The translations under genes were made by a program, and so were the position numbers. This document shows, one piece after another, positions 1-64,000 of a stretch of DNA of 64,000 nt. The stretch spans positions 124,001-188,000 of the forward strand of contig JAQTOA010000001.1 in the NCBI GenBank assembly GCA_028713555.1, given 5' to 3'. Numbering within the stretch: the first letter of the stretch is position 1; each line of letters starts with the position of its first letter. The notes under the pieces were generated by a model that worked only from the letters and a program-made list of their open reading frames with translations, made no database searches and had not been told where the DNA came from. Source of the stretch: Sterolibacterium sp. (lineage in GTDB: Bacteria; Pseudomonadota; Gammaproteobacteria; Burkholderiales; Rhodocyclaceae).

Positions 1-508
1 CGGCATCTCCGGACGCGACCTGATCCTGATTTCCGGCGGCCTGTTCCTGATCTGGAAGAGCACCGGCGAAGTGCACCAGCTTCTCGAAGGCGAGGAAGGT
101 GAAGCATCGCACAGGGTGGCGTCGAGTTTCGCCGGCGTCATCATCCAGATCATGGTGATCGATCTGGTCTTCTCGCTCGACTCGATCATTACCGCCGTCG
201 GCATGGTGAGTGAGGTGGCGGTGATGATTGCCGCGGTGGTCGCTTCGGTGGGACTGATGATGCTGTTCGCCGAGGCAATCGGCCGCTTCGTTTCCGATCA
301 TCCGACCATCAAGATGCTGGCGTTGTCCTTCCTCGTTGTCATCGGCGTGGTGCTGATTGCCGACGGCTTCGGGCACCACGTGCCGAAAGGCTACATCTAC
401 TTCGCCATGGCCTTCTCGGTCGGCGTCGAAATGCTCAATATCCGCATGCGCAAGAAGGCGCTGAAACCCGTCGAGCTGCGCGAGCCCTATAGCCGCGAAA
501 CAGACTGA
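1..508 (+). CDS. TerC family integral membrane protein, 3' part
   Basis: The reading frame is open from base 2, so the GTG at 71 that opens the ORF-track entry is internal. The codons before it read GISGRDLILISGG..., the usual TerC-family context. About 168 C-terminal residues are present. Several hydrophobic segments are visible, and the acidic motif DLVFSLDSI matches the conserved Asp-bearing membrane motif of this family. TerC proteins are inner-membrane proteins linked to metal-ion efflux (for example manganese) or tellurium resistance. The true substrate cannot be told from sequence. The protein ends in a short charged cytoplasmic tail. Confidence 0.85.
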   Translation, partial: GISGRDLILISGGLFLIWKSTGEVHQLLEGEEGEASHRVASSFAGVIIQIMVIDLVFSLDSIITAVGMVSEVAVMIAAVVASVGLMMLFAEAIGRFVSDHPTIKMLALSFLVVIGVVLIADGFGHHVPKGYIYFAMAFSVGVEMLNIRMRKKALKPVELREPYSRETD

Positions 509-610
509 TCTGTAGACCTTCACTTCTCCATGACTTGGCGAACTTCCCTACCTTAAATTGTTACGGCTGACAGGGAGCAGGTCAATTGTCGAAAAGCGAC
601 CGGAGCAATA

Positions 611-1975
611 TCAGGGCAAGTAACGGCGTGCGTAGCTTTGTGCGCGGGCGGTGTATTGTTGTGCTCGCTGTTGCGGCGTCACCCCGGTCGCCTCAGGCAG
701 CAGTTGCGGCACATCGGCGAGCTTGACGACCTTGACCGAGCGTACTGCACTATCGACCGACGTCAACGTTGGCGGCAGCGCCTGCCAGCGGATCAGGACC
801 AGGCCTTCATGCAGTCCCTCGGTGTCCACCCAGTTGCGGACACCGGGATCGTTGGCGGAAACGACATAGCTGTAACTGCCATCGGCATCGGCTTCGGCCA
901 TCGTGCCGTTGAGGCTGCCGTTGGCATGGATGGGGTCGCGTGAACGCAGCCAGGGATCGTCCACTACGATTGACAGGAACTTGGCACCCAGGCGGTTGAC
1001 GTTGATCAGCAATGCCTCGTCGTCCGCCAGCTTGAACTGGCCGTTGACGTTGAAGCCCCAGCCGCCGCCGCGCAGCCAAGGCTTGGACAGCAGGTTGGGC
1101 TGCTTGTTGACGAGCCCTCTGGATTTGAACCAGTAGTTGGTGTTGGCACCATTTTCCAGCAAGTAGGCCGCGCGTTCCGCCATTTGCCGGAAGTTTGCCG
1201 GCTTCGCCGCCGGCGCGTCATCGACGCGCTTGACTCGGATATCGAATGGACGTTGTTTATCCCAATCATCCATGCTGTCACGGATCCAAACGGTGCGCGC
1301 ATCGGCAGTGCTCTGGATATGGTTGACGCGACCGTTGGCGGAATCGCCATCGATCGTGACCTTGAAAGAACCATCGGCCTCAGTCTTGATGTCGCGATCC
1401 TGCAGGCCGCCGATTACCTCATCGAGAAAGTGTTTGGTATCCTCACCCATAAGGGAATACATCAGCATGATGCTGAACTGCGTTGGTACCGGGCCGCGCG
1501 GTCGAACCATCACTTCATAGCGGCTTGTTCCATTGATTGGAAAGAAGCGATAAACCTGGTCCGGGTTGTCCACCGTCCAGCGGGAGCCCAGCTTCTTGTG
1601 CTTGCCCCAGGTGATCGGCGCCGTGTTCCACCAGATCATCTTGGGATCGGTCGGGTCGCCGTTTGCCGCGCCTAGCGCAGCCGCAGCCGCAAGCTCATCC
1701 ACGGCGCCATGCAGGGTCTTCTGCCCATCCGGCGTTGCAGCCGATGGGTCAGCCTGATAGCGCTTGAGAACCTCTGCCCTTTGCTTTTTCATTTCGGGCG
1801 AAGCCAACAGTTTCGCGACCAGCGCTTCGACCTTGATTTGATCTTCAGTGAACAAGGGAGTGGTATCACTCGCTGCTATCGCACTGCTCATGGCGCCAAC
1901 GCCCAATTCAATCACCGCCAGCGCCATCGACAACAGATGTGGATGCAAGGGTCTTAACTGCAACTTTGTCTGCAT
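611..1975 (-). CDS. Exported DUF1214-like protein
   Basis: 454 residues from the ATG at 1975, preceded by GGACGGAGAAAGTA as ribosome binding site. The ORF-track start 11 codons upstream has no such site. The N-terminus is a signal peptide ending near SSAIAAS, so the product is probably periplasmic. The C-terminal half has the pattern NDPGVRNWVDTEGLHEG, typical of DUF1214-like proteins, and ends with a tryptophan-rich strand (LIRWQALPP). No catalytic role is established for the family. The gene stands alone. Decayed sequence on the same strand just upstream carries a similar DPGVxxW motif, which suggests an old tandem copy. Confidence 0.6.
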   Translation of the reverse strand: MQTKLQLRPLHPHLLSMALAVIELGVGAMSSAIAASDTTPLFTEDQIKVEALVAKLLASPEMKKQRAEVLKRYQADPSAATPDGQKTLHGAVDELAAAAALGAANGDPTDPKMIWWNTAPITWGKHKKLGSRWTVDNPDQVYRFFPINGTSRYEVMVRPRGPVPTQFSIMLMYSLMGEDTKHFLDEVIGGLQDRDIKTEADGSFKVTIDGDSANGRVNHIQSTADARTVWIRDSMDDWDKQRPFDIRVKRVDDAPAAKPANFRQMAERAAYLLENGANTNYWFKSRGLVNKQPNLLSKPWLRGGGWGFNVNGQFKLADDEALLINVNRLGAKFLSIVVDDPWLRSRDPIHANGSLNGTMAEADADGSYSYVVSANDPGVRNWVDTEGLHEGLVLIRWQALPPTLTSVDSAVRSVKVVKLADVPQLLPEATGVTPQQRAQQYTARAQSYARRYLP

Positions 1976-2099
1976 TACTTTCTCCGTCCTTTGTGATGGC
2001 CGATACACGGCTCCGCCAGGTTAACGAATGAAAACCATGTATGCAAATTAAATCCAAGAAACAGACATTGCGCAGGGAATTGATACCGACTGGTGTTTG

Positions 2100-2445
2100 C
2101 CTGTCCTTCCCCTGACCTTCAATACTAAATTCCGTGCGTCCCGTTTGCCCCATCCAATGTGGAACGCCAGGGTCTTGATGGGAAACGACAGTACGGAACA
2201 TACGGCCCCGGCTGGTTATGACCGACTCCGCTAACAGGGTTCCAGCTGTCCGCTATGGCCGAGATTCTGCCAGTGCCTTCTGACCATCGTTGTGGTTGAT
2301 CTGGTCAGGAATGTACTCCAAATCGCCGTGGCCGATGACAACTGGAAAGCCATCGATCGGCATCGCCTGACCCACCAGCGATTCCAGCGTTGAATCCGGA
2401 ACCATGAGGTCGGCCTCGTCATAACTGAAGCCGTCCCGGCGCGCT
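2100..2445 (-). pseudogene. Decayed coding remnant, possibly a second DUF1214-like gene
   Basis: This is part of a gap of about 520 bases without an intact gene (1976-2501). Two minus-strand stretches look protein-like but lie in different frames and are interrupted by stops. The first reads ARRDGFSYDEADLMVPDST and continues to ALAESRP before a stop (about 2445 to 2269). The second (about 2201 to 2100) reads VSHQDPGVPHWMGQTGRTE, which resembles the NDPGVRNWVDTEGLHEG motif of the intact downstream neighbour. I infer one or two broken genes. The identity of the first stretch is unknown, and the track ORF 2231..2458 is in a different, unconvincing frame. Confidence 0.35.
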
Positions 2446-2471
2446 CATCACTGAGCACGCCGATTTTGGCA

Positions 2472-2496
2472 GGGGGCGATCCACAGGATCGCCCCC
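2472..2496 (-). terminator. Hairpin after the radical SAM gene
   Basis: A perfect 10-bp inverted repeat (GGGGGCGATC / GATCGCCCCC, 5-base loop) starts 6 bases beyond the stop codon of the minus-strand radical SAM gene. The position suits a transcription terminator or an mRNA-end stabiliser. There is no U-run after the stem on the minus strand, so intrinsic termination is not certain. Confidence 0.5.
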
Positions 2497-2501
2497 TTCA
2501 C

Positions 2502-3611
2502 TCACTTGCCGAAATTTCCCGCAGCCTCTTTTTCCATGCGCTTGCGGGTTCTTACCGGCAAGTAGTTGCAGAAGGGTTCCTCGGCAAGGTAGTCGCCATA
2601 GACCGCGTCGGCGCGGGCGCGGCAGCCGCCACAGACGTTGATGTACTCGCACTCTCCGCACTTGCCGGTGTATTTTTTGAAATCCCGCAATTCGTTGAAG
2701 ACCTTGGAGTTGAACCAGAGATCCTTGAACTTCATCTGCTTGACGTTGCCCACCAAGGAATGGAAATAGGAGCAAGGCTTGAGGTTGCCGAAGCAATCGA
2801 TAAGACAGATGGTCTGGGCGGCAATGCAACCCTTGCCTCCGCCGGTGGAAAAGGTCAGGGAGCGGCGCTTGAAATCCACGCCTTCGGCCTTGGCTATCTG
2901 CGGCACGATGCGATAGTAATGCGGCGCGCAGGTCGGCCGCATGAGGATCTCGTTCTCTTCCTTCTCCTGCTGGTAGTGCCAGGAGAGAATTTCCTCGTAA
3001 TCCTCCTTGCTGATGAGTTCGCTCATGATGTCCTCGCCGCGACCGGTGGGCACGATCATGAACATGTACCAGGCGGTGGCCCCGAGACCCTTGGCGGCCT
3101 TGAAGGTGGCGCCGATATCGTGCTGGTTGCGCTTGGTGAAGGAGGAGTTGATCAGGAACTTGATGCCGTTGCGCTTGAGCGTCTCGGCGCCGCGCACAAC
3201 GCCCGCGAAGGCTCCCGGAGAGGAGCGGAAATCGTCGTGAATCGCCGCACAGGAACCATCGAGAGACATGGAGACCATCTTGATGTCGGCGTCGAGCATC
3301 TGGCGACAAACCTCGTCGGTGATCAGGGTGCCGTTGGTGGCCATGCACATGCGCAATCCCTTGGCCGTGCCGTAGCGGGCAATCTCGAAGATGTCCTTGC
3401 GGATCAGGGGTTCTCCGCCGGAGAGCACCATGACAGGCTTGCTGACTTCACAGATGTCGTCGATGAGCCTGAATGCCTCTTCCGTCGAAAAATCTCCCTC
3501 GGACGACAACATGTCCGAGGAGCAACGGCAATGCACGCATTTGAGGTTGCAGCGCTGGGTGGTTTCCCAGGCCAGCCACTTGGGGATGAATTCTTCGTTT
3601 TTCACTGACAT
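2502..3611 (-). CDS. Radical SAM / SPASM protein, AhbD/NirJ-like
   Basis: 369 residues. The ATG at 3611 follows a good site (GCAGGAGCATCA). The radical SAM motif CNLKCVHC (Cys 21, 25 and 28) binds the SAM-cleaving 4Fe-4S cluster, and VLSGGEPL is the expected glycine-rich motif. The C-terminal third has many cysteines in SPASM style ([29 protein letters not shown], then a late Cys), so further auxiliary Fe-S clusters are likely. The overall look ([11 protein letters not shown] at the start) resembles haem d1/alternative-haem enzymes (NirJ, AhbC/AhbD) and peptide-modifying SPASM enzymes. No haem-biosynthesis partner or obvious peptide substrate gene is adjacent, so the substrate is undecided. 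Confidence 0.75.
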
Positions 3612-3750
3612 TGATGCTCCTGCGGCGGTTGTGTTGGAGCCGGCGAGTAACCGGATTTGCCAATGCTACCCTAGTGCGTTCAAATTTTTCGATATCGCCT
3701 CGAACAGACCTCGGCTTGTCGCGGCTGGCACTTCGCAACAATGAGAATAT

Positions 3751-4830
3751 TCAGCCGAGGATTGCCCGCAATGAGGCGATCAACGTCTGGCATTGCTCAT
3801 CGGTACCGATGGTGATGCGCAGGAACTGATCGATGCGCGGCTGGTTGAAGTGGCGCACGATGATGTTGCGCTTGCGTAGCGCCGCCGCCAACCTGGCGGC
3901 ATCGTGCCCGGGGTGGCGGGCGAAAATAAAGTTGGCCGCCGAGGGCAGCACTTCGAAACCCAATGCCCGCAGATTTCCGACCAGCGCCTCGCGGCTGAGG
4001 ATGACGGTTTGCCGCGTTTGCTCGAAATAGGCGCGGTCCTCGCAGGCGGCGACTGCGCCGGCAATCGCCAAGCGGTCGAGCGGATAGGAGTTGAAGCTGT
4101 TTTTGACCCTTTCCAACGCTTCGATCAACCCGCTCTGGCCGAACGCGAAGCCGACCCGCAGGCCGGCCAGGGAATGCGATTTGGAGAGTGTCTGCACCAC
4201 CAGCAGGTTGGCATATTTATCGATCAGCGGAACTGCCGATGCCGCGCCTTCGCCAAAAGCGATATAGGCTTCGTCGATGACCACCACCGATTCGGTGTTG
4301 GCGGCGAGCAGGCGCTCAATCTCGGCCAGCGCCAGCAGGCCGCCGGTGGGGGCGTTCGGATTTGGAAAGATGATGCCGCCGTTAGCTTGCAGGTAATCGT
4401 CGATGCGAATCTCGAAGTTGCTGCCAAGCGGCACGGCGACATGCTCGACGCCATACAGTCCGCAATACACCGGGTAAAAACTGTAGGTGATGTCCGGGAA
4501 CAAGATCGGCCGCGCGTGCTTGAGCAAGGCCAGGAAGACATGGGCGAGGACTTCGTCTGAACCGTTGCCGACGAAAACCTGCTCGGCCGAAATGCCCTGG
4601 AAGCCGGCTACGGCCTGTTTCAGGCGTTCGGCGTTGGGATCGGGATAGAGCCTAAGGCTTGCGCCGATTTCGCCGCGCAAGGCCTCCAGCACGCGCGGAG
4701 AAGGCCCATAAGGGTTCTCGTTGGTGTTGAGCTTGACGAGATTGGCGAGTTTCGGCTGCTCGCCCGGTACATAGGGCGTCAAGCCGTTGACCACGGCGCT
4801 CCAGTATTTGCTCATTACGTTTGTGTTCAT
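3751..4830 (-). CDS. hisC: Histidinol-phosphate aminotransferase
   Basis: 359 residues, the normal length for this PLP-dependent fold-type I aminotransferase, which converts imidazole-acetol phosphate to histidinol phosphate. Seen: the substrate-site motif [11 protein letters not shown] near the N-terminus, [10 protein letters not shown] with the PLP-contacting Asp and Tyr, and [14 protein letters not shown] with the Schiff-base Lys. The start at 4830 is kept, but MSKYWSAVV at 4815 is possible. Neither start has a strong ribosome binding site. hisC is transcribed away from hisB, unlike the usual colinear his order, so the two promoters share the gap 4831-4976. Confidence 0.95.
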
Positions 4831-4976
4831 GACGGATTCTGAAATTGCGGGAGACGGTAAGCAAAATTGGATGGTAGCAAGCGTGGCGCATCAATGGTAA
4901 AAAAAACCACACGGATGCACATTCCCATTGCCTTTTCTCGCGTCTTTGCGTAACTTTGCACTTTTTCGCTCAAGAC

Positions 4977-5570
4977 ATGACCATGCGGCAAGTGGAAATC
5001 GCTCGCAATACACTGGAGACTCAGGTTCGCGTCAAGCTCGATCTCGACGGCTCAGGCCAGTCCCGGCTTGCCTCGGGGATCGGCTTCCTCGACCACATGC
5101 TCGACCAGATCGCGCGCCATGGCATGCTCGACCTTGAGGTTGAGGCTAAAGGCGATCTGCACATCGATGCCCATCACACTGTCGAGGACATCGGCATTAC
5201 GCTCGGCCAAGCCATCGCCAAGGCGGTCGGCGACAAGCAGGGGCTGCGCCGTTATGGCCACGCCTATGTGCCGCTGGATGAAGCCCTGTCGCGCGTGGTG
5301 GTAGATCTTTCGGGACGCCCAGGACTGGTTTTCAATGTTGAATTTACCCGGCCGCTGATCGGCGAGTTTGACGTGGACTTGGTGCACGAGTTCTTCCAGG
5401 GCTTGGTCAATCACGCTGCGATCAGCGTGCACGTCGACAATCTGCGTGGCGACAACGCCCACCATCAGGCCGAGACACTGTTCAAGGCCTTCGGGCGGGC
5501 GTTGCGCATGGCTGTCGAGCTGGACCCGCGCGCCGCCGGCAGCGTGCCATCTACCAAGGGCAGCCTTTGA
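4977..5570 (+). CDS. hisB: Imidazoleglycerol-phosphate dehydratase
   Basis: About 198 residues from ATG 4977 (ATG 4983 is equally possible; the track start at 4956 is a TTG). It dehydrates imidazoleglycerol phosphate in the cytoplasm using manganese. Metal-ligand histidine motifs are visible: [22 protein letters not shown] and [11 protein letters not shown]. It is the short monofunctional form, without the N-terminal histidinol-phosphatase domain of enteric HisB. It opens the plus-strand run hisB-hisH-hisA-hisF-hisI. Confidence 0.95.
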
Positions 5571-5577
5571 TCCTTTT

Positions 5578-6228
5578 ATGAGTTGCCGCGTAGCAGTGGT
5601 GGATTACGGCATGGGTAACCTTCGCTCGGTCGCCAAGGCGATCGAGCATGTCGCCCCCGAGGATCGGGTCCTCATCACCTCGAATGCGGCCGAGATTGCC
5701 GCCGCTGATCGCGTGGTCGTGCCCGGACAGGGAGCCATGCCGGACTGCATGCGCGAACTGAAAATCCGCGGGCTTCGAGATGCCGTGGTGAGGGCCGCCA
5801 GGACTCAGCCTTTCCTGGGTATTTGCGTCGGCCTGCAAATGCTCTTCGGCCAGGCCGAGGAAGGTGGAGTCATGGGCTTGGGCGTATTACCCGGCCGGGT
5901 GCCGCGTTTTCCGCACGCGGCCATGGTCGCGCCGGACGGCGCCCGCCTGAAAGTACCGCACATGGGCTGGAACGAAGTGCGCCAAATGCCCGAAGCCGAT
6001 CCCCACCCGCTCTGGAAAGGGATTGGCGATGGATCGCGGTTTTATTTCGTGCACAGCTATTACGTCGAACCGGAACTGCCCAGCATGATCGCCGGCAACA
6101 CATATTACGGTATCCCCTTTACCAGCGCGGTGGCACACGATAATATCTTCGCTGTGCAATTTCACCCGGAAAAAAGCGCGCGTGATGGTTTGGCACTGCT
6201 CGCCAATTTCATGCGCTGGAACCCTTGA
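5578..6228 (+). CDS. hisH: Imidazole glycerol phosphate synthase, glutaminase subunit
   Basis: 216 residues, starting 7 bases after hisB. It is a class I glutamine amidotransferase that feeds ammonia to HisF. The nucleophile is in GICVGLQMLFG (Cys 83), and the partner His and Glu are in AVQFHPEKS near the C-terminus. The start MSCRVAVVDYGMGNL is the typical opening of the family. The longer frame in the ORF track (from 5368) simply reads through hisB out of frame. Confidence 0.95.
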   Translation: MSCRVAVVDYGMGNLRSVAKAIEHVAPEDRVLITSNAAEIAAADRVVVPGQGAMPDCMRELKIRGLRDAVVRAARTQPFLGICVGLQMLFGQAEEGGVMGLGVLPGRVPRFPHAAMVAPDGARLKVPHMGWNEVRQMPEADPHPLWKGIGDGSRFYFVHSYYVEPELPSMIAGNTYYGIPFTSAVAHDNIFAVQFHPEKSARDGLALLANFMRWNP

Positions 6229-6264
6229 TTCCCTACCCCCATCGATTCCTGCCTTCCCCTTATT

Positions 6265-7011
6265 ATGCTGCTGATACCCGCGATTGACCTCAAGGACGGA
6301 CATTGTGTCCGCCTCAAACAGGGTGCCATGGAAGATGTCACGGTATTCTCCGAAGACCCGGCGGCCATGGCACGACACTGGATAGAACAAGGCGCCCGCC
6401 GCCTGCACCTGGTCGACCTGAATGGTGCCTTTGCCGGCAAGCCAAAGAACGAACCGGCGATCAAGGCGATTCTCAACGAGGTTGGCGTTGAAATTCCGGT
6501 TCAACTCGGCGGCGGCATCCGCGACCTTGATACCATCGAGCGCTGCCTCGACGACGGCATCACCTACGTCATCATCGGTACGGCGGCAGTGAAGAACCCG
6601 GGCTTTCTGCATGACGCTTGCAGCGCCTTCCCCGGCCATATTATCGTTGGCCTGGACGCCAAGGACGGCAAGGTGGCAGTTGACGGCTGGTCGAAGATGA
6701 CTGGCCACGATGTCATCGACTTGTCCAGAAAATTCGAGGATTACGGTGTGGAAGCGGTGATTTATACCGATATTGGTCGCGACGGAATGCTCTCCGGCGT
6801 GAATATCGAAGCCACCGTCAAACTCGCCCAAGCCTTGCACATTCCCGTCATCGCCAGCGGCGGCATTGCCAGCCTTAAAGACATCAAGGCACTATGCGCG
6901 GTGCAGGACGAAGGCATCAGTGGCGCCATTACCGGCCGCGCAATTTACGAAGGCAAACTGAATTTCAAGAAGGCCCAGGCCGAAGCCGACAAATTGTCGG
7001 CGACTCACTGA
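6265..7011 (+). CDS. hisA: Phosphoribosylformimino-5-aminoimidazole carboxamide ribotide isomerase
   Basis: 248 residues, a (beta/alpha)8 barrel that isomerises ProFAR to PRFAR. The catalytic Asp lies in [13 protein letters not shown] at the N-terminus and the second acid in [11 protein letters not shown]. Phosphate-binding glycine motifs QLGGGIRD and ASGGIAS are present. It is followed by hisF after 5 bases. Confidence 0.96.
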
Positions 7012-7016
7012 CCGGT

Positions 7017-7775
7017 ATGCTCGCCAAACGCATCATCCCGTGTCTTGACGTCAGCGCCGGACGCGTCGTCAAGGGGGTTAATTTCATCGCCTTGCGCGAC
7101 GCCGGGGATCCGGTCGAAATTGCCCGCCGTTATGACGAACAAGGCGCCGATGAGCTGACCTTCCTCGATATTACTGCCAGCTCCGATCAGCGCGATATCA
7201 TCTTGCATGTGGTCGAGCAGGTTGCCGAGCAGGTGTTCATTCCGCTCACCGTGGGCGGCGGCGTGCGTGCCGTGGCTGACGTGCGTCGCTTGCTGAATGC
7301 CGGCGCCGACAAGGTCAGCATGAACACTGCGGCAGTCCAGAATCCGCAACTGATAGCCGATGCCGCAGGCAAAGTCGGCAGCCAGTGCATCGTGGTTGCC
7401 ATCGACGCCAAGCAATCTTCGCCGGGCTGTTGGGAGGTGTTCACACACGGCGGTCGCCAGGGTACTGGACGCGACGTCGTGGCCTGGGCGCAACAAGTGC
7501 AGGCGCTGGGGGCCGGCGAAATCCTGCTGACCAGCATGGACCGCGACGGCACCAAGAACGGCTTCGACCTGGCGCTCACCCGCGCCGTGTCGGAAGCCAT
7601 CGATATCCCGGTGATCGCCAGCGGCGGCGTCGGCAACTTGCAACACCTGGCCGACGGCGTGATCGAAGGCAAAGCCGATGCCGTGCTGGCCGCCAGCATC
7701 TTCCATTACGGTGAATATACGGTGCGTCAGGCCAAGGAATTCATGCATTCGAAGGGAATAGAGGTCAGACTATGA
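7017..7775 (+). CDS. hisF: Imidazole glycerol phosphate synthase, cyclase subunit
   Basis: 252 residues from the ATG at 7017 ([12 protein letters not shown]). The track ORF from 6894 runs backwards into hisA. It is a barrel enzyme that closes the imidazole ring with ammonia from HisH. The catalytic Asp pair is visible in [12 protein letters not shown] and [11 protein letters not shown], with phosphate loops VGGGVR and ASGGVG. The stop overlaps the hisI start as ATGA, which implies translational coupling. Confidence 0.96.
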
Positions 7776-8158
7776 GTGTCAAATGGCTCAGTCAGGTGAA
7801 ATGGGACGAACAGGGGTTGGTGCCGGTGATCGCACAGGATGCGGCAACTGGAGAGATTCTGATGTTCGCCTGGATGAACCGCGAGGCGCTCGAGCGCACT
7901 GCCGCAGCGGGCGAAGCAATCTACTGGTCGCGTTCGCGGCGCAAGCTTTGGCACAAGGGAGAGGAGTCAGGCCATACTCAGGTCGTGCGCGAAATGCGCT
8001 TGGATTGCGACAATGACGTAATTTTGCTGAAGGTCGTGCAGACTGGCGGCATTGCCTGCCATACCGGGCGGCGTAGTTGTTTCTTCAAAAAATTTGGCGA
8101 TGGCCGCTGGCAGGACGTTGAACCGGTGCTGAAAGACCCCAAGACCATCTACAAGTAG
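7772..8158 (+). CDS. hisI: Phosphoribosyl-AMP cyclohydrolase
   Basis: 128 residues, the stand-alone HisI form without a fused HisE domain. It opens the adenine ring of phosphoribosyl-AMP. The metal site is visible in [11 protein letters not shown] (Mg/Zn-binding Asp and Cys residues) and [30 protein letters not shown] is the family signature. It ends the first his run; hisE follows only after an inserted gene on the other strand. Confidence 0.95.
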
Positions 8159-8160
8159 AT

Positions 8161-8177
8161 TGCTGGACACTCCAGCA
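8161..8177. repeat. Short inverted repeat after hisI
   Basis: A perfect 7-bp stem (TGCTGGA / TCCAGCA, 3-base loop) lies just past the hisI stop, between two genes that converge. It could weaken transcription in either direction. There is no T-run, so a terminator call is tentative. Confidence 0.3.
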
Positions 8178-8224
8178 GGCCGCGCTAGAGCATGTTTTCA
8201 GTTGATCGGCGTGTCTTAGCCCCG

Positions 8225-8983
8225 TTACTTGCGATTGAATTCATCAACGCAGCGGGTCAGGTTGCCACCGAGATTGCCGGCATCCAGTTTGCAGTCCCCG
8301 GTTTTCTTGGCTTGGTGCTGTTTCCCCGTTACAGGAATGCCCGGACTCCCCGCTGGTTCCGGGAGTGACGACTCTTTAGCAGCGTTCTGAGCAGCTACAT
8401 TCTCCTCAATTTCGCTCAGCCTCTTCTGGTATTCCACATTTTCTTTCCGGTATTTGGCCTCGGATTCCAGGATTCTTGAGTGTTGTTTCTCGAGTTGGGC
8501 GATTTCGTCCCTCTGATCTTCGATTCGATGGGCCTGGTTGAAGAGCATGGTCGACAACAAGGCGAAGGAGAAAGTCATGCCGGCGATGGCGCCGATGACC
8601 AGCACCAACAGGTAAATAAAGACACTGCGCAACGGACTTCGTGGTTCCTGCACCGCGACTTCCCTTGGCGCAGCGCCTTTGACACGCTCCTCACGAGCAG
8701 GGATTTTTTCTGGGCGGGTTTCGCGTTCAGGGTGTTTCTTATCGGCCCGAGTGTCCTCATCCCGGGATTCTTCGGCGCGCTTTTTCAGGCGCAGCAGCAA
8801 GCCACTGCTGGCATCGATCATCCGTACCACACCTGCCTGGAAGATATGCTTGAGGCGCAGCAATTGGCCGCCAATCGCCCGCCGGAGCTGCTTCAGGTTG
8901 AGCAATAGACGATTACCCGATTCCGGAGCATCCTCCTGATTCTCCTGCCGATCATCCTCTTTCCGATCTTCTTCAGACTTCAT
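8225..8983 (-). CDS. Hypothetical single-pass membrane protein with coiled coil
   Basis: 252 residues; the ATG at 8983 follows GGGGACACT. The N-terminal third is very charged (repeated E, D, K, R). One strong membrane helix lies near residues 118-146 (VFIYLLVLVIGAIAG). It is followed by a coiled-coil-like heptad region rich in E, K, Q and R up to about residue 190. The tail contains two cysteines (GDCKLDAG and TRCVDEF). I do not recognise a named family. It interrupts the his genes between hisI and hisE and points against them, so it is probably transcribed separately. It could be an envelope scaffold protein, but no function can be assigned. Confidence 0.65.
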   Translation of the reverse strand: MKSEEDRKEDDRQENQEDAPESGNRLLLNLKQLRRAIGGQLLRLKHIFQAGVVRMIDASSGLLLRLKKRAEESRDEDTRADKKHPERETRPEKIPAREERVKGAAPREVAVQEPRSPLRSVFIYLLVLVIGAIAGMTFSFALLSTMLFNQAHRIEDQRDEIAQLEKQHSRILESEAKYRKENVEYQKRLSEIEENVAAQNAAKESSLPEPAGSPGIPVTGKQHQAKKTGDCKLDAGNLGGNLTRCVDEFNRK

Positions 8984-9023
8984 AGTGTCCCCAAAGAAAT
9001 TGCTCGGCCATGCACCTGAATTT

Positions 9024-9051
9024 TTGTTTTGCGGTATACAGGCAGTATGAT
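9024..9051 (+). promoter_or_regulatory. Candidate promoter for hisE-HIT-tatABC
   Basis: TTGTTT, a 16-base spacer and TATGAT resemble a sigma-70 promoter. The site is in the 179-base gap before hisE, which the opposing neighbour cuts off from the hisBHAFI promoter. It is a motif match only, about 110 bases upstream of the start codon. Confidence 0.35.
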
Positions 9052-9162
9052 GCGTTTTTAAGCCATAGTCGACAGGCCCATCTTAACCGTGAATAGCTAA
9101 AACAGTGCAGAGCATCCGCCAGGTTTACCCCACTATCGACATCATATTCCGAGGGAGTTTAC

Positions 9163-9491
9163 ATGATCGACCCAGAAGTCATTCACCGCGTCCAGGCGAC
9201 GCTGGCCGAGCGCAAAGGTGCCGCACCTGAGTCGTCTTACGTCGCCAGTCTGTACGCCAAGGGCACCGACACAATTTGCAAGAAAGTAGCGGAGGAGGCC
9301 GCCGAGGCCATCATGGCGGCCAAGGATGGCGACCACCTGCACCTGGTCCGCGAAGTCACCGACTTATGGTTTCACAGCATGATTCTACTGGCCCATTTCG
9401 GTCTGAGCGTGAATGATGTCTTGGCTGAATTTCGTCGCCGCGAAGGCATCTCGGGCATAGACGAGAAAAACTCTCGTAAACCGGAGGAAGC

Positions 9492-9495
<4 letters not shown>
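9163..9495 (+). CDS. hisE: Phosphoribosyl-ATP pyrophosphatase
   Basis: 110 residues, with a strong ribosome binding site (GAGGGAG) before ATG 9163. It hydrolyses phosphoribosyl-ATP to phosphoribosyl-AMP, the second step of histidine synthesis. The all-alpha MazG-like fold is signalled by KKVAEEAAEAIMAAK and EVTDLWFHSMILL, which carry the Mg-binding acids. The stop overlaps the HIT gene start (ATGA). Confidence 0.94.
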
Positions 9496-10071
<576 letters not shown>

Positions 10072-10076
10072 GCTGC

Positions 10077-10523
10077 ATGTTTGACGTCGGCTTTTCCGAA
10101 CTGGTGGTGATTGGCCTGGTGGCGCTGATAGTCATCGGCCCCGAGCGGTTGCCCAAAGTGGCGCGTACCGTCGGCATCTTGTTGGGCCGATTGCAGCGTT
10201 ACGTCAATGACGTCAAAGCCGACATCAGTCGCGAGATGCAGCTCGACGAATTGAAGAAGCTACAGGAGCAGGTGTCGGCTCAGGCTCGTGACCTGGAAAC
10301 CTCGGTTACGCAGGAGATGCGAGCGGTCGAGGATTCGTTGAATCGGACCATCGCGCCACCGGAAGAAACTTCCGCCGCGGACACTGCGGTACCTCTTGCT
10401 GAAGGAACAACAGCGCCCGAAGTCTCGTCACTCGCTACCGTGGCAGCGGAACCGGTGCGGCATGCGCCCGCCAATCAGCCAGAGTCCGGCCTTGACTCAG
10501 CAGCAGAAAAAATCCATGGCTGA
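10077..10523 (+). CDS. tatB: Twin-arginine translocase subunit TatB
   Basis: 148 residues. The N-terminal helix carries the TatB Glu (MFDVGFSELVVIGLVALI) and the hinge GPERLPKVARTVG. A long amphipathic helix and an Ala/Glu/Thr-rich tail follow. TatB with TatC forms the receptor for twin-arginine signal peptides. Its 3' end overlaps the tatC start by 8 bases. Confidence 0.93.
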   Translation: MFDVGFSELVVIGLVALIVIGPERLPKVARTVGILLGRLQRYVNDVKADISREMQLDELKKLQEQVSAQARDLETSVTQEMRAVEDSLNRTIAPPEETSAADTAVPLAEGTTAPEVSSLATVAAEPVRHAPANQPESGLDSAAEKIHG

Positions 10524-11265
10524 GATTCAAGAAAGCTTCATTTCCCACCTGATCGAACTGCGCGACCGGCTGATCCGTTCAATCGTCGCCGTGATTGTGA
10601 TTTTTCTCGGCCTGGTAAGTTGGGCGCGCGATATCTACACTCTCCTGGCTAAACCGATGCTGGCGGCGCTGCCTCAAGGCGGCCAGATGATCGCAACCGA
10701 CGTGGCCGGCGCTTTCTTTGTGCCGATGAAAGTGACCTTGATGCTGGCTTTCCTGATCGCCCTGCCTTACGTGCTGTACCAGGCATGGGCCTTTGTCGCA
10801 CCGGGACTGTATGCGCACGAAAAACGCCTAACCCTGCCGCTGCTTGTTTCCAGTGTGATCCTGTTCTTCACCGGCATGGCCTTTGCCTACTTCATCGTCT
10901 TTCCCACCGTCTTCGTATTCGTCAATAAGTTCGCGCCTGAAGGCGTGGCAGTGATGACGGACATCGACAAGTACCTTTCATTTGTCATGTCGACCTTCCT
11001 CGCTTTCGGCATGACTTTCGAGGTGCCGGTGATAGTCATCGTGCTGGTCATGACCGGCATGGTCACCGTGTCCAAGCTCAAGGAAGTGCGTCCCTACGTG
11101 GTAGTCGGCGCTTTCGTAGTCGGCGCCATATTTACCCCGCCTGACGTGCTTTCGCAGTTTCTGCTGGCTGTTCCGCTGTGGTTGTTGTATGAATTAGGCA
11201 TCATCGTTGCCGGCTTTATTTCAAAACCGGCCAAGGAAACACCGCTAAGCGATGGCCAAGCCTAA
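10516..11265 (+). CDS. tatC: Twin-arginine translocase subunit TatC
   Basis: 249 residues from ATG 10516 (MAEIQESFISHLIELRDRL). The track ORF from 10396 extends backwards through tatB. The cytoplasmic N-terminal motif SHLIELRDRL and the conserved FxxPMKVTLMLAF region mark TatC. Six membrane helices are evident. It recognises the RR motif of Tat substrates. It is the last gene of the operon and converges on the DegS-like gene. Confidence 0.95.
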   Translation: MAEIQESFISHLIELRDRLIRSIVAVIVIFLGLVSWARDIYTLLAKPMLAALPQGGQMIATDVAGAFFVPMKVTLMLAFLIALPYVLYQAWAFVAPGLYAHEKRLTLPLLVSSVILFFTGMAFAYFIVFPTVFVFVNKFAPEGVAVMTDIDKYLSFVMSTFLAFGMTFEVPVIVIVLVMTGMVTVSKLKEVRPYVVVGAFVVGAIFTPPDVLSQFLLAVPLWLLYELGIIVAGFISKPAKETPLSDGQA

Positions 11266-11290
11266 GCGTCCGGCTCAGGGGCAATTTCAG

Positions 11291-11304
11291 CAGGCTTTTG
11301 CCTG
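11291..11304. terminator. Small hairpin between convergent tatC and protease genes
   Basis: A 5-bp stem CAGGC / GCCTG around a TTTT loop lies in the 41-base gap where tatC and the minus-strand protease gene converge. It could act in both directions but is short. Confidence 0.25.
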
Positions 11305-11306
11305 AT

Positions 11307-12476
11307 TCATTCCGACCGTGGCTGAGGTCGTTTGGCGATGGTGACGGAAACAATGTCTTCCTTGCCATTCCGCCGAATTTTCAGCGACGTCTGCTGGCCC
11401 GGTGTTTGCGCGGCGATGAGTTCGAGCATGCTTTGCGCATCGCCAATCGGCTTGCCGGCGACAGAAAGCAGAATATCGCCAGGTTTGATGCCGGCGCGGT
11501 CGGCAGGGCTACCGCGCATCACGCCGGCGATCATGGCGCCTTGTGTGTTGGGCAGATTGAACGACTCGGCCAGCTCGGGCGTGATTTCCTGCACTTCGAC
11601 GCCGACCCAGCCACGCGTTACCGAACCGGTTTTGATGATTTGCTCCATGACGCTTTTCGCCAACGACACCGGGATCGCAAAACCGATTCCCATCGATCCG
11701 CCGCTTTGCGAGTAGATCGCGGTATTGATGCCGACCAGGTACCCATTCGAGTCAACCAGTGCGCCACCCGAATTGCCAGGATTGATGGCGGCATCGGTCT
11801 GGATAAAATTTTCAAAGGTATTGATGCCCAAATGGGAACGGCCCAACGCACTGACGATACCGTGCGTCACGGTCTGGCCGACGCCAAACGGATTGCCGAT
11901 GGCCAATACCACATCGCCGACCCGCAGCGATTCGGCTGGTGCAAAAGTCACCGCCGGGAGTTTGGCGCCATTGCCGATATCGACTCGCACCACCGCCAGA
12001 TCCGAGTCCGGGTCGGCACCGACCACGCGCGCCTTGAGCTTGCGGCCGTCATGAGTCGCCACTTCAATTTCGTCGGCGGCTTCGACCACGTGATTGTTGG
12101 TGAGTATGTAGCCATCCGCGCTGACGATTACCCCGCTACCCAGTCCCGAGCGGCGTTGCGGCTGCAAATCGAGGCGGTCCCCAAAGAAATGGCGGAAGAA
12201 CGGATCGTTGAGGAAGGGATTGCGCGGCGCCTTGATCTCCTGGCTGGTATAGATATGCACCACCGAAGGCAGTGCCCGCTTCGCCGCATCGTTGTACGAG
12301 CCGGGCTTGCGTGTGTCGCTGACGGAGCCGGGCGCGGCTTCCTGCACTTCGACCACGCCGGCGCCGCTACCGCCCACGCCAGGCCCAAGCCATTCTGGTT
12401 TGAGGGTTTGCAGGACAAATAGCACCGCTACGCAGAAGGTGACGGTTTGCGCGAAGATTAGCCAGAGACGGTGCAT
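11307..12476 (-). CDS. Membrane-anchored HtrA-type serine protease (DegS/AlgW-like) with PDZ domain
   Basis: 389 residues. An N-terminal membrane anchor (residues about 4-23) is followed by a trypsin-like protease domain. The triad is His129 (TNNHVVEA), Asp159 (DPDSDLAVV) and Ser236 (NPGNSGGAL). A single PDZ domain (about 285-380) contains RGSPADRAGIKPGDIL. One PDZ plus an uncleaved anchor fits the DegS/AlgW class, which senses misfolded outer-membrane proteins and starts anti-sigma-E cleavage; degQ-like quality control is the alternative. It is divergent from the Nif3 family gene, with a 31-base gap. Confidence 0.9.
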   Translation of the reverse strand: MHRLWLIFAQTVTFCVAVLFVLQTLKPEWLGPGVGGSGAGVVEVQEAAPGSVSDTRKPGSYNDAAKRALPSVVHIYTSQEIKAPRNPFLNDPFFRHFFGDRLDLQPQRRSGLGSGVIVSADGYILTNNHVVEAADEIEVATHDGRKLKARVVGADPDSDLAVVRVDIGNGAKLPAVTFAPAESLRVGDVVLAIGNPFGVGQTVTHGIVSALGRSHLGINTFENFIQTDAAINPGNSGGALVDSNGYLVGINTAIYSQSGGSMGIGFAIPVSLAKSVMEQIIKTGSVTRGWVGVEVQEITPELAESFNLPNTQGAMIAGVMRGSPADRAGIKPGDILLSVAGKPIGDAQSMLELIAAQTPGQQTSLKIRRNGKEDIVSVTIAKRPQPRSE

Positions 12477-12507
12477 ACTTCGTTCCGTTTTTCGTGTTTG
12501 TTAGAGG

Positions 12508-13257
12508 ATGGCTATGCAGCGCGACGACCTTGCCCGATATCTCGATGAATGCCTGGAAGCAGCGCGCTTCCGCGATTATTGCCCAAATGGCCTGCAAGTG
12601 GAAGGCCGCGCCGAAGTACGGCGCATGATTTGCGGCGTGACTGCCAATCAGGCACTGCTCGATGCCGCTGTGACACAGGGCGCCGATGCCGTGCTGGTGC
12701 ATCACGGCTGGTTCTGGAAATCCGAGGATAGCCGCATCACCGGATTTCGCAAGCGCCGCATGGCCACCTTGCTGGCCCATGACATCAGCTTGTTCGCCTA
12801 TCATCTGCCGCTCGATGCCCACCCCGACTTGGGCAACAACGCCCAGTGGGCGAAACGCCTTGGCTGGCGCATAGAGAGCCGCTTTGGCGAGCAGGAACTC
12901 GGTTTCCTCGGCGGTTGCAGCGCGGCTACGGCGGGACAACTGGCGCGCGAGTTGGAACAGGCTTTGGGGCGCCTGCCCCAATTGGTGGGAGACGCCGACC
13001 GGCCGCTAAAGCGTATCGCTTGGTGCTCTGGTGGGGGGCAAGGCTACTTTGAGCAGGCCATCGCTGCCGGCGCCGATTGTTTCATCTCCGGCGAAATCTC
13101 CGAACAAACGGTGCATCTGGCGCGCGAAACCGGCATTCCGTTCATCGCCGCCGGGCACCACGCCAGTGAGCGTTTCGGCGTTCAGGCAGTGGGCGCTCAT
13201 CTACAAGAAAAGTTTGGGCTGATCTGCACCTACGTGGAAATTGACAATCCTGTTTAG
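12508..13257 (+). CDS. Nif3-like dinuclear metal center protein (YbgI family)
   Basis: 249 residues, the usual bacterial length. It has the metal-site motifs VLVHHGWFWK and AYHLPLDAHPDLGNN, and a C-terminal GHHASERFG that supplies further ligands. The family forms toroidal hexamers with two metal ions per subunit. It is often called GTP cyclohydrolase I type 2, but the physiological role is not settled. Its stop overlaps the end of the convergent lipoprotein gene by 4 bases, leaving no room for a terminator. Confidence 0.9.
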   Translation: MAMQRDDLARYLDECLEAARFRDYCPNGLQVEGRAEVRRMICGVTANQALLDAAVTQGADAVLVHHGWFWKSEDSRITGFRKRRMATLLAHDISLFAYHLPLDAHPDLGNNAQWAKRLGWRIESRFGEQELGFLGGCSAATAGQLARELEQALGRLPQLVGDADRPLKRIAWCSGGGQGYFEQAIAAGADCFISGEISEQTVHLARETGIPFIAAGHHASERFGVQAVGAHLQEKFGLICTYVEIDNPV

Positions 13258-15278
13258 GGTGAATTTGTGAATTTACTGTAGTATCGCCTTCCCTGATTAT
13301 CTTGTGCCCCCAGCCAAACTTGATAGCTGGTAGGAGCGCCCACATTCCCTGGCGACGGTATTTTGATACTGGTTACAGGAGCTAGCGGAATGATGGCGTC
13401 TTTAATGACGGGTTGGCCTGAGCCGGATGAAATCAGTGCTCGCGCCGAGATAATCCTCAAATTAGGATTGGCCGCAGCCCAGTTCGACCAAGACAAGCTT
13501 AGCCCGCTGCCACCAGAAAAATCTGTCGTGGTCAGGGGGGTTCCAGAAGCCACCCCGTCCAGCATGGGGAAGGGGGCATTGATCAGGTCACTTGGAACAT
13601 TCGCTGGAAGATAGGTGGGGGAAAACGCGCTGGACCCTGGCAACGAGACGAGATACTTGGCACCAACGGTTGAATCCAGGTTTCCTATCGAGCCTATGCT
13701 GAGTTGTTGTGGCAGCATATCCCTTAGCTCGCCGGTGGCTACCGGGGTCACGGTTGAAGCGGTCTGGACGCAGAGATAGCTCTTGTTGCAGCCGGCAAAT
13801 GGAATACTGTAGCCACTTGGAATTTGTACGATTCTGCTTGCGCTATCCCCTGCCGCAACTGAGATGACAACCTGAACGCCATTAGCCGGATTTGCCGTAG
13901 AACCAGTGGCCAGGGTTCCGTTGAAGCCATAAGTGGCATAAGCCACAGGATAAACCGAGAAATTCGAACTGGAACCATTGCCGGCGAGCAGCCAATTGGG
14001 CGTAGTCGTTTTGCTGTAAGTAGCGGCATCGCTAAAGACGTCCATGCGCTGTCCATTGATATCCGTGACGAGTGCGGAGATCAACACTTTGGCGCAGGCT
14101 TTTGCGATAACGGGATAGTCCGCACAACCCGTCACCTGGAACTTGCTCAGTTGATAGTTATTCAAGGCGTAGTCAGCCAGCTTGCTGGTGAGAGCGGCAA
14201 GATCACGCCCATTGTGCAAGTAAGCGTATGGGGGGGTGGCAGTAGGATTGGCAGGCATGACCAAGGCATTGAAATCGGCTGCCAGAGAACCTTTGGCGAT
14301 CAGCTTGTTTAGGGTTGTGCTCAAGTCATCCAGTAAGCCCAGATTGGTAAATATTGCCGTCGGGCTGGTTGTGGCTTTGACTGTTGATGTGATTGCCTTG
14401 GCGACGCTGCCGCCGCTGGTCTTGGCAAGTTCTGCCTTGGCAGTCGCTAGGTCGAGGATAACTTCGGTGGTCCCGATCGGGTTAAATTTGTTGCTGAATT
14501 GCAGTTGATCCTTGCCGCTGGTATCCCTGACAATTTGAATTCGCAAACCTTCCAGCGAGGCATCCAAGCCGGTCTTGTTCGCGGAAAAAGAAGCATCCCG
14601 GAAAAAGTCGAGCTTCGTAGTGTCGGTGATCTTGCCATCTGTCAGATTGGCCTTAATGATGGTTTTCACCAGATCCGAAGCATTCGTGACGATGGTGGCA
14701 TTGCTCAGCAAGGCAATCGAGCTGGTGTTATCAACAGCGCTCAGAAACACAGGTTTGGGATCTCCGCCCAAAATTTGGGCGACTACGGCATTTGTTGCCG
14801 GCGTAATGTTGGCAATCAGAGGTGTGGTGCCGGTTTGCACCAATGAATACAGGTTGACCTGGTTTCCCATGGCATCCATGCCAGTGAGTTGAATAAACAA
14901 TGGCGTTTTCGGAGAAGCTGTGGCCAGCACGAGTCGATAGGCACCATCCGCCGAATTGGTGGTGCCGCTGGCAACCAGCGCGCCAGCGGCATCGATCAGG
15001 CTTACTGGCGTTCCAGTCGCATCGACCACCTTGATAGTCGCACCGAGCAGTGGCGCACCAGTGGCTGCAACGCCAGACAGACTGGGAGGCCCGCCGGTAA
15101 GCGTCGAAGTCGTCGTCGAGGCGGTGGTTGTAGTAATCGTCGCTGTGGCCGTGGTACTGGTGCTAGTGCTAGTGCTGCTTCCAGTCTCGCCACCGCCGCC
15201 GCCTCCGCAAGCATTAAGAAACGCCAGGCCAATGATAAACAGGGCAATGTTCAATTTGCGAAGGGCATCAGATTGCAT
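13254..15278 (-). CDS. Large poly-Gly lipoprotein, hypothetical
   Basis: About 674 residues from ATG 15278 (MQSDALRKLN). The 15-residue track extension would spoil the signal peptide. A lipoprotein signal ends in LAFLNAC, followed directly by six glycines and then a Ser/Thr-only linker of about 35 residues, likely a flexible, perhaps glycosylated stalk. A carboxypeptidase-regulatory/Ig-like segment (GAPLLGATIKVVDATGTPVS) follows, then a long region with no recognised family. The C-terminal part has Ser/Gly-rich beta-like sequence and paired cysteines. It is likely on the outer membrane. It follows hyfI on the same strand after 94 bases, but no functional link is evident. Confidence 0.75.
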   Translation of the reverse strand: MQSDALRKLNIALFIIGLAFLNACGGGGGGETGSSTSTSTSTTATATITTTTASTTTSTLTGGPPSLSGVAATGAPLLGATIKVVDATGTPVSLIDAAGALVASGTTNSADGAYRLVLATASPKTPLFIQLTGMDAMGNQVNLYSLVQTGTTPLIANITPATNAVVAQILGGDPKPVFLSAVDNTSSIALLSNATIVTNASDLVKTIIKANLTDGKITDTTKLDFFRDASFSANKTGLDASLEGLRIQIVRDTSGKDQLQFSNKFNPIGTTEVILDLATAKAELAKTSGGSVAKAITSTVKATTSPTAIFTNLGLLDDLSTTLNKLIAKGSLAADFNALVMPANPTATPPYAYLHNGRDLAALTSKLADYALNNYQLSKFQVTGCADYPVIAKACAKVLISALVTDINGQRMDVFSDAATYSKTTTPNWLLAGNGSSSNFSVYPVAYATYGFNGTLATGSTANPANGVQVVISVAAGDSASRIVQIPSGYSIPFAGCNKSYLCVQTASTVTPVATGELRDMLPQQLSIGSIGNLDSTVGAKYLVSLPGSSAFSPTYLPANVPSDLINAPFPMLDGVASGTPLTTTDFSGGSGLSLSWSNWAAANPNLRIISARALISSGSGQPVIKDAIIPLAPVTSIKIPSPGNVGAPTSYQVWLGAQDNQGRRYYSKFTNSP

Positions 15279-15372
15279 AGTGAAGTTTCTCGGAAAATTC
15301 AATTTCAGAAGTGGCACTGACAAACGAACGGACTTTATCGCAATTATTATATTTATATGGAGGAGGAAGATA

Positions 15373-15912
15373 TTAGCGTTTGTTTGATGGATTAGCGGTA
15401 GAACGCTTTCCTATGGCTTCGAGTATGCTGCGCAGGAGATCGAGCGGCGTCGGTGGGCAGCCCCTGATGATAGCATCGACCGGGATCACGTTCGCTACTG
15501 CACCGCAGGAGGCGTAACTGGCGCCGAACTCGCCGCCATTGGCACCGCATGCACCGACGGCGATCACGAGTTTCGGGTCGGGCGTGGCAGCGTAAGTACG
15601 GCGCAGCGCCTCTTCCATGTGGCGCGAAACGGGGCCGGTGACCAATAGCATGTCAGCGTGTCGTGGGCTGGCGACGAAATGCACGCCGAAGCGTTCAATG
15701 CTGTAGTACGGGTTGTTAAGCGCCTGGATTTCGAGTTCGCAGCCGTTGCAGGAACCCGCGTCCACTTCGCGGATGGCGAGACTGCCGGAGAACTGTTCGC
15801 CAATGAGCGCCTTCAATTGTTCGCCAATTTCGGTCAGCGCCGGTTCATGGAGCTTGGGCAGTGGCTCCGTGACGATACCAAGGCGCTGAATTTTTCCGAG
15901 GATGCGCAGCAT
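15373..15912 (-). CDS. hyfI: NuoB/HyfI-like small subunit of Ehr-type complex, cluster 1
   Basis: 179 residues, homologous to the small Fe-S subunit of group 4 hydrogenases and to NuoB of complex I. The cysteines for the proximal (N2-type) 4Fe-4S cluster are present: GSCNGCELE, the Cys in VGACGAN and RGCPPTPLDLL. A further Cys occurs in SYASCG. It should sit at the junction with the HyfG-like subunit and the membrane arm. It starts 3 bases after hyfG and is the last gene of minus-strand cluster 1. Because HyfG lacks NiFe ligands, the electron partner is unknown. It pairs with the paralogue at 31117. Confidence 0.88.
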   Translation of the reverse strand: MLRILGKIQRLGIVTEPLPKLHEPALTEIGEQLKALIGEQFSGSLAIREVDAGSCNGCELEIQALNNPYYSIERFGVHFVASPRHADMLLVTGPVSRHMEEALRRTYAATPDPKLVIAVGACGANGGEFGASYASCGAVANVIPVDAIIRGCPPTPLDLLRSILEAIGKRSTANPSNKR

Positions 15913-15915
15913 GAT

Positions 15916-17502
15916 CTACAGGTCGTGCCCGGAATAAGATCCGTTTACCGACTTGTTGCAGACGGGGAAGTCGGGGACGATGTTGTCGTGAATCAACAGT
16001 TCAAGTGCCGGCCAGGTGGTCCATGACGGATCGCGCGGGAAAAAGCGGGCGATTCGCCCGTCCGCATCGAAGCGCACGAAACTCAGGATTTCTCCGCGCC
16101 AGCCCTCGATGAGCCCCAGACCTTCGGTGCCTGCCACGGGAGGCTTCCAGGTGACCCGGATCGGACCGGCGGGTAGTCCGACCAGCAGCCCCTCGATCAA
16201 ATCGAAGGAGGCGGTAATTTCCTCAAGCCGGGTGCGCGCTCTGGCGTTGACGTCACCATAGTGATGCTGCGGAACCTTGACTGTTAGTTTGTCGTAGGGT
16301 GAGTATGGCGCATCGCGCCGAACATCGAAATTCATACCTGATGCGCGTCCCACATAACCCATGCAGCCGAGCGCTTGCGCGTATTCCGGCTTGAGTATGC
16401 CGGTGCCGCGCACCCGGTCCGCAACCGAGGGCAGATCGTTGATGATGGCCATCAGCTTGCCGATCTGTTTGCGCAGGGTGCGGGCTTCATCGCGCATGGC
16501 CGCGATGAAATGCTGATCCAGATTCACCGCCACGCCGCCGGGAACGATGCAGTCCATCATGAAGCGGTGGCCGAAAGCCGCGCGCGAGACCCGCTGCCAC
16601 TCCTCGCGCAGCCGCGCGAACTGATAGAAACCGAAGGCGAAGGCGATGTCATTGAGCATTGCGCCGATGTCGCCGACATGATTGGCGACACGCTCGCGCT
16701 CGCACATCAGAGCGCGCAGCCAGATGGCGCGTGGTGGCACTTCCAGGCCGGCGGCCTTCTCCATCGCCATGCATGCTGCCCAGGCGTGAGCGACGGTGGA
16801 GTCGCCCGAAACGCGTCCGGCCAGTCGTGCCAGGCCGTCGGCATCGCGTCCTTCGGCGATTTTCTCGATGCCCTTATGGGTATAGCCGAGGCGTTCTTCG
16901 AGCCTGAGCACAGTTTCGCCCACCGCCTGAAAGCGAAAGTGCCCTGGTTCGATGATGCCGGCATGCACCGGTCCGACCGGTATTTCGTACACACCGCTGC
17001 CCTGGGCGAGCAGAAAGTTGTACTGGTGATCAGCCGGGGTCTGCGCCTGCGGCCGGCCGGCCGCAGGGAAATCCCGACGCAACGGAAACTCGGAATCCTT
17101 CCAGGCTTGATGACGGGTCCAGCGACGTTTGTCTGGGTGACCGGAGAAGACTACGCCCAGCATGTCCCGGATATGGCGTTCGGGTCGGTCAGCGCCGGGA
17201 TATGAGTCGATGTGGGACCACAAAACAGGCTTGGCGCGGGGCACCGCCGTACGCGCGACCAGGTAGGCGCCGGCTTTTTCGAAACACGTGTTGACGCGGA
17301 TCGTCTCGCCCATGTCCTCGCCCCAACCAGCGACCCAGCGGCAGCCCCAAGCTCGAGCCGCAATGCCGAGCCGGCTCCAGTCCACGGCTTGAACCAGGAT
17401 CAGTTGCGTCGGTGCGAGTCCTGGCGACGCCTGAGCCTCGACGTACAAGCCGACATCCGTGAGGTGTCGCGAAAACGCCGCGAGTTGGCCCTGCGGCCTC
17501 AT
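15916..17502 (-). CDS. hyfG: HyfG-like large subunit (NuoC-NuoD fusion) lacking NiFe ligands, cluster 1
   Basis: 528 residues from the ATG at 17502, which overlaps the hyfF stop as ATGA. The track start at 17736 lies inside hyfF. An N-terminal NuoC-like domain (about 1-150) is joined to a NuoD/large-subunit domain that begins near VYEIPVGPVHAGIIEPGHF. Where NiFe enzymes have CxxC near LGYTHKGIEK, this protein reads GRVSGDSTVAHAW. The C-terminus NKSVNGSYSGHDL likewise lacks the DPCxxC pair. It therefore cannot bind a standard NiFe centre. This matches Ehr proteins, whose reaction is unknown. Confidence 0.88.
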   Translation of the reverse strand: MRPQGQLAAFSRHLTDVGLYVEAQASPGLAPTQLILVQAVDWSRLGIAARAWGCRWVAGWGEDMGETIRVNTCFEKAGAYLVARTAVPRAKPVLWSHIDSYPGADRPERHIRDMLGVVFSGHPDKRRWTRHQAWKDSEFPLRRDFPAAGRPQAQTPADHQYNFLLAQGSGVYEIPVGPVHAGIIEPGHFRFQAVGETVLRLEERLGYTHKGIEKIAEGRDADGLARLAGRVSGDSTVAHAWAACMAMEKAAGLEVPPRAIWLRALMCERERVANHVGDIGAMLNDIAFAFGFYQFARLREEWQRVSRAAFGHRFMMDCIVPGGVAVNLDQHFIAAMRDEARTLRKQIGKLMAIINDLPSVADRVRGTGILKPEYAQALGCMGYVGRASGMNFDVRRDAPYSPYDKLTVKVPQHHYGDVNARARTRLEEITASFDLIEGLLVGLPAGPIRVTWKPPVAGTEGLGLIEGWRGEILSFVRFDADGRIARFFPRDPSWTTWPALELLIHDNIVPDFPVCNKSVNGSYSGHDL

Positions 17503-18977
17503 AGCGGCGAAGCACCGGAAATAAGCACGGTGGCCTGTTCGAACCAGCGCGAAAGAAACCCGGGAATCGCCAAGCCCAGCCAAAGCACCAGAAACAGATG
17601 CACCACTACCGGCAGCATGTTGGCCGCGACCGGCTTCTGCCCCGGCGGTGGCTCGCCGAAGACCATCCTTTGGACGTGACGAAACAACCCGGCGAAGGCC
17701 ACGCCAAAACCGACCAGCAGTGGAATCGTCAGCCACGGCCAGGCCTTCATGGTGGCCATCAGCAGCAGAAACTCGCTGATGAATACGCCAAAGGGCGGGA
17801 AACCGGCGATCGCCACCGTGCCGAGCAGCAGCCCCCAGCCGATCGCCGGCTGGGTGCGGATCAGTCCGCGGATCTGGTCGATGCGCTGGGTACCCGCGAG
17901 CTGGCAGGCATGGCCAACGGTGATGAAGATCGCCGATTTGGTCAGCGAATGCACGGTCATGTGCAGCAGCGCGCCGAATGTGGCCAGCGGCCCGCCCATG
18001 CCGAAGCCGAAGGTGATCAGGCCCATGTGCTCGATCGAGGAATAGCTGAACATGCGCTTGACATCATGCTGGCGATGCAGAAACAAGCCGGCGACAGTGA
18101 ACGACAGCAAGCCGAAGCCCATCATCAAATGGCCGGCGAGGTTGGTATGCAGCGAAGCATCCACCAGCATCTTGACGCGCACCAGGGCATACAGCGCGAC
18201 ATTCAGCAGCAGGCCGGAGAGCACCGCGGACATCGGCGTAGGGCCTTCGGAGTGGGCGTCCGGCAGCCAGTTGTGCAGCGGCACCAGGCCGACCTTGGTG
18301 CCATAGCCAACCAGCAGGAAGACGAAGGCCAGCGTGATTACCGCCGGGTCCAGGCCGCCGCCCGCGATGCCATGCAGCACGGTCCATAGCAGCGTGTCGT
18401 CGCGTTCGCCACCGAGTTTGCTCTCGGCGGCGAAATAGATCAGCACGGTCCCGAACAGGGCCTGGGCGATGCCGACGCCGCAGAGGATGAAATACTTCCA
18501 CGCCGCCTCGATCGCCTCCGGCGTGCGGTACAGGGAAACCAGCAGGACGGTGGTCAGGGTGGCCAGTTCCATCGCCACCCACAGCACGCCGAGGTTGTTG
18601 GTCGACAGCGCGAGCAGCATCGAGAACAGAAAGCACTGGTACATCGAGTGGTACAGCCGCAGGCGCCGGTCGGTGACACGCCCCCGCTCGACTTCATGGC
18701 GCATATAGGGTCGTGAAAAAATCGAGGTCGTCAAACCGACAAATGCGGTCAGGACAACCAGGTAAACATTGAAGGCATCAATGTAAAACATGCGGCTGGG
18801 GGAAAGTTGCGGTCCGTGTTCGAAGACTTCCAGCGCCATCGCGAGCGCGGCGCCGAAGGTTACTGCACCGACGGCCACGTTGATCCAGCCGGCAATCGGC
18901 CGGTGGCCGACGATTGCCAGCAGCAGACCGCCAAGGAGTGGCACCAGCAGGGTGACTTCGAGCAGCGTCAACGTCAC
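17499..18977 (-). CDS. hyfF: HyfF-like antiporter-type membrane subunit, cluster 1
   Basis: 492 residues, about 14 membrane helices, of the NuoL/M/N (Mrp-antiporter) family. The start is GTG at 18977, within the GTGA overlap with hyfE. The ion-pumping residues are kept: Glu in WVAMELATLTTV (TM5 type), Lys in GYGTKVGLVPLHNWLPDAH (TM7 type), and later Lys/His positions around SLTKSAIFITVGHA. It is probably a proton- or sodium-translocating channel of the complex. It is closely similar along its length to the cluster 2 copy at 28096. Confidence 0.9.
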   Translation of the reverse strand: MTLTLLEVTLLVPLLGGLLLAIVGHRPIAGWINVAVGAVTFGAALAMALEVFEHGPQLSPSRMFYIDAFNVYLVVLTAFVGLTTSIFSRPYMRHEVERGRVTDRRLRLYHSMYQCFLFSMLLALSTNNLGVLWVAMELATLTTVLLVSLYRTPEAIEAAWKYFILCGVGIAQALFGTVLIYFAAESKLGGERDDTLLWTVLHGIAGGGLDPAVITLAFVFLLVGYGTKVGLVPLHNWLPDAHSEGPTPMSAVLSGLLLNVALYALVRVKMLVDASLHTNLAGHLMMGFGLLSFTVAGLFLHRQHDVKRMFSYSSIEHMGLITFGFGMGGPLATFGALLHMTVHSLTKSAIFITVGHACQLAGTQRIDQIRGLIRTQPAIGWGLLLGTVAIAGFPPFGVFISEFLLLMATMKAWPWLTIPLLVGFGVAFAGLFRHVQRMVFGEPPPGQKPVAANMLPVVVHLFLVLWLGLAIPGFLSRWFEQATVLISGASPL

Positions 18978-19702
18978 GATGGATCTCCCGGAGAAGGCTC
19001 ACCGGCCGCGTCACGCAGCGGCATGGGCTGATTCGCCTCCGACAGGCGGTTGAACTGGCCGACGTTGAGCGAGCCGAACGAGTCTTTCAAATGGAAGAAA
19101 AAGACGCCGAACAGGATCGCCGCGACGAGGATGTCGAAGGCCACGCCCAGTTCGACGATCAGCGGCATGCCGTAGGTGGATACCACGGCGGCAAAGAAGA
19201 TCCCGCTTTCCATGGACATGAAGCCGATCACCTGCGCCACCGCCGACTTGCGTACACACATCAGCAGCATGCCGAGCAGTTCGATCGCGATACTCACGGC
19301 AATCGTATTCCGCGTCGCCAACCCCGACAGATGAATGATCGACTGCGCCACGAAATAGCTGAAGATCACCAGGGCCACGCCGCCGAGCAGCAGCAGTGTC
19401 GGGTGCTCGATCGCCTCGGCATCGTATTGCATGTTGAGCTTGATGCTGAGGCGGTAGAGCAACCATGGGATCAGCACCACCTTGAGGGTGAAAGTGAGCG
19501 CCGCCGAAACATAGAGTTCGGGATGTTTGGACGCAATGGCCGTTAACACCGACACCACCGCGAGCAACAACCCTTGCCAGGCGAAGGTAAAAATCAGCGG
19601 CATCATGCGTGCCTGGGCGAGCATGATGAAAGAGGTAAACAACGCCAGGGCCGCGAACAGGATAATGGCCTGGCTGTAGAGGCCAAGGGCGGCGATTCCC
19701 AT
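18974..19702 (-). CDS. hyfE: HyfE-like membrane subunit, cluster 1
   Basis: 242 residues with several membrane helices; related to HyfE/HycD-side subunits, whose core is NuoK-like. The start ATG at 19702 directly abuts the hyfC stop. The family-like stretch VIGFMSMESGIFFAAV includes a membrane Glu that in NuoK-type proteins takes part in proton transfer. It has a C-terminal polar extension of about 20 residues compared with the 219-residue paralogue at 27430. Confidence 0.85.
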   Translation of the reverse strand: MGIAALGLYSQAIILFAALALFTSFIMLAQARMMPLIFTFAWQGLLLAVVSVLTAIASKHPELYVSAALTFTLKVVLIPWLLYRLSIKLNMQYDAEAIEHPTLLLLGGVALVIFSYFVAQSIIHLSGLATRNTIAVSIAIELLGMLLMCVRKSAVAQVIGFMSMESGIFFAAVVSTYGMPLIVELGVAFDILVAAILFGVFFFHLKDSFGSLNVGQFNRLSEANQPMPLRDAAGEPSPGDPS

Positions 19703-20659
19703 TTAGCCCGTCTCCAGCACGACATGGGTGAGCATGGCGAGCAACGAAAGCATCAAGGCAAATCCGAGAAACTGCGGTACGCGAAACAGCCGCATCTTGG
19801 CAAGCACCGTTTCCCAGACAACCAATACCACGGCGAGCAGCATCAGTTTTGCTGTCACAGCAATGACGCCAACCGCCAAGGCCATGGCGCTGAAGTCGGT
19901 GGCGATGCCCCACGGAAAGAAGAAATCGATGATCAGCACCGAGTAGATCATCAGCTTGATCTGCGAAGCCCACTCGATCAGCGCCAGATGGCGCCCGCCA
20001 TACTCGAGGATCATGGCCTCGTGCAGCATGGTGAGTTCGAGATGGGTGGCGGGATTGTCCACCGGAACGCGGCTGGTTTCAGCCACCGCCACCATGGCCA
20101 GCGCCAGCAGGGCGAACAGGAACGACGGACGCAACACCAGGCCCGCTTGCAGCATGTACGCCGTCGCCACCGACAGGTTGGTCGTGGACGCCGTCATGGA
20201 AAGGGTGAACACCGCCATCAGCATGGCCGGTTCGGCCAGTGCGGCGACCATCATCTCGCGCGAGGCGCCCATGCCGCCGAAGGCGGTGCCGATGTCGAGG
20301 CCGGCCAGTGCGGTGAAAAAACGCGCCAGCGCAAAAAAAGCGACCAGCACGATCATGTCGGCAATCGCGGCTGATGGCAGGTGCACGGCGAAGAGCGGGA
20401 CTACTGCGGCGGCGAGCAGCACGGCGCCGAAGACGATGTAGGGAACCGCGCGGAACAGCCAGGAGGCATTCTCGGCTAGCAGCATCTGCTTGCGCAACAG
20501 CTTCGCGAGATTGCGGTACGGCTGCCACACTGCCGGCGCATCGCGGTTCTGCATATGGCACTTGACGCGCTGTAACCAGCCGGCGAGCAGCGGTGCGGCG
20601 GCAATGAACAGCAGCGCCTGCGCTAGGGCAAGCGCCCAGGCAGTCAACTCACGATCCAT
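19703..20659 (-). CDS. hyfC: HyfC/NuoH-like membrane subunit, cluster 1
   Basis: 318 residues from ATG 20659 (MDRELTAWALALAQ), overlapping hyfB by 16 bases. The track start at 20971 reads through hyfB in another frame. It is homologous to HyfC/HycD and to NuoH, which links the Fe-S arm to the proton pumps. The acid-rich segment DNPATHLELTMLHEAMILEY corresponds to the NuoH E-channel and is intact, so conformational or proton coupling could operate. Eight or so membrane helices are expected. Confidence 0.9.
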   Translation of the reverse strand: MDRELTAWALALAQALLFIAAAPLLAGWLQRVKCHMQNRDAPAVWQPYRNLAKLLRKQMLLAENASWLFRAVPYIVFGAVLLAAAVVPLFAVHLPSAAIADMIVLVAFFALARFFTALAGLDIGTAFGGMGASREMMVAALAEPAMLMAVFTLSMTASTTNLSVATAYMLQAGLVLRPSFLFALLALAMVAVAETSRVPVDNPATHLELTMLHEAMILEYGGRHLALIEWASQIKLMIYSVLIIDFFFPWGIATDFSAMALAVGVIAVTAKLMLLAVVLVVWETVLAKMRLFRVPQFLGFALMLSLLAMLTHVVLETG

Positions 20660-22689
20660 AGGAATACCAGCAGCGTCACGAAAGAGAATTTCAGGTAGGT
20701 ATGGATGTTGCCAGTCTGGATAAAGCCAATTTTGTTGGCTGCGGCGAGTACCATGCGTCCGATCGGAACGTAGCACTTGAGCCACGACCAGTCGTATGTG
20801 TGCAAACTGTAATTCAGGTTCGTTACGCGCGGGATCAGCCCCGCGCTGGCGAGCGTGTCGACGCGCTCCTCGATCTTCCATACGCCGCCGAAAACGCGCC
20901 GGATCGGTTGACTGAACGCGGTCGAGGTGTACTGCATACGCTGTGTGAGTTGGCCGAAACCGCAGTCCCAAGCGTAAACTCTACGCGCCGGAGCGGTGCC
21001 GCGCTTGAGGAACAGGTAGCCAAGACCGAATACTACGACCATGGCGGCCACGACGAACGGGGCAGAGTACGAAGCCACCTGGGGCGAAACCGGGGTCAGC
21101 CACAACCAGCCCTGGGCGGTGGCCGAGGGTAGTGCCTCGTGTACCAGCAGTTGCGTGATGGGCCCCATGGCTTCGATCACCGTGGTCGGGAACACACCGA
21201 GCAGCAGGCACAGCGTCGCCAGCAGCCCCATCCCGCCCAGCATGCCGACCGGTACTTCGCGGGCGCGGGCGACACGGCGCGTGCGCGGCTTGCCGAGGAA
21301 GGCAATGCCGAAGGCCTTGACGAAGCAGGCAGCGGCAAGCGCCCCGGTGAGCGCCAGCAGCGCTGCGGCAATTGGCATCATGGTGCGCAGCAGACCGTTT
21401 TCCAGTGCGGGCGCCTGCAACGCCGTCTGGAAGGTCAGCCACTCCGAAACGAAGCCGTTGAAAGGTGGCAGCGCCGAAATTGCGACACTGCCGAGCAGAA
21501 ACAGGAACGCAGTGACCGGCATGCGATGAATCAGTCCGCCCATGTGATCGAGGTCGCGTTCATGCGTTCGATAGAGCACGGCGCCAGCGCCGAGAAACAG
21601 CAGTCCCTTGAATAGGGCATGGTTGATGGTGTGATAGAGCGCCGCCACCAAACCGAGGGTACCGAGCATCTTGTGCCCGCTACCGAGAAAAATCATCGAC
21701 ATGCCGAGGCCCATCAGGATGATGCCGATGTTCTCGACCGAATGGTAAGCCAACAGGCGCTTGAGATCGTGCTGCATCAGCGCGTACAGCACACCGAGCA
21801 GGGACGAGGCGGTGCCGATGATCAGCACCACCATCCCCCATTCCCAGCGCACGTCGCCGATCAGGTCAAAACTCACCCGCACGATGCCGTAAATGCCCAT
21901 CTTGATCATGGCCCCGCTCATCATCGCCGAGATGTGCGATGGGGCAACCGGGTGGGCATCCGGCAGCCAGACATGCAGCGGCACCATGCCCGCCTTGGTG
22001 CCGAAGCCAAGGAAGGCGCAGGCAAAGCTGAGCGTCGCCCACAGCGGTGTCAGCTTGGCCGCGCGCATCTGGTCAAAGGTGAGACCGCCGCCAAAGGCGG
22101 CGAGTACTCCGAAGGAAAGCAGGATCACCAGGGCGCCGACGTGGGCGAGCAACAGGTAGAGGAAGGCAGCCTGGCGATTGGCGGCATGCTGGTGCTGATA
22201 CACCACCAGAAAATATCCGCAAAGCGACATCATTTCCCAGAAGATCATGAATACCAAGGCGTCGTCGGCGAGCAGCATCAGCTGCATGCCGAGGACGAAC
22301 AACGCGGTAAACACGCCGAGCGGGGGCAGCGGCTGGGCCGCCGGACCGCGCGCGAACTCGCGCGTGTAACTGGGGCCATACAAAGAAATCGCGACTGCCA
22401 GCGTGCCGAGCAGCACCAGGAAAAAGCCCGACAGGGGGTCGATCCGTAAATGCCAGTCGAGCCAAGGCAGGCCTAGCGCGAAGTGGTCGGTGACGGTCAG
22501 CTTGGCGAGCAGAGTCCAGCCGCCGGCGGCGATGCTGGCTGCGCCGGAGAAGAACAGGAAAAAGAATGAGCCGAAATGCAGGAAGCCCGGGCGGCTGCGC
22601 ACAGCAAGCAGAGAAACGGCGCCCGACAGCAAGGTGCAAAGTACTGCAGCGTAAGCAAAGAGTAACGGGGTTCCAAACGTCGCGCTCAT
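20644..22689 (-). CDS. hyfB: HyfB-like antiporter-type membrane subunit, cluster 1
   Basis: 681 residues from ATG 22689 (MSATFGTPLLFAYAAVL); the track start 25 codons upstream adds a polar stretch with no support. It belongs to the NuoL/HyfB family, with the pump motifs IFWEMMSLCGYF and GTKAGMVPLHVWLPDAH. The C-terminal region RRVYAWDCGFGQLTQRMQYTS is typical of hydrogenase-4 component B. It is the first gene of cluster 1. Its promoter must lie in 22690-22994, shared divergently with the MarR-type gene. Confidence 0.9.
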   Translation of the reverse strand: MSATFGTPLLFAYAAVLCTLLSGAVSLLAVRSRPGFLHFGSFFFLFFSGAASIAAGGWTLLAKLTVTDHFALGLPWLDWHLRIDPLSGFFLVLLGTLAVAISLYGPSYTREFARGPAAQPLPPLGVFTALFVLGMQLMLLADDALVFMIFWEMMSLCGYFLVVYQHQHAANRQAAFLYLLLAHVGALVILLSFGVLAAFGGGLTFDQMRAAKLTPLWATLSFACAFLGFGTKAGMVPLHVWLPDAHPVAPSHISAMMSGAMIKMGIYGIVRVSFDLIGDVRWEWGMVVLIIGTASSLLGVLYALMQHDLKRLLAYHSVENIGIILMGLGMSMIFLGSGHKMLGTLGLVAALYHTINHALFKGLLFLGAGAVLYRTHERDLDHMGGLIHRMPVTAFLFLLGSVAISALPPFNGFVSEWLTFQTALQAPALENGLLRTMMPIAAALLALTGALAAACFVKAFGIAFLGKPRTRRVARAREVPVGMLGGMGLLATLCLLLGVFPTTVIEAMGPITQLLVHEALPSATAQGWLWLTPVSPQVASYSAPFVVAAMVVVFGLGYLFLKRGTAPARRVYAWDCGFGQLTQRMQYTSTAFSQPIRRVFGGVWKIEERVDTLASAGLIPRVTNLNYSLHTYDWSWLKCYVPIGRMVLAAANKIGFIQTGNIHTYLKFSFVTLLVFLWIVS

Positions 22690-22994
22690 CGCGAGAGTTC
22701 CGACGACAGGAATCTTGGCCTCACTCCCAACCCCCCCATTAAACGCCGACACACAACGCTCCAACCTCCGCGCGATAAACCATCACGCGCTGATTCAACG
22801 GTCCGGGTGCGACAAATCAGGGGTCACCAAGAACGTAGACCGATGAGACTCACCCATCCTGTCGGTTCAATCATGACACTTTCGGGCGGTCTCTACAAGT
22901 TGCCGTGCTGCGAGAACGTTGTGGACGGACAGTGCTTTGTTGCAAGGATCGCCGGACGGTCCACCAAGGCGGGAAAATCCTTTATCATGCGCTG
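22690..22994. promoter_or_regulatory. Divergent intergenic region between Ehr cluster 1 and the MarR-type gene
   Basis: 305 bases without a convincing gene. It must hold the promoter of hyfB (minus) and probably that of the regulator (plus). I found no clear sigma-70 pair and no copy of the 16-bp palindrome seen in front of the Pal-like gene. Confidence 0.5.
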
Positions 22995-23516
22995 ATGGCT
23001 TCCATATCCCGAACGCATGCGGCAAAACCAGACGCCAAAAAACGAAGGCGGTCCACCGATCCGGCAATGGAGGTGCTGCAAAATTTTCGGCTCATCTTCA
23101 AGTCTGTCAAAAAGCATTTCCATTGGGTCGAACAGCAGACTGGCGTGAATGGTGCTCAACTGTGGGCTCTTGCCAACGTTGTCGAGAAACCGGGAATAAA
23201 GGTGACCGAACTCGCCAAAGTCATGGCAATTCACCAATCCACTGTAAGCAATCTTGTCGACAAGCTGGTGAAGCAGAAATTTCTGCGTCGTGAGCGTAGC
23301 GAGGATGACCAACGCATCGTGTGTTTGTTTCCCGAGTTGGGAGGGAAACGCTTAGTCAAGAGCGCGCCCAAGCCCATTCAGGGCGTACTCTCGGATGCGC
23401 TGGGATGCCTGCCTGTGTCTGATTTGGTCCAGTTAAACGCACTCTTGACGAGCGTTGTCCTCAACATGAAAGTTCGTGACGCGACGGGAAAGACAACCCT
23501 ACTTTCCGATATTTGA
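22995..23516 (+). CDS. MarR-type winged-helix transcriptional regulator
   Basis: 173 residues from ATG 22995 (MASISRTHAAKPDAKKRR). The track ORF starts 30 codons earlier in non-coding-looking sequence. It has a basic N-terminal tail and then a winged-helix domain: the recognition helix region is VTELAKVMAIHQSTVSNLVDKLVKQ and the wing RRERSEDDQRIV, matching the MarR DxRxxR-like pattern. It sits exactly between the two Ehr clusters, next to the Pal-like gene, so it is the best local candidate for their regulator. The effector is unknown. The Lys/Arg-rich tail could add DNA contacts. Confidence 0.85.
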   Translation: MASISRTHAAKPDAKKRRRSTDPAMEVLQNFRLIFKSVKKHFHWVEQQTGVNGAQLWALANVVEKPGIKVTELAKVMAIHQSTVSNLVDKLVKQKFLRRERSEDDQRIVCLFPELGGKRLVKSAPKPIQGVLSDALGCLPVSDLVQLNALLTSVVLNMKVRDATGKTTLLSDI

Positions 23517-23611
23517 CTGGCGCGAAGGCACGCTCAGCGAAACAAGCCGCGAGCGATCGGCTTACCGCGGGTGGCGTTCTTGGAGAAATTCCTTGAGCCC
23601 GAAAAATACTA

Positions 23612-23640
23612 TTGCATAGATACAATTATTCCACTATATT
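23612..23640 (+). promoter_or_regulatory. Sigma-70-like promoter of the Pal-like lipoprotein gene
   Basis: TTGCAT, an exact 17-base spacer and TATATT, in an AT-rich pocket 34 bases before the start codon. The -10 box overlaps a long palindrome (23636-23651). The downstream site GGCGAAAGGTG supplies a ribosome binding site. Confidence 0.6.
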
Positions 23641-23651
23641 TGTACAAATAT
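23636..23651. promoter_or_regulatory. 16-bp perfect palindrome, candidate operator
   Basis: ATATTTGTACAAATAT is a perfect palindrome covering the -10 box and the likely transcription start of the Pal-like gene. Its size and symmetry suit a dimeric MarR-type repressor, and such a gene ends 119 bases upstream. That this regulator binds here is an inference. Confidence 0.5.
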
Positions 23652-23673
23652 TATTCCAGGCGAAAGGTGATTT

Positions 23674-24186
23674 ATGAAAAAGATAGTGTCTCTGGCAGTT
23701 GCTTGTGCAGTCTTGGCCGCATGCTCTTCCACAGTTAAAAAAACCGAAGATACAACGCAGATGCGGCCGGCAGAAGTCGCCAAGCCGGCAACGGTTTCGC
23801 CGGTTCAAGCTGAAAGCGAGACCGCCAAACAGGCTCGCTTGATACAGGAATTGGCGAAAAAGAGCGTCTATTTTGACTATGACCAATTCATCATCAAGCC
23901 ACAATTTCAGGATGTGATTCAGCAGCAAGCCGAGTTCGTCAAGAAGACATCCTCTGACAGTGTGATGCTCCAGGGAAACTGCGATGAGCGGGGAAGCTCG
24001 GAGTACAACTTGGCGCTTGGGCAAAAGCGGGCAGAAGCGGTGAGAAGAGCCATGGTGATCCTCGGCGTCGCCGATGGCCGTCTTGAGGCAATCAGCTTTG
24101 GCAAGGAAAAGCCGCGCGCAGCTTGTCATGAAGAAAGTTGCTGGCAGGAAAATCGGCGCGTAGACTTTGTGCATAAGCTGAAGTAA
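23674..24186 (+). CDS. OmpA/Pal-like peptidoglycan-associated lipoprotein
   Basis: 170 residues. A lipoprotein signal ends in VLAACSS. A short linker is followed by an OmpA C-terminal domain (about 65-165) with VYFDYDQFIIKPQ and the peptidoglycan-binding pattern NCDERGSSEYNLALGQKRAEAVR. The length and layout match Pal. No tol genes are adjacent, so this is probably a stand-alone paralogue. Two extra cysteines (AACHEESCW) near the C-terminus are unusual and could form a disulfide. It has its own promoter with a palindromic operator and a hairpin behind it. Confidence 0.88.
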   Translation: MKKIVSLAVACAVLAACSSTVKKTEDTTQMRPAEVAKPATVSPVQAESETAKQARLIQELAKKSVYFDYDQFIIKPQFQDVIQQQAEFVKKTSSDSVMLQGNCDERGSSEYNLALGQKRAEAVRRAMVILGVADGRLEAISFGKEKPRAACHEESCWQENRRVDFVHKLK

Positions 24187-24201
24187 GCGCTGGGATCGCC
24201 T

Positions 24202-24218
24202 GGGGGAGCGTATCCCCC
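24202..24218 (+). terminator. Hairpin after the Pal-like gene
   Basis: A perfect GGGGGA / TCCCCC stem with a 5-base loop starts 15 bases past the stop codon and is followed by ATTCATT. The GC-rich stem and position suit a terminator, although the T-run is weak. It would separate the lipoprotein from Ehr cluster 2. Confidence 0.5.
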
Positions 24219-24420
24219 ATTCATTGCTGTCCGCGGCCGATGATGAATGCGATTTACCTTCGGCTGGGGTTGTGCGCGTCAGGTAAAGTCTGGCTTGTCT
24301 GCGAGCAAGGTGCTGGCTGATTGTACTGGCGATGCTGTCTTCGGCAAAAAATGCTTATGGCATTTTCTGGACTGCATCGGTACTGGCGCTCAGCGGGGCG
24401 CGTGGGTAAAATAAGCGCGT

Positions 24421-26481
24421 ATGCCCCTCTCAATTCACGAACTGCTGTCTATAGACTGGCTGATTGCGCTGGTCGTGGCTTGGCTGGTCATCGGTCTGGC
24501 GGGTTTGCTGGCGCCGCGCAACTTGAGTTTCGTCGGCAAGACCTTATATCCGTTGGGCGCACTGGTCGGGTTGGCGGTGGCGCTGGTCGCTTTCCATGCT
24601 CTCGGCGAAACAGCCGAGATTGCCGTGCTGCCGATGGGCCTCCCCGACCTACCTTTCCACTTGCGGCTGGATTCGCTTTCGGCAATTTTCCTGCTGCTGC
24701 TGGGCGCCGCCGCCGCAGGCATCTCCATCTATGCTTCGGGCTACCTGAGAAAAGGCGAAGGCACGGCGCCGGGGCTGCAAAGCTTGCAGTACCATATTTT
24801 TCTTGCCAGCATGGCGCTGGTGCTGCTGGCTGATGATGCCTATGCCTTCATGGTGGCCTGGGAGTCTATGGCGTTGTCATCGTTTTTCCTGGTCACTTCC
24901 GATCATCGCAAGCCTGATATCCGTCGTGCCGGCTATCTCTACCTGCTGATTGCGCACATCGGCGCGATCAGTATCCTGCTCAGCTTTGGCGTGTTGCAAA
25001 GCAGCGCTGGCTTGGGCGCGACGCAGGGCGCGGCCGACTATACCTTTTCCCACATGCGCGCTACCGGCCACGATGCTTTCTGGGCGAGTGCGGCGTTCGG
25101 CCTGGCGCTGTTAGGCTTCGGCGCCAAGGCCGGCCTGTTGCCGCTCCACGTCTGGCTGCCCGAAGCCCACCCGGCGGCACCCTCGCCAGTGTCGGCGATG
25201 ATGAGCGGCGTCATGCTGAAAACCGCGATTTACGGCGTGCTGCGCGTCTCCTTCGACCTGCTGCATCATCCACTGTGGTGGTGGGGCGTCGCGGTGCTGG
25301 CGCTGGGACTGGCCAGCGCGCTGTTTGGCGCCGTTTTCAGCGCCGTGCAAAGCGATATGAAACGGCTGCTGGCGTATTCGTCGATCGAGAATATCGGGCT
25401 GTTGTTCGTCGGCATCGGCTTGGCGCTGACATTTCAGTCTTTCGGCATGCTGACCTTGGCGGCGCTTGCGCTCACCGCCATGCTCTATCATTGCCTGAAC
25501 CACGCGGCATTCAAGAGCCTGCTGTTCTTGTGCACCGGCTCGGTGCTGCATGCGACGCGCGAACGCAGTCTGGGCAAATTGGGTGGCTTGATCCATCCCA
25601 TGCCGTGGGTCGCCTGGCTAGCCCTGCTCGGCGTGATCGCCAGTGCCGGCTTGCCGCCCCTGAACGGCTTTGTCTCCGAATGGCTGCTGCTGCAAGCTTT
25701 CTTGTTCACGCCCAACTTGCCACATAGTTACATCAACATGCTGATTCCGGTGGCCGCCGCCGCCGTGGCGCTGACTGCCGCGTTGGCCGGGTATGTGATG
25801 GTCAAGTTTTTTGCCATCGTCTTCCTCGGTCAGGCACGCGAAGAATCTATTTCTCAGCATGCGCACGATGCCGGCTGGCTGGAACGCGCCGGACTGGTCT
25901 GGCTGGCGGCGCTCTGCGTGCTGCTCGGATTGTTCCCGGTGTTTGTCATCGAAAAGCTTGATTTCGTGACTCGCACCCTGCTCGGTGCAGGCGTGTATGA
26001 GACCGCCGGTGACGCTGCCCATACCCAAAACTGGCTGCTGCTGGCGCCGATCAGCGCCGATCGTGCCAGTTATGAGCCCTTGGTCTTCCTGCTGATGATC
26101 ACTGCCGTGGTGGCGGCCACGTTCTTCATCGTGCGCCGCTTCTGGCACGGCCGTTTGCGCCGCAGCGCCGCCTGGGACTGCGGTTTTCCGTTGCAGACGG
26201 CGCGCATGCAGGACACCGCGGAGGGTTTCAGCCAGCCGCTGCGCCAGGTGTTCGAACCGTTCTATCGGCTGACACGGGATTTACCCACATCTTTCGACAA
26301 GGCGCCGCTTTATCGGGTCGTCGTCGAGGACCACTTCTGGTATTGGTTGTACCTGCCGGTGGCGCGCGCCTCTGAGTTCGGCGCGCGCATGGTGGCTTTC
26401 CTGCAGCAAGGCCGCATCTCGATTTACCTGTTGTACAGCTTCCTCACCTTGGTCGTGCTGCTCTTTCTGGTGCGAGGATAA
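24421..26481 (+). CDS. hyfB: HyfB-like antiporter-type membrane subunit, cluster 2
   Basis: 686 residues, NuoL/HyfB family, paralogous to the gene at 20644. The pump motifs are VAWESMALSSFF (Glu) and FGAKAGLLPLHVWLPEAH (Lys). HyfB-type features also include the long C-terminal region with SAAWDCGFPLQTARMQDT. Around 16 membrane helices are expected. It opens plus-strand cluster 2. The 234-base gap upstream contains the Pal terminator and a TAAAAT-like -10 element near 24406, but no convincing -35. Confidence 0.9.
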   Translation: MPLSIHELLSIDWLIALVVAWLVIGLAGLLAPRNLSFVGKTLYPLGALVGLAVALVAFHALGETAEIAVLPMGLPDLPFHLRLDSLSAIFLLLLGAAAAGISIYASGYLRKGEGTAPGLQSLQYHIFLASMALVLLADDAYAFMVAWESMALSSFFLVTSDHRKPDIRRAGYLYLLIAHIGAISILLSFGVLQSSAGLGATQGAADYTFSHMRATGHDAFWASAAFGLALLGFGAKAGLLPLHVWLPEAHPAAPSPVSAMMSGVMLKTAIYGVLRVSFDLLHHPLWWWGVAVLALGLASALFGAVFSAVQSDMKRLLAYSSIENIGLLFVGIGLALTFQSFGMLTLAALALTAMLYHCLNHAAFKSLLFLCTGSVLHATRERSLGKLGGLIHPMPWVAWLALLGVIASAGLPPLNGFVSEWLLLQAFLFTPNLPHSYINMLIPVAAAAVALTAALAGYVMVKFFAIVFLGQAREESISQHAHDAGWLERAGLVWLAALCVLLGLFPVFVIEKLDFVTRTLLGAGVYETAGDAAHTQNWLLLAPISADRASYEPLVFLLMITAVVAATFFIVRRFWHGRLRRSAAWDCGFPLQTARMQDTAEGFSQPLRQVFEPFYRLTRDLPTSFDKAPLYRVVVEDHFWYWLYLPVARASEFGARMVAFLQQGRISIYLLYSFLTLVVLLFLVRG

Positions 26482-26485
26482 GCTG

Positions 26486-27433
26486 ATGAATTCCATCTTG
26501 CTCCAGTTTCTTGAACTTGTCCTGGCGCTGGCTTTGGCGCCAGTCCTGACAGGCTGGGTGAACCAATGCCGCGCCTGGCTGCAAAATCGTTCCGCGCCGC
26601 CGCTCCTGCAGCCCTATTACCAAATCGTCAAGCTGTTCGAGAAGGACGTAGTCCTGGCGCATCACGCGTCGAGTCTGTTTCGTTCCGCCCCCTATTTCAT
26701 CTTCGCCGCCATGGCCCTGGCGGCGACCATCGTGCCGACACTATCCACCGATCTGCCTTTCGGGCCGGCCGCCGACGCCATCGCGCTGGTCGGCATCTTC
26801 GCCCTGGCGCGCGTTTTCATCGCCTTGGCAGGCATGGACATCGGCACTGCTTTTGGCACCCTCGGCGCGCGTCGTGAAATGCTCGTGGGCTTTCTCGCCG
26901 AACCGGCATTGTTGATGGTGTTTTTTACCGCTTCGCTGATCTCGCATTCGACCTCTCTGGCGACCATCGTCGAGACCTTGGCGCATCGCGAGTTGGTCAT
27001 CTACCCGAGCATGGCCTTCGCCGGCGTGGCTTTCACCATGGTATCGCTGGCCGAAAATGCCCGCGTACCGGTGGACAATCCAACCACCCATCTCGAACTC
27101 ACGATGATCCACGAAGCGATGATTCTGGAATATTCCGGTCGTCACCTGGCGTTGATCGAGTGGGCCGCTGCCCTCAAAATGTACGCTTACTCCTGTCTCG
27201 GACTGGCCTTGTTCTTTCCCTGGGGCATCCCGGAAGGCGCGAAATTCGCCAGCCTGGCAATCGGCTTGCCGAGTTTGCTGATCAAACTGGCGATTGGCGG
27301 TTTCCTGCTCGCCCTGATCGAGACGCTCAGCGCCAAGATGCGCATTTTCCGCGCGCCGGAATTCCTCGGCACGGCCTTCATGCTGGCCGTGCTCGGGATG
27401 CTGGTGCATCTGCTGCTGGAGACAGGGAAGTGA
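26486..27433 (+). CDS. hyfC: HyfC/NuoH-like membrane subunit, cluster 2
   Basis: 315 residues, starting 4 bases after hyfB. The NuoH-like E-channel segment DNPTTHLELTMIHEAMILEY is intact and nearly the same as in cluster 1. GRHLALIEWAAALKM follows, as in HycD/HyfC. It should connect the hydrophilic HyfG/HyfI module to the antiporter-type subunits. Its stop overlaps the GTG start of hyfE (GTGA). Confidence 0.9.
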   Translation: MNSILLQFLELVLALALAPVLTGWVNQCRAWLQNRSAPPLLQPYYQIVKLFEKDVVLAHHASSLFRSAPYFIFAAMALAATIVPTLSTDLPFGPAADAIALVGIFALARVFIALAGMDIGTAFGTLGARREMLVGFLAEPALLMVFFTASLISHSTSLATIVETLAHRELVIYPSMAFAGVAFTMVSLAENARVPVDNPTTHLELTMIHEAMILEYSGRHLALIEWAAALKMYAYSCLGLALFFPWGIPEGAKFASLAIGLPSLLIKLAIGGFLLALIETLSAKMRIFRAPEFLGTAFMLAVLGMLVHLLLETGK

Positions 27434-28089
27434 ATTCCTACTACGGCCAGATCATCAACCTGCTCGCCGCCGGGCTGCTACTGCTTTCCTTCGCCATGCT
27501 GGGGCAACGGCGCATTCTCTCGCTGATCAATCTGTTCATGGCGCAGGGCGCGGTGCTGTGCGCATCGACCGCCATCGTCGCGTTTGTCACCGGGCAGAAC
27601 CACTTGTACTGGTCAGCGCTGATCACCCTGCTTCTCAAGGTACTGTTGTTGCCGGCGATTTTGCACCGACTGATCCGTCGCCTCAACATCAAATGGGACG
27701 TCGAAACCCTGATCAACATTCCGACCACCATGCTGATCGGCATCGTTCTTGTCATCTTCTCCTTCAATCTGGCGCTGCCGATTTCCGAGCTGGCCGGCAC
27801 CGTCACCCGATCGACGCTGGGGATCGCCATGGCTGCCGTGTTGCTGGCCTTCCTGATGATGATCACGCGCAGCAAGGCGGTGCCCCAGGTGATCGGCTTT
27901 TTGTCGATGGAAAACGGCCTGTTCTTTGCCGCCACCTCGGCCACCTATGGCATGCCGATGGTGGTCGAACTGGGTATCGCGCTCGATGTGCTGGTCGGCA
28001 TGGTGATTCTCGGGGTGTTCTTCTTCCAGATTCGCGAGCGCTTCGATTCGCTCGATATCCGTCATCTCGAACAGTTGAAGGAAGATTGA
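27430..28089 (+). CDS. hyfE: HyfE-like membrane subunit, cluster 2
   Basis: 219 residues from GTG 27430 (VNSYYGQIINLLAAG), overlapping the hyfC stop. The track ORF from 27160 is mostly out-of-frame hyfC. It is multi-spanning with a NuoK-like core; VIGFLSMENGLFFAAT includes the conserved membrane Glu. It lacks the C-terminal extension of the cluster 1 copy. hyfF follows after 6 bases. Confidence 0.85.
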   Translation: MNSYYGQIINLLAAGLLLLSFAMLGQRRILSLINLFMAQGAVLCASTAIVAFVTGQNHLYWSALITLLLKVLLLPAILHRLIRRLNIKWDVETLINIPTTMLIGIVLVIFSFNLALPISELAGTVTRSTLGIAMAAVLLAFLMMITRSKAVPQVIGFLSMENGLFFAATSATYGMPMVVELGIALDVLVGMVILGVFFFQIRERFDSLDIRHLEQLKED

Positions 28090-28095
28090 GGCGGC

Positions 28096-29544
28096 ATGGA
28101 ATTCTTTCTGGTCCTCGGTATCCCTCTGCTCGGCGGCATCGTGCTGGCGCTCATCGGGCATACTCGGCGCGCCGCCGAATACAACGCGCTGTTCAGCCTG
28201 CTGACCTTGATCGCGGCGATCAACCTGACCGTGCACATCGTCAACCATGGTCCGCAATTGTTGTTTCAGGATCAGTTTTTTCTCGATCCGCTGAATGTCT
28301 TTCTGGTCGCGCTGACCGCCTTGGTCGGTTTCACGACTTCGTTGTTCTCGCGTCCCTACATGCGCATCGAACACCACCACGGACGACTTACCGTAGGGCG
28401 ACTACGGCTTTACCACAGCATGTTCCAGATGTTCATGTTCACCATGCTGCTGGCGTTGACCACCAACAACATGGGCATCCTCTGGGTGGCGATGGAGGCG
28501 GCCACGCTGACCACCGTGCTGCTGGTCTCGCTCTATCGCACGACAGCCTCGCTCGAAGCCGCCTGGAAATATTTCATCCTGTGCGGCGTCGGCATCGCCC
28601 AGGCGCTGTTCGGCACGATCCTGTTGTATTTCGCCGCTGAGAAAGTGCTTGGGCATGAAGGCGGCGCGCTATTGTGGACCCACCTGAATGCGGTCAAGGG
28701 AACGCTCGAGCCGACCGTGATGTCTTTGGCGTTCGTCTTCCTGCTGGTCGGCTACGGCACCAAGGTCGGCTTGGTGCCGCTGCATAACTGGCTGCCGGAC
28801 GCCCACGCCGAAGGCCCGACGCCGGTTTCCGCAGTGCTCTCAGGCTTGCTGCTGAACGTCGCGCTGTACGCCGTGGTGCGTTGCAAAGTGCTGGCCGACG
28901 GCGCCTTGCACAGCAACCTTGCGGGTGTCCTGATGATGGGATTCGGCCTGCTGTCGGTGGTGGTCGCCGCTTTCTTTCTGTCGAGGCAGAAGGATATCAA
29001 GCGGATGTTCGCCTATTCCTCGATCGAGCACATGGGCATCGTCACATTCGCCTTCGGCATGGGCGGACCGCTGGCGAGCTTCGGCGGGCTGCTGCACATG
29101 ACGGTGCATAGTCTGACCAAGTCGGCGATCTTCTTCGCGGTCGGCCACGCCACGCAGAAGAGCGGCACGCAGTTGATGGAGCAGATCCGCGGCCTGATCA
29201 AGATCAGCCCGACTGTGGGCTGGGGACTGATGTTGGGGACGTTGGCAATTCTCGGCATGCCGCCGTTCGGCGTCTTCGCCAGCGAATTTCTGATCCTCAC
29301 CACCGCCATGAAGCAGCAGCCCTGGGCTACGCCGTTCCTGCTGATGGCGTTGGGCGTGGCCTTTGCTTCAATCTTCGGCAAGGTGCAGCCGATGGTGTTC
29401 GGCGAGAGTACCTTGCCCAAGCTGCCGCATAAGCCGGCGATGCTGCCGGTGTTCGTCCATCTGGCGCTAGTGCTGATGCTGGGCCTGTGGATCCCACCCT
29501 ACCTGGCCGAGTGGTACCGGCAGGCAGCCAAGTTCATTGGATAG
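28096..29544 (+). CDS. hyfF: HyfF-like antiporter-type membrane subunit, cluster 2
   Basis: 482 residues, NuoL/M/N family, strongly similar to 17499..18977. It shares WVAMEAATLTTVLLVSLYRT, GYGTKVGLVPLHNWLPDAH and IRGLIKISPTVGWGL. The Glu and Lys of the ion path are present. This pair looks the best conserved between the two clusters, which suggests strong constraint on the pump part. Confidence 0.9.
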   Translation: MEFFLVLGIPLLGGIVLALIGHTRRAAEYNALFSLLTLIAAINLTVHIVNHGPQLLFQDQFFLDPLNVFLVALTALVGFTTSLFSRPYMRIEHHHGRLTVGRLRLYHSMFQMFMFTMLLALTTNNMGILWVAMEAATLTTVLLVSLYRTTASLEAAWKYFILCGVGIAQALFGTILLYFAAEKVLGHEGGALLWTHLNAVKGTLEPTVMSLAFVFLLVGYGTKVGLVPLHNWLPDAHAEGPTPVSAVLSGLLLNVALYAVVRCKVLADGALHSNLAGVLMMGFGLLSVVVAAFFLSRQKDIKRMFAYSSIEHMGIVTFAFGMGGPLASFGGLLHMTVHSLTKSAIFFAVGHATQKSGTQLMEQIRGLIKISPTVGWGLMLGTLAILGMPPFGVFASEFLILTTAMKQQPWATPFLLMALGVAFASIFGKVQPMVFGESTLPKLPHKPAMLPVFVHLALVLMLGLWIPPYLAEWYRQAAKFIG

Positions 29545-29551
29545 GCGCTAA

Positions 29552-31114
29552 ATGCAGTTTCTCGACCAACCTCTCGAATTCACAGCCCTGCCCGGCGCAC
29601 TGGCGGCATTTCACGCCACCGCCGACGAGGCCGGATTGGTCGCCTTCGCCAGCCAGGTGAAGCAATCCGGCCGCCGCTTCATTGCCTTGTGGGGCAGCGA
29701 CGAACGCGACAGGAATGCCGGTTTTGCGCTGCATGTGGCTTTCGGCATCGGCGCGGGACTGGCCTTGGTGACGCTGCCCTTGTCGGCGGAAAACCCGGAA
29801 TATCCCGATCTCGCGGCCATCTTCCCTGCCGCCAACCGCATGCAGCGCACCGCATACGATTTACTCGGCATTCGCGCCCGCAGCGGGCCGGAGCATGATG
29901 GGCGCCCCTGGCTACGCCACGCCAACTGGCCGGCGGACTTCTTTCCGTTGCGCCGCGATACCGATTCGTCTTTGCAGTTCGACACCTGCAATGAGGAATA
30001 TGCTTTTGTCCGCGTCGAGGGCGACGGGGTGCATGAAATTCCTGTTGGTCCGATCCATGCTGGCATCATCGAGCCCGGGCAGTTCCGTTTCTCCGTGGTC
30101 GGCGAAAAGGTGCTGCGTCTGGAACAGCGCATGGGTTGGAAGCACAAGGGCATCGAGAAGCGCTTCGAGCAACTGCCGTTGGCCGATGCCTACAGACTGG
30201 CCGGCCGCGTTTCGGGCGACTCGACGGTGGCCTACGCCTGGGCCTACTCCCTCGCCGCCGAATCGCTGACCGGCTGCACCCCGCCGCCGCGCGCCCTGTG
30301 GCTGCGCGCACTGTTGCTGGAGCGCGAGCGCATCGCCAATCATCTCGGCGATCTCGGTTATCTCGGCAACGATGCCGCGCTGTCCTTCGGACTCTCCCAG
30401 TTCATGCGCCTTCGGGAAGACTGGCTGCGCCTGTCGGGCGCACTGTTCGGCCATCGCTTGCTGATGAACAGCATCGTGCCGGGCGGCGTTGCGCACAATT
30501 TGCCGGCGGAAGGCGGCGCGCAGATTCTCGCGCAGTGCGACAGCATTGAGCGCGAGGTGCGCATTCTCAAGGACATCTACGACGAACACGCCGGCTTGCA
30601 GGATCGCTTCCTGACCACCGGCCGGCTGGCTCCGGCCTTGGCCGCCGAACTCAGCGTCAGCGGCCTGGTCGGTCGCGCCAGCAGCCAGACCTGGGATTTG
30701 CGTACGCAGAACCCGATCGCGCCCTACGACCAGTTCGACACCCAGATCGTCACGCATCGCAACGGCGATGTCGCCGCCCGCGTCACCGTGCGTTTCGAGG
30801 AAGTATTCGAATCTTTGCGCTTGACCCGCTTGATCCTCGCGCAACTTGCCGAGCAACCGGCCGGTGAACTGGCCACGCGCCTGCCAGCGGCAGAGGATGG
30901 CGCTTTCGGCGTCGGTTGGATCGAGGGCTGGCGCGGCGATATCCTGGTGGCACTGACCGCCGGCACGGCTGGCGGCATCCGCCGCTGCCATTGCCACGAT
31001 CCCTCATGGCGCATCTGGCCGGCGCTGGAACATGCCGTGATGGGTAACATCGTGCCGGACTTTCCGCTGATCAACAAATCCTTCAATCTCTCCTACTGCG
31101 GAGAGGACTTGTAG
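29552..31114 (+). CDS. hyfG: HyfG-like large subunit (NuoC-NuoD fusion) lacking NiFe ligands, cluster 2
   Basis: 520 residues. An N-terminal NuoC-like domain is followed by a NuoD/large-subunit domain starting at VHEIPVGPIHAGIIEPGQF. The NiFe ligand positions are replaced: GRVSGDSTVAYAW instead of an N-terminal CxxC, and NKSFNLSYCGEDL at the C-terminus, which has a single Cys and no CxxC. The shared basic motif WKHKGIEKRF is kept. As in cluster 1, this is an Ehr-type subunit rather than a hydrogenase. The N-terminal domains of the two copies differ much more than the C-terminal ones. Confidence 0.88.
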   Translation: MQFLDQPLEFTALPGALAAFHATADEAGLVAFASQVKQSGRRFIALWGSDERDRNAGFALHVAFGIGAGLALVTLPLSAENPEYPDLAAIFPAANRMQRTAYDLLGIRARSGPEHDGRPWLRHANWPADFFPLRRDTDSSLQFDTCNEEYAFVRVEGDGVHEIPVGPIHAGIIEPGQFRFSVVGEKVLRLEQRMGWKHKGIEKRFEQLPLADAYRLAGRVSGDSTVAYAWAYSLAAESLTGCTPPPRALWLRALLLERERIANHLGDLGYLGNDAALSFGLSQFMRLREDWLRLSGALFGHRLLMNSIVPGGVAHNLPAEGGAQILAQCDSIEREVRILKDIYDEHAGLQDRFLTTGRLAPALAAELSVSGLVGRASSQTWDLRTQNPIAPYDQFDTQIVTHRNGDVAARVTVRFEEVFESLRLTRLILAQLAEQPAGELATRLPAAEDGAFGVGWIEGWRGDILVALTAGTAGGIRRCHCHDPSWRIWPALEHAVMGNIVPDFPLINKSFNLSYCGEDL

Positions 31115-31116
31115 CC

Positions 31117-31653
31117 ATGTACCAACTGCTCAAGCAGATTTTTGTCACCGGCCTAAAAACCGAAACACCGCCCTTGCCGGATGAGGCCATGCGCGTGATT
31201 GGTCAGCGCCTGGAACAGGCCATACTGGACAAACTCGGCCGTGCACTGGTAATTCGCCATATCGATGCCGGGTCGTGCAACGGCTGCGAGTTGGAGATTC
31301 ATGCGCTGGGCAATCCCTACTACAATCTCGAAGCGCTCGGCATAAAATTTGCCGCCAGCCCCCGTCATGCCGACCTGCTGCTGGTTACCGGACCTGTGGC
31401 AAAAAACATGCAGGTGGCCTTGCAGCGCGCCTATGATGCCACTCCGGCGCCCAAGCTGGTGGTTGCTGTCGGCGACTGCGGCTGTCATGACGGTGGCACG
31501 GCCGAGTCTGCCTGTATCTTTGGCGAAAGTTACGCCAGTTGCGGCAAGGTGGCCAATGTTATTCCGGTGGATGTTGCCGTACCCGGTTGTCCGCCGACAC
31601 CTTTGACCTTGATGCAAGGCATCCTTACCGCCATCTGTGGAGCTAAAGCATGA
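31117..31653 (+). CDS. hyfI: NuoB/HyfI-like small subunit of Ehr-type complex, cluster 2
   Basis: 178 residues. Fe-S cysteines are visible in [20 protein letters not shown] and [11 protein letters not shown], with another Cys in SYASCG. Compared with cluster 1 it has an extra Cys in GDCGC and an insertion in that loop ([10 protein letters not shown]). It ends Ehr cluster 2, and its stop overlaps the rpiA start as ATGA. Confidence 0.88.
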
Positions 31654-32342
31654 ATGTGACTGCGGACGATCTGAAACGTGCCGTGGCGCGTGCCGCGCGC
31701 GACTATGTTGCCGTCCACCTGCCGGCGGGCGCCGTGCTCGGGGTCGGTACCGGCTCGACCGCGAATTATTTTATCGATGAGCTGGCGTCAATCAAGGAGC
31801 GTCTAGGCGGGACCATTGCCAGCTCGGAAGCGACCAGAAAACGCCTGGAAGGCCACGGCCTGCGTGTTCTCGAACTCAACGATATCGCCACATTGACGAT
31901 GTATGTCGATGGCGCCGACGAGATCGATCATGGGCTGTCCATGATCAAGGGCGGAGGAGGTGCGTTGACGCGCGAAAAGATCGTTGCTGCGGTGGCGGAT
32001 ATCTTCGTCTGCGTCTGCGACCAAAGCAAACTCGTGGCGACGATGGGCAAATTTCCGTTGCCGCTCGAGGTGATTCCGATGGCGCGTGCCCAGGTCGCGC
32101 GCGAACTTGCCAGGCTGGGCGGCCAGGCGCGCCTGCGCGAGGGTTTCGTTACCGATAACGGCAACCTGATTCTCGATGTGCATGGTCTGACGATTACCGA
32201 CCCGCAGGCTCTGGAGAGCAAGCTTGACCATATTGTCGGTATCGTCAGCAACGGACTGTTCGCCCGGCGCGGCGCCGATGTGCTGCTGCTGGCGGATGCC
32301 GGGGGCGTAAGGACCTATACTCGTGCTGTGGCGCCGCAATAA
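31650..32342 (+). CDS. rpiA: Ribose-5-phosphate isomerase A
   Basis: 230 residues. It interconverts ribose 5-phosphate and ribulose 5-phosphate in the cytoplasm. Family motifs are [14 protein letters not shown] (phosphate loop), DGADEID (catalytic Asp) and [12 protein letters not shown] (catalytic Glu/Lys region). It is 4-base coupled to hyfI of cluster 2, although no pathway link to that complex is known. A hairpin overlaps its stop codon. Confidence 0.96.
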
Positions 32343-32355
32343 TTCTCTGCGGCGC
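32331..32355 (+). terminator. Hairpin overlapping the rpiA stop
   Basis: GCGCCGCA / TGCGGCGC is a perfect 8-bp stem with a 9-base loop that contains the TAA stop. It is followed by GATTTA, a weak T-run. It is a plausible end of the cluster 2-rpiA transcript. Confidence 0.5.
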
Positions 32356-32439
32356 GATTTACCTGGTGCCGGCCAGCATCTTTTTGCGCTCCATGGCGTC
32401 GCCCGGTCACGGCACTGAAGTCACTTCGTTTTCGCCGCT

Positions 32440-32562
32440 CTATTCATCCAGGAGATGCTCAGAGCTTGCCGATCTGAATTGTTCAATAAGCCGAATCCAG
32501 CGGGCATGCTGGGCATCCATTGTTTCAATTCCGATACTGTACTTTGGGTCGATGATGGCCAT
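32440..32562 (-). pseudogene. Truncated bacteriohemerythrin remnant
   Basis: A 40-codon minus-strand frame, too short for the ORF track, starts at ATG 32562 and reads KYSIGIETMDAQHARWIRLIEQFR before a stop. This is the N-terminal helix of a bacteriohemerythrin, with the first iron-ligand His in DAQH (compare HSVGIREIDDQHKK in the intact gene at 49571). The remaining four ligand-bearing helices are missing. It could be a very short real gene but cannot bind the diiron site alone. It lies in a 559-base gap (32343-32901) that otherwise holds the rpiA hairpin and the promoter of the next gene. Confidence 0.55.
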
Positions 32563-32804
32563 GACGGTTCTTTCGGGGGATCGATATGAAACCATTATTA
32601 ATCCATCGATGAAGCGAAAGCATTACTTGGGTAAACGCCCATGAGCTCAGGTGGACCACGTTCGATAATGTGGTTTCCGCGTTTACGGAAATCCGGGCTC
32701 AAACTTCCCAAACGTTTGAAGCTTTGAGTGCGGTCGTGAATGACTATTCAAGCGTCTTCGACAACGGCATTCATGCGATTACCCCCGTCGTTTTTCTGCC
32801 GCGC

Positions 32805-32832
32805 TTGTCCCGGACCGGGGTTGGTGTATATT
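32805..32832 (+). promoter_or_regulatory. Candidate promoter of the ThDP enzyme gene
   Basis: TTGTCC, a 16-base spacer and TATATT lie about 70 bases before the start codon, followed by a strong ribosome binding site (AAAGGAGTAAGTCG) at the gene. An inverted repeat TTCCG/CGGAA lies further upstream near 32670-32690 and could be an operator. Motif match only. Confidence 0.45.
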
Positions 32833-32901
32833 GCCCAACTTTCCTTGGGCAGTGGACGTTTGGAGCCAAACGGATGCCCTGCAAATTAAAGGAGTAAGTC
32901 G

Positions 32902-34575
32902 ATGCGAGGATACCAAGCCATAGCCAATGCCCTGGAGAGCGAAGGTGTTGGACACGTGTTTGCCGTCGCCGGCGATGACAACATGGCGTTGCTGACTGAA
33001 CTAAATGTGAGCAAGCGGGTTGGCGTGGTTTTGGCTCGCAAGGAATCCGGGGCGGCAGGAATGGCCGACGGTTACGCCAGAGTGACTGGCCGGCCGGGCA
33101 TATGCACGGTGACGTCGGGTCCCGGCCTGACCAATACCGCCACCACATTGACCACTGCCCGCTTGCACCGATCGCCGGTGATTTGCATCACCACTGAGTT
33201 GCCTGTTCTCGACTGGACTGGCATCAAAGGCGGTCTTGACCAGCGCCGATTCGTCGAGACAACGGCAGGAAAGTATATTGCTGTTCGTCATGCCAAAACG
33301 CTGGGCGCGGACATCCGTTTGGCTTTCCAACATGTTCGCTTGGGAGGAGGGCCGGTCGTCCTTGCCGTTCCCGCGGAGATCATGGGAGGCGAACTTGGTA
33401 CGGAGTGGGAATACGCCGCATCAACCGCGACAGCCATCGCCCCACAAAGAGCCTATCCGGACCCCGGAATGATTGCCAAGGCGACGGATATCCTGCGCAC
33501 CTCGCAAAGGCCGGTCATCCTGGCCGGACGGGGCGCCTTCGAATCCGGAGCGGAAGAAGAGATCAAGGCCTTGGCCCAGCGCACGGGCGCCATTCTGGCT
33601 ACGACCCTGATGGCCAGGGGATACCTGACGGATCACCCGTTCAACGTTGGCACAGCCGGCATACACGCAACTGATGCGGTGCGCTCCCTGCTGGCCGATT
33701 GCGATTGTGTGGTTGCCGTCGGTTGTAGCCTGAATGCTTTCACTACGGCACTGGGGTCGTTGTTCGCGGCGGCGCAAATCATCCATATTGACCGTGACCC
33801 AAAGCAGATAGGCAAGACCACACCGATCGCGTTGGGCATCGTTGGCGACGCGCGGGCGAGCCTTGGCGCCCTGAACGCCGAACTGGAGAAGCGCTGCTTC
33901 ACAAGCGAGAGGAAGCTTTGGCATGATCAAGTGAAGGCAAAGCTCGTCGCTGCCCGGCCGCAAACCACTTATGCAGAGTCGCCAGATTCGATCGACCCAA
34001 GGCAATTGGTGGCGGAGATGGACAAAATACTGCCCAAGGAACGCATTCTGGCGATGGATGTAGGGCATTGTCAGTTTTTTGTCGAAAACAGCGTTTCCAT
34101 TCCAGACCCCTCTCACTATGTGAGGACACTCGATTTCGGCAGCGTAGGCATGGGCTTGTATCAAGGCATCGGGGCGGCCATCGGCAGACCGGATCGGCAC
34201 GTTGTCGTGTTCACCGGCGACGGCGGGTTCATGATGACTCTTGAAGAGTTGGATACGGCGGTGCGCATGCGGATTTCAATGACCGTGGTTATCATGAATG
34301 ACAGTGGGTTTGGCATGGAGGTTCACCTGTTGAGGGCTCAAGGGAAGCCCGCGGATGTCACTCTCTACAACAATCCGGACTTCGTGCCGGTAGCCAAGGC
34401 CCTTGGCGCGGAAGCGCTGGCCGTGCGCAGCTTAAGCGACCTGCAGGCGGTAGCGTCAAAGGTCGGGAAGGGAGACCGACCGCTGGTGGTGGACGCCAGG
34501 GTAAATCCCGCGGTAATTCACGACGTCTACTCCGGGATGATGGCCAAGCTTGGCCTTACCGGCAAGCATACCTAG
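32902..34575 (+). CDS. Thiamine-diphosphate-dependent enzyme, acetolactate synthase-like
   Basis: 557 residues with the three-domain ThDP fold. The N-terminal pyrimidine-binding domain has the catalytic Glu48 (ARKESGAAGMADGYARV). A central domain follows, then the C-terminal PP-binding domain with GDGGF near residue 439 and the Asn of VIMNDSGFG about 26-28 residues on, which together bind Mg-ThDP. Family members include acetolactate synthase, benzoylformate decarboxylase, oxalyl-CoA decarboxylase and aldehyde lyases. The sequence does not settle which. With the SDR and MFS genes downstream it suggests a small catabolic set that acts on a keto or hydroxy acid. Confidence 0.8.
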   Translation: MRGYQAIANALESEGVGHVFAVAGDDNMALLTELNVSKRVGVVLARKESGAAGMADGYARVTGRPGICTVTSGPGLTNTATTLTTARLHRSPVICITTELPVLDWTGIKGGLDQRRFVETTAGKYIAVRHAKTLGADIRLAFQHVRLGGGPVVLAVPAEIMGGELGTEWEYAASTATAIAPQRAYPDPGMIAKATDILRTSQRPVILAGRGAFESGAEEEIKALAQRTGAILATTLMARGYLTDHPFNVGTAGIHATDAVRSLLADCDCVVAVGCSLNAFTTALGSLFAAAQIIHIDRDPKQIGKTTPIALGIVGDARASLGALNAELEKRCFTSERKLWHDQVKAKLVAARPQTTYAESPDSIDPRQLVAEMDKILPKERILAMDVGHCQFFVENSVSIPDPSHYVRTLDFGSVGMGLYQGIGAAIGRPDRHVVVFTGDGGFMMTLEELDTAVRMRISMTVVIMNDSGFGMEVHLLRAQGKPADVTLYNNPDFVPVAKALGAEALAVRSLSDLQAVASKVGKGDRPLVVDARVNPAVIHDVYSGMMAKLGLTGKHT

Positions 34576-34700
34576 ACTCACCAATACCGATGCGGCATAT
34601 CGGTTAGCAACAAAACATGGCATACTAGCCGCATGTTTCAACGGTGATGTCGTGGCGGAACGACGAAAATTACATTCACAACATACAAAAGGGGAGCACC

Positions 34701-35462
34701 ATGGGCAAGCTTGAAGGAAAAGTCGCGATTGTTACCGGCGCAGCACGCGGACAAGGCGCCGCCGAAGCGCGGCGACTTGTGGAGGAAGGGGCTGCGGTAG
34801 TACTGGCCGACATGCTCGATGACGAAGGAAAGAAGATGGCGAGCGTGCTCGGAGAGCGTGCGCTGTTTGTGCATCTCGATGTCAGGCAGGAAGCCGACTG
34901 GACGGCGGTGGTCGATGCCACCATCAAAAAATTCGGGCGGCTGGATATCCTGGTCAACAATGCCGGCGTAATACGCTTCGCGCCAGTGGCGCTAATGCCG
35001 CCTGAATTATTCCGTTTCGTGGTCGACATCAATTTTTACGGTCCCTATCTCGGCATGCGCGCCGTGATCCCGAAGATGATGGAGGCCGGCAGTGGTTCGA
35101 TCATCAATATCTCCTCGATTAACGGTCTGATGGGCACGCCCACGTTCGCGGCATATGCCGGATCGAAGCACGGCCTGATCGGGATGACCAAGTCTGTGGC
35201 GATGGAACTTGGCGCGACCGGGATTCGCGTCAACGCAATTTGCCCTGGCGAAGTGGATACGCCGATGCTTTCCGAAGCCTCTGCTACTGTGGGCATGGAT
35301 ATCGGCGCGGCGATGGCGGGCAGGATTCCGCTCGGCCGCATGGCCCGCCCCGAGGAAATCGCCAGTATGGTGGTCTTTCTTGCCTGCGACGACAGCAGCT
35401 ATTGTACCGGCGGCGTCTTCGTTGTTGATGGCGGCCTCAGCGCCGGGTTTTCACTGGCCTAA
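34701..35462 (+). CDS. Short-chain dehydrogenase/reductase
   Basis: 253 residues from ATG 34701, preceded by AGGGGAGCACC. The track start at 34644 lacks a site. It is a classical SDR: the cofactor loop TGAARGQG (about 12-19), NNAG, Ser in ISSINGL and the catalytic YAGSK (Tyr152, Lys156). Asp near ADMLDDEG favours NAD(H). It resembles hydroxysteroid- and cyclopentanol-type dehydrogenases, but the substrate is not identifiable. It follows the ThDP gene by 125 bases on the same strand. Confidence 0.88.
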   Translation: MGKLEGKVAIVTGAARGQGAAEARRLVEEGAAVVLADMLDDEGKKMASVLGERALFVHLDVRQEADWTAVVDATIKKFGRLDILVNNAGVIRFAPVALMPPELFRFVVDINFYGPYLGMRAVIPKMMEAGSGSIINISSINGLMGTPTFAAYAGSKHGLIGMTKSVAMELGATGIRVNAICPGEVDTPMLSEASATVGMDIGAAMAGRIPLGRMARPEEIASMVVFLACDDSSYCTGGVFVVDGGLSAGFSLA

Positions 35463-35523
35463 GGGGGCTGTCGGAACCGGCCGGATGCTTGAGCGGCAGG
35501 CCGCAGCGATCAAATACCACACT

Positions 35524-36958
35524 GAAACTCATGGGTGTGATTCTGCAGGATGCGCATGCCTGACTGCCGCAAATTATTGCGGCTGTATTTCGCTCGTCGT
35601 GGGGTTTTCGAACACACGGCTAGCGTGCCAATGTGCGCATTGCCGAGGATAGCTGAAATTGATTCGCCGTTTCTGCACAACAAGACGTATAGAGGGGAAG
35701 TGATATGAGGGCACAGAAATTTTTCGGATGGCAGGTGGTTGCGGCGCTAACGGTGGCCGTCGTCATCAATGCGGGGTTTTCGGGCTATGGCGCCGGGGTC
35801 ATCAACGCCCTGATGGCCAAAGAACTGAATTTTGATCGCAGTATCCTCGGCCTGGGATATACCTTGTACGTCCTTTCCATGGGCTTTGCGGCACCCGGAG
35901 TGGCGTGGGGGATCAAAAGGGTAGGCGCGCGCTTGACCATATGTTTCGGTTCGTCATTGATAGCGCTTGGAGCCCTTTTCCTGGCCCATGTGGCGACCGA
36001 AGTCTGGCATTTCATACTGGCCTTCGGGGTGGTGATAGGATTTGGTTGCGGATTCGGTTCCGTCACGCCCGTGCAGGCCTGTATCACTTCGTGGTTTGAA
36101 AAGAAAAGGGGGGTCGCCATATCGATAGCCTTGGCAGGGGGGGGCGTCGGCGGATTTATCGCGGCGCCTTTGCTCAACAAGGTCATTACCGCTGCCGGAG
36201 GCAATTGGCGTATAGGTTGGGATTTCGTCGCCGCCGTGGCCGTGCTGGCTGGGTTGGTGTCGTTCCTGTTCGTCAAGAACCGACCGGCCGATTATGGGCA
36301 GTTTCCGGACGGGCGGACTACTGATGCCGATCCAATTACCGGCGCCGGGACAGGCGGGAAGCCCGCATCGATCCATCGGTCCGCTGGCGACTGGTTACTC
36401 AGGGATGCCCTAAGGACTCGGGCCTTTTGGGTGCTGGTACTGACCGCAATCAGCGCCATTCTAACCGTTTCAGTATTTGTCCCTCACACGGTTCCCCATC
36501 TGCAGGATCTCGGCCATTCGACGACGGTTGCCACCCTGGCGCTCGGCACGATTGCCCTGACCAGTACTGTTTCAAAGCTGGTGGCGGGCTTCCTGTGTGA
36601 TCGCTTCGAGCCCCGCTACGTCTGGTTTGTGGCGATGCTGGCGATTGCGGTGGGGGTCTTTCTGGTGATCGGCGCGAAGAGCAGTGCGGAAGTCTATGTA
36701 TTCGCCTTTTGTCTCGGCGCAGGATACGGCGCATCTTTGGTCTGCTGGCCGTCCATGATTGCGAATTACTTCGGCGCCGGCAACTTTGCATCGATACTGG
36801 GGGCACAGACGCCGATCATTTTTACCATATCCGGTCTGACGCCCTATTTCGTTGGCATGGTATATGACACTCAGGGCAGCTACAGCATTGCGTTCACTGC
36901 CATTGCAGCCCTCGCGCTGGGGTGTGGAATCCTCGTGCTGCTAAGCAAGCCTCCCCGG
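35524..36958 (+). repeat. Tandem duplication, copy A
   Basis: This stretch, with about 180 bases of upstream sequence plus the first MFS gene, is repeated at 37058-38485. The upstream parts share blocks such as GAAACTCATGGG, TGCGCATGCC and TTGCCGAGGATAG. Confidence 0.8.
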
Positions 36959-36979
36959 CCCCGTTTGGCGGACGCATAA
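35705..36979 (+). CDS. MFS transporter, copy A of tandem pair
   Basis: 424 residues, 12 predicted membrane helices, with a short central cytoplasmic loop (about 200-230). The start MRAQKFFGWQVVAALTVAVV follows AGAGGGGAAGTGAT. The helix layout and FGWQVV opening recall oxalate/formate-antiporter and monocarboxylate-type MFS carriers, which would suit a small organic acid. That is inference. It is tandemly duplicated at 37232. Its location after the ThDP and SDR genes suggests import of their substrate. Confidence 0.85.
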   Translation: MRAQKFFGWQVVAALTVAVVINAGFSGYGAGVINALMAKELNFDRSILGLGYTLYVLSMGFAAPGVAWGIKRVGARLTICFGSSLIALGALFLAHVATEVWHFILAFGVVIGFGCGFGSVTPVQACITSWFEKKRGVAISIALAGGGVGGFIAAPLLNKVITAAGGNWRIGWDFVAAVAVLAGLVSFLFVKNRPADYGQFPDGRTTDADPITGAGTGGKPASIHRSAGDWLLRDALRTRAFWVLVLTAISAILTVSVFVPHTVPHLQDLGHSTTVATLALGTIALTSTVSKLVAGFLCDRFEPRYVWFVAMLAIAVGVFLVIGAKSSAEVYVFAFCLGAGYGASLVCWPSMIANYFGAGNFASILGAQTPIIFTISGLTPYFVGMVYDTQGSYSIAFTAIAALALGCGILVLLSKPPRPRLADA

Positions 36980-37057
36980 GCCGCCGTTGCCGGGTATTGA
37001 CAGGTTATTTGCCGGTTCGGGATTTGGAGGGCTACCCGGCCAATAAAACATCGTGAT

Positions 37058-38485
37058 GAAACTCATGGGCATCCGATTCCATGCGCATGCCCAACCGCCG
37101 CAAAGCATTGCCACCGTATTCCGTCCGTTGTGGCGGTTTACGGACATACACCTACCGTGCCGGCCGGTATTGCCGAGGATAGGGGAAATTGCTTCGCCGT
37201 TCCTACACCAGACGCATAGAGGAGAGATAATATGAGTGCCCGAAAGTTCTTCGGATGGCAAGTGGTTGCGGCGCTATTTGTGGCCGTCTTCGTCAATGTG
37301 GGGTTTTCGAGTTATGGCTCCGGGCTTATCAATGCCCTGATGGCCAAGGAACTGAATTTTGATCGCAGTATCCTCGGGCTCGGGCAAACCATGTTTGTTC
37401 TTACCATGGGCTTTGCGGCACCCGGAGTGGCGTGGGGGATCAAAAGCGTTGGTGCGCGCATTACCGTATGTTTCGGTTCGTTATTGGTAGCGTTTGGGGC
37501 CCTATTTCTGGCCCATGTGGCGACCGAAGCCTGGCATTTCATATTGGCCTTCGGGGTGGTGATGGGTTTGGGTAGCGGATTCGGCTCTGTCACGCCCGCG
37601 CAGGCTTGCATCACTTTGTGGTTTGAAAAGAATAGGGGGCTCGCTATATCGATAGCCCTGGCGGCGTCGGGGGTCGGCGGATTTGTCGCGGCGCCTTTGC
37701 TCAACAAGGTCATTACCGCTGCCGGAGGCAATTGGCGTATAGGTTGGGATTTCGTCGCGGCCTTGGCCGTGCTGGCCGGGCTGGTGTCGCTCCTGTTCAT
37801 CAAGAACCGACCGGCCGATTATGGGCAGCTTCCGGACGGACGGACTACTGACACCGGTCCAGTTTCAGGCGCCGGGGCAGACGAGAAGTCCGTCTCGATC
37901 CATCGATCCGCTGACGACTGGTTACTCAGGGATGCCCTAAGGACCCGGGCCTTTTGGGTGCTGGTGCTGGCCGCACTCAGTTTCGTGCTGAGCATTTCGG
38001 TATTTGTTCCCCACGCGGTTCCCCACCTGCAGGATCTCGGCCATTCGACGGCGGTTGCCACCTTGGCGCTCGGCACAATTGCCCTGAGCAATACCGTCGG
38101 CAAGCTGGTGGCCGGCTTTCTGTGCGATCGCTTCGAGCCCCGCTACGTCTGGTTTGTGGCGATGCTGGCGATTGCGGTGGGGGTCTTTCTGGTGATCGGC
38201 GCGAAGAGCAGTGCGGAAATTTATATATTCGCCATTTGTCTCGGCGCAGGATACGGCGCATCTTTGGTCTGCTGGCCGTCCATGATTGCGAATTACTTCG
38301 GCGCCGGCGCCTTTGCAACGATACTGGGGGCACAGACGCCGATTGTTTTTACCATCTCTGGCTTGATGCCCTACGTCGTTGGCTTGGCATATGATATCCA
38401 GGGCAGTTACAACATTGCGTTCACTGCCATTGCGGCGCTCTCGCTGGGGTGTGGAATCCTCGTGCTGCTAAGCAAACCTCCCCGG
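37058..38485 (+). repeat. Tandem duplication, copy B
   Basis: Second copy of 35524-36958, offset by about 1.53 kb. Similarity is uneven. Long runs are identical, for example the shared block around GATCGCTTCGAGCCCCGC and about 95 bases after it. Other parts, such as the N-terminal helices and central loop, have many changes. Confidence 0.8.
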
Positions 38486-38530
38486 TACTCAAATGCAACT
38501 GGCAAGCTTGTGGACGGGGTCGGTATTTAG
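37232..38530 (+). CDS. MFS transporter, copy B of tandem pair
   Basis: 432 residues, a paralogue of the preceding gene with the same helices and loop (FIKNRPADYGQLPDGRTT). The start MSARKFFGWQVV follows GAGGAGAGATA. It is slightly longer at the C-terminus (KLVDGVGI). Changes cluster in membrane segments, so the two carriers may differ in substrate or affinity. Each copy has its own upstream segment and ribosome binding site, so both are probably expressed. Confidence 0.85.
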   Translation: MSARKFFGWQVVAALFVAVFVNVGFSSYGSGLINALMAKELNFDRSILGLGQTMFVLTMGFAAPGVAWGIKSVGARITVCFGSLLVAFGALFLAHVATEAWHFILAFGVVMGLGSGFGSVTPAQACITLWFEKNRGLAISIALAASGVGGFVAAPLLNKVITAAGGNWRIGWDFVAALAVLAGLVSLLFIKNRPADYGQLPDGRTTDTGPVSGAGADEKSVSIHRSADDWLLRDALRTRAFWVLVLAALSFVLSISVFVPHAVPHLQDLGHSTAVATLALGTIALSNTVGKLVAGFLCDRFEPRYVWFVAMLAIAVGVFLVIGAKSSAEIYIFAICLGAGYGASLVCWPSMIANYFGAGAFATILGAQTPIVFTISGLMPYVVGLAYDIQGSYNIAFTAIAALSLGCGILVLLSKPPRYSNATGKLVDGVGI

Positions 38531-38637
38531 CAATTTCCCGGCGCCATCTTTAAGAATCATGGGATCCGGATAGCAATAATTCTGTCATGTGCGCCTGCTA
38601 AAATTGCCTTGCAGGTTTGGCAGGCAAGGAGTTTCAA

Positions 38638-39336
38638 ATGAATGAGCATATCGTCAAACAGTTCGATGTTGACCTGAAAAGCATCCGCAGCCGGGTATTG
38701 CAGATGGGTGGCCAGGTCGAGCAACAGATCGCCAAGGCCTTGGAGGGCCTCACCGCAGGCGATATGGCCTTGATCGAGCAAACCATTCAAAACGACGATA
38801 GTGTCAATCGACTTGAGGTGGAACTCGACGAGGCGTGCACCAATATCATTGCGCGGCGTCAGCCCACCGCAGTCGACTTGCGCATGGTGATGATGGTGGT
38901 GAAGACCATCACTGACCTTGAACGCATCGGCGACGAGGCGAAGAAGATTGCCAAAAAAGCACGGTCGATCCACGCCGCCGATACGCACTTCGTGCCATGT
39001 GTGGAGCTGCGGCATGTCGCCGGCCTGGCGATCGAAATGTTGCGCAAGGCGCTCGACGCCTTCGCGCGTCTCGACCTGACCGCGGCTGCCCAAGTGGTGC
39101 GTCAGGACCAGGAAGTCGATGCCGAGTTCAAGGGCATCATGCGCCAGCTCATCACCTTCATGATGGAAGATCCGCGCACCATCTCGCGTTCGTTGGAACT
39201 CCTGTTCATCGCCAAGTCAATCGAGCGCATCGGTGATCATGCCAAGAACATTTCAGAATATGTCGTTTATATGGTCAAAGGCCGCGACGTGCGTCACATC
39301 GGTCTGGCAGCGATCGAGAAGGAAGTGGCGGGCTAG
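38638..39336 (+). CDS. phoU: Phosphate transport system regulator PhoU
   Basis: 232 residues from ATG 38638 (MNEHIVKQFD), with AAGGAGTTTCAA before it; the track adds seven unsupported codons. It is all-helical with two PhoU repeats that carry the metal-binding pattern TITDLERIGDEAKKIAK and its mirror AKSIERIGDHAKNISEYV. It links the Pst transporter to PhoR and represses the Pho regulon. pst and phoBR are not in the window. Confidence 0.95.
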   Translation: MNEHIVKQFDVDLKSIRSRVLQMGGQVEQQIAKALEGLTAGDMALIEQTIQNDDSVNRLEVELDEACTNIIARRQPTAVDLRMVMMVVKTITDLERIGDEAKKIAKKARSIHAADTHFVPCVELRHVAGLAIEMLRKALDAFARLDLTAAAQVVRQDQEVDAEFKGIMRQLITFMMEDPRTISRSLELLFIAKSIERIGDHAKNISEYVVYMVKGRDVRHIGLAAIEKEVAG

Positions 39337-39337
39337 G

Positions 39338-39610
39338 CTATTTCGGCTGCGGCACAAAACCGGAGATGCTGTCAGAGCCCTCGCCGAAGAAATGTTTCTG
39401 CATTTGCTCCGAAAGATAGGCGCGAGCCTTGGCATCCGCCAAGCTCAGGCGGTTCTCATTGATCAGCATGGTTTGCACCTTGACCCACTGCTGCCAGGCT
39501 TCTTTTGAGACATTTTCATACAGACGCTTGCCGAGTTCGCCCGGCACCGGGGGAAAGTCGAGACCCTCAGCTTCACAACCCAGTTTGATGCAATTCACCA
39601 TGCGCGACAT
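39338..39610 (-). CDS. yggX: Probable Fe(2+)-trafficking protein YggX
   Basis: 90 residues from ATG 39610 ([11 protein letters not shown]), preceded by AAAGGAACCCCC. The track start 5 codons upstream is less likely. The family signature is [21 protein letters not shown] with the reactive Cys, plus W(Q)[12 protein letters not shown]. It protects Fe-S proteins against oxidative damage. It converges with phoU, with one base between the stops, and is divergent from the CDF gene. Confidence 0.94.
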
Positions 39611-39782
39611 GGGGGTTCCTTTCATGCGATCGATGGTTTAATTGTAGCGCGAATCGGCAATGTCCATCTTAGCGAGACTTGGGCTTTTTGACGCGGTGGG
39701 TGTTGATGATGATAATGGCGCCGCCGCCAAGCCAGAGGGTGTAAGCTTGTTCTGTCCATCCAAATTATGGAAAGGGGGTTCC

Positions 39783-40769
39783 ATGGATGCCGCAGCCATG
39801 CTGCCGCCATCGCTGACACGCTATGCCTGGCTATCCATTGCCACGGCCATCGCGACCATCCTGCTGAAGGGTGTGGCATGGTGGATGACCGGGTCGGTTG
39901 GGCTGTTGTCGGATGCCATTGAATCATTCGTAAATCTCGCAGGGGCGCTGATGGCTCTCTGGATGCTGACGCTGGCGGAACTTCCTGCGGACGACGATCA
40001 TGCCCACGGACACGGCAAGGCCGAGTATTTTTCCAGCGCTTTCGAGGGCTTCCTGATCCTGTTGGCGGCTTTCAGCATTGGCTATACCTCCATCGTACGC
40101 CTGATCAATCCTCAGCCGCTCGAAGCCATTGGGTTTGGATTGGCGGTATCCGCGCTGGCTTCCGTCATCAATTTGGTCACGGCCCGCATTCTGATGACGG
40201 TGGGCCGCAAACACACTTCGATCACGCTGGAGGCCGACGCGCATCACCTGATGACCGATGTCTGGACCTCGGTGGGGGTCATTGGCGGCGTAGGTATGGT
40301 CTGGCTTACAGATTGGCTTTGGCTGGATCCGACGATAGCCCTGCTGGTTGCGGTGAATATCGTCTGGACCGGCTGGCAACTTATGCGGCGTTCGGCCGAC
40401 GGCCTCATGGATACCTCGTTGCCAACAGAAAAGTTGGCATTAATAGAGACACTGTTGGCGGGGTATCGCGAGCAGGGGCTGGATTTCCATGCTCTGCGCA
40501 CTCGTCAGGCAGGAAACCGCGCCTTCGTAATTCTGCATGTTCTGGTGCCGGGAGGTTGGACAGTGCAGCAGGGGCACGACTGGGCGGAACGTATCGAAGC
40601 GGATATCCGCAAGGCGATATCCCATGCGCATGTGACGACCCACCTGGAGCCCATAGAAGACCCGGTTTCCATGGTTGACCAGGAACTTGATCGTTCCACC
40701 ATTGACAACCACTGCATGCAACAGGAGCTGGAAATAACCGTTCTTAAGGCGGTAAAGCGTGAATGTTAG
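39783..40769 (+). CDS. Cation diffusion facilitator (CDF) family metal exporter
   Basis: 328 residues from ATG 39783, after GAAAGGGGGTTCC; the track start at 39660 is unsupported. It has six membrane helices. The metal sites are visible in [20 protein letters not shown] and [13 protein letters not shown], the HxxxD motif of TM5. A C-terminal cytoplasmic domain (about 215-300) has His residues. It exports Zn, Fe, Mn or Cd by proton antiport. The specificity is not decidable here. The last 25 residues extend past the usual domain. Confidence 0.9.
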
Positions 40770-40837
40770 AATGACGCTAAATCTTATTCGTGCATCCCGG
40801 ATTCGGCTGGGCTGAACAACTGATGGAGCAATAAGCA

Positions 40838-41362
40838 ATGTTGCGATTTATCAAGTCCATGGAATCCCTGATTTTCGCCAGCCGTTGGCTGCAAGCGCCC
40901 CTGTATCTTGGCTTGATTGTCGCCCAGGGTGTTTATGTCTATCAGTTCATGTTGGAACTGGTGCACCTGGTGACCAAGATCGGCAGCCTGAACGAGACCG
41001 ACATCATGCTCATCGTGCTCGGCCTGATCGATGTCGTGATGATCGCGAATTTGTTGATCATGGTCATCGTCGGGGGTTATGAGACCTTCGTTTCCCGTCT
41101 CGACCTGGAAACTCATCCCGACCAGCCGGAATGGCTTTCGCACGTCAATGCCAGCGTGCTCAAGGTCAAGCTGGCGATGGCGCTGATCGGCATTTCGTCG
41201 ATCGACTTGCTGAGAACCTTCATCAACGCCGCGCAACTGGAAGATCGCGTCATCCAATGGCGCGTCGTCATCCACGTGACATTCCTGGTTTCGGCGCTGG
41301 CTCTGGCATATACCGATAAGGTAATGAGCGGTACGTTGGCCATAAGTCCAAAACATAAATAG
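40838..41362 (+). CDS. YqhA / UPF0114 family membrane protein
   Basis: 174 residues with four membrane helices. The signature [19 protein letters not shown] and [22 protein letters not shown] are diagnostic of the TIGR00645/UPF0114 family, whose function is unknown. It sits one base before the P-type ATPase start and is probably co-transcribed with it. Confidence 0.92.
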
Positions 41363-41363
41363 C

Positions 41364-44036
41364 ATGCCCGAATGGCACGCGATGGAGTCGGCCCAGGTAA
41401 CGGGGCAGGTCAACGTCGATCCTCTTCAAGGGCTCGATGAAGCCGAAGCTGCGGCAAGACTCAAGAAACATGGTCCCAACCAACCGAGCTTTCAGCCGGG
41501 ACCTGGCTTGTTTGCCCGTTTCCTCTCGCAACTGACTCAACCGTTGATTCTGGTGCTGATCGCCGCCGGCGCCGTCACCCTGTTTCTGCGCGAATGGGTC
41601 GATGCCAGCGTGATCTTCGGCGTGGTGCTGGTCAATGCGCTGGTCGGATTCATCCAGGAGGGCAAGGCGGAGGCGGCCCTGGCGGCGCTGGCGCGAGCCG
41701 TCGCGTCGGAGGCCACGGTACTGCGCTCAGGCACGCGCCGCAAGCTTGACGCCGTTGAACTGGTGCCCGGCGACGTGGTGGTGTTGTCGGCCGGGGACAA
41801 GGTGCCCGCCGACTTGCGCTTGTTTGCCGGCAAGGAATTGCGCACCGCCGAAGCGGCGCTGACCGGCGAATCGCTGCCGGTGGACAAGCATCCCAAGCCA
41901 CTGGCCGTCGATACCTCGCTGGCCGATCGGCGCAACATGGCCTATACCGGCACGCTGGTGGTCGGTGGGCAAGGCACCGGGATTGTGGTCGCCACCGGCG
42001 ATGCCACCGAGGCCGGACGGATCTCCGGCCTGATTGCCCAAGCGCCGGATCTGACGACTCCGCTGACGCGCAAGCTGGGTGAATTTACCCAGTATCTGCT
42101 GGCGGCGATCCTGGTTCTGGCCGCGCTGACCTTCGCCGTTGGCGTGTGGCGCGGCGAATCGGCTTTCGACATGTTCATGGCGGCGGTGGCGCTGGCCGTC
42201 GGCGCGATTCCCGAGGGACTGCCGGCAGCCATGACCGTTACGCTGGCCATCGGGGTGGCACGCATGGCCAAGCGCCGGGCCATCATTCGCAAACTGCCGG
42301 CGGTTGAGACCTTGGGCGGCACTACCGTCATCTGTTCCGACAAGACCGGGACGCTGACCGAGAATGCGATGACCGTCCGCGAGATATGGACGGGTGGGGA
42401 GGCGTTTACCGCCACCGGAAATGGTTACGGTCCGGCAGGCCGGATCGAATTGGCTGGTCGGCCGGCAGCGGTGGCCGGCGCTTTACGCGAGACCCTGCTG
42501 GCTGGCTTGCTGTGCAATGACGCTCGCTTGGTGCACCAAGGCGAGCAGTGGACGGTTGCCGGCGATCCGACTGAAGGGGCGCTTCTGGCGGCGGCACGCA
42601 AGGGCGAGTTGGATGGGGCCACGCTGAATGCGATTTTCCCTCGCCTCGACGAACTCCCCTTCGACTCTGCCCGTCAATTTATGGCGACGTTGCACGAGAT
42701 CGAAGGGGTGCGAGCCATCTACGTCAAAGGCGCCGTCGAGAAACTGCTACCCACCTGTGTGGCCACGCTGGATCGCCAGGGCCACGAGGGGGCGCTTGAT
42801 CAGGATGCCGTCCATGCGGCGGTGCTGCGCATGGCGGAAGGCGGCCTGCGCGTGCTGGCCGTGGCGCGTGCGGAGCTTACCCGGGAGCAATCGCTTGAAC
42901 ACGCCCGGATCGACAACGGTCTGATATTTCTTGGGCTGGTGGGCATGATCGACCCGCCGCGACCGCGCGCCATTGCCGCGGTGCGCACCTGTCACGCGGC
43001 GGGCATCCGGGTGAAGATGATTACCGGCGATCACCCCGGCACCGCCATCGCCATCGCCCGTCAACTCGGTATCGTCAAGGATGGCGGAAGTGCGCTGACC
43101 GGCCGGGATCTGGCTCGGCTCAATGACGAAGACTTGCGCAAGACTGCGGCCGAGGTGGATGTATTTGCTCGCGTCGAACCCGAGCAGAAGCTACGCTTGG
43201 TGAAAGCCTTGCAGGCCAACGGCGAAGTGGTGGCGATGACCGGCGACGGCGTCAATGATGCGCCGGCGCTCAAGCAGGCGGATATCGGTATCGCCATGGG
43301 CCTGGGCGGCACCGAGGTGGCCAAGGAGGCGGCGGCGATGGTGCTGACCGACGACAACTTCGCCACCATCGAGGCGGCAGTCGAGGAAGGGCGCGGCATC
43401 TACGACAACCTCGTCAAGTTTATCGTGTGGACCATCCCGACCAACGGCGGCGAGGGCCTGGTGATCCTCGCCGCCGTCTTTGCCGGGGTGACCCTGCCGA
43501 TCACGCCGCTGCAGATCCTCTGGATCAATATGACCACGGCCGTTCTGCTCGGCACCATGCTGGCCTTCGAACCGGCAGAAGACGGCATCATGCAGCGCGC
43601 GCCGCGGGCGCCGGCTGCGCCGATTCTCGACTGGGCGTTGATCCAGCGCTGTCTGCTGGTTAGCGTCCTGTTGCTGGCCGGTTCTTTCGGTTTGTTTGAA
43701 CTGTCGATCTATCGGGGACAGACGCTGGCTGAGGCGCGAACCATCGCCGCCAATGTCTTCGTCATGGTTGAAACGGTTTACCTTTTCAACTGCCGGTCGC
43801 TGACCCGTCCATTCTGGGCTATGGCCCCGTTTTCCAATCCGTGGGTATGGGTCGGCAGCGCAGCGATGCTGGCGCTGCAGATAATGTTTACCTATGTGCC
43901 GGTCTTCAATCGGGTTTTCCAGACCGCGCCGATCGGTGTTGCCGAGTGGCTGTCGATCGTCGCGATTGCTGCTCTGTGCGCAGTCATCGTCGAGGCGGAA
44001 AAGCGCTGGCGCTTGAAAGTGGCTGCGGTTACATAA
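41364..44036 (+). CDS. P2-type cation-transporting ATPase
   Basis: 890 residues. Order: N-terminal cation-ATPase domain, TM1-2, actuator domain with LTGESLPVDK, TM3-4 with AIPEGLPAAMTVTLAIG (cation site), phosphorylation domain with the catalytic Asp in CSDKTGTLT, nucleotide-binding domain with KGAVEKLLP, the hinge TGDGVNDAPALKQADIG, and six C-terminal helices. It is similar to SERCA/PMR1-type Ca and Mn pumps and to bacterial Na or Mg relatives. The TM4 PEGLP motif fits a divalent-cation pump, with Ca the most likely substrate. The gene follows the YqhA-family gene by one base. Confidence 0.9.
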   Translation: MPEWHAMESAQVTGQVNVDPLQGLDEAEAAARLKKHGPNQPSFQPGPGLFARFLSQLTQPLILVLIAAGAVTLFLREWVDASVIFGVVLVNALVGFIQEGKAEAALAALARAVASEATVLRSGTRRKLDAVELVPGDVVVLSAGDKVPADLRLFAGKELRTAEAALTGESLPVDKHPKPLAVDTSLADRRNMAYTGTLVVGGQGTGIVVATGDATEAGRISGLIAQAPDLTTPLTRKLGEFTQYLLAAILVLAALTFAVGVWRGESAFDMFMAAVALAVGAIPEGLPAAMTVTLAIGVARMAKRRAIIRKLPAVETLGGTTVICSDKTGTLTENAMTVREIWTGGEAFTATGNGYGPAGRIELAGRPAAVAGALRETLLAGLLCNDARLVHQGEQWTVAGDPTEGALLAAARKGELDGATLNAIFPRLDELPFDSARQFMATLHEIEGVRAIYVKGAVEKLLPTCVATLDRQGHEGALDQDAVHAAVLRMAEGGLRVLAVARAELTREQSLEHARIDNGLIFLGLVGMIDPPRPRAIAAVRTCHAAGIRVKMITGDHPGTAIAIARQLGIVKDGGSALTGRDLARLNDEDLRKTAAEVDVFARVEPEQKLRLVKALQANGEVVAMTGDGVNDAPALKQADIGIAMGLGGTEVAKEAAAMVLTDDNFATIEAAVEEGRGIYDNLVKFIVWTIPTNGGEGLVILAAVFAGVTLPITPLQILWINMTTAVLLGTMLAFEPAEDGIMQRAPRAPAAPILDWALIQRCLLVSVLLLAGSFGLFELSIYRGQTLAEARTIAANVFVMVETVYLFNCRSLTRPFWAMAPFSNPWVWVGSAAMLALQIMFTYVPVFNRVFQTAPIGVAEWLSIVAIAALCAVIVEAEKRWRLKVAAVT

Positions 44037-44280
44037 TGAGAAGATTGAAGCGGTATTCAGACGAATTATCGTAATCGGTGGCGCGCATTAAGTAATTTGC
44101 TCTGCGCGACAACAACACATGCCACCATATCTTATGGGACAACTGGGTTAAACGACAACATAACCTCGAAGTGACGGCCCCGGATCATTCCACATCAGAA
44201 ATGACCAGAGTAATATTGCGAGACTTTGTTGCTCCCTGACATTCACTAGACCAACGACATCTCCTGAGGAGAATAGCGGC

Positions 44281-46866
44281 ATGCCTATGGACGTCTTCGC
44301 GCATCGTTCTCTCAAAACCAGAATCACTCTCACCACGCTGGTTATTTTTTTGTTAAGTATCTGGTCGCTGGCGTTCTACACTATCCGGACACTACGTGAC
44401 GATATACAGATCCTATTGGGGAATCAGCAGTCTTCGACTGTTTTTTTATTGGCCAACGAGGTCAATCACGAGTTGAAAGATCTGTTGAGCATATTGGAAA
44501 TGACTGCCGGAACTATTACACCGACCATGATGGAACATCCGTCGGCATTGCAGTCAATATTGGAACAACGCTCGACGGCTCTTTATTTGTTCAACTCTGC
44601 CTTTACGGTCTTTCGGCTTGATGGCACGGCGATTGCGGATGTTCCAGTCTCTGGAGGGCAGATCGGCTTCCATTACACCGATAGTGATGAAGTCGACGAT
44701 GTGCTCAAGGGGGCTAAATCGAAGTTTGGCAAGCCACACTTCTCCAAACTTAAGGGAAATCCGGAATTTGGTATAACTGTGCCTATTCGTAATGCTCAGG
44801 GCAACGTGATCGGCGCATTGAAAGGAGAGATTGATCTGAGCAAGCCGTCTTTTCTTGACAGGATTTCAGCGGGCAGCTATGGCAAGAGCGGCGGCAGTCT
44901 TATCCTAGATATAAGGGATGGTCTCATCCTCTCTGCCACTGACAAGAAACGCGCCATGCAGCCGCTGCCCGCGCCGGGAATCAATGAAATGACGGACAAA
45001 CGCAGGCAGGGATTTCTTGATACAGCTGTCTCTATAAATTCGCAGGGTACAGAAGTACTGTCATCGGCCAGTCGTATTCCAGCAACAGAGTGGATGGTGG
45101 TCGTTGCACTGCCCACTGAGGAGGCGTTTGCCCCGATTCACGGCATTCAGCAGCGCATGCTGCTTGCCGCAATTATCCTTACCCTGCTGGCGGGTGGACT
45201 GATCTGGTGGCTGTTAAAGCGCCAGTTATCGCCAATGCTTACGACCGCCGCAACACTGGCCAGCATGTCGGATACGGACAAGCCGCTGCAACCACTGCCC
45301 ATCACTCGCCAAGACGAAATCGGCACACTAGTCGGCGGTTTCAATCGTCTGCTAGATATCTTGGTACAGCGTGAAGAGGCATTGAAGAAAAACAAGGAGC
45401 GTTTCCAGTTGATCATGGAAACGATAGACGAGGTTTTCTGGATGGCGGATGTTCCGATTGAAAGCATGTTGTACATTAGCCCCGGCTATGAACGTGTTTG
45501 GGGCCGCACATGCCACAGCTTGTATGAATATCCGCGTTCCTTCATCGAAGCCATTCACCCGGAAGATAGGGAGAGAGTGGTTTCCGACCTTGCGGTCGAG
45601 GGAACCGGGCAGTCATTTCACCATGAATACCGGATTATCCGTCCGGATGGGACGATCAGGTGGATTTTGGATCGCGGCTTCCCCGTTCTCAATCAAATGG
45701 GTACGGTAACGCAATACGTTGGCGTCGCTCAGGACATTACCGAGCGCAAACTGGCGGAAGCAGAGCGTAACATTGCTTCCGTCGCCTTTGAGTCGCAGGA
45801 CGGCATGGTCATTGCAGATGCCGATCGCGTGATCCTGCGGGTCAACGAGTCCTTCACCGCCATCACCGGCTACTCTGCCGAGGAGGCGGTTGGTCGCAAG
45901 ACCAATCTGCTCAAGTCCGGCCGCCATGATGAAGAGTTCTACCAGTCCATGTGGGAGAAGTTGAATCGAGCTGGGTATTGGGGGGGGGAAATCTGGAATC
46001 GACGCAAGGACGGCGAAGTGTATCCGGAATGGCTGACCATCACGTCAGTCAAGTCCAACGATGGGAAGGTCACCAACTATGTCGCCAGCATGACCGACAT
46101 TGCCGAGCGCAAGCGGACAGAAAGCGAACTAATAACATTGCGCACAGAGATGCAGCAGATGATTGAATGGCAGGTCGCAAGTCAAACCGTGGCCGCCCTG
46201 TCGCACGAGGTCAACCAGCCGCTTGCGAGCATAGCCCTACTCTGCGAGGCAGCAAGCCGCATGTTGGCGACGGATGACATGGCTTTTGCGTCCGATGCAA
46301 ACCTACCCGAGCGGCTCAAACAAATCCTGAAAAGCTTGGTGGCTGAATCTGAACGTGCCGGTGCCAAGGTGCGTAATTTGCTTGAGTCATTGCACAGGCC
46401 GGACGCCGAGCGGGAGCCGATTGCAATCTCTTCACTATTGCGCGATGCAGTGCGCGTGTCGCGAACCAACGGGCTAACGGACTACCCGGTGACCATCGAT
46501 TGCGCGACCGATATGACTGTACTGGTCAATCGCTTGCAAATGGAGAAGGTGCTCCTGAACCTGATCGGCAACAGTGTAGAAGCGATGCGAAATGCGGATG
46601 TGCCCGAGGGGAAAATCCGGATCAAAGTCAGCATGAACGGCGAAGGCGTCGGGATAAGCGTTACAATCAGGGACGAAGGTCCCGGTATCAGCAGAGAGAT
46701 TGGCCAGCAGATATTCCATCCATTCTTCACCACCAAACCCAACGGTATGGGCATGGGCTTGGCAATTTCGCGTGCCCTGATCCAGGCGCAGGGGGGTAAG
46801 CTTTGGTACGAAGCCGATGAGGGACCCGGAGCCGTTTTCTGCTTCACCCTGCCGTTCTCTAGGTGA
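44281..46866 (+). CDS. Hybrid-free sensor histidine kinase with two PAS domains
   Basis: 861 residues; GAGGAGAATAGCGGC precedes the ATG. TM1 (about 17-36), a large periplasmic sensor domain (about 37-290, Cache-like in appearance), TM2 (292-313), HAMP (about 311-365), PAS-PAC 1 (about 373-490), PAS-PAC 2 (about 498-612). The HisKA box has His642 in AALSHEVNQPLAS. The ATPase domain has LNLIGNSVEAM, DEGPGIS and GMGMGLAIS. The DHp/ATPase part resembles FixL/DctB-type kinases. PAS ligands (haem, flavin) cannot be told. It is the partner of the FixJ-like regulator 4 bases downstream. Confidence 0.92.
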   Translation: MPMDVFAHRSLKTRITLTTLVIFLLSIWSLAFYTIRTLRDDIQILLGNQQSSTVFLLANEVNHELKDLLSILEMTAGTITPTMMEHPSALQSILEQRSTALYLFNSAFTVFRLDGTAIADVPVSGGQIGFHYTDSDEVDDVLKGAKSKFGKPHFSKLKGNPEFGITVPIRNAQGNVIGALKGEIDLSKPSFLDRISAGSYGKSGGSLILDIRDGLILSATDKKRAMQPLPAPGINEMTDKRRQGFLDTAVSINSQGTEVLSSASRIPATEWMVVVALPTEEAFAPIHGIQQRMLLAAIILTLLAGGLIWWLLKRQLSPMLTTAATLASMSDTDKPLQPLPITRQDEIGTLVGGFNRLLDILVQREEALKKNKERFQLIMETIDEVFWMADVPIESMLYISPGYERVWGRTCHSLYEYPRSFIEAIHPEDRERVVSDLAVEGTGQSFHHEYRIIRPDGTIRWILDRGFPVLNQMGTVTQYVGVAQDITERKLAEAERNIASVAFESQDGMVIADADRVILRVNESFTAITGYSAEEAVGRKTNLLKSGRHDEEFYQSMWEKLNRAGYWGGEIWNRRKDGEVYPEWLTITSVKSNDGKVTNYVASMTDIAERKRTESELITLRTEMQQMIEWQVASQTVAALSHEVNQPLASIALLCEAASRMLATDDMAFASDANLPERLKQILKSLVAESERAGAKVRNLLESLHRPDAEREPIAISSLLRDAVRVSRTNGLTDYPVTIDCATDMTVLVNRLQMEKVLLNLIGNSVEAMRNADVPEGKIRIKVSMNGEGVGISVTIRDEGPGISREIGQQIFHPFFTTKPNGMGMGLAISRALIQAQGGKLWYEADEGPGAVFCFTLPFSR

Positions 46867-46870
46867 CCTT

Positions 46871-47518
46871 GTGACTGTACCCACCGTATTCATCGTCGAT
46901 GACGATCCCGGAATGAGATCCAGCCTCTCCATTCTGATGGAGACGACCCGGCTGAAGGCTGATTGTTTCGCGAGTGCCGAGGAATTCTTGAGCGTTTGCG
47001 GCCCGCATCAGGAAGGATGTCTGTTGCTTGACGTTCGCATGCCTGGGATGAGCGGGCCTGATCTGCAGGAAGAATTGGCTCGTCGCAATGTAAGGCTGCC
47101 CATCATTTTTCTGACTGCATACGCCGATCTTCCGACGGGGGTGGAGGCCATGAAGCAGGGTGCCGTGGATTTTCTGACCAAACCGATAAACGGTGAGCTA
47201 CTGCTGCAGCGCGTGCAGGTCGCCTTCGAAATAGATCGCCTGCAAAGGGAGTCTGAAGTGGCACGGCACTTGTTCGAGTCGCGTTTGCTCAAACTCACCA
47301 ATCGCGAGCGGGAAGTTCTTACACTTGCCCTTACCGGTATGGGTAATAAGGAAATCTCGACCCATCTGAAAGTCAGCCTGCGCACGATCGAAGGCCACCG
47401 ATCGCGGATATACCTCAAGATCGGCGTCAGTTCGTTAATCGAACTGTCCCAGCAGGCTGTTGATGCTGGCGTCAATCTGGCCCAGGCCATATCATCGCTC
47501 TGCGACGCCACTACCTAA
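46871..47518 (+). CDS. FixJ/NarL-type response regulator
   Basis: 215 residues from GTG 46871 (VTVPTVFIVDDDPG), 4 bases after the kinase stop. The track start at 46817 overlaps the kinase. The receiver domain has the acidic DDD near residues 10-12, the phospho-acceptor Asp54 (LLLDVRMPG), Thr in FLTAYAD and Lys in FLTKPI. The C-terminal LuxR-type HTH has LTNREREVLTLALTGMGNKEIS and VSLRTIEGHRSRIYLKIG. Targets are unknown; the PilZ and HD-GYP genes downstream are natural candidates. Confidence 0.93.
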   Translation: MTVPTVFIVDDDPGMRSSLSILMETTRLKADCFASAEEFLSVCGPHQEGCLLLDVRMPGMSGPDLQEELARRNVRLPIIFLTAYADLPTGVEAMKQGAVDFLTKPINGELLLQRVQVAFEIDRLQRESEVARHLFESRLLKLTNREREVLTLALTGMGNKEISTHLKVSLRTIEGHRSRIYLKIGVSSLIELSQQAVDAGVNLAQAISSLCDATT

Positions 47519-47571
47519 GTCACCGACTTCGTACTCGCGAGGGCATCCATCGTTCACTCGTTCGGAATCTG

Positions 47572-47595
47572 CGGTAATCACGCAAGTGATTACCG
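47572..47595. repeat. Inverted repeat downstream of the response regulator gene
   Basis: CGGTAATCAC / GTGATTACCG is a perfect 10-bp stem with loop GCAA, 53 bases past the stop. It is nested within a longer imperfect pairing (GCGGTA ... TACCGC). It may terminate the kinase-regulator transcript, or serve as a protein-binding palindrome. No T-run follows. Confidence 0.45.
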
Positions 47596-47674
47596 GGCTA
47601 CCGCAATTCCGCAAATTGGAGTGAAATGACTCGGACTGCCATTGATCGGACAAGGACTTGAACTTCCAGACAAA

Positions 47675-47714
47675 CTTGCTTCGCAGATGGTTTTTCCATG
47701 CCCAGCGAAGCAAG
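47675..47714. repeat. Long hairpin upstream of the PilZ gene
   Basis: CTTGCTTCGC / GCGAAGCAAG, a perfect 10-bp stem, encloses an inner ATGG-TTTTT-CCAT hairpin. It lies 73 bases before the PilZ start, so it could be in the mRNA leader. The upper-strand T-run sits in the loop, which is not a normal terminator layout. Confidence 0.4.
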
Positions 47715-47787
47715 AATACGGCGAGTCCCAAGCTGTCGCCTGGGATGCCAGCGTTTCCCCATATATCACTCCCACCAAAGGGAAAAC

Positions 47788-48276
47788 ATGTCGGAATGGT
47801 ATTTACGGGAACCTGGAACCGCTGATCTCGGGGAGTTCTCAATAGGGGCAGCCAATGAAAATATTGGGAAACCTCCCCTAAGATCTTTCACTGAAAGTCG
47901 CAGCGCAGAACGATATTGCGTGCGCTGGAAAATGGCGATCATTTTCGAAAATCACGAGCGTAAACCCGCTTACCACGGAAGAACCTACGATTTGTCTCTG
48001 TTGGGAACCGGGATGCTGACTGATGTCAATTTACATAAGACTTATTCCCCGGCCATCATTCTGTTGGCTCCTCCCCCTCTTGACACTAAGGATCGTCCCA
48101 AGATCATAGAAATCGAATCCCGGCAGCTTGATGCGGTTTATTCCGGGGAGACAAGATGTTTCCGGCTTGGGTTTGCTTTTTTGGAATTCAGGAACGACGG
48201 GTTGGATCTTCTGACGGAAAGATTGAAGCATCACAAATCGGTTGCAAGGACACAGCAGACCAAACCCGTAGGCTAA
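47788..48276 (+). CDS. PilZ domain protein (c-di-GMP receptor-like)
   Basis: 162 residues from ATG 47788 (MSEWYLREPG). The track start at 47698 runs through the structured leader. The PilZ motifs are present in order: RxxxR in ERYCVRWKM (about 41-48) and DxSxxG in YDLSLLGTGM, the two sites that clamp c-di-GMP. The rest is a beta barrel with a basic C-terminal tail. The next gene, 22 bases on, encodes a c-di-GMP phosphodiesterase-type protein. Confidence 0.8.
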   Translation: MSEWYLREPGTADLGEFSIGAANENIGKPPLRSFTESRSAERYCVRWKMAIIFENHERKPAYHGRTYDLSLLGTGMLTDVNLHKTYSPAIILLAPPPLDTKDRPKIIEIESRQLDAVYSGETRCFRLGFAFLEFRNDGLDLLTERLKHHKSVARTQQTKPVG

Positions 48277-48298
48277 GTTTCCCCTTCCCAGACCTGGC

Positions 48299-49516
48299 AT
48301 GCTAAAAAAGATCAACTCCGAAAAACTCTGTCTGGGCATGCATATCCATGAGCTTTGCGGCTCATGGATGAGCCACCCGTTCTGGCGGACAAAATTTGTC
48401 CTCAAGGATCCCGAGGACATCCGCCGCATCCTCGAGAGTGGCATCAAGGAAGTATGGATCAATACGGATAAAGGGCTGGATGCTGATGAAGGCGAGACCC
48501 GAGAACAAGTCAGCGCAGCAGTTGACAAGGTTCTGAGCGAGGCAAGCGAGCGGATCGAACTGCCCAAACAAGTGACGTTATCAGAGGAAGTCAAGCAGGC
48601 GGCCAAGACTTGCAACAAGGCAACCGAAGCCGTGCGCTCGATGTTCCAGGAAATGCGCATGGGCAAGGCCGTCAGTCTCAAAGCCATGAATGATTTTGTT
48701 GATGAAATATCCTCCTCAGTGCACAGAAACCCCGGGGCATTGATCAGCCTGGCCCGCCTAAAAACCATCGACGACTACACGTATATGCATTCGGTGGCAG
48801 TCTGCGGATTGATGATTGGACTGGGCCGCCAAATGGGTTTCGAGGAAGCTGACGTTCGCGAAGCGGGCAGAGCCGGCCTGCTCCACGACATCGGCAAGTC
48901 AAAGTTGCCGATGAAGGTTCTCAACAAGCCGGGCAAGCTGACCGACGATGAATTCATCATCATCAAGGCGCATTCCAGGGAAGGACACCAGATCCTTGAA
49001 GACGGCAAGGATGCCAATGATACGCTGCTCAACGTCTGCCTCCATCATCATGAAAAGATCGACGGCAGCGGCTATCCGCACCGTTTGAAGGGTGGGGAAA
49101 TCAGTCTTTATACTAAGATGTGCGCAGTCTGTGACGTGTATGACGCGATCACTTCCAACCGCCCCTATAAGATGGGTTGGGATCCATCAGAATCGATCCA
49201 GAAGATGACTGAATGGTGCGATGGACATTTTGACAAGGAAGTATTTCAAGCATTCGTCAAATGTATCGGCATCTATCCGACGGGATCTCTGATCCGCTTA
49301 TCTTCTGGCCGACTCGCAGTCGTTCTCGACCAGTCGGTAAAGTCACTGCTGACGCCGACTGTAAAGGCGTTCTTTTCGACCCGGACTAAGACCTACACCA
49401 AGCCGGAAATTGTCGATCTTGCACGCCATGGCACTCTGGAAAAGATCATGGGCGCTGAAGAAGCCGCCAAATGGGGCATCAAGAATCTGCATGAGTATTG
49501 GGCGCAACCTGCCTAG
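48299..49516 (+). CDS. HD-GYP domain phosphodiesterase with N-terminal DUF3391-like region
   Basis: 405 residues. The N-terminal 120 residues resemble DUF3391 (KINSEKLCLGMHIHELCGSWMSHPFW). The HD-GYP domain (about 140-320) keeps the metal-binding HD (LLHDIGKSKLP, residues 196-197), HHHEKIDGSGYP with GYP at 258-260, and CDVYDAITSNRPYK. It should hydrolyse c-di-GMP to pGpG/GMP. It lies between PilZ and bacteriohemerythrin, which suggests c-di-GMP output tied to oxygen or redox sensing. Confidence 0.92.
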   Translation: MLKKINSEKLCLGMHIHELCGSWMSHPFWRTKFVLKDPEDIRRILESGIKEVWINTDKGLDADEGETREQVSAAVDKVLSEASERIELPKQVTLSEEVKQAAKTCNKATEAVRSMFQEMRMGKAVSLKAMNDFVDEISSSVHRNPGALISLARLKTIDDYTYMHSVAVCGLMIGLGRQMGFEEADVREAGRAGLLHDIGKSKLPMKVLNKPGKLTDDEFIIIKAHSREGHQILEDGKDANDTLLNVCLHHHEKIDGSGYPHRLKGGEISLYTKMCAVCDVYDAITSNRPYKMGWDPSESIQKMTEWCDGHFDKEVFQAFVKCIGIYPTGSLIRLSSGRLAVVLDQSVKSLLTPTVKAFFSTRTKTYTKPEIVDLARHGTLEKIMGAEEAAKWGIKNLHEYWAQPA

Positions 49517-49521
49517 TTGAT

Positions 49522-49541
49522 AGCTTGTCAGTTGGCAAGCT
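49522..49541 (+). terminator. Weak hairpin after the HD-GYP gene
   Basis: AGCTTG / CAAGCT (6 bp, 8-base loop) sits just after the stop and 29 bases before the hemerythrin gene. It may partly terminate or attenuate transcription. No clear T-run. Confidence 0.3.
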
Positions 49542-49570
49542 TATAAAACAATAATTGAGGAGGCGCGTAA

Positions 49571-50029
49571 ATGGATTGGAAACCTGAGCACTCAGTCGGT
49601 ATCCGGGAAATTGATGACCAGCATAAGAAGGTCATCGAGATTATTTCAAGGATCGAGCAATCTGTAAAACTCCAGCGTGGATGGAGGGAAATTGTTTACG
49701 ATGTTGTTGATCTCAGGGTTTTTGCAAAGAGTCATTTCGAATTTGAAGAAGGGCTTATGCGGATGTTTGGATACAAGGAGTATACAAAGCACACTGGGGA
49801 GCATGAGCATTTCTTCAGAAAGCTGACAGAGATTGAAAGCAAATCCGTTAGCAATTTAGTTGAGAGCGAACTGCTGAAATTTCTTCGCGATTGGCTAAAG
49901 AACCACATTCTCGTTGAAGACAAGAGCTATGCGGAACATATTCTGTCTGGTGCTTCAATCCTGAAGGCGACTGTGCCAACTCTGACTTCAGTGAAATTGA
50001 CTTATATAACAACTCCTCAAGTTGTCTGA
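49571..50029 (+). CDS. Bacteriohemerythrin
   Basis: 152 residues; strong ribosome binding site GAGGAGGCGCG. All diiron ligands of the family are visible: His18 (DDQH), His55 and Glu59 (HFEFE), His74 and His78 (HTGEH), His112 and Asp117 (HILVED). It is a single-domain protein that binds O2 at the diiron centre and can act as an oxygen store, shuttle or sensor. About 20 residues at the C-terminus are extra. It follows the HD-GYP gene by 54 bases and may provide the oxygen signal. Confidence 0.92.
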   Translation: MDWKPEHSVGIREIDDQHKKVIEIISRIEQSVKLQRGWREIVYDVVDLRVFAKSHFEFEEGLMRMFGYKEYTKHTGEHEHFFRKLTEIESKSVSNLVESELLKFLRDWLKNHILVEDKSYAEHILSGASILKATVPTLTSVKLTYITTPQVV

Positions 50030-50665
50030 CATCTTCTGGGATCCTGTGTTATCAAGGGCCGTCAATTCCACAAGCAGCACGTTGCAAAGATCGTGGAGTC
50101 ACAAGAAGCAGTTTGCTTTTCGAAGTTGGAAGGAATTGTTTAATGACCGTTCCACCCCAACTGCGGACCGACGCGCCGGCTTCAAAGGGATGGATATTGC
50201 TGGCTGCCGACTTATCGGAGCGTAGATTTGTCGAGCCGGCTATGCCTGCATATGGCTAACTCCAGCCGCCCAGCAGCGTAACAAAATCGGAGCTTGGATG
50301 CCCGATTGTGGCAGGATCGGGCCAGGATTCCACTCGATCTTGACGCACCAAAGCCGGCGCTCGCTGTTCGCCGGCGGTTCATTAACCGATCGCTTTTCTG
50401 ACACATAGCCAGGGACTCACAAACTGCCCCATTCTTCCGGATTCGTTATTCGGCAAATGCTTCTTGCAGCGTAATCAAAGTGCTTGCCCGTGTTTCCGCG
50501 GATACGGCCCCCAGTTTTGTTGCAAGCCGCGCTTGGTTGACGGTTCGTACTTGGTCGATCAATATTCTGCACGAAGACACTGAGGCATGTTCTCAATCCA
50601 TCGGTGCGCGGAGAGACACACTGTTAGCCGGTGCTAGAATCTTACGACCAATTACCGGAGCCGCC
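50030..50665. other. Gene-free region, nothing recognised
   Basis: 636 bases between the hemerythrin and permease genes. The track ORFs here (50022, 50212, 50480 upstream part) have no family features or good start sites. One GC-rich inverted repeat (GCCGGCG / CGCCGGC, 50353-50375) is present. It may hold promoters or a decayed element, but I cannot identify one. Confidence 0.5.
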
Positions 50666-52000
50666 ATGAATCCTGTCGCAGTCCTACGCTTGCTGCCATT
50701 GGGCGCCCTGGCTGTTGCCTCTGCCGCCTGGGCGGTTGATGGCCCTGTTGTAGCCGGGATCCCGGTTGATTTCATCCTGTTCGCTTTGACGCTGCTCGGT
50801 GTCGCCTTGTTCCACAATTACACCCTGTATGTGGCGTTGTCCGGGCTGGCGACGATCACGGCTTACAAAATGCTGTTCACCGGTTTCAAGACCGGCGCCG
50901 GACTGGCGGGACTGGCGGGGCATTTCGGTCTCGAATGGGTGGTGCTGGCCAATCTGTTCTGCCTGCTGATGGGTTTCGCATTGTTGTCTCGCCATTTCGA
51001 GAAGAGCCATGTGCCGGTGGTGCTGCCGAAGTATCTGCCGGACGACTGGAAGGGCGGCTTTGTGCTGCTGGTGATGGTGTTCGTGCTCTCCAGTTTCCTC
51101 GACAACATCGCCGCGGCGCTGATCGGCGGCGCCATGGCGCACCAGTTGTTCAAGGCCAGGGTGCATGTCGGCTATCTCGCCGGCATCGTCGCCGCCTCCA
51201 ACGCCGGCGGATCAGGCAGCGTGGTCGGCGACACCACCACCACCATGATGTGGATCGATGGCGTCAGCCCCCTGAATGTTTTTCATGCCTACGTGGCCGC
51301 CGGAGTGGCGCTGGTGATTACTGCCTACTTCGCCGCCAAACAGCAGCACGCCTATTCGCCGATCATCAAGCATGTCCATCAGCATACCCATGTCGACTGG
51401 ATCCGGGTCGGCATCGTGCTGCTGATCCTGGTCGCGGCGATCGTCACCAATGTAGTGATCAACGTGCATTTCAGCAGTCTCGCCGATCTCTTCCCGTTCA
51501 TCGGCGTTGCCGTCTGGCTGGCGATCCTGGTCAGTATTCCGTTGCGTCGGCCTGACTGGGAGGTGCTGCCGGAGACCTTCAAAGGCTCGGTGTTCCTGCT
51601 CTCCCTGGTGACCTGCGCCTCGATGATGCCGGTCGAGAAACTGCCTGCCGCCTCGGCCCTGGTCGCGCTCGGCCTGGGTTTCGTTTCCGCGGTGTTCGAC
51701 AACATTCCGCTGACCGCCCTGGCGCTCAAGCAGGGTGGTTACGACTGGGGTTTCCTGGCCTATGCGGTCGGCTTCGGAGGTTCGATGATCTGGTTCGGTT
51801 CCTCTGCCGGGGTGGCGTTGTCCACCATGTATCCCGAGGCGCGCTCGGTCGGCAACTGGCTGCGCCACGGCTGGCATGTAACGCTGGCCTATGTGGTGGG
51901 TTTCTGCGTGCTTTACTTTACGCTCGGCTGGCATCCCGAGCCGCCGCATAAGCAGCAGCCGGCTATCGTCACGCCGGGCATCTCTGTCCCTGCGCAGTGA
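50666..52000 (+). CDS. NhaD/ArsB-type ion transporter
   Basis: 444 residues from ATG 50666, after ACCGGAGCCGCC; the track start 62 codons upstream is not coding-like. An N-terminal signal-like helix (GALAVASAAWAVDG) is followed by about 11-12 membrane segments of the ion transporter superfamily. Diagnostic stretches are SNAGGSGSVVGDTTTTMMW and SAVFDNIPLTALALKQ. NhaD-type members exchange Na for protons, ArsB-type export arsenite, and CitM-like members carry citrate. A His-rich cytoplasmic loop (KHVHQHTHVDW) is unusual. It overlaps the MFS gene by 4 bases. Confidence 0.75.
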   Translation: MNPVAVLRLLPLGALAVASAAWAVDGPVVAGIPVDFILFALTLLGVALFHNYTLYVALSGLATITAYKMLFTGFKTGAGLAGLAGHFGLEWVVLANLFCLLMGFALLSRHFEKSHVPVVLPKYLPDDWKGGFVLLVMVFVLSSFLDNIAAALIGGAMAHQLFKARVHVGYLAGIVAASNAGGSGSVVGDTTTTMMWIDGVSPLNVFHAYVAAGVALVITAYFAAKQQHAYSPIIKHVHQHTHVDWIRVGIVLLILVAAIVTNVVINVHFSSLADLFPFIGVAVWLAILVSIPLRRPDWEVLPETFKGSVFLLSLVTCASMMPVEKLPAASALVALGLGFVSAVFDNIPLTALALKQGGYDWGFLAYAVGFGGSMIWFGSSAGVALSTMYPEARSVGNWLRHGWHVTLAYVVGFCVLYFTLGWHPEPPHKQQPAIVTPGISVPAQ

Positions 52001-53262
52001 ATGCCGTGAGTCGTCGCGGCATTGCCCTTGCGCTGGCTCTTGCCGCATATCTGCTGTCGTTTTTCCATCGTGTCGCGCCGGCGGCGATTGCCCAGGATAT
52101 GGCGGCCGCGTTCCAGATCGGCGGCGCTGCGCTTGGCTCGCTGGCGGCGACCTATTTTTACATCTATACCCTGATGCAGGTGCCGACCGGGATCCTTGCC
52201 GACACCCTGGGACCGCGCAAGCTGCTCTTCCTTGGCGGGCTGGTGGCCGGCGTGGGTTCGTTGTTGTTCGGTCTGGCGCCGAGTTTCGAACTGGCCTTTG
52301 CCGGCCGCGCCCTGGTTGGGTTGGGCGTCTCGGTGACTTTCATCGCCATGCTGAAGCTGATTGCGGTCTGGTATGAGGAGAGCCGCTTTGCCACGATCAC
52401 CGGGCTGTGCATGCTGATTGGCAACCTCGGCTCGATACTCGCCGGCGCGCCGCTGGCCTGGCTGACCCAGATCACTTCCTGGCGCGAAATCTTCGCTGCC
52501 GTTGGTGTGCTGTCCTTGTTGATCGGCGTCGCCAGCCTGTTCCTGGTCAGCGACGGTCCGTCTGCCCATAAAGGCGTGGTGCGCATCGATCGCACCGCCT
52601 GGCTAGTCGGGCTGCTGACAGTGCTGAAGAATCGCGCCACCTGGCCGGGCTTCTTCGTCACTTTCGGCATCAGCGGCAGCTTTTTCGGTTTCGCCGGACT
52701 CTGGGCGGTGCCTTATTTCACCCAGGTGCTGGGCATGACACGGGCGGTTGCGTCCAACCACATCAGCCTCTACTTCCTTGGTTTTGCGGTTGGTGCGGCG
52801 ACCTGGGGATTCGTCTCCGACCGCCTCGGGCGGCGCAAACCGCTGATATTCGGCGGCAGCCTGCTGCATGCGCTGGGCTGGTTGGTGTGGTTGTCTGGCA
52901 TCGCCATGCCGCCATCCGCAAGTTACCCGTTTTGCATGCTGATGGGTTTGCTCACCGCCAGCCTGACCCTCTCCTGGGCCTGTGCCAAGGAGGTCAATCC
53001 GCCATTGCTGTCCGGCATGGCAACCAGCGTGGTGAATGTCGGCGTGTTCCTTGGCCCAGCCATTTTGCAGCCGCTGGTCGGTTGGGCAATGGATCGCAGC
53101 TGGTTGGCAACGAATGGAACGATGCAGGCCGGTGCGCGCCTTTATTCGGCGACGGACTATCGCACCGGCTTGCTGCTGATGGCCGGCGCAGCGGCTTTTG
53201 GTTGTCTGGCCTCGCTGCTGGTGCGCGAGACCGGTTGTCGCAACATCTGGAAGAAGCCATGA
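51997..53262 (+). CDS. MFS transporter
   Basis: 421 residues, about 12 membrane helices, from GTG 51997 in a GTGA overlap with the permease (GTG 52006 is an alternative). Typical signatures are FFHRVAPAAIAQDMAAAF, GILADTLGPRKLL between TM2 and TM3, and RLGRRKPLIFGG between halves. The substrate is unknown. It is unlike the tandem MFS pair at 35-38 kb. Its own stop overlaps the CbiX-like gene start (ATGA). Confidence 0.85.
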   Translation: MNAVSRRGIALALALAAYLLSFFHRVAPAAIAQDMAAAFQIGGAALGSLAATYFYIYTLMQVPTGILADTLGPRKLLFLGGLVAGVGSLLFGLAPSFELAFAGRALVGLGVSVTFIAMLKLIAVWYEESRFATITGLCMLIGNLGSILAGAPLAWLTQITSWREIFAAVGVLSLLIGVASLFLVSDGPSAHKGVVRIDRTAWLVGLLTVLKNRATWPGFFVTFGISGSFFGFAGLWAVPYFTQVLGMTRAVASNHISLYFLGFAVGAATWGFVSDRLGRRKPLIFGGSLLHALGWLVWLSGIAMPPSASYPFCMLMGLLTASLTLSWACAKEVNPPLLSGMATSVVNVGVFLGPAILQPLVGWAMDRSWLATNGTMQAGARLYSATDYRTGLLLMAGAAAFGCLASLLVRETGCRNIWKKP

Positions 53263-53618
53263 AAGGTATCCTGCTGTTTGGCCATGGCGCGCGCAATCCC
53301 GACTGGGCTGCGCCGTTTCACCGCATTCGCGACGCAATCCTGAAGTATCAGGGGGACGCACGCGTCGAGATGGGCTTTCACGAATTAATGCGGCCGACCC
53401 TCGATGAAGGCATCGATTCCCTGGTGGCTCAGGGTGTCAGCCAGATCGTCATCGTGCCAATCTTCATGGCAGGTGGTTCGCACGTTCGGAAGGATCTGCC
53501 GCTCATGGTGGAGGCGGCCATGGACCGTCATCCCGGGTTGGCCATCGATCTGGCCGAACCGGTCGGCGAGGCGCCGGAGGTTATCGATGCCATGGCGAAT
53601 TACGCGCTCAATCAGTGA
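53259..53618 (+). CDS. cbiX: Single-domain CbiX-like sirohydrochlorin chelatase
   Basis: 119 residues, the short CbiXS type that dimerises to insert Co2+ or Fe2+ into sirohydrochlorin. Seen: LLFGHGARNPDW with the catalytic His near residue 9, MGFHELMRPTLDEG, and the second metal-binding His in VPIFMAGGSHVRKDLP. It is translationally coupled to the MFS gene, so a role in metal-tetrapyrrole supply linked to transport is possible. No other cobalamin or sirohaem genes are in the window. Confidence 0.85.
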   Translation: MKGILLFGHGARNPDWAAPFHRIRDAILKYQGDARVEMGFHELMRPTLDEGIDSLVAQGVSQIVIVPIFMAGGSHVRKDLPLMVEAAMDRHPGLAIDLAEPVGEAPEVIDAMANYALNQ

Positions 53619-53673
53619 ATGGCGATTGCCATCTCGACGCCAACCATGGCTTTTCCCATACACCCAGAGTTTC

Positions 53674-54033
53674 TCAATGTTTTCGATCGAAGCGTTTCTC
53701 GGCTTCTGCGAGGTGACTGATCAATATATGCGATATCGTGTTTATGCCAATACCCGCAAACAGGGCGGGCAGGAGATAGAGCGCGACAGAAAGTTCTGAT
53801 ACGAAAATTCTATCGTCTAGCAAAGCAGGTGAAAGTTTCGCCATTTCTGCCAGCCGCTGAAGGAGAAATATGCTTGCCCCGGAAATGGCGATCAGGATGC
53901 AGCCGAACAGCAGCACCGTTTTACGGGAAATGGCGCTTTTCCACATCATGTAAGCGTAGATGCCAACGGGCAAGATAATTGAACAGACGACCAGCAACAG
54001 AAATTCGATTTCAACGAATACAGATTCACTCAT
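53674..54033 (-). CDS. Small hypothetical membrane protein
   Basis: 119 residues from ATG 54033 (MSESVFVEIEF), with GGACAGGAACGCTG before it; the longer track start has an odd basic leader. Three membrane segments are likely (FLLLVVCSIILPVGIYAYMM, VLLFGCILIAISGASIF, VALYLLPALFAGIGINTISHIL), and the tail is charged. I do not recognise a family. Confidence 0.6.
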   Translation of the reverse strand: MSESVFVEIEFLLLVVCSIILPVGIYAYMMWKSAISRKTVLLFGCILIAISGASIFLLQRLAEMAKLSPALLDDRIFVSELSVALYLLPALFAGIGINTISHILISHLAEAEKRFDRKH

Positions 54034-54103
54034 CAGCGTTCCTGTCCTGTTCATATCGGCCAAGTCTGCGGCAGCCTGCCCGTTCCTGGCGACATGGATC
54101 ATT

Positions 54104-55105
54104 TTATACGGGACTGGGTGTGGCCGACCGGTATCGACAGCCCTGCCAGCTGCCGCGGCGTGCAAGTTCGGCCGAGAGTCGCGGCGCAATTTCGTAGAGG
54201 CGGAGGTTCCAGTGTGGAGCGAGCTTCAGTGACGGCGGTATTTCGACGCCCAGGCGCTGGAGCAAGATGGCAGGTGAAAGACGCTCAACGAAATCTGCCA
54301 GCAGGCTGATGTAGGCTTGCTCGCCGAGCAGCGGCACGGCATCGGGATTGCACTGCCACTCGTGCGCCAGTTCGGTGCCGCGTATCAGTTGCAGTTGATG
54401 CAGCTTGAGCGCCCGGATCGGCAGGGCCGAGAGCTGGCTGGCTCCTTCGAGCATGCTTTGGTGCGATTCTTCCGGCAGGCCGAGGATCAGATGGGCAGTG
54501 ACTTCCAGTCCGTGCTTTGCCGCCCGGCGGATTGCGGCGACGCTGACGGCGAAGTCGTGGCCGCGGTTGACCCGCGCCAGCGCCGCGTCGTTGCAGGATT
54601 CAACGCCGATCTCGAGTTCGATGAGGTGTTCTTGTGCGAGCACCTCAAGATAGTCCAGTATTTCCTCGGAAAGACAATCGGGACGGGTACCGATTGCCAG
54701 TCCGCCGATCTGTGGATGGGATAGCGCCTGTTCGTAGCAGTCGCGCAAACGTTCGAGTTCACCGTAGGTATTGCTATAGCTCTGGAAAAACGCGATGTAC
54801 TGCTGCGTACGCGGATAGCGACGACTCAGGAAGTGCAAGCCGGCGTCGATCTGTTCGGTGATGGACTGGCGGTGGTCCAGGTAGCCGGGCGTGAAGCCGG
54901 CGTTGTTGCAGAAGGTGCAGCCGCCGGTGCCGATCAGGCCGTCGCGGTTCGGGCAGGTGAAACCCGCAGCGATCGAGACCTTCTGCACTCGCCCCCCGTA
55001 GCGGGCTTTGATATGGTCATTCCACGAATTGTAACGGCGTTCGCCGAAAGGGGAAATGGCTTCTCGTCCCATCTGGGTGGGCAGCGATTTCACAGCATAA
55101 CCCAT
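54104..55105 (-). CDS. TIGR01212 family radical SAM protein (YhcC-like)
   Basis: 333 residues. The N-terminal SAM motif has the wide spacing CPNRDGLIGTGGCTFC, typical of the YhcC/Elp3-related group, with RYNSWNDHIKARYGGRVQKV before it. Further family stretches are YFQSYSNTYG-like (FFQSYSNTYGELE), GTRPDCLSEE, ELEIGVESCNDAAL and HLILGLPEE. The substrate is not known for this family. It is transcribed alone. Confidence 0.92.
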   Translation of the reverse strand: MGYAVKSLPTQMGREAISPFGERRYNSWNDHIKARYGGRVQKVSIAAGFTCPNRDGLIGTGGCTFCNNAGFTPGYLDHRQSITEQIDAGLHFLSRRYPRTQQYIAFFQSYSNTYGELERLRDCYEQALSHPQIGGLAIGTRPDCLSEEILDYLEVLAQEHLIELEIGVESCNDAALARVNRGHDFAVSVAAIRRAAKHGLEVTAHLILGLPEESHQSMLEGASQLSALPIRALKLHQLQLIRGTELAHEWQCNPDAVPLLGEQAYISLLADFVERLSPAILLQRLGVEIPPSLKLAPHWNLRLYEIAPRLSAELARRGSWQGCRYRSATPSPV

Positions 55106-55198
55106 TTCAGTGTCCAGGCTGGATTGGTGGGAACTATGGTCACCGTGTCCTCAATGGGGTGTATCGTCCCGATCAGTTGAGAATGGGTTAACCAATTG

Positions 55199-55207
55199 TT
55201 ATCCACA
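55199..55207 (+). promoter_or_regulatory. DnaA-box-like site
   Basis: TTATCCACA is a perfect DnaA-box consensus. It is followed within 30 bases by two degenerate inverted copies (TGTAGACAA and TGTGGAAAT). It lies in the 205-base gap upstream of the YhcC-like gene. No replication genes are nearby, so it may be a titration or regulatory site, or chance. Confidence 0.4.
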
Positions 55208-55310
55208 AAATCTGTAGACAACTCTGTGGAAATCGGAGCTATCCGCAGACGCTGTCAGGATGGAAGTGGGCTGCTCGATATTTAGTCAATAGCGCCTGAT
55301 ATTTTCCGGC

Positions 55311-56960
55311 TCAGCTATCCAGCAAGCCGATGGCAGTTGCCATGTATTGCCCGCCCACAAGTTGAATGCTCACATTGACACGCGAGCCGCCCATCATGCT
55401 GCGGCCACCACCCATCATTCCACCGCCTTGGATGGTCACGCCGTTGAGCATGAAGCTGGTCGATGTGACGCTGGAGACAACACCCGACATCTGCAGGATT
55501 CCCGGGGAGGGCGGGAGATCGGATTGGATGTTTACTTCAGCGCCAGTGAGGGAGCTGTTGTTGAACATCCCGGCGATGCTGACAGGCTGGCCGACAACCA
55601 AGCTGGCCGCGCTACCGTTGTGGAACACCGCGCCGGCACCCATGTTGCCGCTCATGCTGGCACCATTGGCCACGCTTATGGTGAAAGCGCCGGTCTTCGG
55701 GTCGTAGGAAGACAGCATGCCGCCGACTTCGATGATGGAACCGCTCGGCGCCATCATCGGCGTAAAGGCGATGAATTGCACCGTGGTCGCGCGTACCACA
55801 TTGTTTGCCACCGTTCCGCGCACCTCCAGGAAGACGCCATTGGCCAGTTGCGCCGCCGTGCCGCCGGTAAAGGCCGCATTGCTGGCGTCGATGACCACGC
55901 CGCGCAGGGTGAAGCTGGCGGCAGAGACGAAATTCGCCACCATGCCATGCACTTCCACCGAGGTCGGCGCCGTGCTGGTAAACACCGTGACGCTACTTGC
56001 CGTGAGCTTGTTGGTGCTAGCGTCATAGTTTCCGGCAACCACGACGTACTTGTCGTTGCCCAAGGAGGCGTTGCTGGGCGTAATCGTCGCGGCGCTGGCG
56101 TCCACTGCGACGTTGCGCAGTTGGAAATTGCTGTTGCTGAGGTAATTGGCAATCGCTCCCGATAGAGTGACCTTGCCGCTGGCTGGCGCCGGCCGCTTGA
56201 TGCGGATAGTGGCGGCGCTGACGACATTGCCGACCGGCGCAGTGTTGCTCCATACCGTCACCAACAGGCCGTTGGCCAGCGCCACCCCCGCCGGGCTGAT
56301 GACCGCCGAGCCCACCGTCACCATTTTGTTGCCGAGAGCGAAGCTGCCGGCCCCGGCGTTGTATTGGCTGACCACCCCGGTGAGGCGAACGCCGCTGGCG
56401 GCAGGCATCTGCATAATCAGCGTGGCCTGAAGAGAGGGCTTGCCCTGGCTGTCGCTCTTCAACAGGCCATGGGCTTCGATGCGATCGCCCACTCGCACGC
56501 TTGCCAGCGTGACATAGCCGACGAAGCTGGTCACCGGCCCCAAGGCGGCATCGCTGTTGGCGGTGATGGTGGTCCCCAGGACCGTGATGCTGCTTGCCGT
56601 GACTGCGGTGACGGTGCCGACGATCTCCGGCGACATCAGGACAGAAGTGATGTTGCCGCTGGCATCGTAAGCCAACTCGGCGCTTTGTCCGAGCATGACG
56701 GCGGTCATCGGCATTGCCACCGCAGCGCCTTGCTGGGCCTCGCTGGAGTAACTGGCCGCGCTGTCGTTGCGCCGCATGCCATCGACGATCAGGCTGCCGA
56801 AGCCGGTAACGATGCCCAGCGCGTTACCGGTGCCCCCTGAGCCGACCTCGGCGAGGAGGGGCAGGACACCGCCGCCCCCACCGCCACATGCGGAGACGAG
56901 GAAGAGCGCTGCCAGCAGCGCGATCATCGACCGGGCGCTATCAAGAATACGTAAGAACAT
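55311..56960 (-). CDS. DUF5666 repeat lipoprotein
   Basis: 549 residues; the ATG follows a strong AGGAGTTCTCC. A lipoprotein signal ends in LFLVSACGGGGGG. The rest is a run of about six similar beta-type repeats, each reading like 'sGxVsxxxxxSFxLxgxxVxxxxAxxxxGxxxxLxxGxxVxVxG' (for example VHGMVANFVSAASFTLRGVVID). This is the DUF5666 pattern. The C-terminus has a Gly/Met-rich loop (GGGMMGGGRSMMGGSR). It is likely outer-membrane or surface-exposed and has no known reaction. It lies 36 bases after the DUF6502 gene, in one transcript. Confidence 0.82.
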   Translation of the reverse strand: MFLRILDSARSMIALLAALFLVSACGGGGGGVLPLLAEVGSGGTGNALGIVTGFGSLIVDGMRRNDSAASYSSEAQQGAAVAMPMTAVMLGQSAELAYDASGNITSVLMSPEIVGTVTAVTASSITVLGTTITANSDAALGPVTSFVGYVTLASVRVGDRIEAHGLLKSDSQGKPSLQATLIMQMPAASGVRLTGVVSQYNAGAGSFALGNKMVTVGSAVISPAGVALANGLLVTVWSNTAPVGNVVSAATIRIKRPAPASGKVTLSGAIANYLSNSNFQLRNVAVDASAATITPSNASLGNDKYVVVAGNYDASTNKLTASSVTVFTSTAPTSVEVHGMVANFVSAASFTLRGVVIDASNAAFTGGTAAQLANGVFLEVRGTVANNVVRATTVQFIAFTPMMAPSGSIIEVGGMLSSYDPKTGAFTISVANGASMSGNMGAGAVFHNGSAASLVVGQPVSIAGMFNNSSLTGAEVNIQSDLPPSPGILQMSGVVSSVTSTSFMLNGVTIQGGGMMGGGRSMMGGSRVNVSIQLVGGQYMATAIGLLDS

Positions 56961-56996
56961 GGAGAACTCCTGGTGATTTGGTGCTTCGGACGAACA

Positions 56997-57821
56997 TCAT
57001 GATTGCTTGTCCGACTCGCGGTAGAAATACATGCCCAGGCGAACGCGCTCATCTGCGCCTTCAATGCCTTGGTCTTGTTGGGACAACAGCGTGGCGGTAC
57101 GCACCATTTGCTGGAAGACGCCGGCCCAAAGTCCGCGGGAAAGAGCGTTGAGGGCATCGGCCGACTCGGCGCGCAGACCGTTGGCGTAGACACTTTGCTC
57201 GAGCAGGGGCGCATCGCTGCCCTCAAGGTTACGCGCCGCGGCGGCGAGGTGATCGCCGACATTGTCAGTAAACAATTGCAGCATCTCGGCGTAGCCTTCC
57301 TTGGGAACAAAGGCGCCGGCGCAAAGACGCAGACGCGTGGACGATCCATCCCCGCCTGCGTCATCCGCCGCGACGACACCCAGGCGCAGAAGCTCCTCGA
57401 GCACCGTGCGTGGATGCACGTCGTTCGACACCGACGCCGCCAACTCCTCGAAGGAGCCGGAGGCACCCCCCCGAACGAGTAAACGCGGCTCGCCCTTCTC
57501 GTCGCGATAGGCCGGGTCGCTTGCCCAGCGTGTAAATACCTGCATGGCCACGCTCAAAGTCTTGGCTGGTGGTCGCGGCTTGCCTGCCTTGCGCCACTCG
57601 CGCACATCCTTGCGATGTACGCCTGACAGCATGCTGATGTTCGAGTCGTTGGGACGCCCTTCCCGTTCCTCGATGATTTTCGCCGCAGCTTCCAGAAAAA
57701 CTTGCTTGAGCGCCTGAGCAAAATGCGGATAGGTCACGCCCTCATGCAGGAGCATCGCCACCAATGGCGGAAGCAAACGCAAGGAAGCCGCGAGGGCAAG
57801 ATCACTACGCGATTCGGTCAT
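56997..57821 (-). CDS. DUF6502 family protein
   Basis: 274 residues from ATG 57821 (MTESRSDLALAASL). The codon two residues upstream used by the track is TTG. It is soluble and helical, without signal or membrane segments. An N-terminal region with LPPLVAMLLHEGVTYPHFAQALKQVF and SMLSGVHRKDVREWRK looks like a helix-turn-helix, so a DNA-binding role is possible. DUF6502 genes are often seen next to DUF5666 genes, as here. Its start overlaps the small ORF 57818..58039 as ATGA. Confidence 0.75.
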   Translation of the reverse strand: MTESRSDLALAASLRLLPPLVAMLLHEGVTYPHFAQALKQVFLEAAAKIIEEREGRPNDSNISMLSGVHRKDVREWRKAGKPRPPAKTLSVAMQVFTRWASDPAYRDEKGEPRLLVRGGASGSFEELAASVSNDVHPRTVLEELLRLGVVAADDAGGDGSSTRLRLCAGAFVPKEGYAEMLQLFTDNVGDHLAAAARNLEGSDAPLLEQSVYANGLRAESADALNALSRGLWAGVFQQMVRTATLLSQQDQGIEGADERVRLGMYFYRESDKQS

Positions 57822-58039
57822 GTCCAATTCTCAACTTGGCCCCATAGAGATGGGAAGTTATCCCATACAGTATAACCAGGAAAGCCATTTTTGGCAATAA
57901 CCTTGATATTCGTAATTTTCCAACGATGATTGGATTGAAGCATGACTTCCGGGAAATCCTGCATCACAAATTTTGATTTATCCATTGAATATAATTGTTG
58001 CTTTGTTGATAAAGATGGGATATATTCCCAGTCGTGCAT
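57818..58039 (-). CDS. Possible small protein, coupled to the DUF6502 gene
   Basis: 73 residues from ATG 58039 (MHDWEYIPSLSTK); the track start is an upstream TTG. It is in an AT-rich stretch unlike its neighbours. Composition looks protein-like (HRWKITNIKVIAKNGFPGY), and its stop overlaps the DUF6502 start as ATGA, as in coupled genes. It has no good ribosome binding site and no family match I know. It could be a fragment or chance. It fills most of the 352-base gap 57828-58179, the rest being the leader of the plus-strand lipoprotein. Confidence 0.35.
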   Translation of the reverse strand: MHDWEYIPSLSTKQQLYSMDKSKFVMQDFPEVMLQSNHRWKITNIKVIAKNGFPGYTVWDNFPSLWGQVENWT

Positions 58040-58179
58040 TCTCAATATTCAACTCAAGCAACATCCAAGGCACTCAAGCAGTCTTGCCTCGGCGGCTTCC
58101 TTACGCTTGGTTTCGGCGCGGGTCGGCATGTTGCCGGGAGACTTCGAAAATATTTTTTACTGATAGAGGTGGACGAAAA

Positions 58180-59142
58180 ATGATCAAGATGACTGGAATA
58201 GTTCTGGTAACTGCTTTAATCATGACCGGCTGCGGCGGTGGAGGTGGCGGAGGGAGCGTCACTCCCACAGCGGCTGCGCCTTCCCCAACCGCTATTGGCG
58301 GTACCGCGGCGAAAGGAATCATCAAGCAGGCCAAAGTGCTTGCTTGCCGCATCGTCAATGGCGCACCCGAGGCCGATGCTTCCTGCGCCTCTACCACCAC
58401 GGGAACTGATGGTTCCTATAAGGTAACCTTTAGCGACGGCTACACTGGGCCCGCGATGATCAAGGTGATGGCAGGGACGGCCAGTACGATGGTGGATGAA
58501 ACTACGGGTGCCGACATTCCCTACAATATGATCATGCGCGCAGTCGTTCCCGCAGTCTCCAGCTCGACGACCGTTTACGTCACGCCGTTCAGCGAAATGG
58601 CTGCCAGCGCGGTGAGCACGACGACGATGGATGCGACAAAAATCAGCCAATCCATCGCCGCGGTCCAATCCATCATGTCAACGCTGGGTATTGATTTGAG
58701 CGCCATGCCGATGATGGATATCAAGAACAGCGGGTCCAATTCGGCCACGCTGACCATGCAATCGAACATGGTCAAACAGTTGGGTCGGGTGGTCATGGCG
58801 GCGAAGAGCTCGAACCTTCTCACAGACGCCAGCGGTGTCCCTTGCAATGCCGCAGGCACCACGACCTCACAGCAAATCGCTTGTACAGTTGCGGCAATGG
58901 CGGGCGTCATGAACAGCTATGTCACATCCGATGCAACGAAGACAGCGAAAATGCTCGCCGCCTTGAATGGACAGGATGTAGCCAATCTGAATATGCCCAT
59001 TCTCAAGGCAGATGGAACCGTTAGCATGGTATCGACCAACATGACTTCTGCTACGTCCATGCAATCCGCGTTGCAAAATGGGGGAATGCCCATGGCGAAT
59101 GCTGCGAATGCGGCAAATGTGATCATGGGCGGTATGCACTGA
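58180..59142 (+). CDS. Poly-Gly lipoprotein, hypothetical
   Basis: 320 residues from ATG 58180, after GAGGTGGACGAAAA; the track extends 69 codons into non-coding sequence. A lipoprotein signal ends in ALIMTGC followed by seven glycines and a Thr/Pro/Ala linker. A short carboxypeptidase-regulatory/Ig-like segment (GTAAKGIIKQAKVLACRIVNG ... TGTDGSYKVTFSDGYTG) is followed by a helical, Met-, Ser- and Thr-rich domain. Two Cys pairs may form disulfides. It has the same architecture as the larger lipoprotein at 13254. Function unknown. Confidence 0.75.
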   Translation: MIKMTGIVLVTALIMTGCGGGGGGGSVTPTAAAPSPTAIGGTAAKGIIKQAKVLACRIVNGAPEADASCASTTTGTDGSYKVTFSDGYTGPAMIKVMAGTASTMVDETTGADIPYNMIMRAVVPAVSSSTTVYVTPFSEMAASAVSTTTMDATKISQSIAAVQSIMSTLGIDLSAMPMMDIKNSGSNSATLTMQSNMVKQLGRVVMAAKSSNLLTDASGVPCNAAGTTTSQQIACTVAAMAGVMNSYVTSDATKTAKMLAALNGQDVANLNMPILKADGTVSMVSTNMTSATSMQSALQNGGMPMANAANAANVIMGGMH

Positions 59143-59194
59143 CGATATGCTCGGCTTTAGCGCAGATATATACGGCCCCACAAGGAAGAAATCG

Positions 59195-59653
59195 ATGAAA
59201 CAGCTTGTTCAAATCGCTTTCTTGGCAATGACAATTGCCTCAAGCCCGATATTTGGTCACGGCGACGACGATTCGCATGGCGCCGTGATTGGCAAACTAG
59301 GCGATCCCGCTAAAGTATCGCGCACCATCACAGTGGAGATGAATGACGCGATGCGCTTCATTCCCTCGACTGTCGTTGTCAAGCATGGCGAAACAGTCAG
59401 GTTCCTGGTGAAGAACAACGGACTGCTGAAGCATGAAATGGTGCTCGGCTCGGTAGCGGAACTCAAGGAACATGCGGAGTTGATGCGGAGATTTCCGGCG
59501 ATGCAGCATGCCGACCCGAACCAGGTGGCGGTCGATCCCGGCAAGACCGGTGAACTGATCTGGCAATTCGCCAAGACCGGCAAGGTCGATTTTGCCTGTC
59601 TACAGCCGGGCCATTTCGAGGCTGGAATGAAGGGCCGGGTGACTGTCAAGTAG
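59195..59653 (+). CDS. Cupredoxin-like periplasmic copper protein
   Basis: 152 residues from ATG 59195 (MKQLVQIAFLAM), with AGGAAGAAATCG before it. It has a signal peptide, then a His/Asp-rich short segment (GHGDDDSHG). A plastocyanin-fold domain keeps the full type 1 copper set: His80 (LKHEMVLG), Cys135, His140 and Met145 (CLQPGHFEAGM). It resembles CopI/plastocyanin-like proteins of copper tolerance. It follows the lipoprotein gene by 52 bases and comes before a His-rich small protein and an RND pump, which suggests metal handling in the envelope. Confidence 0.88.
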   Translation: MKQLVQIAFLAMTIASSPIFGHGDDDSHGAVIGKLGDPAKVSRTITVEMNDAMRFIPSTVVVKHGETVRFLVKNNGLLKHEMVLGSVAELKEHAELMRRFPAMQHADPNQVAVDPGKTGELIWQFAKTGKVDFACLQPGHFEAGMKGRVTVK

Positions 59654-59711
59654 CCTGCCAAAATAATTGGCGGCGCTCGTTCCGTAAGTACGGGACGGCG
59701 CCGACCTGCTA

Positions 59712-59963
59712 TCACTTTTCCTTGAGATGGTCGTGCGGCGGCCGCTTGGGTTGCCCTTTCGCCTCGGTAGGCTGATCCATGACCATGCCTCCTTTTGCCT
59801 CCACATGGCTGTGCGGTTTCATTTTCTTTTTCGCCGGTTCAGCCTTGGCCGACTGATCGGTTGGGGCGGCAACGGCTTCCTTGGCAGGCTCATCTGCGGC
59901 AATAGCCGCGAAGGAAGTGGTCAACGCGACCGCCATGGCCGCGAGCAAGAACTTGGTATTCAT
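59712..59963 (-). CDS. Small His-rich periplasmic protein
   Basis: 83 residues; AAGGAGATTTAA precedes the ATG. It has a signal peptide ending near FAAIAADEP. The mature protein is Lys-, Ala- and Pro-rich and carries His clusters (KPHSHVEAKGG and PPHDHLKEK) with Met residues, which may bind copper or other metals. It has no known domain and points back towards the cupredoxin gene. Confidence 0.65.
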   Translation of the reverse strand: MNTKFLLAAMAVALTTSFAAIAADEPAKEAVAAPTDQSAKAEPAKKKMKPHSHVEAKGGMVMDQPTEAKGQPKRPPHDHLKEK

Positions 59964-60171
59964 TTAAATCTCCTTGGTGTGAATGGCAGGGTAGAGCGAT
60001 TGCAAGATAGTCTGCCGCTACCTACGGCAAGCTGACAGCGAGATTACATCCCGGTAATTCTTCGGCTGATTTGACTATCCGCATGCACAATCCAGCCATC
60101 CCGACATTACGTGCTACATCTGTAAGCTATGTGAACGATTGCAACCGAGCACCCTATTTTGAGCAAAAGAC

Positions 60172-60199
60172 TTGAAAATCTCGTATATAAGCATATAGT
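60172..60199 (+). promoter_or_regulatory. Promoter with ArsR-like site before the RND genes
   Basis: TTGAAA, a 16-base spacer and TATAGT form a good sigma-70 match. The spacer and -10 contain TATATAAGCATATA, similar to the ATATAAGCATAT-type symmetric operators bound by some ArsR-family repressors. The -10 box ends only 8 bases before the ATG at 60208, so the mRNA may be leaderless or nearly so. No regulator gene is in view. Confidence 0.5.
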
Positions 60200-60207
60200 G
60201 ATTAACT

Positions 60208-61230
60208 ATGAGACCAACAATAACCCTTTTGCTGTTCGTTGCCGCCTTGTCGGCGCTTTCCCCGGTGTGCGCCCAAAGCGCACTGCCAAGCTCCGGCTTG
60301 GCCACGGCTTTGGTGGAGTTGCGCGAGGTCGACCAGACTTATCCGGCTGAAGCGCTGGTGGAAGCCGTCAAACAGGCCACCATCGCCGCCCAGACCCAGG
60401 GCCGCGTCATCGAGGCGCATTTCGATGCGGGTGATCGCGTCAAAGCCGGTCAAGTGCTGATGCGCATCGACCAGCGCGAGGCGTTGCAAGCTCAGGCCGG
60501 AGCGCAGGCGCAACTGGCCAACGCGCGGGCAAACTTCGAGCGCAACAAGGATCTGTATGCGAAGAAATTTGTCAGCCAGGCCGCGCTCGACAAGGCCGAG
60601 GCTGACTTCAAGGCGGCTGCCGCAACCGCAGGGCAGGCGGGAACCCAGACCAGCTATACCACCATCACCGCGCCATTTGCCGGTGTGATTGCGCAACGCT
60701 TCACGGAGTCGGGTGAAATGGCCGCGCCCGGCAAGCCTTTGATCAGCCTGTTCGATCCACAGGGATTGCGGGTTGTGGCCAACATTCCCCAATACCAGTT
60801 CAGCGAGGTCAGGCGAGCTTTACGCGCCAAGGTTGAATTTACCGAGAGCGGCAAGTGGGTTGATGCGTTGCGCGTCGAAGTGCTGCCGACCGCGGACAGC
60901 CAGACCCACGTCGTGCGCGCCCGGGTGTATTTGCCCGACAACCTGGCAGGCGTTATTCCGGGGATGTTCGCGCGCGCCCATTTTGTCATCGGCAAGGCGC
61001 GCAAGCTGCTTGTTCCGGCGGGCGCGGTGCTGCGTCGCGGCGAGGTGACCGGCGTGTATGTGGTCGACGACAAGGCTCTGCCGCATTTGCGTCAGGTGCG
61101 CCTGGGCGAGCAGGTCGCCGGCGGCACCAGCCTGCCTTCCGTCGAAGTTCTGGCCGGACTCAGCGCGGGCGAAACCGTGGCGCTAGATCCGCTCAAGGCG
61201 GGCATGCTGCTGAAGCAGGGCGGTAAGTAG
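60208..61230 (+). CDS. RND efflux periplasmic adaptor (membrane fusion protein)
   Basis: 340 residues. A signal peptide (FVAALSALSPVCAQS) is followed by a biotinyl/lipoyl-like half-motif (ATIAAQTQGRVIEAHFDAGDRVKAGQVLM), a helical hairpin (about 95-150), the second half-motif (TTITAPFAGVIAQRFTESGEMA), a beta-barrel domain and a membrane-proximal domain. It links an RND permease to an outer-membrane channel. There is no ribosome binding site before the ATG, in line with a leaderless start. The permease starts 3 bases after its stop. Confidence 0.92.
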   Translation: MRPTITLLLFVAALSALSPVCAQSALPSSGLATALVELREVDQTYPAEALVEAVKQATIAAQTQGRVIEAHFDAGDRVKAGQVLMRIDQREALQAQAGAQAQLANARANFERNKDLYAKKFVSQAALDKAEADFKAAAATAGQAGTQTSYTTITAPFAGVIAQRFTESGEMAAPGKPLISLFDPQGLRVVANIPQYQFSEVRRALRAKVEFTESGKWVDALRVEVLPTADSQTHVVRARVYLPDNLAGVIPGMFARAHFVIGKARKLLVPAGAVLRRGEVTGVYVVDDKALPHLRQVRLGEQVAGGTSLPSVEVLAGLSAGETVALDPLKAGMLLKQGGK

Positions 61231-61233
61231 TCA

Positions 61234-64000
61234 ATGGGCATCTCCGGGCGCATCGCCGCATTTTTTCTGCGCCACTCGATGACGCCGCTGCTGGCGCTGA
61301 TCGCGCTGCTGCTGGGGGCATTTGCGGTACTGGTGACGCCGCGCGAGGAAGAGCCGCAGATCAACGTGACCATGGCGAACGTCTTCATCCCGTTCCCCGG
61401 TGCTTCGGCCAGGGACGTCGAGGCGCTCGTGGCGCGGCCGGCGGAACAGGTGCTGGCGCGCATCGCCGGCATCGAGCATGTGTTTTCGGTGTCGCGTCCC
61501 GGGATGGCGATCATCACCGTGCAATATGTCGTCGGCGAGGAGCCGATCCAGGCCCTGGTGCGCCTCTACGACACGATCAATTCCAACCGCGATTGGCTTT
61601 CACCCAACCTTGGCGTGCTCGATCCGATCATCAAACCGAAAGGCATCGATGACGTGCCGATCGTCACGCTGACTTTCTGGAGCCCGGACTCCGGCAAGTC
61701 GGCTTTCGAGTTGCAGCAGGTAGCGCGCGCCGCCGAGATCGATCTCAAGCGGATTCATGGCACCCGTGACGTAATCACCATCGGTGGTCCCGGTCATGTC
61801 ATCCGGGTGATCATGGATTCCGACCGCATGAATGCCTTTGGCATTACCGCTCAGGACCTCAAGGCGAGTTTGCAACTTTCGAATGCTTCGCAGCCGGCCG
61901 GCAGCCTGGTCAGCGGGAATCGGGAAATTCTGGTACAGACCGGTACCTACATCGAGTCCGCCGGCGACGTGCAACGCCTGGTGGTAGGCGTGCAACAGGG
62001 CAAGCCGGTGTTCATGGCGGATGTCGCGCGCATCGTCGATGGCGCCGACCAGCCATCTCGCTACGTCTGGTTTGGAGCAGGCGCCGCTGCCAAGACCAAA
62101 GGAATTCAAGCCGGCGGAGAGTTTCCGGCCGTGACGCTGGCGGTGTCGAAAAAACCCGGCGTCAATGCCGCGGATGTCGCCGCCGCGGTGATCGCCCGCG
62201 CCCAGGCACTAAAGGGGACGGTGATTCCCGATGGCGTCGAATTCAGCGTGACGCGCAATTATGGGGAGACGGCCACCGACAAAGCGCAAAAACTGATTGG
62301 CAAGCTGATTTTCGCCACCGTCTTCGTCGTGCTGCTGGTGCTGTTGGTGCTTGGCAAGCGCGAAGCGGCGATCGTCGGCATGGCGGTAAGCTTGACGCTG
62401 GCGGCGACGCTGTTCGCTTCCTGGGCGTTGGGTTTCACCTTGAACCGGGTTTCGCTGTTCGCCCTGATCTTTTCCATCGGCATTCTCGTCGACGATGCCA
62501 TTGTGGTGGTCGAGAACATTCACCGCTGGCACGCGCTGGAACCGGACAAGCCGCTTTGGCAGATCATTCCGTCGGCGGTGGACGAAGTTGGCGGACCGAC
62601 CATACTCGCCACTTTCACGGTGATTGTGGCGCTGCTGCCGATGGCCTTCGTTAGCGGCCTGATGGGGCCGTACATGAGTCCGATCCCGATCAATGCGTCG
62701 ATGGGCATGTTCATTTCGCTGGCGATCGCCTTTGTGATTACCCCCTGGCTGGCGCTGAAGCTGCTTGGCGGGCGCCTGCCGCATAGCCATGGCGCGGCGA
62801 CGGAACCTGCCGGAAAAGTCGAGCGCCTGTTCCGTCGCGTGCTGACACCATTCCTCGACGAGAATAACGGCAAGCGCGCGCGGCGTAAGCTGTGGATCGT
62901 GGTGTTGGTGGCGATTCTGGCCTCGGTGTCGCTGGCCGGGTTCAAACTGGTTATTTTGAAAATGCTGCCTTTCGACAACAAGAGCGAATTCCAGGTGGTG
63001 CTCGATATGCCGGTTGGCACGCCACTGGAGGAAACCGCCAAGGTGCTGCGCGAAATTGGCGCGCATCTGGCGACGGTCGAGGAAGTCAGCGATTATCAGG
63101 CCTATGCTGGCGTCGCCAGCCCGATCAACTTCAATGGCCTGGTGCGCCAGTATTATCTGCGCGCCAGCCCGGAGATGGGCGACATCCAGGTCAATCTTGC
63201 CGACAAGAAGCATCGTCAGCGCCAGAGTCACGAGATCGCGGTGGGAGTGCGCGATGCGTTGACGGCGATCGCAAAGAAATATGGTGGCAATCTGAAGGTG
63301 GTGGAAGTGCCACCAGGGCCACCGGTGCTTGCTCCAATCGTCGCCGAAATCTACGGTCCTGACTATGCCGGCCAGATCGCCGTGGCAAAGCGCGTGCGAA
63401 AGGAGTTCGAAAGCGCCGCCGATATCGTTGGCGTCGACGACAGCAGCAGCGCCCCGGCACAGAAAGCCGTTCTGCGCGTGGCGCAAAGCAAGGCGGCGCT
63501 GCTCGGCGTGGCGCAGCGGGATATCGTCGAAGTGGTGCGCCTGGGGCTGGCCGGCGAAGATGTGACACCGGTGCATGATGGCGATGCCAAGTACGAGATT
63601 CCGGTACGCATCACGCCGCCTGCGGAAAAGCAGGATAGCATCGACCACTTGCTGAAGCTGCGGGTCCGGTCGCGCGCCGGCAACCTGGTACCGATCTCGG
63701 ATCTGGTCGAGGTGCGACTGCTGCCGCGCGAGCAGGTGGTCTATCACAAGGATCTGCTGCCGGTGGTGTACGTTACCGGCGACATGGGCGGCAAGCTTGA
63801 CTCGCCCTTGTATGGCATGTTTGCCATACAAGGGCAGTTGAGTACCGCCTTCCCCCCGACTTCCGACCCCGGAAAAGGGGCGACTGAGCGAGGCATCGCG
63901 CCAGGCGGGCTGAATACGTATTACATTCGCCAACCGCAGGATCCCTACGCTGGTTACAGCGTCAAATGGGATGGTGAATGGCAGGTGACGTATGAAACCT
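61234..64000 (+). CDS. RND family efflux permease, 5' part (runs off the window)
   Basis: The reading frame is open from ATG 61234 to the end of the window (922 residues) and is missing from the ORF track for that reason. It is an AcrB/MexF-type hydrophobe/amphiphile exporter: TM1 (residues about 15-35), porter domain (GASARDVEALVARPAEQ), and TM2-6 with the proton-relay Asp pair in SIGILVDDAIVVVENI. The second porter half begins near residue 585. At about residues 856-890 it carries a Pro/Gly-rich insertion (ending GIAPGGLNTYY) at a perfect 14-bp DNA hairpin. The substrate is not known. Confidence 0.92.
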   Translation, partial: MGISGRIAAFFLRHSMTPLLALIALLLGAFAVLVTPREEEPQINVTMANVFIPFPGASARDVEALVARPAEQVLARIAGIEHVFSVSRPGMAIITVQYVVGEEPIQALVRLYDTINSNRDWLSPNLGVLDPIIKPKGIDDVPIVTLTFWSPDSGKSAFELQQVARAAEIDLKRIHGTRDVITIGGPGHVIRVIMDSDRMNAFGITAQDLKASLQLSNASQPAGSLVSGNREILVQTGTYIESAGDVQRLVVGVQQGKPVFMADVARIVDGADQPSRYVWFGAGAAAKTKGIQAGGEFPAVTLAVSKKPGVNAADVAAAVIARAQALKGTVIPDGVEFSVTRNYGETATDKAQKLIGKLIFATVFVVLLVLLVLGKREAAIVGMAVSLTLAATLFASWALGFTLNRVSLFALIFSIGILVDDAIVVVENIHRWHALEPDKPLWQIIPSAVDEVGGPTILATFTVIVALLPMAFVSGLMGPYMSPIPINASMGMFISLAIAFVITPWLALKLLGGRLPHSHGAATEPAGKVERLFRRVLTPFLDENNGKRARRKLWIVVLVAILASVSLAGFKLVILKMLPFDNKSEFQVVLDMPVGTPLEETAKVLREIGAHLATVEEVSDYQAYAGVASPINFNGLVRQYYLRASPEMGDIQVNLADKKHRQRQSHEIAVGVRDALTAIAKKYGGNLKVVEVPPGPPVLAPIVAEIYGPDYAGQIAVAKRVRKEFESAADIVGVDDSSSAPAQKAVLRVAQSKAALLGVAQRDIVEVVRLGLAGEDVTPVHDGDAKYEIPVRITPPAEKQDSIDHLLKLRVRSRAGNLVPISDLVEVRLLPREQVVYHKDLLPVVYVTGDMGGKLDSPLYGMFAIQGQLSTAFPPTSDPGKGATERGIAPGGLNTYYIRQPQDPYAGYSVKWDGEWQVTYET
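63804..63835. repeat. Perfect 14-bp inverted repeat inside the RND permease gene
   Basis: GCCCTTGTATGGCA / TGCCATACAAGGGC with a 4-base loop TGTT. It encodes SPLYGMFAIQGQ in frame. A smaller CCCC-GGAAAA-GGGG hairpin follows about 40 bases on. The stretch looks like an in-frame palindromic insertion. Confidence 0.7.

Follow-up and report, generated by a model that had tools for sequence, protein, structure and literature searches.

A histidine kinase-response regulator pair beside a putative PilZ-HD-GYP-hemerythrin operon in Sterolibacterium

Five consecutive genes in a Sterolibacterium genome may fall into two adjacent units, a histidine kinase-response regulator (HK-RR) pair and a PilZ-HD-GYP-hemerythrin operon that resembles a split form of the fusion protein Bhr-HD-GYP; we hold this reading tentatively, at somewhat less than even confidence. 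The genes lie in the window (i.e., the whole 64,000-nucleotide stretch that was analyzed, positions 124001 to 188000 of contig C1 in a 3.07-Mb genome that is 80% complete). Among named records, the nearest relatives of the host genome are uncultured Betaproteobacteria and Rhodocyclales, e.g., the Lake Pavin MAG JAPLQT01 and Sulfuritalea-like genomes. The ORF check and the domain matches agree with the original prediction of five consecutive, intact plus-strand genes of the named families at 44281 to 50029, coordinates included (Table 1). The cluster is real, non-random, and lineage-specific, and each gene is an ordinary member of a known family. In the first unit, the membrane-bound kinase and the FixJ-type regulator would be translated together, and the kinase would read a periplasmic signal via its dCache domain and possibly redox via a flavin-type second PAS domain. 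In the second unit, PilZ, HD-GYP, and hemerythrin would form one operon, where the diiron site of hemerythrin would sense O2 or redox and modulate the HD-GYP protein in trans. Local c-di-GMP would then shift with oxygen, and the PilZ protein would read its level.

Table 1. Features of the five-gene block, in window coordinates
Feature	Position	Strand	Remarks
Sensor histidine kinase, 861 aa	44281..46866	+	dCache_1 (48-275), HAMP, PAS_3 (397-483), PAS_9 (507-609), HisKA H642, HATPase_c
FixJ-type response regulator, REC + LuxR/GerE HTH	46871..47518	+	GTG start likely, 4 nt past kinase stop
Perfect inverted repeat CGGTAATCAC-gcaa-GTGATTACCG, RR-PilZ gap	47572..47595	.	Candidate operator or transcript-end hairpin, without T run
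Second perfect 10-bp inverted repeat, RR-PilZ gap	47675..47714	.	Arms 20 nt apart
Divergent stand-alone PilZ protein, 162 aa	47788..48276	+	RxxxR and DxSxxG retained
DUF3391-HD-GYP protein, 405 aa	48299..49516	+	HD, HHE..DGSGYP and other catalytic positions retained; Tyr160 for PmGH Glu185
Short imperfect inverted repeat, HD-GYP-hemerythrin gap (54 nt)	49522..49541	.	Without T run
Bacteriohemerythrin, 152 aa	49571..50029	+	Seven of seven diiron ligand positions; GAGGAGG upstream

The spacing of the genes argues for this division. Kinase and regulator are 4 nt apart, PilZ and HD-GYP 22 nt, and HD-GYP and hemerythrin 54 nt, and 269 nt lie between the regulator and PilZ, counted from the GTG and ATG starts at 46871 and 47788, which are likely to be preferred over those of the longer ORFs. 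Shuffled sequence folds much less well than the 269-nt gap (z = -3.66 for the gap), and a perfect 10-bp hairpin lies in it; both points also speak for two units. With this spacing, PilZ, HD-GYP, and hemerythrin may be co-transcribed. Elsewhere in the window, two hydrogenase-4/complex-I-like membrane gene sets lie in opposite orientation (15916-22764, minus strand, and 24421-31114, plus strand) with a MarR-like regulator between them (22905-23516), these families having been assigned by eye.

The first inverted repeat of the gap is a perfect 10-4-10 palindrome about 190 nt upstream of the PilZ ATG, and it may be an RR operator or a transcript-end hairpin. The genome carries it perfectly just once, and only three further sites match it, each with three mismatches; as a repeated operator it was rejected on account of this single perfect copy. 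A terminator-like T run is absent from both perfect repeats in the gap, and neither a riboswitch nor any other RNA family was matched by Rfam in the gap or in the window. The same-genus comparison set comprised three other genomes (G017, G078, and G124). Upstream of the PilZ orthologue of G017 the palindrome was not seen, and the region upstream of PilZ is not conserved between the two. The original prediction allowed that the two-component pair might drive transcription of the output genes, and one may accordingly picture a single circuit, where kinase and regulator sense redox or a ligand and switch on the PilZ-HD-GYP-hemerythrin operon by binding the palindrome. Regulator genes often adjoin their targets, the sole perfect genome copy of the palindrome sits between RR and PilZ, and the second PAS domain of the kinase is of the MmoS/NifL/Aer redox type. 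However, no PilZ, HD-GYP, or hemerythrin genes were found around ten related HK-RR pairs (some of these contexts being a few kb long), the palindrome was not seen ahead of the G017 PilZ orthologue, and the element could equally end a transcript. Given the contexts of the related pairs, the structured 269-nt gap, and the single-copy palindrome, control by the two-component pair is not supported, and the single circuit appears somewhat unlikely.

The kinase has the order dCache-HAMP-PAS-PAS-HisKA-HATPase_c in a domain profile search, with H642 and the N and G boxes present, and the regulator joins Response_reg to GerE and retains D54 and K104. The two resemble FixL/FixJ in being a kinase paired with a regulator and in that the regulator is best scored by the FixJ model. 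In contrast to FixL/FixJ, the kinase takes its membrane input through dCache-HAMP and carries two PAS domains, and the scores stay far under the NCBIfam cut-off for FixL (204.5 versus 850 bits) and under that for FixJ (172.4 versus 255 bits). On these scores, the pair was not taken for a FixLJ heme oxygen sensor. A heme-ligating PAS histidine was not spotted in the kinase when its sequence was compared by eye with the FixL motif. The best PDB matches of the second PAS domain are MmoS (3ewk, 1.1e-24), NifL (2gj3, 4.4e-14), and Aer (8dik, 2.4e-9), and the host genome abounds in PAS domains of this kind. The kinase could possibly sense redox through this flavin-type domain, which may hold FAD, a cofactor that similarity to MmoS, NifL, and Aer does not by itself establish. 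No full-length orthologue of the kinase was found in G017, where the best match reaches 35-36%. Taken by itself, the sensor half matches other kinases at about 50%, a difference that points to domain shuffling. Relatives of the transmitter/regulator pair do exist, e.g., on contig C440 of G056, where the regulator shows 64% identity. Contig C3 of the host genome also encodes a histidine kinase with a fused hemerythrin domain (L184:4634-6004).

For the 162-aa PilZ protein, neither Pfam nor NCBIfam gave a match, the PF07238 cut-off not being reached, and phmmer against the PDB returned only noise. A paralogue of 63% identity matches PF07238 weakly, under the cut-off, and two paralogues of about 30% identity exceed it; the missed Pfam match is a limit of model sensitivity rather than a biological feature. 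The PilZ motifs R38xxxR42 and D68xSxxG73 are present. The AlphaFold model (mean pLDDT 81, above 90 across most of the barrel) has the PilZ β-barrel fold, with 4xrn, 5vx6, and 4rt0 as top Foldseek matches in the PDB, and it matches the PilZ domains of Alg44, MotI, YcgR, and MrkH, most of them c-di-GMP-bound. In G078, three stand-alone PilZ paralogues lie inside 11 kb (contig C116, L246).

The HD-GYP protein consists of DUF3391 and HD_5 domains and carries the HD dyad and the HHExxDGxGYP signature. Two-metal HD-GYP proteins can lack the residue corresponding to Glu185 of PmGH. We compared 12 positions, which we take to be the catalytic residues of PmGH (4mcw); 11 of them are kept (H164, H196, D197, K200, H225, H250, H251, D279, D282, R288, and K291), and Tyr160 stands in place of Glu185. 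The earlier statement that all key residues are intact therefore holds for the kinase, the regulator, PilZ, and hemerythrin, but not for HD-GYP. The same pattern at all 12 positions, with Tyr for this metal ligand, was found in 101 of 101 aligned HD-GYP sequences. Since 11 catalytic positions are invariant and the Glu185 position is Tyr throughout, the DUF3391-HD-GYP subfamily looks like one that has maintained a two-metal active site and lacks the ligand for a third metal. PmGH D308 is confirmed as a catalytic residue (PMC4212101). The same report describes VC2497 of Vibrio cholerae, which shares the DUF3391 and HD-GYP domain pair, as inactive in every assay; it is the only tested DUF3391 HD-GYP protein named there, and the PmGH residue missing from it, left unnamed, is perhaps a different one. 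The phosphodiesterase activity of the DUF3391 type is thus uncertain. The inactivity of VC2497 counts against the two-unit reading, and together with the subfamily-wide Tyr it would suit a catalytically silent HD-GYP that serves as an adaptor linking PilZ and hemerythrin by binding c-di-GMP or protein. In contrast, the invariance of the other catalytic positions fits a maintained two-metal site, and we regard such an adaptor as quite improbable. For the two-unit reading, we infer from sequence that the HD-GYP protein is an active phosphodiesterase and in which direction O2 would affect it.

The hemerythrin belongs to PF01814, scores 105 bits under the NCBIfam bact_hemeryth model (cut-off 84), and matches the structures of DcrH and bacteriohemerythrin. 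All seven ligand positions are present by motif and spacing (H, H-x3-E, H-x3-H, and H-x4-D), and 129 of the 151 family genomes have a relative. On its own, such a hemerythrin may do no more than store O2 or shield iron enzymes, which weighs against the two-unit reading. In Ferrovum sp. PN-J185, Bhr-HD-GYP hydrolyzes c-di-GMP when ferrous but not when ferric (Kitanishi et al. 2020, as summarized in PMC9388753). This redox-gated phosphodiesterase is a natural model for the present genes, which likewise bring together a hemerythrin with intact diiron ligands and an HD-GYP domain; by analogy with it, the separate hemerythrin would interact with the HD-GYP protein and gate it by redox. The Ferrovum protein differs in being one chain with hemerythrin first, whereas here two ORFs are involved, DUF3391 forms the N-terminal part of the HD-GYP protein, and a PilZ gene lies upstream. 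Bhr-DGC of V. cholerae also couples hemerythrin to c-di-GMP turnover (Schaller et al. 2012, as summarized in PMC9388753), but as a fusion and with a cyclase instead of a phosphodiesterase. According to a 2022 review, the Ferrovum protein is the only known hemerythrin-containing phosphodiesterase. HD-GYP proteins with a C-terminal hemerythrin, i.e., in the reverse of the Ferrovum domain order, occur in several genera and in 9 of the 151 family genomes (the host and eight others; L180 and L301-L308). The host fusion, PAS-HD-GYP-hemerythrin (contig C17, L180:5416-6960), lies near HDOD and GGDEF-EAL genes.

In G017, the closest homologues lie in three places, HD-GYP on C61 (80%), PilZ on C14 (68%), and hemerythrin on C37 (76%). 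At least about 8 kb separate each of them from its contig ends, and the surroundings that were compared contain none of the other block partners. The five-gene block was not found in 80 HD-GYP loci of named genomes or in the family contexts compared (some of a few kb), and a conserved five-gene island was rejected on this ground. The PilZ-HD-GYP-hemerythrin triple was likewise found at no other locus examined, which counts against the two-unit reading. Among these loci and contexts, only L121 and L133 have hemerythrin as the gene immediately upstream of HD-GYP. Hemerythrin stands beside a DUF3391 HD-GYP at 4 of the 80 loci, perhaps through two independent events against about 0.4 expected by our own estimate, an enrichment too weak to carry weight. 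On G017 C37 (L245:5821-7974), hisD-like and hisC-like genes (named by eye) enclose a different HD-GYP gene with two hemerythrin genes after it. The G017 hemerythrin orthologue thus pairs with another HD-GYP, so a fixed partner is not shown, a further point against. On host contig C5, an HD-GYP paralogue (80%) is divergent from an adjoining PilZ-HDOD gene; on G017 C15 (L320:7235-10484), hemerythrin, YcgR-like, stand-alone PilZ, and PilZ-HDOD genes lie side by side, the last being the orthologue of the host PilZ-HDOD (70%). HD-GYP, PilZ, and hemerythrin therefore recur as neighbors in the genus, in combinations other than that of the block. These neighborhoods, together with the fusions in the family, support a functional link between hemerythrin and HD-GYP.

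The GC content of the block is 43-55% by gene (hemerythrin 42.5%, PilZ 48.5%), whereas the flanking genes (P-type ATPase, NhaD-like, and MFS) have 61-64%. The neighborhood might thus be coincidental, a low-GC patch where signaling genes were gathered by duplication and shuffling and where hemerythrin stores or scavenges O2 in a general way, with no tie to c-di-GMP. The scattering of the orthologues in G017 and the richness of the genus in all of the block families would fit as well. The G017 hemerythrin orthologue is also low in GC (43.8%), so the low GC is partly inherent to the gene and alone no proof of recent transfer. With 19 HD-GYP-like, about 8 PilZ-like, and 11 hemerythrin matches in the host genome, a random same-strand PilZ-HD-GYP-hemerythrin triple is improbable (expected about 5e-5 times, a rough estimate that assumes about 2900 genes). 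This estimate, the short intergenic gaps, and the recurring hemerythrin-HD-GYP fusions make coincidence unlikely.

The two-unit reading accordingly draws on the fusions, the genus neighborhoods, the redox gating of Bhr-HD-GYP, and the 11 invariant catalytic positions, besides the gaps. The proposed oxygen- or redox-responsive c-di-GMP circuit is plausible as far as PilZ, HD-GYP, and hemerythrin are concerned, where the fusions, the G017 arrangement of another HD-GYP with two hemerythrins, and the published Bhr-HD-GYP support the hemerythrin/HD-GYP pairing. For the kinase and regulator the circuit is unsupported. As a speculative extension, to which we give little credence, stand-alone bacteriohemerythrin could be an interchangeable in-trans O2/redox subunit for DUF3391-HD-GYP and PilZ proteins, so that in this lineage free sensors as well as fused ones would serve one c-di-GMP machinery. 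If hemerythrin does not gate the HD-GYP protein, the block is an ordinary cluster of signaling genes. If it does so in trans, the common stand-alone bacteriohemerythrins would gain a signaling role beyond O2 handling, and such gating would suggest a route that ties attachment or motility to oxygen.
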